A stretch of 64,000 nucleotides of DNA from Owenia fusiformis. Taxonomy: Eukaryota; Annelida; Polychaeta; Sabellida; Oweniidae. Shown one piece after another: positions 1 to 64,000 of this stretch; the first letter of the stretch is position 1; each line of letters begins with the position of its first letter. The notes beneath the pieces were generated by a model. The model had not been told where the DNA came from. It made no database searches and worked only from the letters and a program-made list of their open reading frames with translations. Position numbers and translations under genes: made by a program. The stretch covers positions 36,483,936 to 36,547,935 of the forward strand of contig CAIIXF020000006.1 of the NCBI GenBank assembly GCA_903813345.2, read 5' to 3'.

Positions 1-998
1 GGTTCACTATGAGTGTCAAAACCCATTCTAGGCTGATGTGACTTGGGTCATCCTATAAAATAATATTTCAATGCAGTCATTCAAGTGTGTTTCTATTTCA
101 AATTGGGCATAATATCAACTAGGTAAGCTCCATTGGGGTTTGCTTCTATATGGTTAACAATGAGTGTCAGAACCCATTCTAGGCTGATGTGACTTGGGTC
201 ATCCTATAAAATAATATTTCAATGCAGTCATTCAAGTGTGTTTCTATTTCAAATTGGGCATAATATCAACTAAGTAAGCTCTATTGGGGTTTGCTTCTAT
301 ATGGTTCACTATGAGTGTCAGAACCCATTCTAGGCTGATGTGACTTGGGTCATCCTATAAAATAATATTTCAATGCAGTCATTCAAGTGTGTTTCATTTC
401 AAATTGGGCATAATATCAACTAGGTAAGCTCCATTGGGGTTTGCTTCTATATGGTTCACTATGAGTGTCAGAACCCATTCTAGGCTGATGTGACTTGGGT
501 CATCCTATAAAATAATATTTCAATGCAGTCATTCAAGTGTGTTTCTATTTCAAATTGGGCATAATATCAACTAAGTAAGCTCTATTGGGGTTTGCTTCTA
601 TGTGGTTCACTATGAGTGTCAGAACCCATTCTAGGCTGATGTGACTTGGGTCATCCTATAAAATAATATTTCAATGCAGTCATTCAAGTGTGTTTCTATT
701 TCAAATTGGGCATAATATCAACTAGGTAAGCTCTATTGGGGTTTGCTTCTATGTGGTTCACTATGAGTGTCAGAACCCATTCTAGGCTGATGTGACTGGG
801 GTCATCCTACAAAATAATAATTCAGTCATTCAATGCAGTCATTGACGTGTGTTTCTATTGCAAAGGCATAATATCAACTAAGTAAGCTCTATTGGGGTTT
901 GCTTCTATGTGGTTCACAATGAGTGTCAGAACCCATTCTAGGCTAATGTGACGAGGGTCATCCTACAAAATAATATTTCAGTCATTCAATGCAGTCAG
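1..998. repeat. Tandem array of ~150-bp units
   Basis: About 6.6 head-to-tail copies of a 150-151-bp unit. Units start with GGTTCACTATGAGTGTC near 1, 152, 303, 453, 604, 755 and 911. The first six are nearly identical; the last one or two have drifted by substitutions and small indels, as expected at an array edge. The array runs off the left edge of the window. No ORF is shared between units, so it reads as non-coding satellite DNA. Confidence 0.95.
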
Positions 999-1002
999 TT
1001 AA

Positions 1003-2897
1003 GGTACAGCTGGAAAGTAACATTTTGGTAAAAAATTGCTATACCTGCCCAATTGAAAAAAGCCTATGGAAAATCATCTCCAATTATCACCTAACTTACT
1101 ATTGATAATTAGTTGAAAGTTAGGTGTAAAAATTCACATGCAAATGAGCTAATTATCAACTTAATTAACGCTTAATTTGCAACTTAATTAACGATTAACT
1201 ACCACCAATATGCAAATGAGCTATTTACGTAAATTAGTTGAAAGTTAGTTGTAAGTTTGATGTAAGTTAATCTCTAATTATCACCTAACTTACTATTGAT
1301 AATTAGTTGAAAGTTAGGTTTAAGTCAGATTTGTGACATCTCAAAAATGACTCGCTTCTTTTTTGCTTCTCTTCACTCGGAGATTTTTGCTTCATCTTGA
1401 ACTATTTTGTGACGGAATATTCATCTTAATTAGGATCTTTCAGAACAGACAACATTGAACTTGAACTTTTGAAATTTCACAGCAAGAGGAGGGAAAACCC
1501 TATGATTCAATTGATGACATACGATTTCCTCCTTCGCACACCTCCTTTTGTCGAAAACGTACCCTCCATCTTGGTTTTCAAAGTTTTCAAATTGACCTAG
1601 TTTTAAACCAATCAAAGATCGACTCGCTAAACCAATCAGCGACGATGTCATCTCAAAACAGATTTACATTATAAGCGTATGTCATCTTTGAACCCTGGGG
1701 TTTCTCCACCTCTTTTTTAAAGCTATTCTATTTTGCAAATTTTTAAGATTCATGAAAAGCATGTGAAAACATCATTATTGCCATCAACAACTAAAATCAG
1801 AACACAAACATTAGACTATAATGTTACATAATAAGGACGTAACAGATATAATCAAAAATATGTTTTGAAATGTCTTTGATCTAACAATCATTATTTAGAA
1901 GAGCACATTTGGATTACTTGTGAAATATAGGTAACCCATGTTAGTACCTAAATTGCATTCTAGGATTAATATTATATGATCTGTTTCAAAAAGATTTTTA
2001 AATTCATAAACATTTCAGACAGAAGTATGAATAAGATTTAATATACATTGTATTCATGTTCTACATACCCTTATAATAATGTTGACCAAATTTCATGGTA
2101 GTATACGCACCATTCACGTTGTAATTCTCAATTTTATGAGAGAAATATCTCTCACATGTTTTCTTTTTCCACCATCTTGAAATTAAATTTAGGGGGTTTG
2201 TATTTCTAAATCATGGGCCTAATTTACGACTAATTATCATTATAATCATCCTTTATGTTAACTATCAACCAATTATCTACTTCAGAACAAAAAAGTTTTA
2301 ATTTACCACTTACTATCACCCTCAAACATTTCATATCTTAATTATCAACTAAAAATCAGAAATCAGCATTATTGTAAGTTAATTTACGTTTAACTTGCTA
2401 CTGATAATTAGGCCATAATTATCATTGATTTAATTAACGCTTAACTTTAATTCCAATTGCCAGCAGAATTGTTGATAATTAGTTGTAAATTAGTTGGTAA
2501 TAAGTTGGTAATTAGTTTTATTTTTCAATTGGGTGCACATGTTATTTTCTGGTACAAAATAAAGTATGAAGGCATGTATCAATTTCCTTGCTTTTTTCAG
2601 GAAAGTATCATTACATTGTCTTCTTTTAGAATATCTGGTAGGCGTTCAAAGGGAACTCCAGGGAATTCTGATATTTCACACTTCCTGTTTTTCCAAATTT
2701 TCTTTCAAAGTTTCCAGACAACACAGGAGCTACCATTGACCTGTTTCCAGGTTTACTAAAAGTAGACAGTGTAATGATACTTTCCTGAAAAAAGCAAGCA
2801 GGAAATACACACATGCCTTCATACTTAATTATGTACCAGAAAATAACATGTGCAGGTATAGCAATTTTTTACCAAAATGTTACTTTCCAGCTGAACC
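1003..2897. mobile_element. TTAA-flanked TIR element (piggyBac/Kolobok type), non-autonomous
   Basis: The 150-bp array is split by a 1895-bp block with terminal inverted repeats of about 47 bp (GGTACAGCTGGAAAG on the left, its near-complement on the right). It is flanked by TTAA at 999-1002 and 2898-2901. TTAA target duplication is typical of piggyBac and Kolobok superfamilies. The interior is AT-rich, full of short inverted TTAGTTGAAAGTTAG-like motifs, and has no transposase ORF. Confidence 0.85.
2534..2853. repeat. Hairpin-forming inverted repeat inside the TTAA element
   Basis: The arms begin with GCACATGTTATTTTCTGGTA at 2534 and end with its exact complement at 2853. Further pairing covers the GTATGAAGGCATGT and CAGGAAAGTATCATTAC stretches. 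The loop is about 130 bp. It is either a nested foldback element or part of the structured interior of the larger element. Confidence 0.75.
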
Positions 2898-3035
2898 TTA
2901 AGTGTGTTTCATTTCAAATTGGGCATAATATCAACTAGGTAAGCTCCATTGGGGTTTGCTTCTATATGGTTCACTATGAGTGTCAGAGCCCATTCTAGTA
3001 TGTGACTTGGGTCATCCTACAAAATAATTTGGGTC
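2898..3035. repeat. Right-hand remainder of the ~150-bp array
   Basis: Sequence after the TTAA element resumes the 150-bp unit (AAGTGTGTTTCATTTC through TCCTACAAAATAAT) with a few changes, then stops. This shows that the element inserted into the edge of a pre-existing array. Confidence 0.9.
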
Positions 3036-3519
3036 AGAGAAGTTCATATTGTCCTAAATGATTGGGAAATTGTTTAAAATAGCAAGATTTTAAAATTAAC
3101 AAACAATTAGTTATATCGGTATAATAACTGGTTCCTTCCTTTCTTTACCCCTGATTCATACTCTGAAATCATGGAACTGTACAACAGCAAAGTTTGCCAA
3201 AAATTCTTTTCTATTTTTTTAAAAAATTTCTTCTTTTTTTCAACATTTTTTTCAATTTTTTTTTCAAAGCGAGAAGATATGCCCTGGAGCAGGAGATATG
3301 GAGGTTCTGAATGGAAACCTCAAAATCAAGATACTGGATATATCTTACCAACTTATCTCCCTAAAACTATACTTGGCATATGATAAGGTTCCCCTCTGTA
3401 AATTAGATATTTTCCTTGGTTAGGATGCATATTTGAATAAAATCAAAATTATTTTACTCTTATCTATAAAATATCTTCCATGCATCATATGGGCTTATTA
3501 CCCTTCTCCCGATTATCAG
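3036..3519. other. Unique AT-rich spacer
   Basis: No convincing exon, repeat or RNA is seen. It contains a long T-rich tract around 3205-3270. It joins the array edge to the first segmental module. Confidence 0.5.
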
Positions 3520-3797
3520 CAATAAGTTAATTGAGTCTCAACCTGTAAAATATATGAACCTGGCATATATTGAATTCCAGTGACCTCTTTATTGGGAGAT
3601 ACGTATTTCTAGCATTTTAAGTTGTGTGATATTATATTAGTACTTTAATACCAGTATATCCTTTCATTATAGTCACATATTATGTATTGAACTTGTATCT
3701 TGTGCCATTGCAAACTTGTACTTTTAGTTAGATTAAAGCATATATACTAAAGGGTGTTGCAAATGAGAAATTGATTCAAAATAGATCTGTGCAGCAG

Positions 3798-3914
3798 TAC
3801 ACAGAAACCTGTAATGTGGAACACCTCTGATAAAGAGACAATTTTCAGAATTTCAAGAATAACTGACTTAATGTTAAATGAACCTCTGTGAGGTGTTCCA
3901 CAGGTTTTACTGTA
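3798..3914. mobile_element. Short MITE present in all three modules
   Basis: About 117 bp with imperfect inverted ends: TACACAGAAACCTGTAATG on the left, CAGGTTTTACTGTA on the right, and GTGGAACACCTC facing GAGGTGTTCCAC inside. Degraded copies occupy the same place in module B (about 27438-27545) and module C (about 41813-41938), so it predates the duplication. Related ACAGTGAAACCT ends occur near 26828, 41252 and 49875. Confidence 0.6.
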
Positions 3915-4594
3915 CATAAGTTTGAAAGATAAGAGTAGTGACATTTAATAATTTATATAGTACTAAAAATGATGCTTCAATGATTATGAACACTGGCCCA
4001 AGATGCTATATGCTAATTCTTATGCTTAAGACAGGGTTGTATAACTTATTGATGTTCCTAGAGGTTTGAACATTTTTTAAATAGTATTTGAATTTTTTGA
4101 AAAATGGTTTAGTTGATCATTTATCACATTTTCCACAACAAGAAAGGCTGATTGATTTTGGGAAGCTCCTCAAGGGATACATGGGCCAACCAGAGGGCCC
4201 TTACAATCACCGACTGATCAGGCTTTCTTTTTCCAATTATCTATTTTACAGGAACATCAACCTTGGGGAAGATGTTTCCTTTGATTAGTTGGAAATGAAC
4301 AATGAACTCAATAATACATACTCTATCTTATTGTTTTACGAAGCATTTCACTTTGGGAATTGCATACTTGATTGGTGTCTCATTTGCCGCCATCGACTGG
4401 GAGCAATATTTTAAAAAATGTTTTAAATAAAATTTGTATGAAATGCTTGTGACACAGAAATAAACTATTTTATACTTTAAAATTGATACTCAGCTTTATC
4501 AAACTATACTAAGCTGTATAATGGAGTGAGAATACATCGATATAAAATCATCATCTGAACACATGGTTCCTGGGAAGGAGGAACAGTGTGAATA
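3915..4594. other. Module A 5' flank, non-coding
   Basis: The stretch around 4080-4560 aligns with about 30520-31000 in module B. Module C lacks most of it. No exon is recognised; the short ORF near 4088 is not preserved in B. Confidence 0.6.
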
Positions 4595-6878
4595 CATACC
4601 TGCCAACCTAAGACCAAAATTTTGCGGTAGATTTTTTTAAAATTGCTGAATTTTTGCGGTAGATTTTTTCAAAATACGGTAGTTTTTACGGTATTTTTCA
4701 ACAAAATTACGGTAGTTTTTGCGGTAAATTTTAGAAAAAACGGTAGTTTTTGCGGTAGATTTTTTAAAAAACTGTAGTTTTTGCGGTAGATTTAAAAAAT
4801 ACGGTAGTTTTTGCGGTAGATTTGAAAAAAAATACTGTAGTTTCAGAGGTTTAGGGTAGATTTTTGAAAAAAGTGTAATTTTGCGGTAGAAATTTGAAAA
4901 AAGCGGTAGTTTTGCGGAAGATTTAGAAAAAATGCGGTAGTTTTACGGTAGATTTAAAAAAATGCGGTAGTTTTTACGGTAGCTTTTTGAAAAACCGGTA
5001 GTTTTGCGAAAGATTCTGAAAAAATGCGGTAGTTTTACGGTAGATTTTGAAAAAATGCGGTAGTTTTTTGAAAAACCGGTAGTTTTGCGGAAAATTTTGA
5101 AAAATGCGGTAGTTTTACGGTAGTTTTTGAAAATTGCGGTAGTTTACGGTAGTTTTTGAAAATTGCGGTAGTTTTTACGGTAATTTTTTGAAAAACCGGT
5201 ACTTTTGCGGAAGATTTTGAAAAAATGCGGTAGTTTTACGGTAGATTTTGAAAATTGCAGTGGTTTTTACGGTAATTTTTGGGAAAACTGGTACTTTTGT
5301 GGAAGATTTGCCAAAATGCGGTATTTTTCGGTACATTTTGAAAAATGCGGTACTTAAACCTTTATACAATGCGGTTTTCTATATTAATACAATGTTTACG
5401 TGGTCATATTGTTGTTGTTATTGTGAATACATATTTTACTGCAAGAGTGCTTTTGATAATTACAGTTTGTAAAGCAGAACTACCACCTGAGAATTATGCG
5501 AAACTATTATTTTCAAGAAAAAATAGATATACTATTTTCAAGAATAAATAGAGACTAAACACTTTTTATTCTTCATTTACCATGCCTACAATGGACTGAC
5601 AGCAACTTTGGATTTTAATGTTTCAGCAAAATGTACATATACAACTCTTACAATAAATCTAGATTGATTCAAAATACGAACGCAATATTCATATCTCAAC
5701 TTTTATTCACCTTCTAACCAGTTTTTTAGATATCAGGATGTTTGGAAATACCATGAATGAAACATTTACTGAAATACAAAATATGGATTTTACACGTTTT
5801 TACTCACCATCTTAGATGATCTATCACTTTAACGAATTGAAATGACAGACATAATGTTCATATAACATTGGAATCATATGGTATTAAATATTGATTTGTT
5901 CACTCGCAAGTCTCTAATGATATCATGTGTTTGTCTGGCACAAATAGAAAATAAGTAAAGATCAATTGTCTTCCAAAAATAATCTGTTATGAGCATTTGC
6001 CGAAACCTTTCCCCTGAGACATCGTTCAGATTCGGATATCACAATACTTTTATAATAAACCAGAACTCAATGCTTTATTTTTTTTATTATGTATTTGTAA
6101 CTAATAATGTGTTCTGATGAAAAATACAACATTTTATCGTTCTGTAAACAAATTGATTAAACTATGTATAATGTATATGTGGCGTTCATTACTACTGATC
6201 ATAACAAATCAAACTACGCATATTTCATACGCTAAATATGCCGCATTTCCACTCATTTATTTAGATGAAGCGCAACTAAAATCATATTTTTGTTGCATTC
6301 GGAATAAAGATCTGTTTACAAAGGGGTTTGGTAACTACAAAAATCATGGCAGAAAGAATTCTTTCTAGCTAGTGGTAGTTGGTGTTTGGACTGATTACAC
6401 GCAAGCTTACTTAGATAAATACGCAATAACCTGATAACCACAGACCTGCCGATACCTATTTATATTCGGGTTGGTGAAGGAATATTACAGGGACAGTACA
6501 GGAAGACTTCAATTTTTCAGCATTTCCCAATAACAATAACGGGAAATTTTACGGTAGTTTGAACAAAAATACTGTTGATTTTAGCAGAAATACGGTAGAT
6601 TTTCGAAAATTTACGGTAGATTTTCAAAAATTTACGGTAGATTTTACGGCCGTTCTCATGGAATAAACGAGTTTTTTAAAAAGAAAATTTACGGTAGATT
6701 ACGAAAAAATACGGTAGATTTTTTTACGGGCGTTTTTACGGGAAAAAAAGGTAGATTTTTTTACGGGCGTTTTTACGGGAAAAAAAGGTATTTTATTACG
6801 GTAGTTTGTCATTTTTTTACGGAAAAATGAAAAATTTACGGTAGATTCCCGTAAAAATACGGTAGGTTGGCAGGTATG
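4595..6878. mobile_element. 2.3-kb TIR element with GCGGTAGTTTTTACGG subterminal repeats
   Basis: The ends are CATACCTGCC and GGCAGGTATG, flanked by GAATA at 4590-4594 and 6879-6883. Modules B (about 31010) and C (about 42983) have the uninterrupted GTGAATATGTCTGG site, which shows the insertion directly. About 750 bp at the left end and 340 bp at the right end are degenerate repeats of a GCGGTAGATTTTTGAAAA-like motif, in the same orientation at both ends. The middle (about 5400-6530) is AT-rich with no transposase, so it looks non-autonomous. The 5-bp duplication does not point to one superfamily. Confidence 0.85.
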
Positions 6879-7846
6879 GAATATGTCTGGAGTCCTGTGT
6901 TTAGAGGATGATAGAAAAGTATGATGTAAAGAAAATTATTTTGTAAAGAAAATTATTATGTAAAGAAAAATTTTAATGGAAAAAAGAAATAATTATTCCA
7001 ATTGTTTAAACATTGTATTGTTATTATAGAACATAAGAACCCTCACTTCAATCATTATTTTGTTTTGTTTGATTAATAAAATATATTCTAAGCAAATCCT
7101 GCCATCTTTTGTTGCACCAAAGAACCAAGAGTGTGTTCAATGTGACAATTCCAAAAATACAGGGTGGGGCAAAAATGTTAACCAAACAAATGCTAATAAC
7201 TCAGTCATTCAGCATGTATTTAAGGTCATATCTGCCACAATTGAACTTTTTTCAACGCTCTTTCATTTTACCAACTGAGTTATTTACATTTGTTTGGGTT
7301 CAATTTTTCGGCTCACTCTATCAAGATGTGATATGGTATACTGAAATGGTCTATAAAGTTAACTCTTTATCTGTATCAGATTATTTCCAGTTGTCCAGTC
7401 TAAAGCCAAGTAAATTCTTTGATAACGATAAAAACCTGGTGTATGGCAATTTAACAATTAGGATGGCTCAAGTCAACTCTCTTTGTATAGTATTAAAAAT
7501 AGTGTATATCCAAATAAATAGATATTAAATAGATTAATAAATATCAAGGACTTTATATGATGCAAGTGGGCGCATCCTCATAATTTATCACTAATTCCAA
7601 GTCTTATAATTATCTATCCCCCACTTTTTGTGCTATTAAAAGGAGACAACTAAACAGGAGGGACTTGATATCATTTGCAAACGATGAGACTTTTTTGCAT
7701 CAAGTCATGGGGTATAAGGGCAGATCTGAAAATTCAGAATCAGGGAAAGGGCAAAAATCTGTGCTGGAAATTTGGGCCCAATGTCTTAGAAATAGGCTCA
7801 AAACTAAAAAAATAATGCTAGTTTCTTACCTAAATTGCCTAATATA
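6879..7846. other. Module A 5' flank continued, non-coding
   Basis: Colinear with about 31010-31826 in B and about 42980-43850 in C. Positions 7160-7330 carry a local inverted repeat (ACAGGGTGGGGCAAAAATG end, CCAAACAAATG arms). No exon is recognised. Confidence 0.5.
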
Positions 7847-8060
7847 CAGGGTGTCCCATATGTTATAATAATTTTGCTCTAAAAATGAATGTTTCCAAGA
7901 AGAAGGCATGATATCAATACCAAACGTATAAGTGATATACTGCTTTTATTTGGTATAAAATTTTTTATATAAAAATAAATATTGACTCTGCTGCTGTTAC
8001 CATGGTAACCTCTGGAAAAGGTCTGCAGAGCAGCGTCATTAATGTGACTTTTTATTCTCT
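7847..8060. mobile_element. One-ended mariner-like terminal fragment
   Basis: Begins TA-CAGGGTGTCCCATATG, a mariner-type end with adjoining TA. About 190 bp in, it has a GGTCTGCAGAGCAGCGTCA segment resembling the GGGTTCTGCGGAGCAATTT segment near the end of the full mariner at 27853-29795. No matching right end is seen. Copies at about 31827 (B) and 43850 (C) show it predates the module duplication. Confidence 0.6.
7996..8009. promoter_or_regulatory. Perfect X-box-like palindrome GTTACCATGGTAAC
   Basis: A 14-bp perfect dyad matching the RFX-factor X-box consensus, about 2.4 kb upstream of the 2A-leader exon. The same 14-mer is kept at 31974-31987 in module B, while module C has GTTGCCATGGTAAT. 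It lies inside the mariner-like terminal fragment, so a transposon-derived regulatory role is possible but only inferred. Confidence 0.4.
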
Positions 8061-10411
8061 ATATGACAGAATGTCGATCAAATAGTCAGATCGTATATTA
8101 GTCAATTCATGACATATTCCCCATTATAAGCAACAATGGCATGGTGCCTCTCGACCCAGAACTGGAAGATGTCAAATCCATCCATAGTCTAGGGAGAATT
8201 AGATTTGGAGCCCTTAAATTATTTGGCCCCCAACAATCTTTTGGGCCTACCAAGAGGGAGTATGCCCCCCCCCCCCAGATCCGCCAGTGTTAATACATAG
8301 TAAAAAGAGGACAAATAGGGCCTGTGTGCGGCACTTATAGATCTATGGAATACCACACATTTTTATTACATTTCTCAAAATGATTTTCAATTAAATTCCT
8401 CAATAAAAGGGGCTTGGTATAAAAGATTTCAAATGTCTAGAGAGTGACTAATTAAATATAATGCACAGAACACAAACAGAATAAACGTCAAATTGATTTT
8501 CCAGGATGGAAGTAATATTACATATTTTCTGTTAAGATTAAAATATATAGTTTGTCACATATTTAGCACATCCTTTTATTTTAAACCTTATCTTGCATTC
8601 TCTTATGTCAGTGATATATGGTAGTTACCATAATCGAAACTTATTTTTACAGTGGCCTTATATTATAAAATCTTTTATTTTGGCTTTAGATGGTCACATT
8701 TCAATTCGTGGAACTAATTAATTATCCATGAGACACGCGCTAGGATATTAACCACGTGAAAACAGACCTGTGATTGGTCAATTTGAGTTTAGCACTGTTA
8801 TATTTGAGAAATAAAGCAATCATAAAGCATTACATCATCGCTCTTCCACATGTATAGTTTAAAGATACTCATTAGTCATTATAGACAATCAATCAATCTG
8901 AACAACTTTGACCTTGTACAATCAAACTTTTGTACGAAGGCACTGCTATAAACTAAAGTGAACAGAATGACCCTATATCTTTTCAACACTTATTGCTAGC
9001 TTTTATATGCTATCCATGCTACCTTTCCTAAATTAAGGCGCCACTCTTTACTATGATGAAACACTAAAACTGGTTACTAATGGGTGTTAATTCATGAATT
9101 TTCTCTTTAAACTGTACCTACTGTGATTGACTGTACGGATCAATCAGATTGGCCCCTGCATGATCAGTAATGTCATACATAACGTATCGTATAATGTATT
9201 GTATCTTGAGGTTATTATGGTTTACTCAGTGTCATATTGTGTTAAACTTTCAAGCACTCAAACATTTTTAGTTAATGATTTTAAATGTGGTCAATTATAT
9301 TATACTTATGTAGGTGTCACGGGCGCAAATATGTACAAATAGTTAACTATGTATTAATGAAATAAAATTTGAAAAAACAAAAAACATAATTTCTAGTTTT
9401 GGTTTATTGTTTCCTTGGTAATCTCGGTGTAATTTTTGTGTAAACAAATAACAAAACATCTTAGAATTATGACAGGCCACATAATGACCAGTAGCAAGTC
9501 ACATGGGGGCCAACATATGTCATAAATCATTGAAATATTACTTATTACTTGTTAATGAGCTACCATCTATGTTAAATGAAACAGTTGCCACATTACTGAT
9601 CAGATGAAATGTTCAAATACATCCATTATTATAGAAAATGGAAGCCTTTAGGTTTAAATTACTATTTCAGTTGTCGTTTAACATATTGATCAGTATATCA
9701 GATTCTTATTGTAACTTTTCAATACAGATATGAATAGAATGAATGAATCTTTTGAATAGACTGACTTTTTTTTCTTTTAGAGCCTGCTTTTCCCCCTTGT
9801 CTACAGCTTCCATTTTAAAAAAACTTCTAAATAAGTATGTATGTATTATTTATTCAATCCGTCTCTATTTATTCAATCTGTCTCTATTTATTCAATCAAT
9901 CTCTATTGAGATGTGACAAGCCAAACTTTACATTCATTATTTTGTAGTTGACTGCATAGACAGGTCCCAAACTGCACTTAACACGTATGGCAACACACAA
10001 TCTTTATTGTTAACCTGTTATTGGGAATTTACACTTACTAAAAGTGTATATTTGTGTGTCTTTGAAAAGAAATAAAAGATAAACAAAAAACCAGTTTTAT
10101 TACTATGCTTGTTATTTATATTGCCTATGGTAATAATATTGGGTCAAAAGATCATTTTAAAAACACATAATACATGTTTTTCAATCACGAAAGATTATTT
10201 GAATCTAATAGAGACACTAGGCGTGAGCCGATTTGTTGCAAAGAAAAAATAAATTATGTATTTGACAAACATTTACTTATGATCTACTTGATAAGCAACA
10301 TACATATCAAAATGGAATCTTTAGCTAATTTTACTTAATTTAGCTATTGCTATTTTCAAGAAGATTCGAGTAGTAGAAGTAGGTGAATGATACAATTAAA
10401 CAAAATTGAAC
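8061..10411. other. Proximal 5' flank of gene A
   Basis: Non-coding by inspection. It starts with a C-run (about 8265-8277). From about 8705 to the exon it is nearly identical to 33197-34898 in module B; between 9127 and 10657 the offset stays at 24,487 with no indel. It probably holds the promoter and 5' UTR of the 2A-leader gene, but no clear TATA box or start site can be assigned. The ORF near 9127 begins at a TTG and is not supported. Confidence 0.5.
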
Positions 10412-10601
10412 ATGGGGAATTCTGCTCAGCAATGGAGAATGGCCATAGGGACTTTCGGTGGAGGCCAGAAAAATCAGACATTCTATTCATCATTCGTCAA
10501 ATCTCTAAAACAACTAGCATTAAGACTTAGGCTCATAAAACTGCTGCTGGTGAGAGCAGGAGTGGAGCAGAACCCCGGTCCACCAACCAATGATAAATCA
10601 G
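10412..10601 (+). CDS. Exon 1, copy A: 2A-like leader of the nucleotidyltransferase-TPR protein
   Basis: The ATG at 10412 has a strong Kozak context (A at -3, G at +4). The exon encodes 63 codons plus one base and ends at a donor (AAATCAG/GTAACT, 10602). Residues 24-48 form a basic amphipathic stretch with Leu-rich LRLRLIKLLLV, followed by AGVEQNPGP (residues 49-57). This matches the 2A ribosome-skipping signature except for Gly where the consensus has Asp before V-E. In 2A peptides the ribosome releases the chain between G and the final P, so a 56-residue leader and a separate downstream protein are predicted. The leftover G joins the AG of exon 2 (21679) to give Glu, keeping the frame. MGNS at the start weakly resembles an N-myristoylation site. 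Copy B encodes the same residues with one synonymous change seen. Exon assignment and skipping are inferred; no transcript was available. Confidence 0.75.
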
Positions 10602-11167
10602 GTAACTATAGAAAACAATTTTGTTGTACAATTTTTCTCATTTTTCTAAATTTTTAATAAATGGCCTTTTGCAGTACAAAAATGTCATTATCAAAATCTC
10701 AATTTTTTTAGATAAAAGCTTCTTTTAAAAGAGATGGCCTTCATTTCAAATATACGAAGGTCTCCACCAATTTTATAAACAGGCCTCATTTACCATTGAA
10801 ATGGATCTCGCAATGCAATGTGCGCTGTTGTTTCATGAGTATTCTCTTCAAGTTTGGATCGACTAACTTCAATAGTATTACCGTAGTTTTGAAATGATGA
10901 TGTTGAAATGATAACTGAAATAAATGCCATTTCCACAATTTCAAATTTTAATTTGCGCATGTACAGCACTGAGAGAGCACGTGCTTAAGATTGTTCACGT
11001 GATCACATCCTGTAATTTGATTGGACATCATATACTGGGGAATCCCCAAATACAATAGAATATGAAAGAATTATGGGAGCTACTCACTTCTTCTGATATT
11101 GGGTGTCCTGTGAAAATGTTCTACCTATTCACTGTTACCTTTTCACTGATGAGTTTCATCACTAGAG

Positions 11168-12277
11168 AGGTTAAGCTACACGTATAAATGCAAACCGTGA
11201 ACCTGAACGCGTAAGTCCACGCTCAAGTACACGTTTAGCTACACGTCTGAAACCATGTCAGTGGACGTGGAGCTATATTTATGTGGTGACTGTGTTTAAA
11301 GGTCATGTCTCTATGGTGTAATGGATAGCACTACCAAGTCGTGTCCGTTAGGCCTGGGTTCGAATCTACAGTAGTTGCATCAACACATTTTGTTTTTTTA
11401 TTTTTGCTGTATTTAATATTCAATGCACCCTCCATTACGATCTTCCCATGATCAAAAATAAATTCATCTAATTTTTAAAAATGAATATACTGTTTTTATT
11501 ATTACATTTTTATGTACACTAGTATCGTGTTGACCTATATTCAGCACTGCATTGATGAATGGGCCACTTATTAGGGCCAATATTCAATCATAAAGTGTAC
11601 AGGGGTAGAGATGCCAAACCAGGAAGTCTTTTTGTGTCTGTCAAAATCCATTTGTATCCTACACATCCCTACATCTTATCCAAATATGTTATTGATTAAT
11701 GAACATAACAGTATAATCTTTGGATTTACAAAGTTGTATGGCATTTCAAAAGTGTAAAAGTTGTTTTGAAGCATTTTTCTATAGCCATTTTCAAACCAAA
11801 TGTAGTGATAAGGCAATCGTAGGCCCTGGTTGTCATTTCATTTCGTTTAGTATACCTATTGTACTAAGCCCCGGGTATCAAATTGGCCCTACCTGTTGAT
11901 ATTGTACGGAATGAACAAACGATCACATTTGAAGTTGTCATTTACCCATTAAAATGTATTCTTATTTCCAATTAAGGATTGGGGTTTACCAATATAACAA
12001 GGAAGATTGTCTGTATCAAATATGGGCTCCAGGGCCATCCTAGAACATAGCTAAAATCAATCACGTAATGAGCGACGTGTAATCACTCATCTACACGTAA
12101 AAACCTGTAACTTTCATGCTTACCTGTAGAAAGTAGACTAAACTGACGTCATTTTCCTGCGCGCGCATAGAAGTAGAAGTACGCTGGCCCACAGGAAATA
12201 AACAAATCCGACGTCATTTATCTGCGCACGCATTGAAGTTCACGTTCAAGTTTTGTTAAATACGTGTAGCTTAACCT
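11168..12277. mobile_element. 1.1-kb TIR insertion specific to module A
   Basis: The ends are AGGTTAAGCTACACGTAT and its complement ATACGTGTAGCTTAACCT. Module B lacks the block at the equivalent place (about 35620). Near each end there are further ACGTG-rich motifs and a repeated TGACGTCATTTTCCTGCGCGC / CGACGTCATTTATCTGCGCAC pair around 12140-12235. It has no transposase ORF. It carries a tRNA-like segment. The target duplication is not clear. Confidence 0.75.
11307..11377 (+). pseudogene. tRNA-derived sequence (Pol III A and B boxes)
   Basis: TGGTGTAATGG fits the A box and GGTTCGAATC fits the B box, 37 nt apart by start positions, with a D-arm that still pairs (GTGT/GCAC). The anticodon and acceptor stems pair poorly, so this is a tRNA relic or SINE head rather than a working tRNA. 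A T-rich tract that could end Pol III transcription follows at about 11390. The D-arm resembles arginine tRNAs. Confidence 0.55.
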
Positions 12278-12837
12278 ATCTATTCACTCCAACTTATGCT
12301 CAACTGTCAATAAGCCCTCATGCAAACAAAGCAAATTGAGTCTAGAAAGAGATACCCTCTTAAGAAAGTTGGCATGTCTGAGTTCTGCATTTTTGTCATT
12401 ATTGGGCAAAATGTCCCAAAATATCAATGAAGCCATAAATCAATGGCTGATTATTCAGACAGGTTGAGGCCTGAAGGAGCTCCTTGATTTGGGGACTTAA
12501 ATATAATACAAAATGCTAACAATGGACTGTTTTCATTCTCTTAAGTTAATATGCGATATCACAAATTAAATGAAAAATGTTCTAATCATTTTGGATCATC
12601 CTGTACCTATTCAAAATTGTAAAATACTGAAATGTAAAGCAAGTACATGTACCATCTTTTTTATATGATCCTGAAATTCAATATAATGAAAAAGCAACTA
12701 ATTCAACATTTTTAGAATAAATAATTGTTTTTGGTGACATAAAAATCACAACCTGAAGCTATGGAATTATGACTGAATTTTCTTTAGCTTTCTTGAGATA
12801 GTGTTCAACGTTTGAAATTATAATAAGCATACATGTA
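12278..12837. other. Intron 1 backbone, non-coding
   Basis: Colinear with about 35630-36212 in module B with scattered substitutions. No exon or repeat is recognised. Confidence 0.5.
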
Positions 12838-14217
12838 CAGGGTGTCCCGAAAGTATGCCCCCCCCTAGGCAGACATATTCCAGTGTCCTCATAGTATATG
12901 TCATATATCATTTTAAAGCTTATCCAAAGTTACATTGATTTGCCAAGTATCATGGTTTAACTCCCAAATGGGAAAAAGTTAGTCATTTTAAAAGTTGGTG
13001 TTTTGTCAAAGTAAAGTTCAATTTTACACCGCATAACTAGTGAATGAGTCCCCCCTTGGCCATGTCAACAACAGCAATTATTTTCAGATATGACCTTAAA
13101 AGCCCTTCAAATAGGGATGTGGAATTTTGTAACCCTCTTAAAACCTGTTAAGGCACTTTAGAAAAGTTTCCTTAGAGTTTCAAACCTCACTGTTCTCTTT
13201 TTCCAACTTAATATCCATCTGACCCGATAAGCATTGCTGCTGTTAAGATGGCCCGGGAGGACATATTGACTTTGGATTTGGTGTAAAATTGAACTTAATT
13301 TTGACCAAACGCTAAATTTGGGTTTGTGTAAAAAACCGGGTGACCGGGTAACTGGGTAAACGGGTGACTGGGTACTTAACGTTCCTAGCAGGGTTAGGAA
13401 TTTTTTTTATTTATAACGTTGGATCTGGACGATACATGTACGTTATTTTCGACGTCACGTTTTGAGGTTACTTCACATCGTAAGAACATTTTGACAACGT
13501 TAACTTTTAACGTTAAAACGTAATGAACCGATTTAGTGAGAACATATTGACATCTTTGTAACGTTTCCTTAACTCACAAATATTTTGAAGCCATTTCCAC
13601 AATGTTGAAATTCAACCATCCATCGACGTTTTGATGAATATCTAAATAACTTCAGATCAATACAGTCCATGAACTTCATTATTGACGTCATGTTTTTTTC
13701 AGGTTATAACAACTTTCTTTTTATACCATCACTAAATGTCTCATGTTTACGTTGCCTCGATGTGTAAAGAACGAAAATGTGCAACTTCTAGGAACTTATA
13801 TGCTACTTATGAGCAACGTGACATGAACGTCACTGTTCGCTGGATCGTTCACTGTGCTCTGTCTCGTATCTCGTATAGGGTAAAAATATCGAACAGCAGT
13901 GCACTCGGTAGGCTAAGTCTGTCAAGTCAATTCGCTACTATATATCGGGGGAAATGTGGAACTTTGAAAGTTGGTAACCCTGCTAGGAACGTTAGGTACC
14001 CGGTCGACCAGGTACCCGGTTACCCGGTCACCCGGTTTTTTACACAAACCAGCTAAATTTTGAAATGCATGTAATTTTTTCACATTTGAGGGTTGAACCA
14101 TGATGCTTGGCGAATTAATGTAACTTTGGATAAGCTTTAAGATGATATATGACACATACTATGATGACACTGGTATATGTCTTTCTAGGGGGGGGGGCAT
14201 ACTTTCGGGACACCCTG
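12838..14217. mobile_element. Mariner-type MITE with a second element nested inside
   Basis: The ends CAGGGTGTCCCGAAAG and CTTTCGGGACACCCTG are flanked by TA (12836-12837, 14218-14219). The inverted termini extend for about 150 bp (PuPy-rich CCCCCCTAG block, TCATTTTAAAGCTTATCC block). Module B carries the same element at 36213-36847 without the 732-bp inner insert, so this MITE was in place before duplication. No transposase is present. Confidence 0.85.
13320..14051. mobile_element. Nested 732-bp TIR element with ACCGGGTGACC repeats
   Basis: Inserted in the MITE above and flanked by a 9-bp duplication GCTAAATTT (13311-13319 and 14052-14060). Module B has the single site ACTAAATTTTG. The TIRs of about 75 bp begin GGGTTTGTGTAAAAAACC on the left and contain iterated CCGGGTNAC motifs, with the complement at the right end. 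The 9-bp duplication suggests a Mutator-like affinity, but that is only an inference. The interior has many ACGT motifs and no convincing ORF. Confidence 0.85.
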
Positions 14218-14734
14218 TATATTTGCATTGATCGCTGCTATTTAAAGAAAGCTAATATGTTTGATCTAGGCATGCTTTCATGCCAAATGATTCAAAATTG
14301 CAGGGTCACCATGTCTTTCTGAAAGTTTACACTGCAATACATCATTTCAACATGTTCAAGGGGAGACAATCTTAGGTTTCATTTCAAGTGGACATATTTA
14401 TTAGGATTTCTCAAGATTAAATATTAACACACATATTTTTTCAAATCAATGAGGAAGCACAAAGGGTAATATTTTGAAAATAGCATAGTACCACTGATAG
14501 CAAGAAGGTGCTGAACCCATTTGAGATTTTAATAGTATAGGCATGCATCCACCTAAAAACTCATTTGCACAAACTTGGAACATGAGAAAAATCATAACAA
14601 GGCACAGGACGTGAACGAGATCACACCATCAAATAGGCAGACACTATGAACAAGGAAAACTGTTCTCCTATTATGTTTACAAATTTCAAGAACAAGAAAA
14701 CAAGATGACCGCCCAAAAGTTAATCAGCTCTAGT
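14218..14734. other. Intron 1 backbone and edge of the A-specific insert
   Basis: Positions 14218-14600 align with about 36850-37280 of module B. From about 14600 the sequence has no counterpart in B, and from about 14699 it matches the end of the 145-bp repeat unit found at 18026-18383. Confidence 0.6.
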
Positions 14735-15154
14735 TACTCTAGTAGCTCATGCTAGTTGAGTATGCACTTCTATGTCCAGAGATTTTCTCTTCAGAAATCA
14801 TCTATGTGAAGGTCATTGATCAATTTTGGCTTGGTAACATATTTGCCACTGAAGGCGAAATAGGTCAAATGGCCACGCCCTTTTTTACGCGAATTCTCCC
14901 CCCCCCCATTTTTGCATCTCCGGAACCGTTGGACATAGAAGGTTGTGAGACCACTCAAAATGTCCGGAATGGCCACATTATAGGGGGTCAATAATACATA
15001 TGTATTTAAAAAAGTCAATGGTTCTCAAGATATTTGCCAAAAACTGATTTTAGCATGTTACGCACAACAGTTTTCATCTAACTTGCATCATTTAAGACTG
15101 AATCCGCAGCCTCTATCTAGTCAGATCAGCGAAGGAAACAAACTTTTTTGGTTG

Positions 15155-15230
15155 TTGAGTTGGCCAAGAGGTCTTAGGTGAATGGGTACCCTAAACCACG
15201 AGGTTGCGAGTTTGAGACACGTGTGCTCCG
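15155..15230 (+). pseudogene. tRNA-like relic in the left arm (leucine/serine-like A box)
   Basis: TGGCCAAGAGG resembles the A box of leucine/serine tRNAs. It is followed by GGTTGCGAGTTTGAGAC, which resembles a decayed B box. A second copy of the B-box half (CCACGAGGTTGTGAGTTTGAG) lies at about 15321-15345. The complement is in the right arm. It probably represents a SINE or tRNA fragment captured in the element; it is not functional. Confidence 0.35.
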
Positions 15231-15437
15231 TATGTTCATTCTTTTATGAGTACCATATCTAGTATCTACAAGGAATGCTGATGTATTATGAGTATTGAAT
15301 ATCGATTGAGTTTAATTATAAACCACGAGGTTGTGAGTTTGAGACACATGTGCTCCTTGTGTTCATTCTTTAATGAGTACTAGTATCTACAACTAGTTAT
15401 CACTAGTTTTCATGTTATGTGTGGCTATCAATTGAGT

Positions 15438-16565
15438 TTATTTATGCGGATTTCTACACTTTGTGCCTTTACTACATCCACAAAACACAACACATTTTAT
15501 GTCCATTGCTCTGCAGGTAAATGTCTTGGAACTAATGCAGGATGTTGGGCATTTGCATGGAGGAGGTAGGTCATCAGGCCTGCATGGAACTGGCAGTATT
15601 ACAGGTGTACAATCATCTGTTGCTTTATAGCCATACTGGCATGGATCTGGTGTGATGATTTCAGGAATTAGAGCTTGTAACCACATCTTGCACTGCAGAT
15701 ATGCCCGCTTTATGTGTTCCTGTAGAGTTGATAAGCAGCACACAAGTTGGATAAAATCAATGTCTTTCTTTGAGTTGTGGTACTGTTCCCACCGATATTC
15801 ATCAAATGTGGAACAGTCTGTCTTCTTCAAACCGGATACAAAGAACTTCTCTGCATTCTTAATCATTTCTGGTGTAAGTTCCTCGACACCAAACCCTTCC
15901 AAAAGCGAGAGATCCATGGCTGATTTCATACCAGATAGTTTTGGACCAACTTTGCTGGTACTGTCACACCCGCTAAGTGCATGAATGGCTGGGAGACACG
16001 ATACCAAATTGTTGTCCAGTTGATCAACTAACAGGTGGACTGGAACAGTTTTCTTGTTTTTACAGTTACCAAGCTTTACAAACAGCTTCTGTAGTTGCCA
16101 GGTCTTTTTGATGTGGAAGATGAGGTTGACAAAGACATCTGTGTCAGGTGAGTCAACCAAGACTGATTGAACCCCATGATTCACAACACCATCATTGAAA
16201 TGGAACATGATTCTATCATCAGCTTCTTCTTGATTGCTTGAGAGCTCAACAATCTGCGTTTCAGTTCCAGCTTTCAGTCTTCTACATTCACCCCCATGTA
16301 CTCCTCCAAAGATAATTTCCTTTTCTGACATAACATTCCGTAGCATCCACTTGAATACATACTCTTGCAACCTTACTTTGTTCATCATTGAGCTCCAGAA
16401 CATATCAAGATCAACAGGGAGTTTCTGATTGTCAGACCTAATAGAGATAGTGATTTCTTCTAAAGAACTTCTCTGCGAACGTTCCATTTGCTTGATTGAT
16501 GATTTTTGATACACATCAAAAATAACATCTATTCTTGTGGAGTTGGAACCTTTAGCCAGGATGAT
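15438..16565 (-). CDS. PIN/FEN1-like nuclease-domain protein of the inverted-repeat element (5' incomplete)
   Basis: An open frame of about 376 codons on the minus strand ends at 15438. In protein order it shows an EADDRIMFH motif, SPDTDVF, and HALSGCDSTSKVGPK. These line up with the acidic EAEA, EDMD and GCDY...GPK motifs of XPG/FEN1-type PIN nucleases. A Cys-rich tail of about 45 residues follows (CKCPTSC, CVVFCGCSKGTKC). The frame stays open further upstream to 16622, but that part is antisense to the right arm and is probably not genuine; the true start or upstream exons are not seen. Multi-copy proteins with this motif set occur in invertebrate genomes. Nuclease activity is inferred from motifs only. 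Another view is that it is a passenger fragment captured by a foldback element. Confidence 0.6.
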   Translation of the reverse strand: MILAKGSNSTRIDVIFDVYQKSSIKQMERSQRSSLEEITISIRSDNQKLPVDLDMFWSSMMNKVRLQEYVFKWMLRNVMSEKEIIFGGVHGGECRRLKAGTETQIVELSSNQEEADDRIMFHFNDGVVNHGVQSVLVDSPDTDVFVNLIFHIKKTWQLQKLFVKLGNCKNKKTVPVHLLVDQLDNNLVSCLPAIHALSGCDSTSKVGPKLSGMKSAMDLSLLEGFGVEELTPEMIKNAEKFFVSGLKKTDCSTFDEYRWEQYHNSKKDIDFIQLVCCLSTLQEHIKRAYLQCKMWLQALIPEIITPDPCQYGYKATDDCTPVILPVPCRPDDLPPPCKCPTSCISSKTFTCRAMDIKCVVFCGCSKGTKCRNPHK

Positions 16566-17323
16566 GCTGATGATAGAATCATGTTCCATATCAATGATGG
16601 TGTTGTGAATCATGGGGTTCAATCAGTCTTGGTTGACTCACCTGACACAGATGTCTTTGTCAACCTCATCTTCCACATCAAAAAGACCTGGCAACTACAG
16701 AAGCTGTTTGTAAAGCTTGGTAACTGTAAAAACAAGAAAACTGTTCCAGTCCACCTGTTAGTTGATCAACTGGACAACAATTTGGTATCGTGTCTCCCAG
16801 CCATTCATGCACTTAGCGGGTGTGACAGTACCAGCAAAGTTGGTCCAAAACTATCTGGTATGAAATCAGCCATGGATCTCTCGCTTTTGGAAGGGTTTGG
16901 TGTCGAGGAACTTACACCAGAAATGATTAAGAATGCAGAGAAGTTCCTTGTATCCGGTTTGAAGAAGACAGACTGTTCCACATTTGATGAATATCGGTGG
17001 GAACAGTACCACAACTCAAAGAAAGACTTGATTTTATCCAACTTGTGTGCTGCTTATCAACTCTACAGGAACACATAAAGCGGGCATATCTGCAGTGCAA
17101 GATGTGGTTACAAGCTCCAATTCCTGAAGTCATCACACCAGATCCATGCCAGTATGGCTATAAAGCAACAGTTCCATGCAGGCCTGATGACCTACCTCCT
17201 CCATGCAAATGCCCAACAACCTGCATTAGTTCCAAGACATTTACCTGCAGAGCAATGGACATAAAATGTGTTGTGTTTTGTGGATGTAGTAAAGGCACAA
17301 AGTGTAGAAATCTGCATAAATAA
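16566..17323 (+). pseudogene. Inverted, broken second copy of the PIN/FEN1-like C-terminal region
   Basis: The complement of 15438-16223. It lacks the N-terminal part because the unique centre reads only into the minus-strand copy. A 1-nt deletion at about 17027 (KKDIDFIQ versus KKDLILSN) shifts the frame. A 27-nt in-frame deletion at about 17170 removes DDCTPVILP. The Cys-rich tail and stop remain recognisable to 17323. It diverges from the left arm by only scattered changes, so the arms were recently identical. Confidence 0.8.
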
Positions 17324-18025
17324 ACTCAATTGATAGCCACACATAACATGAAAACTAGTGATAACTAGTTGTAGATACTAGTACTCATTAAAGAATGAAC
17401 ACAAGGAGCACATGTGTCTCAAACTCACAACCTCGTGGTTTATAATTAAACTCAATCGATATTCAATACTCATAATACATCAGCATTCCTTGTAGATACT
17501 AGATATGGTACTCATAAAAGAATGAACATACGGAGCACACGTGTCTCAAACTCGCAACCTCGTGGTTTAGGGTACCCATTCACCTAAGACCTCTTGGCCA
17601 ATTCAACAACCAAAAAAGTTTGTTTCCTTCGCTGATCTGACTAGATAAAGGCTGCGGATTCAGTCTTAAATGATGCAGGATAGATGAAAACTGTTGTGCG
17701 TAACATGCTAAAATCAGTTTTTGGCAAATATCTTGAGAACCATTGACTTTTTTAAATACATATGTATTATTGACCCCCTATAATGTGGCCATTCCGGACA
17801 TTTTGAGTGGTCTCACAACCTTCTATGTCCAACGGTTCCGGAGATGCAAAAATGGGGGGGGGAGAATTCGCGTAAAAAAGGGCGTGGCCATTTGACCTAT
17901 TTCGCCTTCAGTGGCAAATATGTTACCAAGCCAAAATTGATCAATGACCTTCACATAGATGATTTCTGAAGAGAAAATCTCTGGACATAGAAGTGCATAC
18001 TCAACTAGCATGAGCTACTAGAGTA

Positions 18026-18383
18026 AGTACTTGATATCCTTTATCATTTGTGTAAATTTGAAGGAAATCCGATGAGCGGTTTTCCTGAAATGGCGATGAC
18101 AAGATTTTTCGAAAAACCTTCAAAATGGCCACCAGAAAACAAGATGGCCGCCCAAAAGTTAATCAGCTCTAGTACTTGATATCCTCTATCATGTGTGTAA
18201 ATTTGATAGAAATCCGATGAGCGGATTTTCTGAAATGGTGATGACAAGATTTTTCCGAAAAATCTTCAAAATGGCTGCCAGAAAACAAGATGGCCGCCCA
18301 AAAGTTAATCAGCTCTAGTACTTGATATTCTCTATCATTTGTGTAAATTTGAAGGAAATCCAATGAGCGGTTTTCCTGAAATG
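18026..18383. repeat. 145-bp tandem repeats (left part)
   Basis: Units of about 145 bp start AGTACTTGATAT at 18026, 18171 and 18317. Each contains GATGAGCGG, GATGACAAGATTTTT and CAAGATGGCCGCC motifs. The third unit is interrupted at 18384 by another element and resumes at 21265. Part of a unit also lies left of 14735, so the inverted-repeat element inserted into the same array. Confidence 0.85.
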
Positions 18384-19149
18384 CAGAGCTGTCAAGTGTC
18401 CCGCGAATGGCGGGATTATCCCGCGAATTTGATCAAAATTTGGCGAATTCGCGTGTCCCGCAATGTCCCGCGAAGTCCCGCAAATGTCGGCTTTGACCTC
18501 CGCGAATTTTCAAAATTGTAACAATCCCCGAGGCTAAATAATTGCGATTATCTTGTGATATACAGTGTAAGAAGCTAAACCCCGATAGGGGTCAACCCAG
18601 TTGTCCGAAACCCAATTCTCCGAATCCGATCAGTTTTCCGAAACCCAGTTGTCCGAAACCCAGTTGTTCGAAAATAAGTTAGCCCACGAAAGTTCATGGG
18701 TAACTTGAGAACTAGAAAATACAACCAAATACTTTTTTGAACGTACAATAGCAATATTTCTCACCTAACGTCTTCATAGTTTTAGGAACGTATTTTAAAT
18801 GCATGATAGCGAAATATATCAAAATACTATATCTACCTAATGTAGTTATGTAGTGTTCACAAAGTTTTGAAACATATTTTATCTAGATACTTCAGAAATT
18901 AACTTATCCAATAAATTACTTTACTAGTTCTAGTATCTTGCATGACTCATTCATAAGAATTCTTTAATATTCTACCTCATTCCCAATATGTCCTCAGACA
19001 GGCAAGAAATTGAAGTCACACCCCTTTGTTTGCGTGACAGAATATGCCACGCAAAATACTTATACGCACTTTCTCTGATTATTGTAAAGCAAATACAGTT
19101 TAGGAGAAGAAAATAATAAATAAACGTTACGCGGTAAACACGATACAAA

Positions 19150-19745
19150 AATATGTCATATTCCGCAACGAATATGGCATATTCACTTGCGGTGTATGAC
19201 AGATTCACCTGCGGTATATGGCATACACACTAACCAATGAGAACGTGATACGGAAGTACGCAATTGTCAATTGCATCGATTGAACGAACAAGTTTAACTT
19301 TATAAATTATTATATTGATTACTGAATCGACAGTACTGTGTATCGAATATATTAACTTATGCAGAAGTATCAGTCACCAATCTCACGTAATAAACTTACT
19401 CAATCAATCCAGAATTCATATATTAGTACTCGACGCACTAACTATATTGGTAGTCCAGCGTAGTTTTACATTTAGAGTCGATTCTCGCAACCAATCACAC
19501 CAAGGCTTTCTGCATCACGTTTTCACCTGCGGTATATGTCATATTCACCTGCGGTATATGGCATATTCCGCAACTGAGTATGACATATTCCGCAGTTGAG
19601 TATCGGATATTCACTGAAATCAATGTATCGCATATTCACTGCGGAATATCGCATACTCACCTGCGGAATATGCCATATACCGCAGGTGAGTATGGCATAT
19701 TCACCCGTATCACAAATACCGCGCAACCATGAATGTATGCCATAT
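19150..19745. repeat. Clustered palindromic motif (ATATTCACCTGCGGTATATG)
   Basis: At least ten copies in both orientations of an approximately 20-bp motif combining CACCTGCGG with ATATGGCATA or ATATGCCATA, in two clusters (19150-19230 and 19525-19745). The pairs can form nested hairpins. Small ORFs across it are a by-product of the repeat. Confidence 0.75.
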
Positions 19746-20113
19746 ACCGCGTAACAATAAAAAACAAATGCCGGAAACGAATGCCGAAAAATAAATCCCA
19801 AGTGATTAGTTTTAGAATGTTTTGTTCTTTTACGATTTGATAAGAGACAGAGACTAAGAAATTAAATACGACGAAATATTTTGACAACGTAATATTGTAT
19901 ACTGTTTTATTTTTAAAGTTCCATGCATTAACTTCTTTTATCTGTTTCAAAATGTTTCATTTTATTTTGCCTATAAAAAAGAGATCGAAGAAGTTAAGAT
20001 AAACTGTTCCGTAACATATATTGTGTTTTAATAACCGTTTTTAGGATCACAATGTAAAATAAATCCCCCGTTCCTGCCATTCTAGTAGCACCATGTAATG
20101 GGTGCAATTCTAA

Positions 20114-20135
20114 GTGAGAGAGAGAGAGAGAGAGA
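20114..20135. repeat. (GA)n microsatellite
   Basis: About ten GA dinucleotides in a row, inside the nested element. Confidence 0.9.
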
Positions 20136-21264
20136 TCTATAAACATCAGAGTGTGTCCATCCCATTAATTTGGCCAAATACATGGCATGAAACTGGCGTA
20201 AGCTTAACTTGGTCCGTCCCCTTTCTCTGGTAAATTATGACTATATTTTTCGGAGTAATGGGTTTCGGACAACTGGGGTGTATTCGGACCCCTATATGAA
20301 AAGGTACATTTTAATATATAACACAATGGGGGGTAAATGTTTCATAGTTGGTCACGAACGCCATAAGTGCAAAGTATTGTTCAGAATTTTTTGAATTTCG
20401 TTTGGATTACGGTACTCACAAGTGTGGTTTCTTGATAGTTTAAAGGTGCAACAATGAGTGGAGACTATATTCAATGATCATGGAACAGTGTCAAAATATA
20501 TTTAAGTTTGCCTGTTTCTTCAAGACTAACATATACTTTAAAATTATTAGTTCCAAAGAAACCCCCTGGATGAACATTATTTCAGCCGATATTCCTCAAA
20601 ATGGTGCATCCTAAAAATCTATAAGTGGGACTCCCTTTATAAAAGCTTTGAACTGAATTTACACTTCTTAATGCTGAAATTGATAGTTTATCCATACATT
20701 TTAAGAAAATAGGTATGTGAAAGAAGATGTTAAGCCAAATGTTGCCTTGATAGCTATGAAAAAGTAAAAGAATTTGATTTTTCTCTCTTCAGGCCTTGTT
20801 GCCCCTTTAATAACATTTCTATGCGTATTGTGTGGAATTGTGTTGACGTTTACTTAAGTTAAGTGCATTATATTTGATAAATCAGTATCTGAAAGTTTGA
20901 TTTGAGTACTTTTAAATTAAGCCCCAATCACGCAAATCCCTTGAATGTCCTGCGACATCCCACAAATTTAGGTGGATGTTTCGCCAATCCTGCAAATTTA
21001 AAGCACTTTGTCTAAAAAAGGTTGCCCCTCTATGAAGTCTTTGGTGGTTACCCTGTTAACTGTCCCGCAATTAGCGTGTTTGTCCCTCGAATGGTCCCGC
21101 GAAATCGATCGAAATTCGACCTATTGGCGCAATCACGCAAATTCCTTAAATGTCCCGCAAAATCCCGCTAATTTAGGCGGATGTCCCGCAAAATCCCACG
21201 AATTTTTGGCACTGGGTCTAAAAAATCTGTCCCGCGAGAAAATCTTTGGGGGTTGACAGTACTG

Positions 21265-21505
21265 GAAATGGCGATGACAAGATTTTTCGAAAAACCTTCA
21301 AAATGGCCGCCAGAAAACAAGATGGCCACCCAAAAGTTAATCAGCTCTAGTACTTCATAGGCTCTATCATCTCTGCGAATTTGGAGAAAATCTGATGAGC
21401 AGTTTTCCTCAAACGGCGATGACAAAAAGCGGGACGATCACGATCACGACCACGATCACGACCACGACCAGTATGACGACTATATCCCACCGATGGTGTG
21501 ATAAA
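21265..21505. repeat. 145-bp repeats resume; GATCACGACCAC microsatellite
   Basis: Positions 21265-21425 continue the interrupted 145-bp units. Positions 21434-21470 are an imperfect (GATCAC/GACCAC)n tract. Sequence from about 21506 (TATTCATATCCTGACC) again matches the intron of copy B at about 37281. Confidence 0.8.
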
Positions 21506-21678
21506 AAGTATTCATATCCTGACCAAATTCAGTCTAAATTGTGAAATCAAGAATTTGGCACCCATTTGATTCCATGAACCCTATAAATAAGCATCTTTAA
21601 ACATCTATAACATTACTTATTTTTAAGCATGAATATATGAAATATAATTTAATAAGAAATTAAACATTAATCTTTCAG

Positions 21679-24600
21679 AGGTAACGGAAGAGATGTATGA
21701 ACTTGGTTGCAAAATAAAAGCATGTGACCAACAAATTGAATTGAAAGAACAGGCAGACCTCATGTGTCAACTTGGACAAGAGTATATCAGATCAGCAGAG
21801 ACATCTGATATCTGGTATGAACACTACGTTTGGTCCTGTGCACTATATAATGCAGCCAAATGTCGAATTAAGAAATTGATTAGAAAACAAACTGATGGCA
21901 TAAACACAGCTCTTAAAGATGACTTGGAACACACTGACAAACAACTCCAGCTTATAGAAAGTAACTTTGTGAAGAAGTGCCGAGCTGCAAATCATAGCGA
22001 ACTATCTACAGAGGCTGCAACACAGAAGTATACAGACACACTTGAAAATATACGAGAGTACTCAAACACCACCGTAAATGACATCATCGAAAAGTACATG
22101 GTAGTTGATGATGTCACCACAGAGATGAAAGAAGAAGATGAAGACAACACAATAAAACACAGCAAGGTGTTTTATAATGGACTAACACAACAGCTTTTAG
22201 ATTTTTATAAGTCTATTATCAATGACTCTATTTCTGTTTTAGGACACCCCGATTGTAAGTTTGCATTCTTAGCACTTGGTTCTCTATCCCGAAAAGAGGT
22301 CACTGCTTATTCAGATATTGAGTGGGCAATACTGTTTGATCCCTTAGATAAACCAGTCAATCAAATCAAAACACAATTGCGTATGATAGCCTATTACATG
22401 CATTTGAAGGTGCTTAACCTTGGGGAAACATTGCTAAACTGCTTAGACATACCAGTTCTGACAGATTACAACAAACACCTACCCCCTGACATGAAAGACA
22501 ATGACTTTTATGACAAAGCAACTACTAGGGGGATTTCCTTTGACGGGACACAACCTTGGGCTAGCAAAACAGCTATTGGTAGAAAAACAGGAGTAGATCC
22601 CAATAAACCTCCCAGACTTGAACTTATCATGACTGTGGATGAGATGAGCAAGTTTCAGTTCACAGATGAATCAATCAAAGAGGGTTATCACCTTAGTGAC
22701 GTTCTCATGACATCAACACTCATAACTGGAGAACTTGCCTTATGGAAGGAATACAATGACAAAGTACATTCCATATTATCATCACCATCTACAACTAATC
22801 CAGACATCACTATAGGAAGAGAACGAGCAGTAAAAACACTGGAGAAAGACTTAGAAAAATACAGTGAAAACCCCTTGTCATCAGAATCATTCACTCAGAA
22901 AATGCATACAAAGCATGACATATACAGATTTGCCACAATCACTATAAATATTCTGAAACTCATGCATGGTTGCACATCATTTGCTCCTCTAGATGTGTTA
23001 GAGGAATTGAGATGGAAGGGTATCCTTTCTGAAGGGGCAACAAAAGATCTACAAATCATGGTTTGTAGTGTAATCAATCTTAGACACATGGTCTATGGAA
23101 AGTATAAGCAACAAAAGGAATTCATATCATTCTTACCAAGTGACTCTCAAGATGATGAAACAACAGAAGTGATGCCAGTCAGAAGTTTTACAGCGATATT
23201 ACGATTTTTTAACACATTCATGCCCTGGTGTGAATTTCTCAAATCAAACTTAAATGTAAGTGGTGCCTGGGCATATAGTAAGAGATATGTTGGAAACAAT
23301 GAAGTGAAAGCGCAATTATATAAGAACACTTTTTTCTTCAAGAGGGCAATGCATGCTTATCAAACAGAGTTAAAAACACTTCGAACCCTAGATGCAGGAG
23401 AGCATGAGGTGAAAATAGCTTCCATACAGGATGCAATAGGTTCACTGTATGAGTCACAAGGGAATTACTCAGATGCACTCTTCCATCATAACGACAGTCT
23501 GAAAATAAGCAGAAAAATCAATGATGAAAGTGGGGTCTCTAGATCACTTAACAAGATAGGTATTGTGTATAAAGGCATGGGAGAACTGACTAAAGCACTT
23601 GAATATCATCAAGAAAATCTGAAAATTGAAAGACTAATACACATAGACAGTCCCCACCCAGATGTCGCCTCATCACTCAACAACATAGGTAATGTGTATA
23701 TAGACATGGGAGATCTGACTAAAGCACTTGAATATCATCATAAAGGTCTGACAATGTATAGACTTATACACAAAGACAGTCCCCACCCAGATGTTGCTGC
23801 ATCACTTAACAACATAGGTTTTGTGTATAATGACATGGGAGAATTGACTAAAGCAGTTGAATGTCATCAAGAAAGTCTGACAATGTTAAGACTAATACAC
23901 AAAGACAGTCCCCACCCAGATGTTGCTGGCTCACTTAACAACATAGGTTTTGTGTATAATGACATGGGAGAATTGACTAAAGCAGTTGAATATCATCAAG
24001 AAAGTCTGACAATGAGAAGACTAATACACAAAGACAGTCCCCACCCAGATGTTGCTGCATCACTTAACAACATAGGTAGTGTGTATAAAGACATGGGAGA
24101 TCTGACTAAAGCACTTGAGTATCATCAAGAAAGTCTGACAATGAAAAGACTAATACACAAAGACAGTCCCCACCCAGATGTTGCTAGCTCACTTAACAAC
24201 ATAGGTCTTGTGTATAAAGACATGGGAGATCTGACTAAAGCACTTGAGTATCATCATAAAGGTCTGACAATGAGAAGACTAATACACAAAGACAGTCCCC
24301 ACCCAGATGTTGCTAGCTCACTTGGCAACATAGGTCTTGTGTATAAAGACATGGGAGATCTGACTAAAGCACTTGAGTATCATCAAGAAAGTCTGACAAT
24401 GAGAAGACTAATACACAAACACAGTCCCCACCCAGATGTTGCAATGTCACTTAACAACATAGGTAATGTGTATAATGACATGGGAGATCTGACTAAAGCA
24501 CTTGAGTATCATCAAGAAAGTCTGACAATGAGAAGACTAATACACAAACACAGTCCCCACCCAGATGTTGCTGGCTCACTTAACAACATAGGTAATGTGT

Positions 24601-25808
24601 ATAATGACATGGGAGATCTGACTAAAGCACTTGAGTATCATCAAGAAAGTCTGACAATGAAAAGACTAATAAACAAGGACAGCCCTCATCAAAGTGTTGC
24701 AACCTCACTTAACAACATAGGTCTTGTGTATAAGGACATGGGAGATCTGACTAAAGCACTTGAATATCATCAAGAGAGTCTGAAAATGGAAAGACTAATA
24801 CACAAAGACAGTCCCCATCCAGATGTTGCTTCATCACTTTACAACATAGGTAATGTGTATGGAAACATGGGAAATCTGACTAAAGCACTTGAGTATCATC
24901 AAGAAAGTCTGACAATGAGAAGACTAATACACAAACACAGTCCCCACCCAGATGTTGCTGGCTCACTTAACAACATAGGTAATGTGTATGATGACATGGG
25001 AGATCTGACTAAAGCACTTGAATATCATCAAGAAAGTCTGACAATGAGAAGACTAATACACAAAGGCAGTCCCCACCCAGATGTTGCAATGTCACTTAAC
25101 AACATAGGTAATGTGTATAAGGACATGGGAGATCTGACTAAAGCACTTGAGTATCATCATGAAGGTCTGACAATGAAAAGACTAATACACAAAGACAGTC
25201 CCCACTCAGCTGTTGCAACCTCACTTAACAACATAGGTCTTGTGTATAAAGACATGGGAGAACTGACTAAAGCACTTGAATATCATCAAGAAAGTCTGAC
25301 AATGAAAAGACTAATACACAAAGGCAGTCCCCACCCAGATGTTGCAATGTCACTTAACAACATAGGTAATGTGTATATTAAGATGGGAGATCTGACTAAA
25401 GCACTTGAATATCATCAAGAAAGTCTGACAATGAGAAGACTAATACACAAAGGCAGTCCCCACCCAGATGTTGCAATGTCACTTAACAACATAGGTAATG
25501 TGTATATTAAGATGGGAGATCTGACTAAAGCACTTGAATATCATCAAGAATGTCTGACAATGGAAAGACTAATCTACAAAAACAATCCTCACCCAAATGT
25601 AGCTAAATCATTGCTAAACATAGGTATCACACATGAGAACATGAAGGAGCATACAGAAGCACTGACTTATTACTCTGAAGCTCTAAGCATTGCTCATCAG
25701 TATGGAGGAGATTCACACCCTGATTACATAAAAGCATTCAATTGGATTGATGAGTGCAAGAATAAATTAAAATTGACTGAGAAGATTAAATCATGTACTC
25801 TAATGTGA
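21679..25808 (+). CDS. Exon 2, copy A: nucleotidyltransferase + KLC-type TPR array protein
   Basis: The acceptor TTTCAG/AG at 21678 gives the in-phase join; the first full codons read VTEEMYELG. With exon 1 the product is 1439 aa. Residues below count from the Met at 21693. Residues 1-170 are a Cys/Lys-rich helical region. At 196-210, LGS..R.E...YSDIE fits the DUF294-type nucleotidyltransferase signature (GS then D-x-E), a possible metal-binding site. About 405-490 is a helical segment like the domain that follows DUF294. About 575-1350 holds around 18 TPRs, 16 of them near-identical 43-residue units (G-VY-DMG-LTKALEYHQESL-M-RLIHKDSPHPDVA-SLNNI), like kinesin light chain or nephrocystin-type repeats. 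The C-terminus is KSCTLM, a possible CaaX prenylation box. NTase-TPR proteins in invertebrates are often expanded and suspected in innate sensing; the substrate and role here are unknown. Confidence 0.8.
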
Positions 25809-27177
25809 AACTGACTTTAACCATTGTCATTTAAACTGGTTTCTGAGACTCAGGCCAAACACCAGAAAAAAGTGTCCTGAATGTTTTGGAGTGATATCTC
25901 TATTGTTCTATTAACTAAAAAAAACAATAATCATACACAAAAATATTTACACCAATAGAAAAGGTAATAAGAAATTAAAAAAATTATTTGAAATGAAACT
26001 GCAAATAGTATTTGTCTTAATTTTCATAATTTTTTTTAAAATACTCTAGAGATGGAATTCCACTGATTCAATCATATGTTAGTAATACACCTATTCTGCT
26101 TGACCCATTCTGCAATTTTTTTCAATTTTCATCATTATTAAGATGGAGGCCCTCTCTAATCTAACAGTTCCTTGATACCAACTTACTAGAACTTAGCAAA
26201 CCTTACATATATTAAAGGCAAAATCTGAGCTATAGGGGGTGACACTATTACAAGCAACTTGTATTATTGACCTACCAATCTATTTGTTACAATATCAAAT
26301 ACAAGATCTCCCAAAAGATTCACAATATGTTATAAATTGGTGAAGTTATTAATGATTCAAAGTACAAAATGGGTGAAAAATGTTTAAATTCTCCCAAATA
26401 ACAAGAATGGTAACCATGCTTATAGAAAAATAATACATTATTGTAAAAGTCTTTAGTTTTCCTGAAATAAAGTATGCACTTTTGTGATTTTTAGATAATA
26501 GACATGACAAGGAATGACATGAGCCAAAAATATTCTAAAATTGAAACCATTTTTTGTTTAGCCTGCTCGCTATATCTGATTCTCTCTTTAAGGAATGTAG
26601 CCAAGCCATACACACTCAAATCAGGGTTCACCTTTCGTTCAAAAAAGTCGGTCAGACAGACTACTTGAAAAATTGACCTACTTGATAAAAAAAAGTGCCT
26701 ACCCTTAAATTTGGTAGGCTGATTGAAAAATCTAACGACCCCACCAAATATTACCCTACCCCTACAAGAATAGGAACATCCCTGGTCGCATTCACATTGT
26801 TATGTTATTATATTGTATATACAATATACAGTGAAACCTATAAAAGGGAACACCTCTAGATGTAAACAGGATGTACTGAACACCTAATTTAGTACCAATA
26901 TTGCTTGACTGACACTGACAGACCAATCTGACAGCCAAGTGATTCCAAACTTGGATGACTGTGTCGAAAAACAGAACGGCCTTATTGTATATCGTGAAAA
27001 CTGATATCGAAGTGTCTTCCTTTTGGTCAGATCGAAGTGATGATCTATCTTCATAAAAGCAATTTAACAAAGGACTTGACCCCCCCCCCCTTTTTAAATA
27101 CAATTCCAATGTTTTTGCTTAACCCCACTATTTGCTAACACTACAATTCATTATCTCCTCATTATTTCAGAAGAACA
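25809..27177. other. 3' flank of gene A
   Basis: AT-rich and non-coding by inspection. It probably contains the 3' UTR; AATAAA at about 26465 is a candidate polyadenylation signal. Positions 26090-26220 and 26830-27177 match the flank of copy B (41060-41215, 41255-41538). A palindromic TTGTATATACAA lies at about 26813. A C-run is at about 27080. Confidence 0.5.
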
Positions 27178-27852
27178 TAAGTCAATTGAGTCTCAACCTG
27201 TAAAATATATGAACCAGGCATATATTGAATTCCAGTGACCTCTTTATTGGGAGTTATGTATTTCTAGCATTTTAAGTGTGAAATTATAGTAGTGCTTTAA
27301 TACCAGTATATCCTTTCATTATAGTCACATATTATGTATTGAACTTGTATCTTGTGCCATTGCAAACTTGTATTAAAGCATATTTACTAAAGGGTGCTGC
27401 AAATGAAAAATTGATTCAAAATAGAGCTGTGCAGCAGTATACAGAAACCTGTAATGTGGAACACCTCTGATAAAGAGACAATTTTCAGAATTTCAAGATT
27501 AACTGACTTAATGATAAATGAACCTCTATATGAGGTTTAACTGTACATAATTTTGAAATATAAGAGTAGTGACATTTAATAATTTATATTGTACTAAAAT
27601 GATGCTTCAATGATTATGAACACTGGCCCGAGATGCTAGATGCTTATTCTTATGCTTAAGGGACAGGGTTGTATAACTTAACCCAAAAAGGATATCTTAA
27701 CAGGACATAATTTTAAGTCCAAAACGCTGAAACCATTTTTCCACCAGTTTTTAAAATGCACCTTTTCACAAGGCAATTTCTTAAAAAATACAATACATAA
27801 ATCATTGGTGTGGAAAATGAGTAAAACTTTAATGTGTATAATATGTTATCTA

Positions 27853-29795
27853 CAGGGCGTTCAGTAAGTAAAGCTAATTTTGCTCTCAAACTTTTATTTC
27901 TTGTCTATCATCGTTCAAATTTTCAGTGGAGAAGCATCAGACACTTTTCTAACTATCCTGAAAAAATGATCAAGATATAATGAATAACAGCAATATGGTG
28001 GTTGTCACAGTAACGCGAATACGGGTTCTGCGGAGCAATTTTATAAGTTCACAGCATAGTAAGATTTTGTTAACGTTAGTTTCTGTCCTGTCTATATTTC
28101 AACCATAGTTCTGTGGCTACTCCACATTTCTACTTTCAAGTTAGCATTCTATTTCATGTTCAAAGTAGTTCCCCTTAGCTTTCACACACAGCTGATGTCG
28201 TTCTATTCACTTCTGATATATCCTGTGGAAGCCATCTGGAAAGTTCTTTGTCAGCGAACATTGAACGGCATTCTGAAGCTCATGGATATTTGCGTGGATC
28301 TTACCACGCAGATCATTTTTCAAACATGAAAATACCCCAAAATCGCACGGTGCCTTGTCAGGAGAATACGCTGACTGGCCTTGAACCTCCATCTCCAGCG
28401 TTTTCTGGATAGTATCCTGCACCATTTGCGACCTATGCGATGGCGCATTATCTTGATGGAATATGTAGGAGTTGAGAGTCCTATGGGGCCTCGTCTTGCG
28501 AATCGCGTTCACAAGATGGCGCCGCAGCACCTGAAAATGAAATGTGAATTTGATCATTTGATGTTTAAGTTAAAATGTTTTCTTTGTATTATTTTAGAGG
28601 TAGACCTAGTACTCAAACCAAGCTAATTATTAGAAAGATATATTTCATAAAATGTAATTACCATGGCATAATATTCCTTGTTAACAGTCTGCCCTTCTGG
28701 CACGGCATGAGCCAACAATGGACCTTCGATGTCTATAAAAATGATAAAAATGACTTTTCCCGCTGATGCTCCAAGAGCTAGCTTTGCAACGATCCCAACA
28801 AGTGTTGGAGAGTTCTTTGTTCGCCACGCACTGTTCTGTCTTGTACTATTTGGCTCAAAGTATCGAACAAAAGTTTCATCACAAGTGAGAAGATTGTTTA
28901 GAAAGTCCTCTCCCTCATCTTTGTAACGGCGCAAGAATGCAACTGAATCTTCCAGGCGATTTCTACGCTGCTCGTCGGTCAGATTCTTTGGTACCCATTT
29001 CGCAGACACCAAGGACATATTTAGAGAATTGTGAATCAGATAATGTACCCATCCTAGGCTGATATTGGTTAGTTCTGAGAGTTCCCTTACAGTTATTCTG
29101 CGGTCTTCATCTAACAATTGCCTCAAATGATTCATGTTAGCCTCTTTGGTTAGAAGTTTTGGCCTCCCTGACCTTGGCTCATCACTTGTTGTTTTTCTCC
29201 CCTTTTGGAATTTCTGATACCATTTGTAGATTGTGTACTTAGGCACACTGTCCCCATATGCTTTTTGGATATCCCTAATGGTATCCTGCTTGGATTTCCC
29301 TAGCAACACATTGTATCTGATTCCTCAATTCTTGTTTCATTTCATTGTTCATTTTGCTTCCATTGGCAATCCTGGCACCCATGATTTTGATGATGTCATG
29401 GAGCAGTGTCTGATGGATCATTCTGGATCATTCCATCTGTTGTATCATCTGTCTGTGATGTCATAGACTACTGTTGCCATGGTATCATATTTGTGTATGT
29501 TGTTGTTATGTTTGTCCTGACTTTCAGCCATAGCAAACAAAGACATATGCAGCATTAATCTTAATCAATTTCATTGCATTATAACATTTTTATTAAAGTA
29601 AGAAATAAATTGCTCCGCAGAACCCGTATTCACGTTACTATGACAACCATTGTTTTGCTATTATTCATCATATCTTATTTAATTTTTCAGGGTAGTTAGA
29701 AAAATGTCAAATACTTCTTCACTGAAAATTTGAAAGATAAATGACAAAAAATAAAAGTTTGAGAGCAAAATTAGCTTTACTTACTGAACGCCCTG
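27853..29795 (-). mobile_element. Mariner transposon with ~190-bp TIRs
   Basis: 1943 bp bounded by CAGGGCGTTCAGTAAG and its complement, with TA on both sides (27851-27852, 29796-29797). The imperfect TIRs reach about 190 bp, to the GGTTCTGCGGAGCAATTT segment. Module C holds the empty site GTTATCTATATTTACTG at about 42316, so the insertion is directly visible. It encodes a mariner-family transposase on the minus strand with a small intron. Confidence 0.95.
28207..29352 (-). pseudogene. Mariner transposase, intron-containing, frameshifted near the N-terminus
   Basis: Two minus-strand frames join across a 131-nt segment with GT...AG borders (28531-28661): NKEYYAM then VLRRHLVNAIRKTRPH, exactly the usual mariner continuity, phase 0. 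Motifs in order: HTH linker RSGRP, WVPKNLT, first catalytic Asp in TCDETFVRYFEP, second in FHQDNAPSH, third in YSPDKAPCDF. I count 35 residues between the second and third Asp, one more than the usual mariner D34D. The reading frame upstream of about 29309 shifts: the natural start MNNEMKQEL at 29352 is one frame off from LLGKSKQD, so this copy is probably dead unless the shift is a sequencing error. A small spliceosomal intron in a mariner is unusual. Confidence 0.85.
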
Positions 29796-29862
29796 TATAT
29801 GTACTGTAGTTAACTCGACAAGTGATAAAAGACAAAGGCCACAAGAAATATAAGATATATAA

Positions 29863-30035
29863 CAGGGGTTTCATTAGCAGCAGGCAAAAGGTGATTTTCA
29901 CCAGTTGTTTTCACAAAATCGCCTGTTGTTTTTAGGGACTTTTCAACTATTCCATGTTAAATTAATGATTTCCATTAATTTGCCTGTTGTTTTCATTTAT
30001 TTAGCCTGTTGTGAGAAATTCTAGTGAAACCCCTG
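29863..30035. mobile_element. 173-bp hAT-like MITE (CAGGGGTTTC ends), module B
   Basis: Ends CAGGGGTTTCA and TGAAACCCCTG. The interior holds repeated GCCTGTTGTTTTCA. The same element sits in module C at 42380-42532 with a decayed left end, so it predates the B-C split. The CAGGG-type ends suggest hAT, but no clear 8-bp duplication is seen. Confidence 0.7.
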
Positions 30036-31826
30036 TATAGTATTACTGTAAAACACATTGAATTTGAATGAACAATTTTAATTTGTGCATGTAAATTGCT
30101 TCTTTTCATAGACTCATGATTTTTGGATTTTTTCAATTCATGCCAAAAGTCAATTTTGAATTCGTGGCATCCTCAATTTGCAATTTAACCATAATAGCAA
30201 ATTGAAGATGTCAGTGAATTTTGCGTTTTACAGTTCCATTGGCTCTTGACAATGATATAGCTGTAATATTCTGTACTTATTTTGATATGGGCAATTCTTC
30301 ATTTTTAAGATGTTAGTGACTACTTGGGCCCACTCGAACTTATTTGGACTTATAATGTATGATAATGAAAAAGTTATCTACAATTTTTATAAGTGTACAA
30401 GTAAGAAGTAGGCAAAAATATATATTTTGTGTGAGAATTTTAATACATGCATGTATCTTTGTACATGTATTGTGTAATTGAACCGAACAATGAGTTCGTT
30501 ATTGTGAATTTGTATTCTAATTTGAAAAATGGTCAAGTCAATCATTTGTTAAATTTTCCACAACAAGATTGGCTGATTGATGTGGGGGACTCCTCAAGGG
30601 GTACATGGGCCAACCAGAGGGCCTTTACAATCACCGCCTGATCAGGCTTTTTTCCAGTTATCTACTTTACAGGAACATCAACCTTGGAGATGATGTTTCC
30701 TTTGAGTAGATGGAAATGAACAATGAACTCAATAATACGTACTCTATCTTATTGTTTTACGAAGCATTTCACTTTGGGAATTGCATACTTGATTGGTGTC
30801 TCATTTGCCGTCATCGACTGGGAGCAATGTTTTTAAAAATGTTTTAAATGAATTTTGTATGAAATGCTTGACACAGAAATAAACTATTTTATACTTTAAA
30901 ATTGATATTCAGCTTTATCAAACTACACTCAGCTGTATATTGGAATGAAAATACATTGATATAAAATCATCATCTGAACACATGGCTCCTGGAAAGGCTG
31001 AACAATGTGAATATGTCTGGAGTCCTGTGTTTAGAGGATGATAGAAAAATTATAATGTAAAGAAAATTATTTTGTAAAGAAAATTATTATGTAAAGAAAA
31101 ATTATTATGGAAAAAAGAAATAATTATTCCAATTGTTTAAACATTGTATTGTTATTGTAGAACATTAAGAACCCTCACTTCATTTGTTATTTTGTTTTGT
31201 TTAATTAATAAAATATATTCCAAGCAAATCCTGCCATCTTTTGTTGTACCAAGCAAATGCTAATTAGTCATTCATTCAGCATGTAGTTAATTTTCTATCC
31301 ATATCAGATTATTTCCAGTTGTCTATAGCCTAGTAATTTGTTTCCAATGCAATATTCTTTGAGAATGATACATTGACCTTGTGTATGGTAATTTAACAAT
31401 TAGGATGGCTCTATATAGTTTAAAAAATAGTGTATATCCAAATAAATAGATATTAAATAGATTAATAAATATCAAGGACTTTATATGATGCAATTGGGCG
31501 CATCCTCATAATTTTCACAAATTCCAAGTCCTATTACTATCTATCCCCCACTTTTTGTGCTATTTAAATGAGACAATTAAACAGGAAGCACTTGATATCA
31601 TATGATGCATTTGCCATAAAGTACAGAAATAAAACGATGAGACTTTCTTGCATCAAGTTATCGAATCACATTTTCCATTCTTTCATCCCATGGGGTACAA
31701 GGGCAGATCTGAAAATTCAGAATCGGGGAAAGGGCAAAAATCTGAGCTGAAAATTTGGGCCCAACATCTAAGAAATAGGTTCAAAATTAAAAATAATGCT
31801 ACTTATTACCTAAATTGCCTTATATA
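30036..31826. other. Module B 5' flank, non-coding
   Basis: Colinear with module A (4080-4590 and 6880-7846) and with module C (42540-43849). No exon is recognised. The empty site of the A-specific 2.3-kb element lies at about 31010. Confidence 0.55.
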
Positions 31827-32695
31827 CAGGGTGTCCTATATGTTATAATAATTTTGCTCTAAAAATAAATGTTTACAAGTAAAAGGTATGATATCAATAC
31901 CAAACGTATAAGTGATATACCGCTTTTATTTGGTATAAATTTTTTTATATTAAAATAAATATTGACTGCTGCTGTTACCATGGTAACCTCTGGAAAGGGT
32001 CTGCGGAGCAGCGTCATTAATGTGACTTCTTTTTATTCTCTATATGAGAGAATGTCGATCAAATAGCCAGATCGTATATTAGTCAATTCATGACATATTC
32101 CCCATTATTAGCAACAATGGCATGGTGCCTCTCGACCCAGAACTGGAAGATGTCAAATCCATCCATAGTCTAGGGAGAATCAGATTTGGAGCCCTTAAAT
32201 TATTTGGCCCCATACAATCTTTTGGGCCTACCAAGGGGGAGTATCCCCCCCCCCAGATCCGCCAGTGTTAATACATAGTAAAAAGAGGACAAAGAGGGCC
32301 TGTGTGCGGCACTTATAGATCTATGGAATACCACACATTTTTATTACATTTCTCAAAATGATTTTCAATTAAATTCCTCAATAAAAGGGGCTTGGTATAA
32401 AAGATTTCAAACGTCTAGAGAGTGACTAATCAAATATAATGCACAGAACACAAACAGAATAAACGTCAAATTGATTTCTCAGAATGGGAGTAATATTACA
32501 TATTTTCTGTTATGATTAACATGTATAGTTTGTCACATATTTAGCACATCCTTTTATTTTAAACCTTATCTTGCATTCTCTTATGTCAGTGATATATGGT
32601 AGTTACCATAATCGAAGAATATAATCGAAACTTATTTTTACTGTGGCCTTATATTACAAAATCTTTTATTTTGGCTTTAGATGGTCACATTTCAA
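31827..32695. other. Module B flank with mariner-like end fragment
   Basis: 31827 begins CAGGGTGTCCTATATG (the copy of the fragment at 7847) and includes the GTTACCATGGTAAC dyad at 31974. Sequence then follows module A 8061-8704, including the C-run near 32246. Confidence 0.6.
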
Positions 32696-33196
32696 TAGGA
32701 TAGTTTCTAAATAGCAGAAAAATCAATGAAATCTCGTGCTGCCATCTTTTATTCAGCTTTTAACTCTGGCTAGAGCTCCATTCACTTACATGCTAAAATC
32801 TTGGAAAAGTGGCTTAATTTCATGATTTATCAAAGTGTGTTTGTTGAATCTGTATAAAACTTGAATGATATACCATATGATGACCCTGTTTATGAACATG
32901 TTGTGATTAAACATGCTAATGTTGATTGACATACAAATAATCCACGGTTTTAAAGAATTTTAGCATTGCATCTATGGACATTTGGCCCAACTTTTTTTAA
33001 ATTGTCATAGAAAATTATTCAAATTACATAACTGTGTAAATCAAAGCTATTTTAGGAGAAAACATTCCACTGAATTCAAATATACCATTTAAAAGAAGGT
33101 AATGTAAGTCATTAGAGGTCTAATATGCAAGTCTCTTAAAATCTCACGAAAAACGAGATTTAGCGAGATTTCAAAAGCTATATGGAAACTATACTG
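32696..33196. mobile_element. 501-bp insertion specific to module B
   Basis: Module A reads straight through TTTCAATTCGTGG at 8700-8712, whereas B carries 501 extra bases. The ends show imperfect inversion (ATAGTTTCTAAATAGC versus the complement of the ATGGAAACTAT end; GAAATCTCG facing CGAGATTTC). It is probably a MITE; a deletion in A is the alternative. Confidence 0.55.
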
Positions 33197-34898
33197 TTCG
33201 TGGAACTAATTAATTATCCATGAGACACGCGCTAGGATATTAACCACGTGAAAACAGACCTGTGATTGGTCAATTTGAGTTTAGCACTGTTATATTTGAG
33301 AAATAAAGCAATCATAAAGCATTACATCATCGCTCTTCCACATGTATAGTTTAAAGATACTCATTAGTCATTATAGACAATCAATCAATCTGAACAACTT
33401 TGACCTTGTACAATCAAACTTTTGTACGAAGGCACTGCTATAAAGTGAACAGAATGACCCTATATCTTTTCAACACTTTTTGCCAGCTTTTATATGCTAT
33501 CCATGCTACCTTTCTTAAATTAAGGCGCCACTCTTTACGATGATGAAACACTAAAACTGGTTACTAATGGGTGTTAATTCATGAATTTTCTCTTTAAATT
33601 GTACCTACTGTGATTGACTGTACGGATCAATCAGATTGGCCCCTGCATGATCAGTAATGTCATACATAACGTATCGTATAATGTATTGTATCTTGAGGTT
33701 ATTATGGTTTACTCAGTGTCATATTGTGTTAAACTTTCAAGCACTCAAAAATTTTTAGTTAATGATTTTAAATGTGGTCAATTATATTATACTTATGTAG
33801 GTGTCACGGGCGCAAATATGTACAAATATTTAACTATGTATTAATGAAATAAAATTTGAAAAAACAAAAAACATAATTTCTAGTTTTGGTTTATTGTTTC
33901 CTTGGTAATCTCGGTGTAATTTTTGTGTAAACAAATAACAAAACATCTTAGAATTATGACAGGCCACATAATGACCAGTAGCAAGTCAGATGGGGGCCAA
34001 CATATGTCATAAATCATTGAAATACTACTTATTACTTGTTAATGAGCTACCATCTATGTTAAATGAAACAGTTGCCACATTACTGATCAGATGAAATGTT
34101 CAAATACATCCATTATTATAGAAAATGAAAGCCTTTAGGTTTAAATTACTATTTCAGTTGTCGTTTAATATATTGATCAGTATATCAGATTCTTATTGTA
34201 ACTTATCAATACAGATATGAATAGAATGAATGAATCTTTTGAATAGACTGACTTTTTTTTCTTTTAGAGCCTGCTTTTCCCCCTTGTCTACAGCTTCCAT
34301 TTTAAAAAAACTTCTAAATAAGTATGTATGTATTATTTATTCAATCCGTCTCTATTTATTCAATCTGTCTCTATTTATTCAATCAATCTCTATTGAGATG
34401 TGACAAGCCAAACTTTACATTCATTATTTTGTAGTTGACTGCATAGACAGGTCCCAAACTGCACTTAACACGTATGGCAACACACAATCTTTATTGTTAA
34501 CCTGTTATTGGGAATTTACACTTACTAAAAGTGTATATTTGTGTGTCTTTGAAAAGAAATAAAAGATAAACAAAAAACCAGTTTTATTACTATGCTTGTT
34601 ATTTATATTGCCTATGGTAATAATATTGGGTCAAAAGATCATTTTAAAAACACATAATACATGTTTTTCAATCACGAAAGATTATTTGAATCTAATAGAG
34701 ACACTAGGCGTGAGCCGATTTGTTGCAAAGAAAAAATAAATTATGTATTTGACAAACATTTACTTATGATCTACTTGATAAGCAACATACATATCAAAAT
34801 GGAATCTTTAGCTAATTTTACTTAATTTAGCTATTGCTATTTTGAAGAAGATTCGAGTAGTAGAAGTAGGTGAATGATACAATTAAACAAAATTGAAC
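33197..34898. other. Proximal 5' flank of gene B
   Basis: Near-identical to module A 8705-10411. Presumed promoter and 5' UTR; no defined element can be named. Confidence 0.5.
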
Positions 34899-35088
34899 AT
34901 GGGGAATTCTGCTCAGCAATGGAGAATGGCCATAGGGACTTTCGGTGGAGGCCAGAAAAATCAGACATTCTATTCATCATTCGTCAAATCTCTAAAACAA
35001 CTAGCATTAAGACTTAGGCTAATAAAACTGCTGCTGGTGAGAGCAGGAGTGGAGCAGAACCCCGGTCCACCAACCAATGATAAATCAG
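34899..35088 (+). CDS. Exon 1, copy B: 2A-like leader
   Basis: The same 63 codons plus one base as copy A, with the same Kozak context, the same AGVEQNPGP motif at residues 49-57 and the same donor (AAATCAG/GTAACT at 35089). Only a synonymous CTC to CTA change is seen, so the leader is unchanged at protein level while exon 2 has many replacements. Joining to 37488 is in phase (G + AG). Confidence 0.75.
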
Positions 35089-37487
35089 GTAACTATAGAA
35101 AACAATTTTGTTGTACAATTTTTCTCATTTTTCTAAATTTTTAATAAATGGCCTTTTGCAGTACAAAAATGTCATTATCAAAATCTCAATTTTTTTAGAT
35201 AAAAGCTTCTTTTAAAAGAGATGGCCTTCATTTCAAATATACGAAGGTCTCCACCAATTTTATAAACAGGCCTCATTTACCATTGAAATGGATCTCGCAA
35301 TGCAATGTGCGCTGTTGTTTCATGAGTATTCTCTTCAAGTTTGGATCGACTAACTTCAATAGTATTACCGTAGTTTTGAAATGATGATGTTGAAATGATA
35401 ACTGAAATAAATGCCATTTCCACAATTTCAAATTTTAATTTGCGCATGTACAGCACTGAGAGAGCACGTGCTTAAGATTGTTCACGTGATCACATCCTGT
35501 AATTTGATTGGACATCATATACTGGGAATCTCCAAATACAATAGAATATGAAAGAATTATGGGAGGTACTCACTTCTTCTGATATTAGATGTCCTGTGAA
35601 AATGTTCTATATTTTCACTGATGATATTTATCATTCACTCCAACTTATGCTCAACTGTCAATAAGCCCTCATGCAAACAAAGCAAATTGGGTTGGGTCTA
35701 GAAAGAGATACCCTCATAAGAAAGTTTGCATGTCTGAGTTCTGCATTTTTGTCATTATTGGGCAAAATGTCCCAAATTATCAATAAAGCCATAAATCAAT
35801 GGCTGATTATTCAGACAGGTTGAGGCCTGAAGAAGCTCCTTGATTTGGCGACTTAAATATAATACAAAATGCTAACAATGGACTGTTCTTTTATTCTCTT
35901 AAGTAAATATGCGATATCACAAGTTGTTTTATGACGAAAAATGTTCTAATTATTTTGGATCATCCTGTACATATTCAAAAATGTAAAATACTGAAATGTC
36001 AAGCAAGTACATGAAACATCTTCTTTATATGATCCTGAAATTCAATATAATGAAAATGCAACAAGTTCAACATTTTTAGAAAAAATAATTGATTTTGGTG
36101 ACATAAAAATCACAACCTGAAGCTATGGAATAACATCTAAATTTTAAGTGAATTTTCTTTAGCTTTCTTGTGATAGTGTTCAACGTTTGAAATTATAATA
36201 AACATACATGTACAGGGTATCCCGAAAGTATCCCCCCCTAGGCAGACATATTCCAGTGTCCTCAAAGTATGTGTCAAATATCATTTTAAACCTTATCCAA
36301 AGTTACATTGATTTGCCAAGTATCATGGTTTAACTCCCAAATGGGAAAAAGTTAGTCATTTTAAAAGTTAGTGTTTTGTCAAAATAAAGTTCAATTTTAC
36401 ACCGTATAACTAGTGAATGAACCCCCCTTGGCCATGTCAACAGCAGCAATTATTTTCAGATATGACCTTAAAAGCCCTTCAAATAGGGGTGTGGAATTTT
36501 ATAACCCTCTTAAAACTTGTTAAGGCACTTTAGAAAAGTTTCCTTACAGTTTGTAACCTCACTGTTTTCTTTTTCCAACTCAATATCCATCTGACCCGAT
36601 AAGCGTTGCTGCTGTTAAGATGGCCCGGGAGGACATATTGACTAGTGATTTGGTTTAAAATTGAACTTAATTTTGACCAAACACTAAATTTTGAAATGCC
36701 TGTAATTTTTTCACATTTGAAGGTTGAACCATGATGCTTGGCGAATTGATGTAACTTTGGATACGCTTTAAGATGATATATGACACATACTTTGAGGACA
36801 CTGGTATATGTCTTCCTAGGGGGGGGGCATACTTTCAAGACACCCTGTATATTTGCATTGAACTCTCTGCTATTAAAAGAAAGTTTATATTTGATGTAGG
36901 CATGCCGAATGATTCAAAATTGCAAGGTCATCCTGTCTTTCTGAAAGTTTACACAGCAATACATCATTTCAACATGTTCAAGGGCAGACAATCTTAGGTT
37001 TCATTTCAAGTGGACATATTTATCAGGACCCCTTACTAATGATGTATTACTGAACTTCTCAAGATTAAATATTAACTCACAAAGGGTAATATTTTGAAAA
37101 TAGCATAGTACCACTGATCTCATCCAGCAAGTTGGTGCTGCACCCATTTGAGATTTTAAAAGTAGGCATGCACCCACTTGAAAATCCATTTAATCCTGCA
37201 ATATTTCAACTTATGATGGAAATTTTAGATGCATGCTGTATTTGTAACCCTCTTGAATAATGAGAAAAATTATGAAACATATTCATATCCTGACCAAATT
37301 CAGTCTAAATTCAGAAATCAAGAATTTTGTACCCACTTGAGACAAAATCCTGGAGATAACACTGAATAAAATTATACCATGAATCCTAGTAAATAAGCAT
37401 TTTCGAAAATCTATCAAATTACTTATTTTCTAACATGATTATATGAAACTGTATAGTTTAATAAGAAATCGAACATTAATCTTTCAG
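35089..37487 (+). other. Intron 1 of gene B (2.4 kb)
   Basis: GTAACT at 35089 to TTTCAG at 37487. It includes the TA-flanked MITE at 36213-36847. The rest aligns with parts of the copy A intron. It lacks the A-specific insertions at 11168, 13320 and 14600-21500. Confidence 0.7.
36213..36847. mobile_element. Mariner-type MITE, module B copy
   Basis: 635 bp, ends CAGGGTATCCCGAAAG and CTTTCAAGACACCCTG, TA at 36211-36212 and 36848-36849. This is the orthologous copy of 12838-14217 without the nested element. Confidence 0.85.
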
Positions 37488-40400
37488 AGGTAACCAAAGA
37501 AATGTATGAACTTGGTTGCAAAATAAAAGCATGTGACCAACAGACTGAGTTGAAAGAACAGGCAGACCTCATGTGTCAACTTGGACAAGAGTATATCAAA
37601 TCAGCAACGACCTCAGAAATCTGGTATGAACACTATGTTTGGTCCTGTGCATTATACAATGCGGCCAAATGTCGAATTAAAAAATTAATTAAAAAACAAA
37701 CTGATGGCACAAACACAGCTCTTGAAGATGACTTGGAACACACTGACAAACAACTCCAGCTTATAGAAAATAACTTTGTGAAGAAATGCCGAGCTGCAAA
37801 CAGCAAACTATCTACAGAAGCTTCAACACAGAAGTACACTAACACACTTGAAAATATACGAGTGTACTCAAACGCCACCGTAAATGATATCATCGAAAAG
37901 TACATGGTAGTTGATGATGTCACCACAGAGATGAAAGACGAAGATGAAGACAACACAATAAAATACAGCAAGGTGTTTTATAATGGACTTACACAACAGC
38001 TTTTAGATTTTTATAAGTCTATTATCCATGATTGTATTTCTGTTTTAGGACACCCTGATTGTAAGTTTGCATTCTTAGCACTTGGTTCCATATCCCGAAA
38101 AGAGGTCACTGCTTATTCAGATATTGAGTGGGCAATACTGTTTGATCCCTTAGATAAACCAGTCGATCAAATCAAAACACAATTGCGTATGATAGCCTAT
38201 TACATGCATTTGAAGGTGCTTAATCTTGGGGAAACATTGTTAAACTGCTTAGACATACCTGTTCTGACAGATTATAACAAACACCTACCCCGTGACATGA
38301 AAGACAATGACTTTTATGACAAAGCAACAACTAGGGGAATTTCCTTTGATGGGACACAACCTTGGGCTAGCAAAACAGCTATTGGTAGAAAAACAGGAGT
38401 AGATCCCAATAAACCTTCCAGACTTGAACTTATCATGACTGTTGATGAGATGAGCAAGTTTCAATTAACAGATGAATCAATTAAAGAGGGCTATCACCTT
38501 AGTGACGTTCTCATGACATCAACACTCATAACTGGAGAATTCGCCTTATGGAATGAATACAATGAAATAGTACATTCCATACTATCATCACCATCCAAAA
38601 CTAATCCAGATATCACTATAGGAAGAGAACGAGCATTAAGAACACTAGAGAAAGATTTGAAAAAATATAGTGAAAATCCCTTGTCATCAGAATCATTCAC
38701 TCAGAAAATGCATACAAAGCATGATATATATAGATTTGCTACAATCACTATAAATATTCTGAAACTCATGCATGGTTGCACATCATTTGCTCCTCTAGAT
38801 GTGTTAGAGGAATTGAGAGGGAAGGGTATTCTAACTGAAGGGGCAGCAAAAGATCTACAAATCATGGTTTGTAGTGTAATAAACCTTAGACACATGGTCT
38901 ATGGAAGGTATAAGCAACAAAAGGAATTCATATCATTCTTACCAAGGGACTCTCAAGATGATGAAACAACAGAAGTGATGCCAGTCAGAAGTTTTACAGC
39001 CATATTAAGATTTTTTAACACATTCATACCCTGGTGTGAATTTCTCAAATCAAACTTGAATGTAAGCGGTATCTGGGCATATAGAGAGAGATATCGTGAA
39101 GGAAACAATGAAGTGAAAGCGCAATTATATGAGAACATTTTCTTCTTCGATAGAGCATTGCACTCTTATAAAACAGAGTTAAAAACACTTCAAAGCCAAG
39201 ATGCAGGAGAGCAAGAGTGGAAAATAGCTTCTATAAAGACAGCAATAGGTTCATTGTATATATCACAAGGGAATTACTCAGATGCACTATCATATTATAA
39301 AGACATTCTGAAAGTATGCAGAAAAATCAATGATGAAAATTGGGTATCTGGCTCACTTAACAACATAGGTCTTGTGTATAATAAGATGGGAGATCTGACT
39401 GAAGCACTTGAGTATCATCAAGAATGTCTGACAATGTTAAGACTAATACACAAAGACAGTCCCCACCCAGATGTTGCAATGTCACTTAACAACATAGGTC
39501 TTGTGTATAAAGACATGGGAAATCTGACTAAAGCACTTGAATATCATCAAGAAAGTCTGAAAATGAAAAAACAAATTCACAAAGACAGCCCCCACCCAAA
39601 TGTTGCTTCATCACTTAACAACATAGGTAATGTGTATAGTAAGATGGGAGATCTGACTAAAGCACTTGAATATCATCAAGAAAGTCTGACAATGTATAGA
39701 CTAATCTACAAAGACAGTCCCCACCCAAATGTTGCTAGCTCACTTGGCAACATAGGTAATGTGTATACGAACATGGGAGATCTGACTAAAGCACTTGAAT
39801 ATCATCAAGAAAGTCTGACAATGTATAGACTAATCTACAAAGACAGTCCCCACCCAAATGTTGCTAGCTCACTTGGCAACATAGGTAATGTGTATAAGAA
39901 CATGGGAGATCTGACCAAAGCACTTGAATATCATCAAGAATGTCTAACAATGTTAAGACTAATTCACAAAGACAGTCCCCACCCAGATGTTGCTAGCTCA
40001 CTTGGCAACATAGACAGCCCCCACCCAAATGTTGCTTTATCACTTAACAACATAGGTAATGTGTATAGTAAGATGGGAGATCTGACTAAAGCACTTGAAT
40101 ATCATCAAGAAAGTCTGACAATGTATAGACTAATCTACAAAGACAGTCCCCACCCAAATGTTGCTGGCTCACTTGGCAACATAGGTAATGTGTATACGAA
40201 CATGGGAGATCTGACCAAAGCACTTGAATATCATCAAGAAAGTCTGACAATGTATAGACTAATCTACAAAGACAGTCCCCACCCAAATCTTGCTAGCTCA
40301 CTTGGCAACATAGGTAATGTGTATAAGAACATGGGAGATCTGACTAAAACACTTGAGTATCATCAAGAATGTCTGACAATGCAAAGACTAATACACAAAG

Positions 40401-40822
40401 ACAGTCCCCACCCAGCTGTTGCTAGCTCACTTGGCAACATAAGTCTTGTGTATAAGAACATGGGAGATCTGACCAAAGCACTTGAATATCATCAAGAATG
40501 TCTAACAATGTTAAGACTGATACACAAAGACAGTCCCCACCCAGATGTTGCTAGCTCACTTGGCAACATAGGTCTTGTGTATAATGACATGGGAGATCTG
40601 ACTAAAGCACTTGAATATCATCAAGAATGTCTGACAATGTTAAGACTAATATACAAAGACAGTCCCCACCCAGATGTTGCTTCATCACTTAACAACATAG
40701 GTCTTGTGTATAAGAACATGGGAGATCTGACCAAAGCACTTGAATATCAACACAAAGGTCTGAGAATGTATAGACTAATACACAAAGACAATCCTCACCC
40801 AAGTGTTGCTACAGTATTGTAA
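37488..40822 (+). CDS. Exon 2, copy B: nucleotidyltransferase + TPR protein, C-terminally truncated
   Basis: With exon 1 it predicts 1174 aa. The helical N-terminus and the nucleotidyltransferase signature (LGS.SR.E...YSDIE, about residues 195-209 from the Met at 37502) are intact and close to copy A. The TPR array is different: about 11 full 43-residue units. A 14-residue partial unit (SPHPNVALSLNN context, about 40011-40052) is spliced in between two units. The three-unit block before it is repeated after it, a sign of unequal exchange. The frame ends at TAA (40820-40822), where copy A has CTA. The last about 50 residues and the CaaX-like end are lost. It may still be expressed as a shorter protein. 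Confidence 0.75.
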
Positions 40823-40970
40823 AACATAGGTATCATACATGAAAATGAAGGAGCATACAGAAGCACTGACTTATTACTTTGAAGCCCTGAACATTGCTCA
40901 TCAGTATGGAGGAGATTCACACCCTGATTACATTGAAGCATTAAAATTGATTGAAAAGTGTACAGAATAA
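40823..40970 (+). pseudogene. Relict C-terminal coding sequence of copy B
   Basis: After the stop, the sequence still matches the copy A C-terminus (CATACAGAAGCACTGAC, GGAGGAGATTCACACCC) but has a 2-nt deletion at about 40843, so both a stop and a frameshift separate it from the ORF. Further on, TCATGCACTCTAACACG replaces the TCATGTACTCTAATGTGA that ends copy A, so the CaaX-like end is not encoded in any case. Confidence 0.8.
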
Positions 40971-41538
40971 ATCATTTGTTCATGCACTCTAACACGAATA
41001 AATCATAGACATTAAAACATTGACATTTTATCAATGATCTAGTCAAATGTTGTAAGGTACACCCATTCTGCTTGACACTTGGAATTAGAAACAAATATGA
41101 TGATCCATATTAATTTTCTTATATTTTTACCATTTTTAAGATGGAGGCCCTCTCTAATCTAACAGTTTCTTTATACCAAATTACTAAAACTTATCAAACC
41201 ACATATGTTTAAAGGAATGCAGCCAAGCCCAACAAACTCCAATTATACAGTGAAACCTATAAAGTGGAACACCTCTACAAACAGACAGGTTTTACTGTAT
41301 ACTCCTATGTAAGTACCCATACTGCCTGACTGGCAGTGACAGACCAATCTGACAGCCCCGTGAGTGATGACTGTGTCAAAAACAGAGCAGCCTTATTGTA
41401 TATAGTGAAAACCGATATTGAAGTGTCTTCCTTTTGGTAAGATCAAAATGATTACCTAATTCCAATGTTTTTGCTTAACCCATCCATTTGCTAACAAAAC
41501 ACTACAATTCCTTATCTCCTCATTATTTCAGAAGAACA
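40971..41538. other. 3' flank of gene B
   Basis: Matches the 3' flank of copy A in pieces. AATAAA occurs at about 40965 and 40998. Positions 41250-41303 form a small ACAGTGAAACCT / AGGTTTTACTGT inverted-end element. Confidence 0.5.
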
Positions 41539-42379
41539 TAAGTTGATTGAGTCTCAACCTGTAAAATATATGAACCCGGCATATATTGAATTCCAGTGAC
41601 CTCCTTATTGGGAGATACATATTTCTAGCATTTTAAGTTTGAAATTATATTATTAGTGCTTTAATACCAGTATATCCTTTCATTATAGTGACATAATATG
41701 TGTTAACCTGTATCTTGTGCCATTGCAAACTTGTACTTTTAGTTAGATTAAAGCATATATACTAAATGGTGTTGCAAATGAAAAATTGATTCAAAATAGA
41801 TCTGTGCAGCAGAACACAGAAACCTGTAATGTGGAACACCTGATAAACACCTGATAAAGAGACAAATTTCAGAGACTAACTGACTAAACCTCTATGAGGT
41901 GTTCCACTTAGACAGGTTTTGTTGTGCTTAATTTTGAAAGATAAGAGTAGTGACATTTAATAATTTATATTGTACTAAAAATGCATTCTGATACCCATAG
42001 CATCTTTCTGTTTCACCTGAAACTCAGGGCTGAGAAGAAATGAGATCTCATGGTTTATCATGATGCTAAAAATGATGCTTCAATGATTATGAACACTTGC
42101 CCAAGATGATATATTCTAATTCTTATGCTCAAGACAGTGTTGTATAACTTAACCCAAAAAGGATATCTTAACAGGACATAATTTTCAATCCAAAATGTTG
42201 ACACAATTTTCCCACCAGTTTTTAAAATGCACCTTTTCACAAGGCAATTTCTTAAAAAATACAATACATAAATCAAGGTGTGGAAAATGAGTAAAACTCT
42301 ATTGTGTATTATATGTTATCTATATTTACTGTATTTAACTCGACAGGTGGTAAAAGACACAAGAATATAAGATGTATAT

Positions 42380-42532
42380 CAGGGTTTTCATCAGCAGCAG
42401 GCAACAGGTGGTTTTCACCAGTTGTTTTTTTAAGGACTTATCAACTATTCCATGTTACATTTGTGATTTCCATTAATTTGCTTGTTGTTTTCATTTATTT
42501 AGCTGTTGTGAGAAATTCTAGTGAAACCCCTG
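42380..42532. mobile_element. hAT-like MITE, module C copy
   Basis: Orthologous to 29863-30035, with a slightly decayed left end (CAGGGTTTTCA) and the GAAACCCCTG right end. Confidence 0.65.
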
Positions 42533-43902
42533 TATAATAATACTGTAAAACACATTAAATTAGAAGGAACAATTTTAATTTGTGCATGTAAATTGCTTCT
42601 TTTTATATACTCATGATTTTTGGATTTTTTCAATTCATGCCAAGCGTCAATTTTGAATTCGTGGCATCCTAAATTTGCAATTTTACAATAATGGCAAATT
42701 GAAGATGTCCATGAATTTGGCGTTTTTACAGTTCCATTGGCTCTTGACAATGATATAGCTGTAATATTCTGTACTTAGTTTGATATGAGCAGTTCTTCAT
42801 TTTTAAGATGTTAGTGACTACTTGGGCCCAATCTAACGTACATGTATTTGCACTTATAAAGAAAAATAATGAAAAAGTTATCTACTATTTTTGTATCAAA
42901 TTGATGGAATAGATTAAAAAAATATATTTTGATATAAAATCATCATCTGAACACATGGCTCCTGGAAAGGAGGAACAGTGTGAATATGTCTGGAGCCCTG
43001 TGTTGAGAGGATGATAGAAAATTATTATGTAAAGAAAATTATTTTGTAAAGAAAATTATTATGTAAAGAAAACTATTATGTAAAGAAAAATTATTATGGA
43101 AAAAAGAAATAATTATTTCAATTGTTTAAACATTGTATTGTTATTATAGAACATTAAGAACCCTCACTTCAATCATTATTTTGTTTTGTTTGATTAATAA
43201 AATATATTCCAAGCAAATCCTGCCATCTTTTGTTGCACCTAACAAATGCTAATTAGTAATTACTCATTCATTCAGCATGTAGTTAATTTTCTTAACATAT
43301 CAGATTATTTCCAGTTGTCTAAAGCCTAGTAATTTGTTTCCAATGCAATATTCTTTGAGAATGATAAAAAACCTGGTGTATGGCAATTTAACAATTAGAA
43401 TTGCTCAAGTCAACTCTCTTTGTTATATAGAGTATAAAAAATAGTGTATATCCAAATAAATAGATATTAAATAAATTAATAAATATCAAGGACCTTATAT
43501 GATGCAAGTGGGCGCATCCTCATAATTTATCACTAATTCCAAGTCCTATAATTATCTATCCCCCACTTTTTGTGCTCTTAAAAGGAGACAATTAAACAAG
43601 AAGGACTTTATCATATGATGCATTTGCCATAAAGTAAAGAAATAAAACTATGAGACTTTCTTGCATCAAGTTATCGAATCACATTTTGCATTCTTTCATC
43701 CCATGGGGTATAAGGGCAGATCTGAAAATTCAGAATCGAGGAAAGGGCAAAAATCTTGGCTGAAAATTTGGGCCCAATATCAATTAGAAATAGGCTCAAA
43801 ACTAAAAAAATAATGTTAGTTTCTAACATAAATTGCCTAATATACAGGGTGTCCAATATGTTATAACAATTTTGCTCTAAAAATGAATGTTTCCAAGAAA
43901 AA

Positions 43903-44228
43903 CACTCTTAAAAATTATTACTTGGATTTCCTTATATTGAGAAATTGTACTACTCATTTTAAGTCAAAAGTTACTTAAATAATCTTGAACTACTGAATAA
44001 TTTTTAAGTAATTCATTTATGGTGAATTTACTAATGCAAGGAGAGAAATTGAAATACTTACTGTAGTAATTGTAATACTCATTTACATAATTAAGCAATT
44101 AAAAAACTCAAAATGACAATATAAGTTAAACCTAAGTTAAATGAAGTAAAACTAAGTATTTAACTTTAAGTAATTTTTATAATTGGGAAATACTTGGGAA
44201 ATACTCAAGTAATTCATTTTTAAGAGTG
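43903..44228. mobile_element. 326-bp MITE with CACTCTTAAAAA ends
   Basis: CACTCTTAAAAATTATTAC on the left, with its near-complement GTAATTCATTTTTAAGAGTG on the right. Modules A (about 7895) and B (about 31882) lack the block between TTTCCAAG/TTTACAAG and the GCATGATATC/GTATGATATC context. CACTCTTAAAAA ends are common in animal MITEs. The interior is rich in AAGTAAT/ATTACTT motifs. Confidence 0.85.
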
Positions 44229-44755
44229 AAGGCATGATATCAATACCAAACATATAATTAATATACTGCTTTTATTTGGTATAAAATTTTTTATATAAAA
44301 ATAAATATTGACTCTGCTGCTGTTGCCATGGTAATCTCTGGCAAAGGTCTGCGGAGCAGCGTCATAAATGTGACTTTTTATTCTCTATGAGACAGAATTT
44401 CGATCAAATAGTCAGATTGTATATTAGTCAATTCATGACATATTCCCCATGCATGGTGCCTCTTTACCAAGAACTATAAGGTGTCAAATCCATCCATAGT
44501 CTAGGGAGATTCAGATTTGGGGCCCTTAAACTTTTTAGGCCTCAACAATCTTTTGGGCCTACCAAAGGGTGAGTATGCCCCCCCCCCCCAGATCCGCCAG
44601 TGTTGTATACATAGTAAAAAGAGGACAAAGAGGACATGTGTATGGCACCTACAGATCTATGGAATACCACACACTTTTATTACATTTCTCAAAATGATTT
44701 TCAATTGAATTCCTCAATAAAAGGGGCTTGGTGTTAAAAGACTTCAAATGTCACG

Positions 44756-45995
44756 TTACATGAAACAATGTTCTGAAGTTGAAATCAGTTTTGCTACGAA
44801 AACAGATATAACATAGTAAAATGTTTGCGAGTTTTAGTGTTTCACTAGATCCAGATCGCAGAGTGGTCCTAATTTCGGAAAAGTAGCATGGTTAGTAAAT
44901 AAAAGCCAGCGTGTTGAAAAGGTCATTTTGTTTAATTTATACCGTTGTCTGCAAACACAAGTTCGATTGTACAAGGTCAAAGTGGTTCAGATTGATTGAG
45001 TGTCTGTAACTATATTTTACTTCATAAATTGACATAGAACTATTTGAAAAGAAAAAAATAGCATGCTCTCCATGCCAGGCAAATCTTTCGATGACAACCT
45101 ATCATTTTGTAAAAAGAAAGAAGGGATATTAAAGAGAATAGCAGGAAATATTTTCTGTTCAAAATGAGGCTCAAATACATAATACAGTGAAAACAAGTAA
45201 GTGTTAAAAATAGGAATTTTTCATGTAATTGAACATAGCTGAAACAAAACGTATTTTTGCTCAACATTTTATGTATTCTAAAATAGAATGCCTTTATCTG
45301 AAGTACGTCAGCATACTTTTTGATCGTTTCGATTGTAAGTAGCGTTGATATCTGGCTCCAAAATTGTGAATTTCGGTGAAATTGTCAATGTAACAGGACA
45401 ACACGCTTTTGATAACATGCCATATCTCAATAATAAATGGTCACATCTTTTAATTTTGGTTATGCTGGCATAGAGAACATTCATTCACAGTGTGATGAGA
45501 GCACCGGATTTGATCTCCACCTATTACCGAATATATAGACTCAATAAAGTAAATGTAAAATTTATTCTGTGAAAATCGACATGGTCGTTAAAACACACCC
45601 ACGGGGCATTAGGGGAATCCGAGAAAAATAGGTTATATGTGGTTAGCAAGTCCTTGATTCAGTTTATCAGACCATCGTATTCCAAATCGTGATAGTAATT
45701 GTGATTGAATTATAATGAGCATTATCTGAAAAATTCTGAAAATTCACCATTTTTCTTGTGAAAAACGACCAAGATGTGATTCAAACATGGGCAGCATTCT
45801 TGTGTAAATATGGACACTATTCAAGAAAACATTATATCCACTCTATTTTAACGAAAATATTTCACGAAATAACCTACCCGACCCCATCTATGAGCGAATA
45901 TAGTGTGAAACTGTGACAATCGACATGCGTGAAAATCGACATGGTTATACCATTGGACTCAAAGCAGTAAATTAGTCATTTGTATAAATCACAGG
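44756..45995. other. Unique AT-rich DNA after the modules
   Basis: No exon is recognised. It contains GTGAAAATCGACATG at 45569 and 45929 (and a one-mismatch copy at about 45913), a motif that returns at 49321 and 49688. Confidence 0.5.
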
Positions 45996-47293
45996 TGATA
46001 CGACGTCAGATACTGTACATCACGGCGTAACATTGTAATTGTTCATTTTACCGACAAAATGCAAAGATCGACGCGATAAATATGCGCAATGCTCCTCCAA
46101 GTAAAGTAAAGTTTTTTTCAGATTTATATGCGCTTCAATACAAGTCTATATTCAAAAAGGTTGTGTCACGATATACAGAATTACATGTAGAATCACCAGA
46201 AAGTAGACATTTCAAACCTTACCCGTTTTCTTCTTTGTCGCGCTTTTCGGCCCTGCGCTTTCGTTGTCGTACCGTCTTTCTAGACTCTTTCACAGTGTCC
46301 CTTGTCATATTCATCTGATATACACAGAGGGGAAGATATGAAGGATTGTTAAATGCATTATTTGTTATTTATTTTAACCCGAATATTTAGTTTTATTTAT
46401 TTAAAGCAATGAATAATAAAGGAGAACATATAATACGCTAACGGCGTAACGTCTTATTTTGTAAAGGCTTCACTTGGGGTTGCGGTGATAAAATGATGTC
46501 TATCTCAATATATACTGGTTCAAATTAAATGAAATTAATTGTATGTAGTAAGGGGTATATTTAAAAGAACATGCTGAAACATTGGAAAGTTTTGAATGTT
46601 TATCCCTTAATTAGAAATATTTGAACTCAAAAATTGAAACGTAATTTTCTAAATTTTTCACATGGCTTCACTTCATATTTCTTTCAATTTATACTTCTTA
46701 CAGACTGAATTTTAATCTAAATGATATAGTTTTTTGATAAAAATATAGAATATGATATGCCTTTCAGAAATCAAAAAAGAATAATTCACCTTTCAAACGA
46801 TTTAATGTTTAATTGATCAAAATATATATCTTGTTGGTACGAAATTCTGCCTGTCCACACTTTTTTTGAATAAATATAAGCGTTAAGTTAGCATTGTTAT
46901 ATTATGACGTCATCACACAGAATCTGTTTGTCTTTTCCAAAATGGTGAATTTAAATATTGTGAAAATTTGAGAAAGATCCGTTAAGAAATGAAATAGTTA
47001 TCTTCATTTTTCGTTTAAAATTAAAATCATTTTCTTCAAAATGTTACAATCCACACCCGGTTTTAGCATAGAAAGTCGCATAATACGGCTTGCGTGATTC
47101 TCATTTAAAAAGTCCCAGATCAGTAATTTAGAATTCTGATAGGCAAAATATTTCATGGACATACGTGTTCAACTGATGACGAAAAATTGTAGAAAAATAT
47201 GATTTTGCTGTCGAGATATTGCGGGTTTAAAAGTAAGTACGCATGTAAAAATGCAGTAAAATGCTGCGATGTACAGTATCTGACGTCGTATCA
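45996..47293. mobile_element. 1.3-kb segment with 26-bp inverted ends (TGATACGACGTCAG)
   Basis: TGATACGACGTCAGATACTG... at 45996-46021 is exactly complementary to 47268-47293. This suggests a TIR element, but no target duplication is evident. It holds one good minus-strand exon (46223-46314) and otherwise AT-rich sequence. Confidence 0.5.
46223..46314 (-). CDS. Candidate exon with Arg/Lys-rich peptide
   Basis: On the minus strand a pyrimidine-rich acceptor (CTTCCCCTCTGTGTATATCAG) abuts ATGAATATGACAAGG, and the frame runs 30 codons to a good donor (AACGG/GTAAGG at 46222). The peptide includes RKTVRQRKRRAEKRDKEE, a strongly basic, probably helical, nucleic-acid-binding-like stretch. No partner exon was found. 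It may be part of a gene carried by the surrounding TIR segment. The gene is not recognised. Confidence 0.35.
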
Positions 47294-48519
47294 GATGGAT
47301 TAATTTGATTTTATATAATTACCAATACTCTGATAAAACATTTATAACAGTTTCACGGTAATTTACGCATAACGATCAGTTGATAGACATTGAAAGATAA
47401 CAGCTAAAGAGTTTTCTCTTTGTTCAGCGTACCTTTTCCATTTTATAAGTCTTTACAAAAATACGTTACATGCAAGCAGATGCCAAGTTATTTGGAACTT
47501 CCATAAGCATAATTAACCGAAAAAAAAATTACTACAAAAATCACTATGAAGACCTAACTGAAAAATATCGCCAATTGAACGAGCATTATAGAAACATAAA
47601 GCACGAGATACGCATGGGACGATAGAGGCAACAAAAGCAAGATGATTTTTCCCCTTTTCGAAAAATAAAACCGGGGGTAGATCACTAAAAATATATAGAC
47701 TTCAAGAGTTTCAAACATCAGAAGAAACAAGTTTGATAGCGAAAGTTATGAGATGCGAAATCAGAAATCCGAAAAAGGAACGAGTCTGACACGAAAGAAA
47801 TTTGTTTCTCTAAAGCGGAAAGTTAAGCGACTAAAACAAAAATCTCAGAATAAACCAAAGCATAGTAATAAAAACACTTCCAGTTGCCATGAAAAAGGGT
47901 TCTTGTGATAGGAACTTGGAGAGGGAGAGGGGGTCATCGGCGAAGTGCTCCGCAGATAATGGTGTCAAGAGAAACGTCTCTACACCAGTGCAGATGATTT
48001 TTATGATTAAACTATACGTCACCCTTAATGGACTGGACTCGACATCAATATCATGTTTCAATTGATAACGTAGACTCGAGTAGAATAAGGACTGGCTTCT
48101 TGATTTGGAATATGTTAAAGGGACATTTCAGATCATATCTCGATAGATGATGTTTGTACTCCAATATGACGTAAATGGTTGTCCTGTTGTGATACATGCA
48201 GGAAAAACGTCACTAAGTCAACCTGCAACTGGTTAAGCATGTATCAAAAGCTAAACCCAAAGGAAAAATTACTCAAATTGTAAGATCAAGTCAGAGAACC
48301 ATACCTGGTATGTGAGCTAAAAAAGTAAACATATGCCAAGGGTGTCAAACATTAATTTGACGACATGGCATCTGTCATCCCATTGTCATTCAATCTAAAA
48401 ATGTAAATCTTGGTTTCATGAATCAGTGCGATGTTTTGGTAAAGTTGGTGTGAAAAGAATGTAGAAGAGATGTGTTCAGTGCATATAAACTTTGCGGACG
48501 TAATACGTACATATACTTA
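47294..48519. other. AT-rich region with possible decayed coding sequence
   Basis: Positions 47540-47900 have Lys/Arg/Glu-rich stretches in several plus-strand frames (for example NHYEDLTEKYRQL), interrupted by stops; this could be an old ORF relic. Nothing firm can be annotated. Confidence 0.3.
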
Positions 48520-49100
48520 GTAGCCTGGCCAGAACAAGTCATGCCTCTCTATTTTCTCAATAACTTTCTCAATTTTGAATATTTTTTCATAAAATTTTCA
48601 CAGAATATACTTTAAAGAATTCCTAACATATAATTTTTTTTATATGGTAAATGCCTCATTAGTTTCATTGTTACAACCTTTTAAAAAATATTGTCATATT
48701 CTGTTGATGGGTCATTTTTGTCGCCATTTGAAAGCATCTTTTATCTCCATCATGTATGACAATAGGCGAGTAGTAATGCCTTTTATGGGACGAGCAGTAT
48801 AGAGGTTTGAGATCATGAGGTCTTGAAATAGTATGGTGGATTTAGAACACTTAAAAAGATAAATGATCCCCTATCAAAGACTGCAATCAAATTTGTAGAC
48901 CATATTAGGACAACAGAATATGACATTATTTTTTAAAAGATTGTAACAATGAAATTAATGAGGTATTTACCATATAAAAAAAGCTGAATGTTAGGAGTTC
49001 TTTAAAGTTTATACTGTGAAAATTTCATGAAAATTTTTTTTTCAAAATTGAGAAAGTTATTGAGAAAATAGAGAGGCATGACTTGTTCTGGCCAGGCTAC
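48520..49100. mobile_element. 581-bp foldback MITE
   Basis: The arms of about 195 bp are almost fully complementary, starting GTAGCCTGGCCAGAAC and ending GTTCTGGCCAGGCTAC, with TA on each side (48518-48519, 49101-49102). The loop is about 180 bp. It has no ORF. It would fold into one long hairpin if transcribed. Confidence 0.85.
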
Positions 49101-50530
49101 TAGTTATTCTCTTTTACGATATTTTAAAATACAATGTGAAACACGACAGGGTTTTGACGGAACATTTTACATAAACGTGATCATATTTGGATACAAATAC
49201 ACACTGGTTGTTTCTCAGTTCAGCTTGTTAATATCCTACATATCAAAAATGTCGATTCGTGAAGTTAGCGGTCCCTAAAGTGAACTTTCTAACTCATTGT
49301 CATTTGTTTCTAATTGTCTTGTGAAAATCGACATGCAGATGAATAGTGAACTAGCCTAATGATCAATTCTTCCCAAATAGAACTGTTACCATTTTCTTAT
49401 CGTCTTAAGCATCATTTTTCATGATCACATCAATTCATGTTTCAATAGAGTCGACTTTTTCAATTTTATTCAAATGAAAAACAAAGGGGAAGTTAAAAAT
49501 TGAGAAAAACGATAGATTTTATTGGTTCATGTTGACAAAGTGATGCACATCAAAAAGAAAAAGCTTGCAGTCCAAATCCATTTGCGATTTTAAAGGACAG
49601 TTAAGTACCATGAGGAACGTTCTTGGTTTTTTGAAAATGATGCATTCTAATTTGAATAGCTTGACACATTAATCAGGGGGTCAAGGTGTGAAAATCGACA
49701 TGTTTGAGACGGACCCTAATTTCAATTTGAAAATTCGCCTATTTTTACTTTAATGCCTTGGGTAACGAATGTACAAATGTTTGAAGATATATACTATATA
49801 TCTATTTGAAAAAAACATTTTAGGATTTTTTTCACTTTTTAACAAAATCAATTTTACACTTAAGTGGTTTTGAGTGAATAGTGAAACCTGTATATTTGAA
49901 CTTAAACAAACACCTCTCCATGTGGACACATTTTCTTGGTTCAAAGTTCGTCATATCTCATTGACCCACATAGTGAAGAAACTTTGAAATGTGAACATTG
50001 CTAATACGAACACTTTTGGCTTGTGCCAGAGAATTAGACAGGTTTTACTGTATCTGGTGTATGGCCTCTTTCTCGAGAAAGGATATAAAAAGAAGTTCAT
50101 TCATGCCCTAAAACGAGGCTCACTTATCAACCTATGGACTGTTTACCAATCATAGAATGAGAAACAGGATACTGAAATAATATTTCTAAATATATGATTT
50201 AGACAGGATGGAATTTTACTGCTTTAGATGAAAAGTTTTCCTTCTTTTAATGATAATAAACCATCCTTTGCGTACGGACTGTCAAGGTTCATTTTTGACT
50301 TGTTTATTCTAATCTTTGTATTGCAATTGTATTTTGAGATGTTTACTTCATGCAGAGAGAAGGGTGTTGCTGTGAAAAATGCAATGGAAAGTCATCCAAT
50401 TTAGAGCGCTTGAACTCATTATTACGCATGACATTAATTTCGAGGCACCTAACGAAAATTTAAGTACGATACAATGATCATTATGATACAACAATTAAAT
50501 TGTCTATCATTCGTGTAACTTTATTTTGTT
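49101..50530. other. AT-rich spacer with small inverted-end elements
   Basis: Contains GTGAAAATCGACATG at 49321 and 49688. An AGTGAAACCTGTAT ... ACAGGTTTTACTGTA pair at about 49876-50052 belongs to the same MITE family as 3798-3914. No exon is recognised. Confidence 0.5.
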
Positions 50531-50534
50531 AAAC

Positions 50535-51290
50535 ACAAAGGAGTGGTATCGATATGGAGAACTTTTTGAACACACGCTTCTCTTAAACCAGTCATAAAAA
50601 AAATCTAAAAATTTAAATCATCGTCAATTTAATGGTCATCTTTTGAATGGTAACAATATAATTTGAAAAATATATATACGTGTATACATTCATGTATATT
50701 GTTTTAGAAAACACATCAAACACTTGTTTTCTTGGTATCATGTTTCCAGAGTGAAATGAAACGTCTTTCCGAACCTCATTGGAACAAATTGACATAAACA
50801 CAACATGTTTAGGTCTCTCAATATTGTAATTGTACAAAGGACATTTTGGTTGATTTTAAAAAAGTATCTTGTTAATGAAATAAAATGTTCATCTTGATTT
50901 TTATCTATTTAGGGGGATTTTGTTTTAATTTTTTTGAATACTTTTTTAAAATCAACCAAAAATTCCTTTGTATAACTATAATGTTGAGAGGTCTAAAACA
51001 TGTTGTATATGCTATTTTGTTCAAACAAGGTTCGGAAAGACATTTTATTTCATTCTCAATTGGTAGAATAGAAAGGGGCAAAAACAATTGCACTAAAAAA
51101 CAAAAAACAAACAAAAATGTTAACAAAAACAGTTATATAAAATATTTCTAAATAATTTTCGCATTAAATTGTTGTCAATCAGTCAACATTCATAAAATAC
51201 CGTGATAATAATAATGATTGGTTTAAGAGAAAAACATTGTTGAATTCAGTTCTCAATATCGATACCAATCCTTTGTCGGATTTTCTACGA
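50535..51290. repeat. Imperfect inverted repeat (~330-bp arms)
   Basis: GGTATCGATATGGAGAAC at about 50546 faces GTTCTCAATATCGATACC at about 51252. Further pairing covers CGTCTTTCCGAACC / GGTTCGGAAAGACA and TTTTGGTTGATTTTAAAA / TTTTAAAATCAACCAAAA. The arms have diverged considerably, so this is an old foldback element. The ORFs facing each other across it are by-products. Confidence 0.7.
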
Positions 51291-52201
51291 TTGGAACATT
51301 TGACAGGACATGATCGGAGTGCCTGAATTATTCTTACAGAACTTACAGAATCACAGTTGTGATCAGGTCGGATCTTTCTTTTCAATTCAACTCATTCTCA
51401 TGTAAGTTGTGGAGTTATGTTATATCTATTTATTAATCAGTCGCACATCTTATAACACGCAGTGGCGGATTCAGAAATTTACTCGGGGAGCGGGGAAATT
51501 TTGTGTCTGGAAAAAGAAGGCCCATTTTTGAAAAACTGCCCCATACCCCCCGCCAATGACACGAACTGAATAACTGAAAATGTATTCTATTACATGTGAA
51601 CATCTCTGATAATCAGACCACTTCTGCCTTGTAAAGAAAACTGATAAGAGGGTGTGATATCTCACGATGGCACATGAACAGACTATATCATATGTCTCCT
51701 GATATGGGCCATGTGATCTCTCAGAAGGTCAAAAAAACAAAAACAAGTTATGAAGTTGTTCCCATGTTGATAAATACTGATAAATCATCATGTTTCAATC
51801 ACTTAAGATAATTTAAACCTAAGAAACAGACACCAGACATGATGTGATTTTCAAAAGAGAACAAATGAATTACATAGATCAAAAAATAGTACCATGGGTA
51901 CTGCGCTCAATGGGAAGGTTTCAATTTTTAATATTTACAGTTTTTTACATTTTGCTGAAACTTGTAGACATTATTGATAACCTCGAAATTAAGATACCTG
52001 TACAATTTCAAGCTTTTTCGCAAGAAAAGTGGTGGTCATTTTGAATCTTTGCTAATTGTTTTGTCAAATCTTGTAGACATTATTGAGATCCTATAAATAA
52101 GGTACCTGTACAATATCTCTCACAAACGTTGCACTTTTGAATAATGTGTAACCGATCTGTGCCATATTAATACCACTGGCATTTGGTTGCTCTATATACC
52201 G
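51291..52201. other. Spacer, nothing recognised
   Basis: No splice-framed ORF, repeat or RNA is apparent. Confidence 0.4.
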
Positions 52202-52354
52202 TACTCGCCAACCTAAGATCAAAAATTTGCGGTCGTTTTTACGGGAAAATTGTAATTTGTTTTACTGTAGTATGTCATTTTTCACGGAAAACGAAAATTT
52301 AACGGTAGATTCCCGTAAAATACGGTAGGTTGGCATGTTGGTAGGTTGGCAGGT
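52202..52354. mobile_element. Short relative of the 4595-6878 element
   Basis: CGCCAACCTAAGATCAAAAA on the left and ACGGTAGGTTGGCATG on the right match the ends of the 2.3-kb element, with GCGGT and CGGTAGATTCCCGTAAAA inside. At about 150 bp it is a MITE-sized deletion derivative. The right end contains a small TTGGCATG/TTGGCAGG duplication. Confidence 0.7.
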
Positions 52355-53768
52355 TCATATATTGGATAAAAGGTACTTGTAAAAACTGTTTCACTTTTTC
52401 GAACAACTGTTACATATTTGGCGCTTTAATTGTTAGTAGCATTTTTAGATCTCTAGGCATCCGATGAGAATGCACAATTGAACAAAACATTTGACCAAAC
52501 GGTAGTCGATTCCGAGACCGGAATTGCTATTTATGCTCAACTTAAGACGTGGTATTAATGGTAACTCCACGTTTATTATTTAGAGACTTGATGGGGCGTA
52601 ACTTGAAACGACGGGGTCAATTTTGAACAGACTCGGGGGTGACTTCGGAATATCAGAATTGCTGCGTTAAATGCCAAAACATGAAGACGTAGCGACTGTT
52701 GGTTGTAATGGGGGTCCATTCTGCAATTATGGGCGAGAATGGATAAAAGACTGGCGTGATTACTAGACGTATACATTGTAGTTGAAAGCTATGAAAATTT
52801 GCTTCATCTCACAGTTGGGGACCAAAAGGCCGCTAGAACGAGGAATTTTGTACACTAAAGCAATTCACCACCGACAGAGGCATTTTTGTTTTGCTTTAAG
52901 TGGCACAACTATGGAGAAAAACGGTGCATTATGAGACTCACAATCCTTGGTTTTCAAACACCTCGTAGGTTTAAGATTTAAAAAAAGTTCAAAATCAAAT
53001 TAACGGTTTTAGGGGACATAATGGTTTCGATACGTCCTGATTAGTTGGTACCCCGTGTCAATATGGGGTCTTAAAATATCAAAGAGGCTGTCAAAATGTA
53101 AGAATTTCCAGTAATTTTATCATTTGAACAAAATGCTCACCCTCAAACTGGGTGCTATAATCAATAAAAATATATTTCTCTGTTGTAAAATAATCATCAA
53201 CAAGAAAAATACTAAGTATGACTTTTAGACATAGAAAATAATTTATTTAGAACAGATTTATAACATTCATATGTATAATATAAATGAAAACAAATATACA
53301 GGAGTTGTAACTTGTAAATGTCATATTTTACACAGTCTACTGCACAACTGAAATAAATAACATGATTTTTGCGGCTATGTGCCAGACTGTGATATTACAT
53401 ATAAAGAAACGGCACAATACAATAAACTGTACAAAAAAATCAATCTCAATATGATGATGCTAAAAGTCATCTGTGAAAAGGCGAGGTAGATTCCTCGGGA
53501 ATTAGCACCTACAGTAAACGGCGTGTTCATAGAGTGTCTTCTGTACTGATCACTATTGCTTATCGTTAATAAGTGTTCCTCATAGAGATGTTCAAACAAT
53601 CAGATGTTCAAACAATCAGATACATGTGTGGATTTTTTACATTTTTCTCGCAGGAGCTCGTGATATGATAATTAGTGAAACCTCCATTAAGACTTGCTGA
53701 AAATTGCACTTATTTAACGGCTATTTTAATTTGTTTAAGTCTCCACCAATATTTTGAAAAATTTCCAG
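52355..53768. other. Spacer, nothing recognised
   Basis: Unique AT-rich sequence; no supported coding region. Confidence 0.4.
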
Positions 53769-53821
53769 GAATTCTCATCCAGCGGCTTTTCCAAGAGGAC
53801 GGAATAGCCCAGAATTCAAAG
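53769..53821 (+). CDS. Candidate short plus-strand exon
   Basis: ATTTCCAG ends at 53768 and a perfect donor AAG/GTGAGT lies at 53822. The 53 nt between are open in the frame ILIQRLFQEDGIAQNSK (entering with two bases of a split codon). No partner exon was found and the acceptor tract is weak, so this may be chance. Confidence 0.2.
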
Positions 53822-55291
53822 GTGAGTTAATCTCCATGAAAATATGTTCATCTTTAGAGTTCATCTATGAGTTCTGGGATATTTCTTTCTCTCAATTTTC
53901 AGGAAATGAATACTGTTAATAAAGAGATACCATAATCGCCATATTTAACACCCATCCCCAATAAGCATCCACCCAGTTTCACAGAGTTCATGTAATATAG
54001 AGAAATGACCAAATTTTAAGGCAAAACTCATCTAATAGCCTATCAAATGAAACAATACTTATACATGTTTCTTAAATAGAAAATTTGTAGATGACAAAAT
54101 AGCACTGCAGAGACTAGTTAGCAAGAGAAAGTATCTCTAATGTTCAATGGCAAAGTATAAACTGACTTATCCCTCAAATAAGAAAAGAAAGCCATTTATC
54201 TAAATCATTCCATCTAATCCTAAAAGTAGTATATAAAATACGGTAACTAGTCTCATGCAAAACTCCCAAAATGGTTCAAATGGCTTTAATGGATGTTATT
54301 TGGAGAGGTCTTTTTTAGAGAGCTTTTTCAACCGGGCTCTCTAATTTAGGTTGCTCTTTTAACTAGGCTCTCTTATTTAGAGGGCTCTTTCAATTCAATA
54401 CGTAATTTGAAATGCAATACAGACATTGTTAATGTAGAACAATGGAATCAAATCAGCTTCATTTTTGATGTTTTGCACTGGACTGTATTGCACTTGGGTA
54501 ATTACAGATACACAATCTACTGTAATGTATAAGACATATAATACATGACACGTGAATACAGTTTAATATTACAGCTAACCCTCTTAATGTGAAATAATTG
54601 GGACATGTACATATTTTTCAGCTCACGTTTGGCATATTCATGGGATTCTCTAAAATAAATGAGTACAATGTTATTTTTCTGGGATTTTTTAATAAATTTT
54701 GAATTAATTAATGTAATAATTTGTTTTAAAAACTTAAGTTAATAAAAATAGAATAAAACTTTAACACATAAATACAACAATTCTTAACATCGACATACAA
54801 TTATACGTTCACTAAACATAATGATGCTTTGGTCCCATTTCCGTTAAACTAATTTACAGGGGGCTGTTTCATAAAAAGCATAGATCACATTTTTTTGATT
54901 TTCAATGTCTAACATGATGTATGGCAATTTTCTGTAAGGCAAGTGAATTTCAAAAGGGGATTAAAGTCTAAAGAATGTTCCCCATCCAATAGAATATACT
55001 AATCTAGTAATATCTATCGAATGAACATCTTGAAATTGCAATTTGGCAATAATAATGACTTCAAGAGGAATACATTTAACAGATAAATGATTATGATTGA
55101 GATATTTTTGAGTATTACTTATTATCATTGTGCCTTTTGACTATGTACGACATATATCATATTGACATTTGCTTACAATTTGTTCATCTAATTTTTCATA
55201 TATGTACACTATTTACATTTTGATTACAGTAAAGTTACAGGTCTACAAATCAATAATCATCCAATCAGATTTACGGAATTATTGCACAGAA
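53822..55291. other. AT-rich spacer
   Basis: A local GGCTCTCTAATTTAG / GGCTCTCTTATTTAG repeat lies at about 54335-54390. It is otherwise unique. It is 3' of the minus-strand gene below and may include its 3' UTR and downstream flank. Confidence 0.4.
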
Positions 55292-55432
55292 TTATTTCAA
55301 GACAATCGACTCGCAGATCTGTAATTTTAAGACATACGTGGAATGGACCCCTGTTTTACATTTGATGCAAATGTCGTCATTTTGAGAGGGTAGATATTTC
55401 TGTGCTTTCTTGGAATATGCCATGGAAAGCTC
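55292..55432 (-). CDS. Terminal exon (option 1) of an unrecognised minus-strand gene
   Basis: A strong acceptor (CTCCTTATTCATGTTGCAG, just above 55432) opens a 46-codon frame to TAA at 55292. The peptide begins ELSMAYSKKAQKYLPSQ and contains CIKCKTGVH, a Cys-pair plus His arrangement that could bind zinc. Phase 0 at its start is compatible with the donor of the exon at 56935-57036. It may be an alternative last exon to 55939-56145. The protein family is not recognised. Confidence 0.45.
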   Translation of the reverse strand, partial: ELSMAYSKKAQKYLPSQNDDICIKCKTGVHSTYVLKLQICESIVLK

Positions 55433-55938
55433 CTGCAACATGAATAAGGAGACAGTGTTACTACTCATTGTTGCTAGGTTACTAGGTTGCTACCAGGCAA
55501 TGTTGCTATGACACTTGGATGTATTATAATGTTAAGTATTTACTAGGCATTGTTGCTAGGTCACATTCTGATTTGCCATTGTTGTCAGGTAAAGAAAAAA
55601 GGTTGCTATGGGATCAGAATAGTTGCTAGGTAATTTGGTATTGAAATAAAACTGAAACTATCCACTGTTACTTGATCACATTGTTCTATGGACACTGTTG
55701 CTAGGTTACCATTTTGATAGGCTACTAGCAATTGTTGCTAAGTCAAGTTATGAGTTTAATATATTGAAAGGTCAGATAATGCTGCTAGGCAACCATGTCG
55801 CTTGACAACCACCCTCAATCTATGTTGCTAAGTCACTAAGTTGAACCGAAACTGTTATTGCTCCAGTGTATCAAAGAATACTATTTTTAGACACTGTTGC
55901 TTGGTAACCATGTCGCTATGTTACTAGATAATGCATTG
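55433..55938. repeat. Degenerate GTTGCTAGGTNAC repeat cluster
   Basis: More than ten copies of GTTGCTAGGT-like 10-13-mers, irregularly spaced, between the two possible terminal exons. Some, such as GTTGCTTGGTAAC at about 55898, resemble imperfect X-box dyads. It could be a decayed minisatellite in an intron or 3' UTR. Confidence 0.65.
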
Positions 55939-56145
55939 CTATAGTTTCCTAGTGTGTGACAGGCCCATAGTGATTCTCTTGCAGAGTTCATTGTCAATGT
56001 CATATGGGAATAGGCAGATCTCATTCTCTGTTGACATGGCAGCCTTGTACGGCTTGCTGAATATAGACCCCTTGACGGGTGTACTTGGGGCATACTTGCT
56101 AAGTGTGCACTGTTCTAACTCTAGAAATGTGATGATCTTGTCAAA
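55939..56145 (-). CDS. Terminal exon (option 2) of the same minus-strand gene
   Basis: The acceptor TTTTCACTTTCAG precedes TTTGACAAG at 56145. The 68-codon frame FDKIITFLELEQ ... GLSHTRKL ends at TAG (55939). Phase 0 fits the exon at 56935-57036, giving SVQK-FDKIITF. Inside the exon no good donor occurs before the stop, so it appears to be a last exon. The frame is open throughout, with mixed codon use unlike the AT-rich surroundings, which supports coding. The family is not recognised. Confidence 0.55.
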   Translation of the reverse strand, partial: FDKIITFLELEQCTLSKYAPSTPVKGSIFSKPYKAAMSTENEICLFPYDIDNELCKRITMGLSHTRKL

Positions 56146-56220
56146 CTGAAAGTGAAAACACAGGATATATATGAGGGTTATGTTATGGAAGGTTTTGGAT
56201 ATGGGGTATATGGAAAATAT

Positions 56221-56820
56221 ACATATCTTCCTCAGGGTCCAGGTGTTGTCAAACTGAAGTTGAAACTCATGATATAATAGAGTATACACAGTAAACACTA
56301 GTCTAATCCAAATACTTTTCAATATGAACAGCGAACACTTTTTCTCAGTCCCAATTTTGTCTCCTAATGATTAATATAAGAACAACCCTTTAAATGTGAT
56401 TACTTTCTAATCCCAATCCTTTTGGCTGATCACAGTGGTGTTTGAATATGACAGATTTACTACATGTGGAAAAATGGTTTGTTCCTCTCAGAACTTTGGC
56501 ATAAAACCCTACACTTATCTTACTGAGGGCCCAGGTGTTGTCAAACTGAAGTCGAAACACATGATATAGTAGAGTATGCACAGTAAACCCTGAACACTTT
56601 TTTTAATCCAAAAATATGAACAGCGAACACTTTTTCTCAGTCCCAATTTTGTCTCCTAATGATTAATATAAGAGCAGCCCTTGAAATGTGATTACTTTCT
56701 AATCCCAATACTTTTGGCTGATCACAGTGGTGTTTGAATATGACAGATTTACTACATGTGGAAAAATGGTTCGTTCCTCTCAGAACTTTGGCATACATTA
56801 AAACCCTAAACTTATCACCC
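56221..56820. repeat. 292-bp direct duplication in the intron
   Basis: Two copies offset by 292 bp (for example AATATGAACAGCGAACAC at 56321 and 56613; AGGTGTTGTCAAACTGAAG at 56241 and 56533). Each carries a minus-strand TTCAG/TTTGACAACACC resembling the acceptor of the real exon at 56145, so these look like duplicated decoy acceptors. Confidence 0.85.
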
Positions 56821-56934
56821 ATAAAATAAGTTGTGATAATAATAAATCTATTCCAGCAAGAGCATCAAGAAAATATAAATAATATTTAAGTTATATGCTG
56901 AATCTTGAGTATAACTTTTAAATTTTGAGTCTAC

Positions 56935-57036
56935 CTTTTGTACAGAATTCTCGTTAATAGCTGTTTCTTGAAGATCAACTGCGAAAGAATCAATTGAGCT
57001 GAGCAGTCTATATGCTTGCAAAGCGCACTCAGAAGT
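56935..57036 (-). CDS. Internal exon of the unrecognised minus-strand gene
   Basis: A 102-nt phase 0-0 exon: GGATAG/ACTTCTGAG at 57036 and AAAAG/GTAGAC at 56935. The peptide is TSECALQAYRLLSS ... ETAINENSVQK (34 residues), helical in character. The frame links to both candidate terminal exons. The first 40 or so bases are duplicated 133 bp upstream (57128-57169) next to a better acceptor (TTATTCTTTCAG), but that copy runs into a stop. Confidence 0.5.
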
Positions 57037-57486
57037 CTATCCTCAAAGAACATACTATTGCAATAAGACCTAAATGTAAAGTCCCATGACATAGCTATAA
57101 TATAATATTATGAAAGAATTAATTGTCTGAGCTGAGCAGTCTATATGCTTGCAAAGCGCACTCAGAAGTCTATCCTGAAAGAATAAATCATTACAATAAG
57201 ATCAAACTATAAAGTCCCATGACATAAATATTGGAAAATCATGATTCAATTGATGATTCCCATTTAAATATTTAATCATTTATTCAGAAAAAATGCTTGA
57301 AATTTCCATGAAATGATTATAAGCATGAGAAAATAATTAGAATCATAGATGTTCTCATTTCAGGTACTATCTTATCCTTTTAAAAAATTATTTTTTTTCA
57401 ACAGAAAAGAAGGTTTGATTATTGTCTACTGATAATAATTCTTTTTAGATAAGCAAATCTACAAGTTGAGCCACTTAAATTGCTTG
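57037..57486. other. Intron with partial exon duplication
   Basis: Positions 57116-57210 repeat the 5' half of the neighbouring exon and flanking intron with a 133-bp offset. The rest is AT-rich with no other recognisable content. Confidence 0.6.
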
Positions 57487-60400
57487 TATTACTAACTACA
57501 GGTGCATATGGTTCCTCCACAATAGACCTGAGTGACACTCGTTCCATTGCATACTTCTCCATTGTATTAATTGAAAGTGTATTACTTACTACAGGTGCCT
57601 AGGTTCCTCCACAATAGACCTGGGTGACACTTGTTCCATTGCATACTTCTCCATTTTATTAATTGAAAGTGTATTACGTACTACAGGTGCATATGGTTAC
57701 TCCACAATAGACCTGAGTGACACTCGTTCCATTGCATACTTCTCCATTGTAGTTATTGAAAGTGTATTACGTACTACAGGTGCATATGGTTACTCCACAA
57801 TAGACCTGAGTGACACTCGTTCCATTGCATACTTCTCCATTGTATTAATTGAAAGTGTATTACTTACTACAGGTGCATATGGTTCCTCTACAATGGACCT
57901 GAGTGACACTCGTTCCATTGCATACTTCTCCATTGTATTAATTGAAAGTGTATTACTTACTACAGGTGCATATGGTTCCTCCACAATAGACCTGAGTGAC
58001 ACTCGTTCCATTGCATACTTCTCCATTGTATTAATTGAAAGTGTGTTACGTACTACAGGTGCATATGGTTACTCCACAATAGACCTGAGTGACACTCGTT
58101 CCATTGCATACTTCTCCCTTGTATTAATTGAAAGTGTATTACTTACTACAGGTCCATATGGTTCCTCCACAATAGACCTGAGTGACACTCGTTCCATGCA
58201 TACTTCTCGATTGTATTAATTGGAAGTGTATTACTTACTACAGATGCATATGGTTCTTCCACAATAGACCTGAGTGACACTCTTTCCATTGCATTACTTC
58301 TCCATTGTATTAATTAAAAGTGTATTACTTACTACAGGAACATATGGTTCATCAACAATAGACCTGAGTGACACTAATTCCATTGCATTACTTCTCCATT
58401 GTATTAATTAAAAGTGTATTACTTACTACAGGTGCATATGGTTCCTCCACAATAGACCTGAGTGACACTCGTTCCACTGCGTTCTCCTCCATTGTATTAA
58501 TTGAAAGTGTATTAGATACTACAGGAGCATATGGTTCCTCCACAATAGACCTGAGTGACACTTGTTCCATTGCATACTTCTCCATTGTATTAATTGAAAG
58601 TGTATTACTTACTACAGGTGCATATGGTTCCTTGACAATAGACCTGAGTGACACTCATGCCATTGCATACCTCTCCATTGTATTAATTGAAAGTGTATTA
58701 CTTACTACAGGTGCATATGATTCCTCCACAATAGACCTGAGTGACACTCGTTCCATTGTATACTTCTCCATTGTATTAATTGAAAATATATTACTTACTA
58801 CAGGTGCATATGGTTCCTTGACAATAGACCTGAGTGACACTCGTTCCATTGCATACTTCTCCATTGTATTAATTGAAAGTGTACTACTTACTACAGGTGC
58901 ATATGGTTCCTTGACAATAGACCTGAGTGACAATCATTCCATTGCATACTTCTTCATTGTATTAATTGAAAGTGTATTACTTACTACAGGTGCATATGGT
59001 TCCTCCACAATAGACCTGAGTGACACTCGTTCCACTGCGTTCTCCTCCATTGTATTAATTGAAAGTGTATTAGATACTACAGTAGCATATGGTTCCTCCA
59101 CAATAGACCTGAGTGACACTTGTTCCATTGCATACTTCTCCATTGTATTAATTGAAAGTGTTTTACTTACTACAGGTGCATATGGTTCCTTGACAATAGA
59201 CCTGAGTGACACTCATGCCATTGCATACCTCTCCATTGTATTAATTGAAAGTGTATTACTTACTACAGGTGCATATGATTCCTCCACAATAGACCTGAGT
59301 GACACTCGTTCCATTGCATACTTCTCCATTGTATTAATTGAAAATATATTACTTACTACAGGTGCATATGGTTCCTTGACAATAGACCTGAGTGACACTC
59401 GTTCCATTGCATACTTCTCCATTGTATTAATTGAAAGTGTATTACTTACTACAGGTGCATATGGTTCCTTGACAATAGACCTGAGTGACACTCATTCCAT
59501 TGCATACTTCTTCATTGTATTAATTGAAAGTGTATTACTTACTACAGGTGCATATGGTTCCTCCACAATAGACCTGAGTGACACTCGTTCCATTGCATAC
59601 TTCTCCATTGTATTAATTGAAAGTGTGTTACGTACTACAGGTGCATATGGTTACTCCACAATAGACCTGAGTGACACTCGTTCCATTGCATACTTCTCCA
59701 TTGTATTAATTGAAAGTGTATTACTTACTACAGGTGCATATGGTTCCTCTACAATAGACCTGAGTGACACTCGTTCCATTGCATACTTCTCCCTTGTATT
59801 AATTGAAAGTGTATTACTTACTACAGGTGCATATGGTTCCTCTACAATGGACCTGAGTGACACTCGTTCCATTGCATACTTCTCCATTGTATTAATTGAA
59901 AGTGTATTACTTACTACAGGTGCATATGGTTCTTCCACAATAGACCTGAGTGACACTCGTTCCATTGCATACTTCTCCATTGTATTAATTGAAAGTGTGT
60001 TACGTACTACAGGTGCATATGGTTACTCCACAATAGACCTGAGTGACACTCGTTCCATTGCATACTTCTCCATTGTATTAATTGAAAGTGTATTACTTAC
60101 TACAGGTGCATATGGTTCCTCTACAATAGACCTGAGTGACACTCGTTCCATTGCATACTTCTCCCTTGTATTAATTGAAAGTGTATTACTTACTACAGGT
60201 GCATATGGTTCCTCCACAATAGACCTGAGTGACACTCGTTCCACTGCGTTATCCTCCATTGTATAAATTGAAAGTGTATTAGATACTACATGAGCATATG
60301 GTTCCTCCACAATAGACCTGAGTGACACTCGTTCCATTGCATACTTCTCCATTGTATTAATTGAAAGTGTATTACTTACTACAGGTGCATATGGTTCCTT

Positions 60401-63400
60401 GACAATAGACCTGAGTGACACTCATTCCATTGCATACTTCTTCATTGTATTAATTGAAAGTGTATTACTTACTACAGGTGCATATGGTTCCTCCACAATA
60501 GACCTGAGTGACACTCGTTCCACTGTGTTCTCCTCCATTGTATTAATTGAAAGTGTATTAGATACTACAGGAGCATATGGTTCCTCAACAATAGACCTGA
60601 GTGACACTTGTTCCATTGCATACTTCTCCATTGTATTAATTGAAAGTGTTTTACTTACTACAGGTGCATATGGTTCCTTGACAATAGACCTGAGTGACAC
60701 TCATGCCATTGCATACCTCTCCATTGTATTAATTGAAAGTGTATTACTTACTACAGGTGCATATGATTCCTCCACAATAGACCTGAGTGACACTCGTTTC
60801 ATTGCATACTTCTCCATTGTATTAATTGAAAATATATTACTTACTACAGGTGCATATGGTTCCTTGACAATAGACCTGAGTGACACTCGTTCCATTGCAT
60901 ACTTCTCCATTGTATTAATTGAAAGTGTATTACTTACTACAGGTGCATATGGTTCCTTGACAATAGACCTGAGTGACACTCATTCCATTGCATACTTCTT
61001 CATTGTATTAATTGAAAGTGTATTACTTACTACAGGTGCATAAGGTTCCTCCACAATAGACCTAAGTGACACTCGTTCCATTGCATACTTCTCCATTGTA
61101 TTAATTGAAAGTGTATTACTTACTACAGGTGCATATGGTTCTTCCACAATAGACCTGAGTGACACTCGTTCCATTGCGCACTTCTCCATTGTATTAATAA
61201 AAAGTGTATTACTTACTACAGTTGCATATGGTTCCTCCACAATAGATCTGAGTGACACTCGTTCCATTGCATACTTCTCCATTGTATTAATTGAAAGTGT
61301 ATTACTTACTACAGGTACATATGGTTCCTCCACAATAGACCTGAGTGACACTCGTTCCATTGCATACTTCTCCATTGTATTAATTGAATGTGTATTACTT
61401 ACTACAGGTGCATATGGTTCCTTGACAATAGACCTGAGTTACACTCATTCCATTGCATACTTCTTCATTGTATTAATTGAAAGTGTATTACTTACTACAG
61501 GTGCATATGGTTCCTCCACAATAGACCTGAGTGACACTCGTTCCATTGCATACTTCTCCATTGTATTAATTGAATGTGTATTACTTACTACAGGTGCATA
61601 TGGTTCCTCCACAATAGACCTGAGTGACACTCGTTCCATTGCATACTTCTCCATTGTATTAATTGAAAGAGTATTACTTACTATAGGTGCATATGGTTCC
61701 TCCACAATAGACCTGAGTGACACTCGTTCCGTTGCATACTTCTCCATTGTATTAATTGAAAGTGTATTACTTACTACAGGTGCATATGGTTCCTTGACAA
61801 TAGACCTGAGTGACACCCATTCCATTGCATACTTCTTCATTGTATTAATTGAAAGTGTATTACTTACTACATGTGCATATGGTTCCTCTACAATAGACCT
61901 GAGTGACACTCGTTTCATTGCATACTCCTCCATTGTATTAATTGAAAGTGTATTACTTACTACAGGTACATATGGTTCCTCCACAATAGACCTGAGTGAC
62001 ACTCGTTCCATTGCATACTTCTCCATTGTATTAATTGAAAGTGTATTACTTACTACAGGTGCATATGGTTCCTTGACAAAAGACCTGAGTGACACTCGTT
62101 CCATTGCATACTTCTCCCTTGTATTAATTGAAAGTGTATTACTTACTACAGGTCCATATGGTTCCTCCACAATAGACCTGAGTGACACTCGTTCCATGCA
62201 TACTTCTCGATTGTATTAATTGGAAGTGTATTACTTACTACAGGTGCATATGGTTCTTCCACAATAGACCTGAGTGACACTCGTTCCATTGCATTACTTC
62301 TCCATTGTATTAATTAAAAGTGTATTACTTACTACAGGAACATATGGTTCATCAACAATAGACCTGAGTGACACTCGTTCCATTGCATTACTTCTCCATT
62401 GTATTAATTAAAAGTGTATTACTTACTACAGGTGCATATGGTTCCTCCACAATAGACCTGAGTGACACTCGTTCCACTGCGTTCTCCTCCATTGTATTAA
62501 TTGAAAGTGTATTAGATACTACAGGAGCATATGGTTCCTCCGCAATAGACCTGAGTGACACTTGTTCCATTGCATACTTCTCCATTGTATTAATTGAAAG
62601 TGTATTACTTACTACAGGTGCATATGGTTCCTTGACAATAGACCTGAGTGACACTCATGCCATTGCATACCTCTCCATTGTATTAATTGAAAGTGTATTA
62701 CTTACTACAGGTGCATATGATTCCTCCACAATAGACCTGAGTGACACTCGTTCCATTGCATACTTCTCCATTGTATTAATTGAAAATATATTACTTACTA
62801 CAGGTGCATATGGTTCCTTGACAATAGACCTGAGTGACACTCGTTCCATTGCATACTTCTCCATTGTATTAATTGAAAGTGTATTACTTACTACAGGTGC
62901 ATATGGTTCCTTGACAATAGACCTGAGTGACACTCATTCCATTGCATACTTCTTCATTGTATTAATTGAAAGTGTATTACTTACTACAGGTGCATATGGT
63001 TCCTCCACAATAGACCCGAGTGACACTCGTTCCACTGCGTTCTCCTCCATTGTATTAATTGAAAGTGTATTAGATACTACAGGAGCGTATGGTTCCTCCA
63101 CAATAGACCTGAGTGACACTTGTTCCATTGCATACTTCTCCATTGTATTAATTGAAAGTGTATTACTTACTACAGGTGCATATGGGTCCTTGACAATAGA
63201 CCTGAGTGACACTCATGCCATTGCATACCTCTCCATTGTATTAATTGAAAGTGTATTACTTACTACAGGTGCATATGATTCCTCCGAAATAGACCTGAGT
63301 GACACTCGTTCCATTGCATACTTCTCCATTGTATTAATTGAAAATATATTACTTACTACAGGTGCATATGGTTCCTTGACAATAGACCTGAGTGACACTC

Positions 63401-64000
63401 GTTCCATTGCATACTTCTCCATTGTATTAATTGAAAGTGAATTACTTACTACAGGTGCATATGGTTCCTTGACAATAGACCTGAGTGACACTCATTCCAT
63501 TGCATACTTCTTCATTGTATTAATTGAAAGTGTATTACTTACTACAGGTGCATGTGGTTCCTCCACAATAGACCTAAGTGACACTCGTTCCATTGCATAC
63601 TTCTCCATTGTATTAATTGAAAGTGTATTACTTACTACAGGTGCATATGGTTCTTCCACAATAGACCTGAGTGACACTCGTTCCATTGCGCACTTCTCCA
63701 TTGTATTAATAAAAAGTGTATTACTTACTACAGTTGCATATGGTTCCTCCACAATAGATCTGAGTGACACTCGTTCCATTGCATACTTCTCCATTGTATT
63801 AATTGAAAGTGTATTACTTACTACAGGTACATATGGTTCCTCCACAATAGACCTGAGTGACACTCGTTCGATTGCATACTTCTCCATTGTATTAATTGAA
63901 TGTGTATTACTTACTACAGGTGCATATGGTTCCTTGACAATAGACCTGAGTTACACTCATTCCATTGCATACTTCTTCATTGTATTAATTGAAAGTGTAT
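57487..64000. repeat. 93-bp satellite (~70 copies) with 558-bp higher-order blocks
   Basis: Head-to-tail 93-bp units, reading on plus TACAGGTGCATATGG ... GAAAGTGTATTACTTAC, to the window edge. 93 is divisible by three, so both strands stay open: plus with IDLSDTRSIAYFSIVLIES, minus with MERVSLRSIVEEPYAPV. Occasional one- or two-base indels (about 58195, 58300, 62195) break both frames. A variant unit (TGCGTTCTCC) recurs at 58478, 59036, 62478 and 63036, that is 558 bp (six units) apart within a block, and blocks recur 4000 bp (43 units) apart. Long ORFs here are by-products of the period rather than evidence of one huge protein. Confidence 0.95.
57497..57556 (-). CDS. Candidate source exon at the satellite edge
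   Basis: In the unit nearest the minus-strand gene, KYAMERVSLRSIVEEPYAPV (20 codons) is followed by GTTAGT as a possible donor. In most other units the same place reads GTAAGT, a consensus donor. Phase 0 at this donor fits TSECALQ in the exon at 57036. The acceptor (TACAATGGAG) is weak. It is inferred as the exon from which the satellite grew; coding status is unproven. Confidence 0.3.

Follow-up and report, generated by a model that had tools for sequence, protein, structure and literature searches.

Two nucleotidyltransferase-TPR genes with a near-identical first exon

The window, that is, the whole stretch of 64,000 nucleotides of Owenia fusiformis DNA analysed here, holds a gene (copy 1) and its twin (copy 2), both on the forward strand. 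The first exon of copy 1 (10412..10601) encodes a 57-residue leader closing in NPGP (MGNSAQQWRMAIGTFGGGQKNQTFYSSFVKSLKQLALRLRLIKLLLVRAGVEQNPGP, which runs from MGNSAQQWRMAIGTF to LLLVRAGVEQNPG and, beyond the predicted break, P), followed by six codons (PTNDKS), one base and a gtaact donor at 10602. Two blocks are recognizable in this leader: an N block, MGNSAQQWRMAIGTF (10412..10456), with the family pattern MGxSxxQWRxAIGxF, and a 2A/StopGo block, RLRLIKLLLVRAGVEQNPGP (10523..10582), formed by the final 20 leader codons, in which the predicted break lies between the G ending at 10579 and the P at 10580-10582. Intron 1 (10602..21678) is 11 kb long and has repeats inside, and the acceptor at 21679, ctttcag followed by AGGTAACG, keeps the frame (phase 1) through exon 2 (21679..25808) down to the TGA ending at 25808. 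The predicted fused product has 1439 aa, 56 up to the G of NPG plus 1383. The sequence bears out the initial annotation, which had proposed an AGVEQNPGP exon joined in frame and in phase 1 at 10601/21679. The tested stretch of copy 1 was absent from all 76 retrieved proteins.

Copy 2 is composed of exon 1 (34899..35088, with the NPGP codons at 35058-35069), an intron of 2.4 kb (35089..37487) and exon 2 (37488..40822; a split codon, 1110 codons and a stop). Its join, 35088/37488, gives a protein of 1174 aa that is identical in every letter to P0001, a deposited O. fusiformis protein, which we take to be part of the published gene set built from RNA-seq. For that gene set, the use of RNA-seq with Portcullis junctions and RNA-seq support for 99.29% of transcripts are described (PMC9977687). 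A six-frame scan of the window finds NPGP at two sites, 10571 (copy 1) and 35058 (copy 2), both with the core octapeptide GVEQNPGP, which fits (D/G/C/N)(V/I)ExNPGP. Exon 1 differs between the copies by one base in 190 and lies in a block (8705..11134 in copy 1, 33197..35620 in copy 2) that is 98.9% identical. Since this identity exceeds that of the flanking matches (92.5-93.5%) and of the exon 2 copies (90.8%), we infer that the leader region was exchanged or homogenised recently.

Exon 2 of copy 1 encodes a GlnE-like nucleotidyltransferase (NTase), whose core (22257..22778, containing GSLSRKEVTAYSDIE) served as genome query, and a TPR array (23544..25605; 16 units of 129 nt, 90% matches). Pfam reported DUF294 at 22.1 bits (cut-off 21) and TPR families in this product, and no match to NACHT or LRR. 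In a fold search that covered the listed families only, the downstream protein is assigned a predicted GlnE/DrrA-like nucleotidyltransferase fold, followed by TPRs. The GlnE-type active-site motif is G-x11-D-x-D; among 19 NTase sequences, G200, S201, D212 and E214 were invariant, the last acid being E and not D. In comparison with GlnE (glutamine synthetase adenylyltransferase) and the DrrA adenylyltransferase domain, the Owenia enzyme thus has D-x-E in place of D-x-D, shares 10-15% identity and bears an attached TPR array.

The leader family in the Owenia genome

A genome-wide DNA search for [V/I/M]ExNPGP gave 163 matches, against 8 for the reversed pattern. We compiled 57 host leader exons, 56 of which are open through NPGP (DPGP once); L064, which is interrupted by internal stops, is counted among the 57 and left out of the 56, and one further leader lacks an ATG. 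Leader length ranges from 54 to 215 aa. Six places (C12:8479954, C5:15113607, C5:21842326, C6:9592870, C3:22129550 and C7:1869574) were dropped before counting, as they had the 2A or the N part only, were weak, or lay inside long unrelated frames; extra partial N-block copies on C8 were also dropped, and the retrotransposon leaders L088 and L089 were counted separately.

An NTase domain was found on the same strand, within 60 kb downstream, for 52 of the 57 leader exons, the linkage expected by chance being about 0.5% per leader (84 kb). Conversely, 51 of 64 NTase places (at least 160 bits) have a leader upstream and 13 have none within 80 kb. In a few cases the NTase matches are pieces (C10:2666030 forms a single place with C10:2665838), and on C5 two of them are 2.3 kb apart. 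L039, L060, L077 and L087 have no downstream NTase, and the broken L064 is listed beside them; the 7 kb that follow L039, L060 and L077 contain no family domain, the sequence consisting partly of runs of N in two cases. We found no leader in about 2 kb upstream of each of eight leaderless NTase loci, and upstream of L097 there is a single NPGP in a frame interrupted by stops, with the core missing.

Among the retrieved Owenia family proteins (P0001-P0016 and P0021), 10 of 17 bear the leader (only its 2A half in P0002, and closing in DPGP in P0005) and seven begin without it. Two of these, P0013 and P0015, fall in branches of the tree that have no leader, and the other five (P0003, P0007, P0008, P0010 and P0016) begin downstream of the leader and may be incomplete models or products of alternative starts. 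The proteins that follow the leader are of the nucleotidyltransferase-TPR type, sometimes with OTU. The alignment query retrieved 59 proteins, the majority apparently TPR matches; the useful ones were P0020 (from Branchiostoma lanceolatum, without PGP), P0021 and P0070. The simplest reading of the tree would be that the leader was gained once within the family in the Owenia line, copied along and lost in a few members. We found no published account of this leader-NTase family in the consulted part of the open-licence literature.

Both blocks are conserved. In the 2A block of the 56 leaders, G at p12 and P-G-P are invariant, N is present in 55 and E in 49, and 2, 4, 4 and 4 synonymous codons are in use at N, P, G and P, respectively. 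All 56 have G or A then G ahead of V/I, as well as an L at the eleventh residue ahead of the final P. The strict core (D/G/C/N)(V/I)ExNPGP is present in 47, the misses being six leaders with Q (GGVQLNPGP) and one with H (GGVHLNPGP) for E, one DPGP and one with L for V/I. In the N block, G2, R9 and G13 are invariant and Q7, W8 and I12 occur in 55 of 56, also in long leaders, where as many as about 195 residues separate this block from NPGP.

Tree parsimony on the 54 distinct haplotypes among the 56 leaders gave 47 silent changes to 1 replacement in the NPGP codons (rate ratio 0.008), 43 to 9 in the G-V/I-E codons (0.069), 131 to 109 in the N block (0.21) and 166 to 125 in the remainder of the hydrophobic block (0.29), counts that are not independent, because the tree was made from the same codons and the leaders are related. 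The residue x that separates E from N varies freely, with 26 replacements. On these counts, NPGP is under very strong purifying selection. The best-scoring donor, by a simple score of our own, is in phase 1 in 53 of 56 leaders, 7-40 nt past NPGP; all 56 donors have a purine at -3, and 50 leaders have an in-frame stop within 60 nt upstream. Given the identity of copy 2 with P0001, the NTase linkage, the 47:1 ratio at NPGP, the invariant PGP and the phase-1 donors, we conclude that the leader exon is genuine and under selection for the peptide it encodes. The proposal of a 2A/StopGo-type leader spliced to a DUF294-NTase/TPR protein is thereby strengthened, as it recurs at 57 places with purifying selection on NPGP and a conserved splice phase; that first reading did not include the second leader block, the extent of the family or the occurrence of the same leader on a retrotransposon.

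Proposed working of the leader and alternative readings

We consider it highly probable that these genes form a host family with a first exon encoding a bipartite StopGo (2A) leader, releasing the leader and a separate NTase-TPR protein. Ribosome skipping at NPGP is very likely for the family as a whole, judging from its sequences, and for the window gene we infer both the skipping and its efficiency. There, the ribosome would make the 56-residue leader (MGNS...AGVEQNPG), the Gly-Pro bond would fail to form and the leader would be released, while translation would go on from Pro to give the nucleotidyltransferase-TPR protein as a second product that starts with proline; a small fraction would stay fused. 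The most likely purpose would be to obtain a small leader peptide as well as a cytosolic enzyme from a single mRNA. The leader probably counts as a product of its own, since the N block is conserved even at distances of as many as about 195 residues from NPGP, at which the two blocks cannot be together in the exit tunnel.

A more far-reaching reading, which we put forward tentatively, takes the leader as a self-contained and transferable mini-gene, in which a free linker connects the conserved head (MGxSxxQWRxAIGxF) to a StopGo tail; the tail would uncouple the leader from the protein onto which it is grafted. Such a unit would be borne by mobile elements and by host genes of at least two phyla, would have been recruited in Owenia and multiplied there with the adenylyltransferase-TPR family, and its freed peptide would act in trans. 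The same leader is found in the Owenia genome on ORF1 of a retrotransposon (L088-L091, an element that shares the N block and has D at p12), and a search with 44 distinct leaders of up to 100 aa found it on two zinc-finger proteins, one from thrips. A chimeric leader query gave four matches among 441 candidates, three known paralogs and P0019; the body of P0019 has no match in the Owenia genome, and its five matches there, each from residue 1 to residue 61-111, correspond to the leader. The second leader block on ORF1 and on zinc-finger proteins suggests that 2A leaders can move as cassettes from mobile elements to host genes or the reverse. If the mini-gene reading is true, the leader peptide could, for example, serve the enzyme as a partner or membrane peptide, and the series intact, GGVQLNPGP, DPGP would tune the amount of freed peptide.

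Two other origins or roles of the leader were considered. For a viral derivation, a scan of viral contigs with seven leaders gave ten core-pattern stretches, none a relative by tblastn, a scan that says little as the pattern is the core only. N-myristoylation signals have G2 and a small residue at position 6; this role is rejected, as 7 of 56 leaders fit, and the window leader, with Q at that position, is not among them.

The initial annotation had also foreseen two destinations for the products of the window gene. In that case the skipped product would be cytosolic, and the unskipped one would be taken by its leader into the secretory path or the membrane, as demonstrated experimentally for one sea urchin leader in the work cited (PMC4981915). 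We regard this as rather unlikely. Many Owenia leaders would suit it: 38 of 56 have a 15-residue stretch with mean hydropathy of at least 2.0, 41 have an uncharged run of at least 12, and the seven Q/H leaders, among the most hydrophobic (2.97-3.29), have a change at a position where E14Q, in previous assays cited in PMC12846837, left an activity of 56% or 26%. However, the canonical leaders L049 (3.06) and L080 (3.10) match the Q leaders in hydrophobicity, the H variant at p14 is given as more than 95% active in a natural viral context (PMC12846837), and the link between Q/H and hydrophobicity may be a single event, because these leaders look like one branch. In the window leader, the stretch before NPGP, LALRLRLIKLLLVRA, has a mean Kyte-Doolittle value of 1.43, four basic residues and a longest uncharged run of 7. 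Since this stretch is basic, unlike a signal-peptide core, hydropathy does not support two destinations for the window gene; the leader exon on a DUF294-NTase/TPR protein is supported, and this part of the earlier interpretation is not.

Two further readings are improbable, to a similar degree. In one, the N-terminal proline would itself be the point, setting enzyme stability through a Pro/N-degron reader: each skipped product would start with Pro, and possible destabilising effects of N-terminal Pro are mentioned in PMC12846837, but the residues following Pro vary between leader groups and the conserved N block is left unexplained. In the other, NPGP would be kept as a turn or binding motif of an unskipped N-terminal extension; against it, G-(V/I)-E and N-P-G-P are kept, with x free and an L-rich stretch ahead, as in the StopGo consensus, and the same core is found again in the retrotransposons of this genome. 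Finally, that the exon is a retrotransposon remnant or part of another transcript, accidentally joined, is scarcely credible: 2A sequences are common in Owenia APE-type elements (19 of the 30 NPGP sites fetched among the matches listed lead into an endonuclease-like start) and one element bears the same leader, but no endonuclease ORF follows the NPGP of the window leader, which joins an NTase-TPR exon, and the P0001 identity of copy 2, the NTase linkage and the phase-1 donors contradict this for the family.

Comparison with known StopGo systems

In APE-type non-LTR retrotransposons, 2A sequences were reportedly described by Odon et al. in 2013, with NPGP within the element proteins; the window leader shares NPGP with them, but is a spliced host exon with G at p12. 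The viral StopGo core is given as (D/G/C/N)(V/I)ExNPGP, and an L-rich stretch closing in (A/G/S)G at p12 corresponds to motif 5, which is not one of the four that Li et al. 2026 tested in assays (PMC12846837). The Owenia leaders have this core and an L-rich (A/G)G stretch as in viral StopGo/2A, but are cellular, N-terminal and part of a spliced multigene family.

StopGo is described, in the sources consulted, as common in RNA viruses and merely rare in cellular genes. About fifty near-unchanged host copies in one animal genome are unusual for an animal gene family, and their retention, with a replacement-to-silent rate ratio near 0.008 at NPGP, opens the cellular use of StopGo to study by evolution as well as by assay. 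The family itself offers natural variants that should be weak or dead.

A close parallel may be drawn with the leaders of sea urchin (Strongylocentrotus purpuratus) NLR proteins, described as 26 aa long, on NACHT/LRR proteins and found with the search key D(V/I)ExNPGP (Roulston et al. 2016, PMC4981915). As in these, the Owenia 2A is at or near the N-terminus in a large host gene family, and a hydrophobic stretch lies ahead of the core in many paralogs. Unlike them, the Owenia leaders are 54-215 aa long, with G at p12 in all 56 and a second conserved block at the start, and they precede a nucleotidyltransferase-TPR protein (sometimes with OTU) in a different phylum, Annelida.

Leader exons of the two window genes

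The window, located at C6:36483936-36547935 of the 498 Mb Owenia fusiformis assembly, contains only two NPGP sites in a six-frame scan, one in each of two leader-bearing nucleotidyltransferase (NTase)-TPR genes, copies 1 and 2. In copy 1, exon 1 (10412-10601, plus strand) encodes a leader of 57 residues that ends in AGVEQNPGP, followed by six codons, one further base and a phase-1 donor; an in-frame stop lies upstream of its ATG, with four codons in between. Computation of the exons and their join to the acceptor side of exon 2 (21679-25808, plus strand) bore out the initial annotation, giving a fused product of 1439 residues or, with the Gly-Pro bond skipped, the predicted 56 + 1383 residues. 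The joined product of copy 2 (34899-35088 and 37488-40822, plus strand) has 1174 residues and is identical to a deposited O. fusiformis protein.

Around exon 1, copies 1 and 2 share 98.9% identity across 2.4 kb, above both the adjoining matches (92.5-93.5%) and exon 2 (90.8%), which points to a probable recent exchange or copying of the leader region; comparing copies 1 and 2 alone would therefore say little on selection. In the TPR arrays (23544-25605 in copy 1, 39351-40811 in copy 2), the 129-nt units are approximately 90% alike and differ in number between copies, suggesting that the part presumed to serve recognition turns over quickly. An inverted repeat of 1.5 kb, its halves 97% alike (14734-18026), lies within intron 1 of copy 1 and has a 394-aa frame that lacks a Pfam match. 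A mariner-like transposase piece with an HTH domain of Mos1 type is present on the minus strand (28623-29324), and the minisatellite at 57485-64000 (70 copies of 93-nt units, several frames open over long stretches) is tandem DNA, despite its resemblance to a repeat in a protein.

Conservation and putative roles of the leader

Querying the Owenia genome with the leader, its 20-residue 2A block (the end with NPGP) and its 20-residue N block (the start, with MGxSxxQWRxAIGxF) gave three lists from which, weak matches dropped, 59 places were compiled: 57 host leaders and two of a retrotransposon. In 56 of the 57 host leaders, including L059, which has lost its ATG, no stop interrupts the frame between the first codon and NPGP (DPGP once); the remaining one, L064, is broken up by stops. 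Counted column-wise, G2, R9 and G13 of the N block and the 2A residues G, P, G and P are invariant in all 56, the N of NPGP is replaced by D in one, and the 2A glutamate by Q in six and by H in one. Behind these conserved residues there are from two (N, E) up to six (R9) different codons. For the four NPGP codons, parsimony gave 47 silent changes versus 1 replacement over 54 distinct haplotypes, on a tree made from the very codons counted, which counts against this result. The best-scoring donor 3' of NPGP is in phase 1 in 53/56 leaders, at distances of 7 to 40 nt, with a purine at position -3 in all 56. Tandem partial copies of the N part, mostly broken, were observed 5' of an intact leader exon at L065, L067 and L069 (C8 near 34.26, 34.41 and 34.59 Mb).

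The core of the window leader fits both the StopGo core (D/G/C/N)(V/I)ExNPGP and viral motif 5 of Li et al. (PMC12846837), which is rich in L and ends in (A/G)G. The most likely course would be that the leader is freed at NPG and translation restarts at Pro. The natural Q, H and DPGP variants count against the overall reading of a skipping leader in this family, as does the absence of the leader in 7 of the 17 retrieved Owenia family proteins and in 13/64 NTase places. Seven leaders with very hydrophobic stretches (L060-L063, L085-L087) carry GGVQLNPGP (six) or GGVHLNPGP (L062), and constitute a natural test of weaker skipping.

According to PMC11512398, skipping activity maps to a 20-30 residue tract within the exit tunnel. 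Leaders range from 54 to 215 residues, and in the long ones the N block lies too far away for this tract and is therefore not part of the skipping signal. Since it is nevertheless conserved (replacement/silent rate ratio of 0.21 by parsimony), we read this as pointing to a role of the leader peptide in its own right; in short leaders, the N block may add to skipping. A less probable alternative is dual targeting, for which hydropathy is favorable in 38/56 leaders but not in that of copy 1; the two destinations initially proposed are not supported for this gene.

The leader on a retrotransposon and on zinc-finger proteins

A leader of the form MGxSxxQWRxxIG, with CSGDVEMNPGP, also starts ORF1 of a non-LTR-type element (L088-L091; C6:4956180-4956599, C8:4736039-4736458), followed by a coiled coil; the next ORF encodes an endonuclease domain (PF03372). 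We label this element L1-like, RT being beyond the stretch examined. In the comparison, which covered 140 residues, two copies agree at every position and a third matches them across residues 6-140. A profile built from 44 host leaders scored 38.3 bits for the element ORF1, and 50.1 and 39.9 bits for the zinc-finger proteins P0019 and P0070, versus at most 8.0 for their shuffled first 130 residues (1000 each) and at most 31.4 for other 2A elements of the Owenia genome. The two zinc-finger proteins, marginal in the database searches themselves (E 4.1 and 1.1), share 34% full-length identity; P0070, from Frankliniella fusca, bears the name zinc finger protein 407 and is encoded on a contig of 7.9 Mb.

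Genome-wide, the pattern [V/I/M]ExNPGP gave 163 matches versus 8 for the reversed pattern. Among 30 fetched sites inspected by eye, 6 were host leaders, 19 ran straight into (L/V)F(S/T/C)N(I/V)NS and 5 did neither. We take the latter motif to be an endonuclease-like start, as in known retrotransposon 2A.

Origin of the leader and relation to known 2A leaders

In the NTase tree, for which the tree tool gave a long-branch warning, P0015, the group of P0013 with L092-L094 and L099, and the Branchiostoma P0020 are outside the leader-bearing proteins. Another two leaderless pairs group beside or among the leader-bearing proteins: L096 and L097 adjoin leader-bearing P0012 (98/95), and L095 and L098 have an unsettled placing (fork 82/80). 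The simplest reading of this tree would be that the leader was gained once and later lost in some members.

We found, in the open-licence literature, no bipartite leader, no 2A on this NTase-TPR enzyme family, no 2A leader in the annelid phylum and no report of a leader common to host genes and a retrotransposon ORF1; some of these Owenia sequences may be included in the systematic survey by Rao et al. 2025. An N-terminal 2A leader on a host gene is itself a known kind of thing since, as the initial annotation noted and PMC4981915 confirms, sea urchin NLR genes have such leaders.
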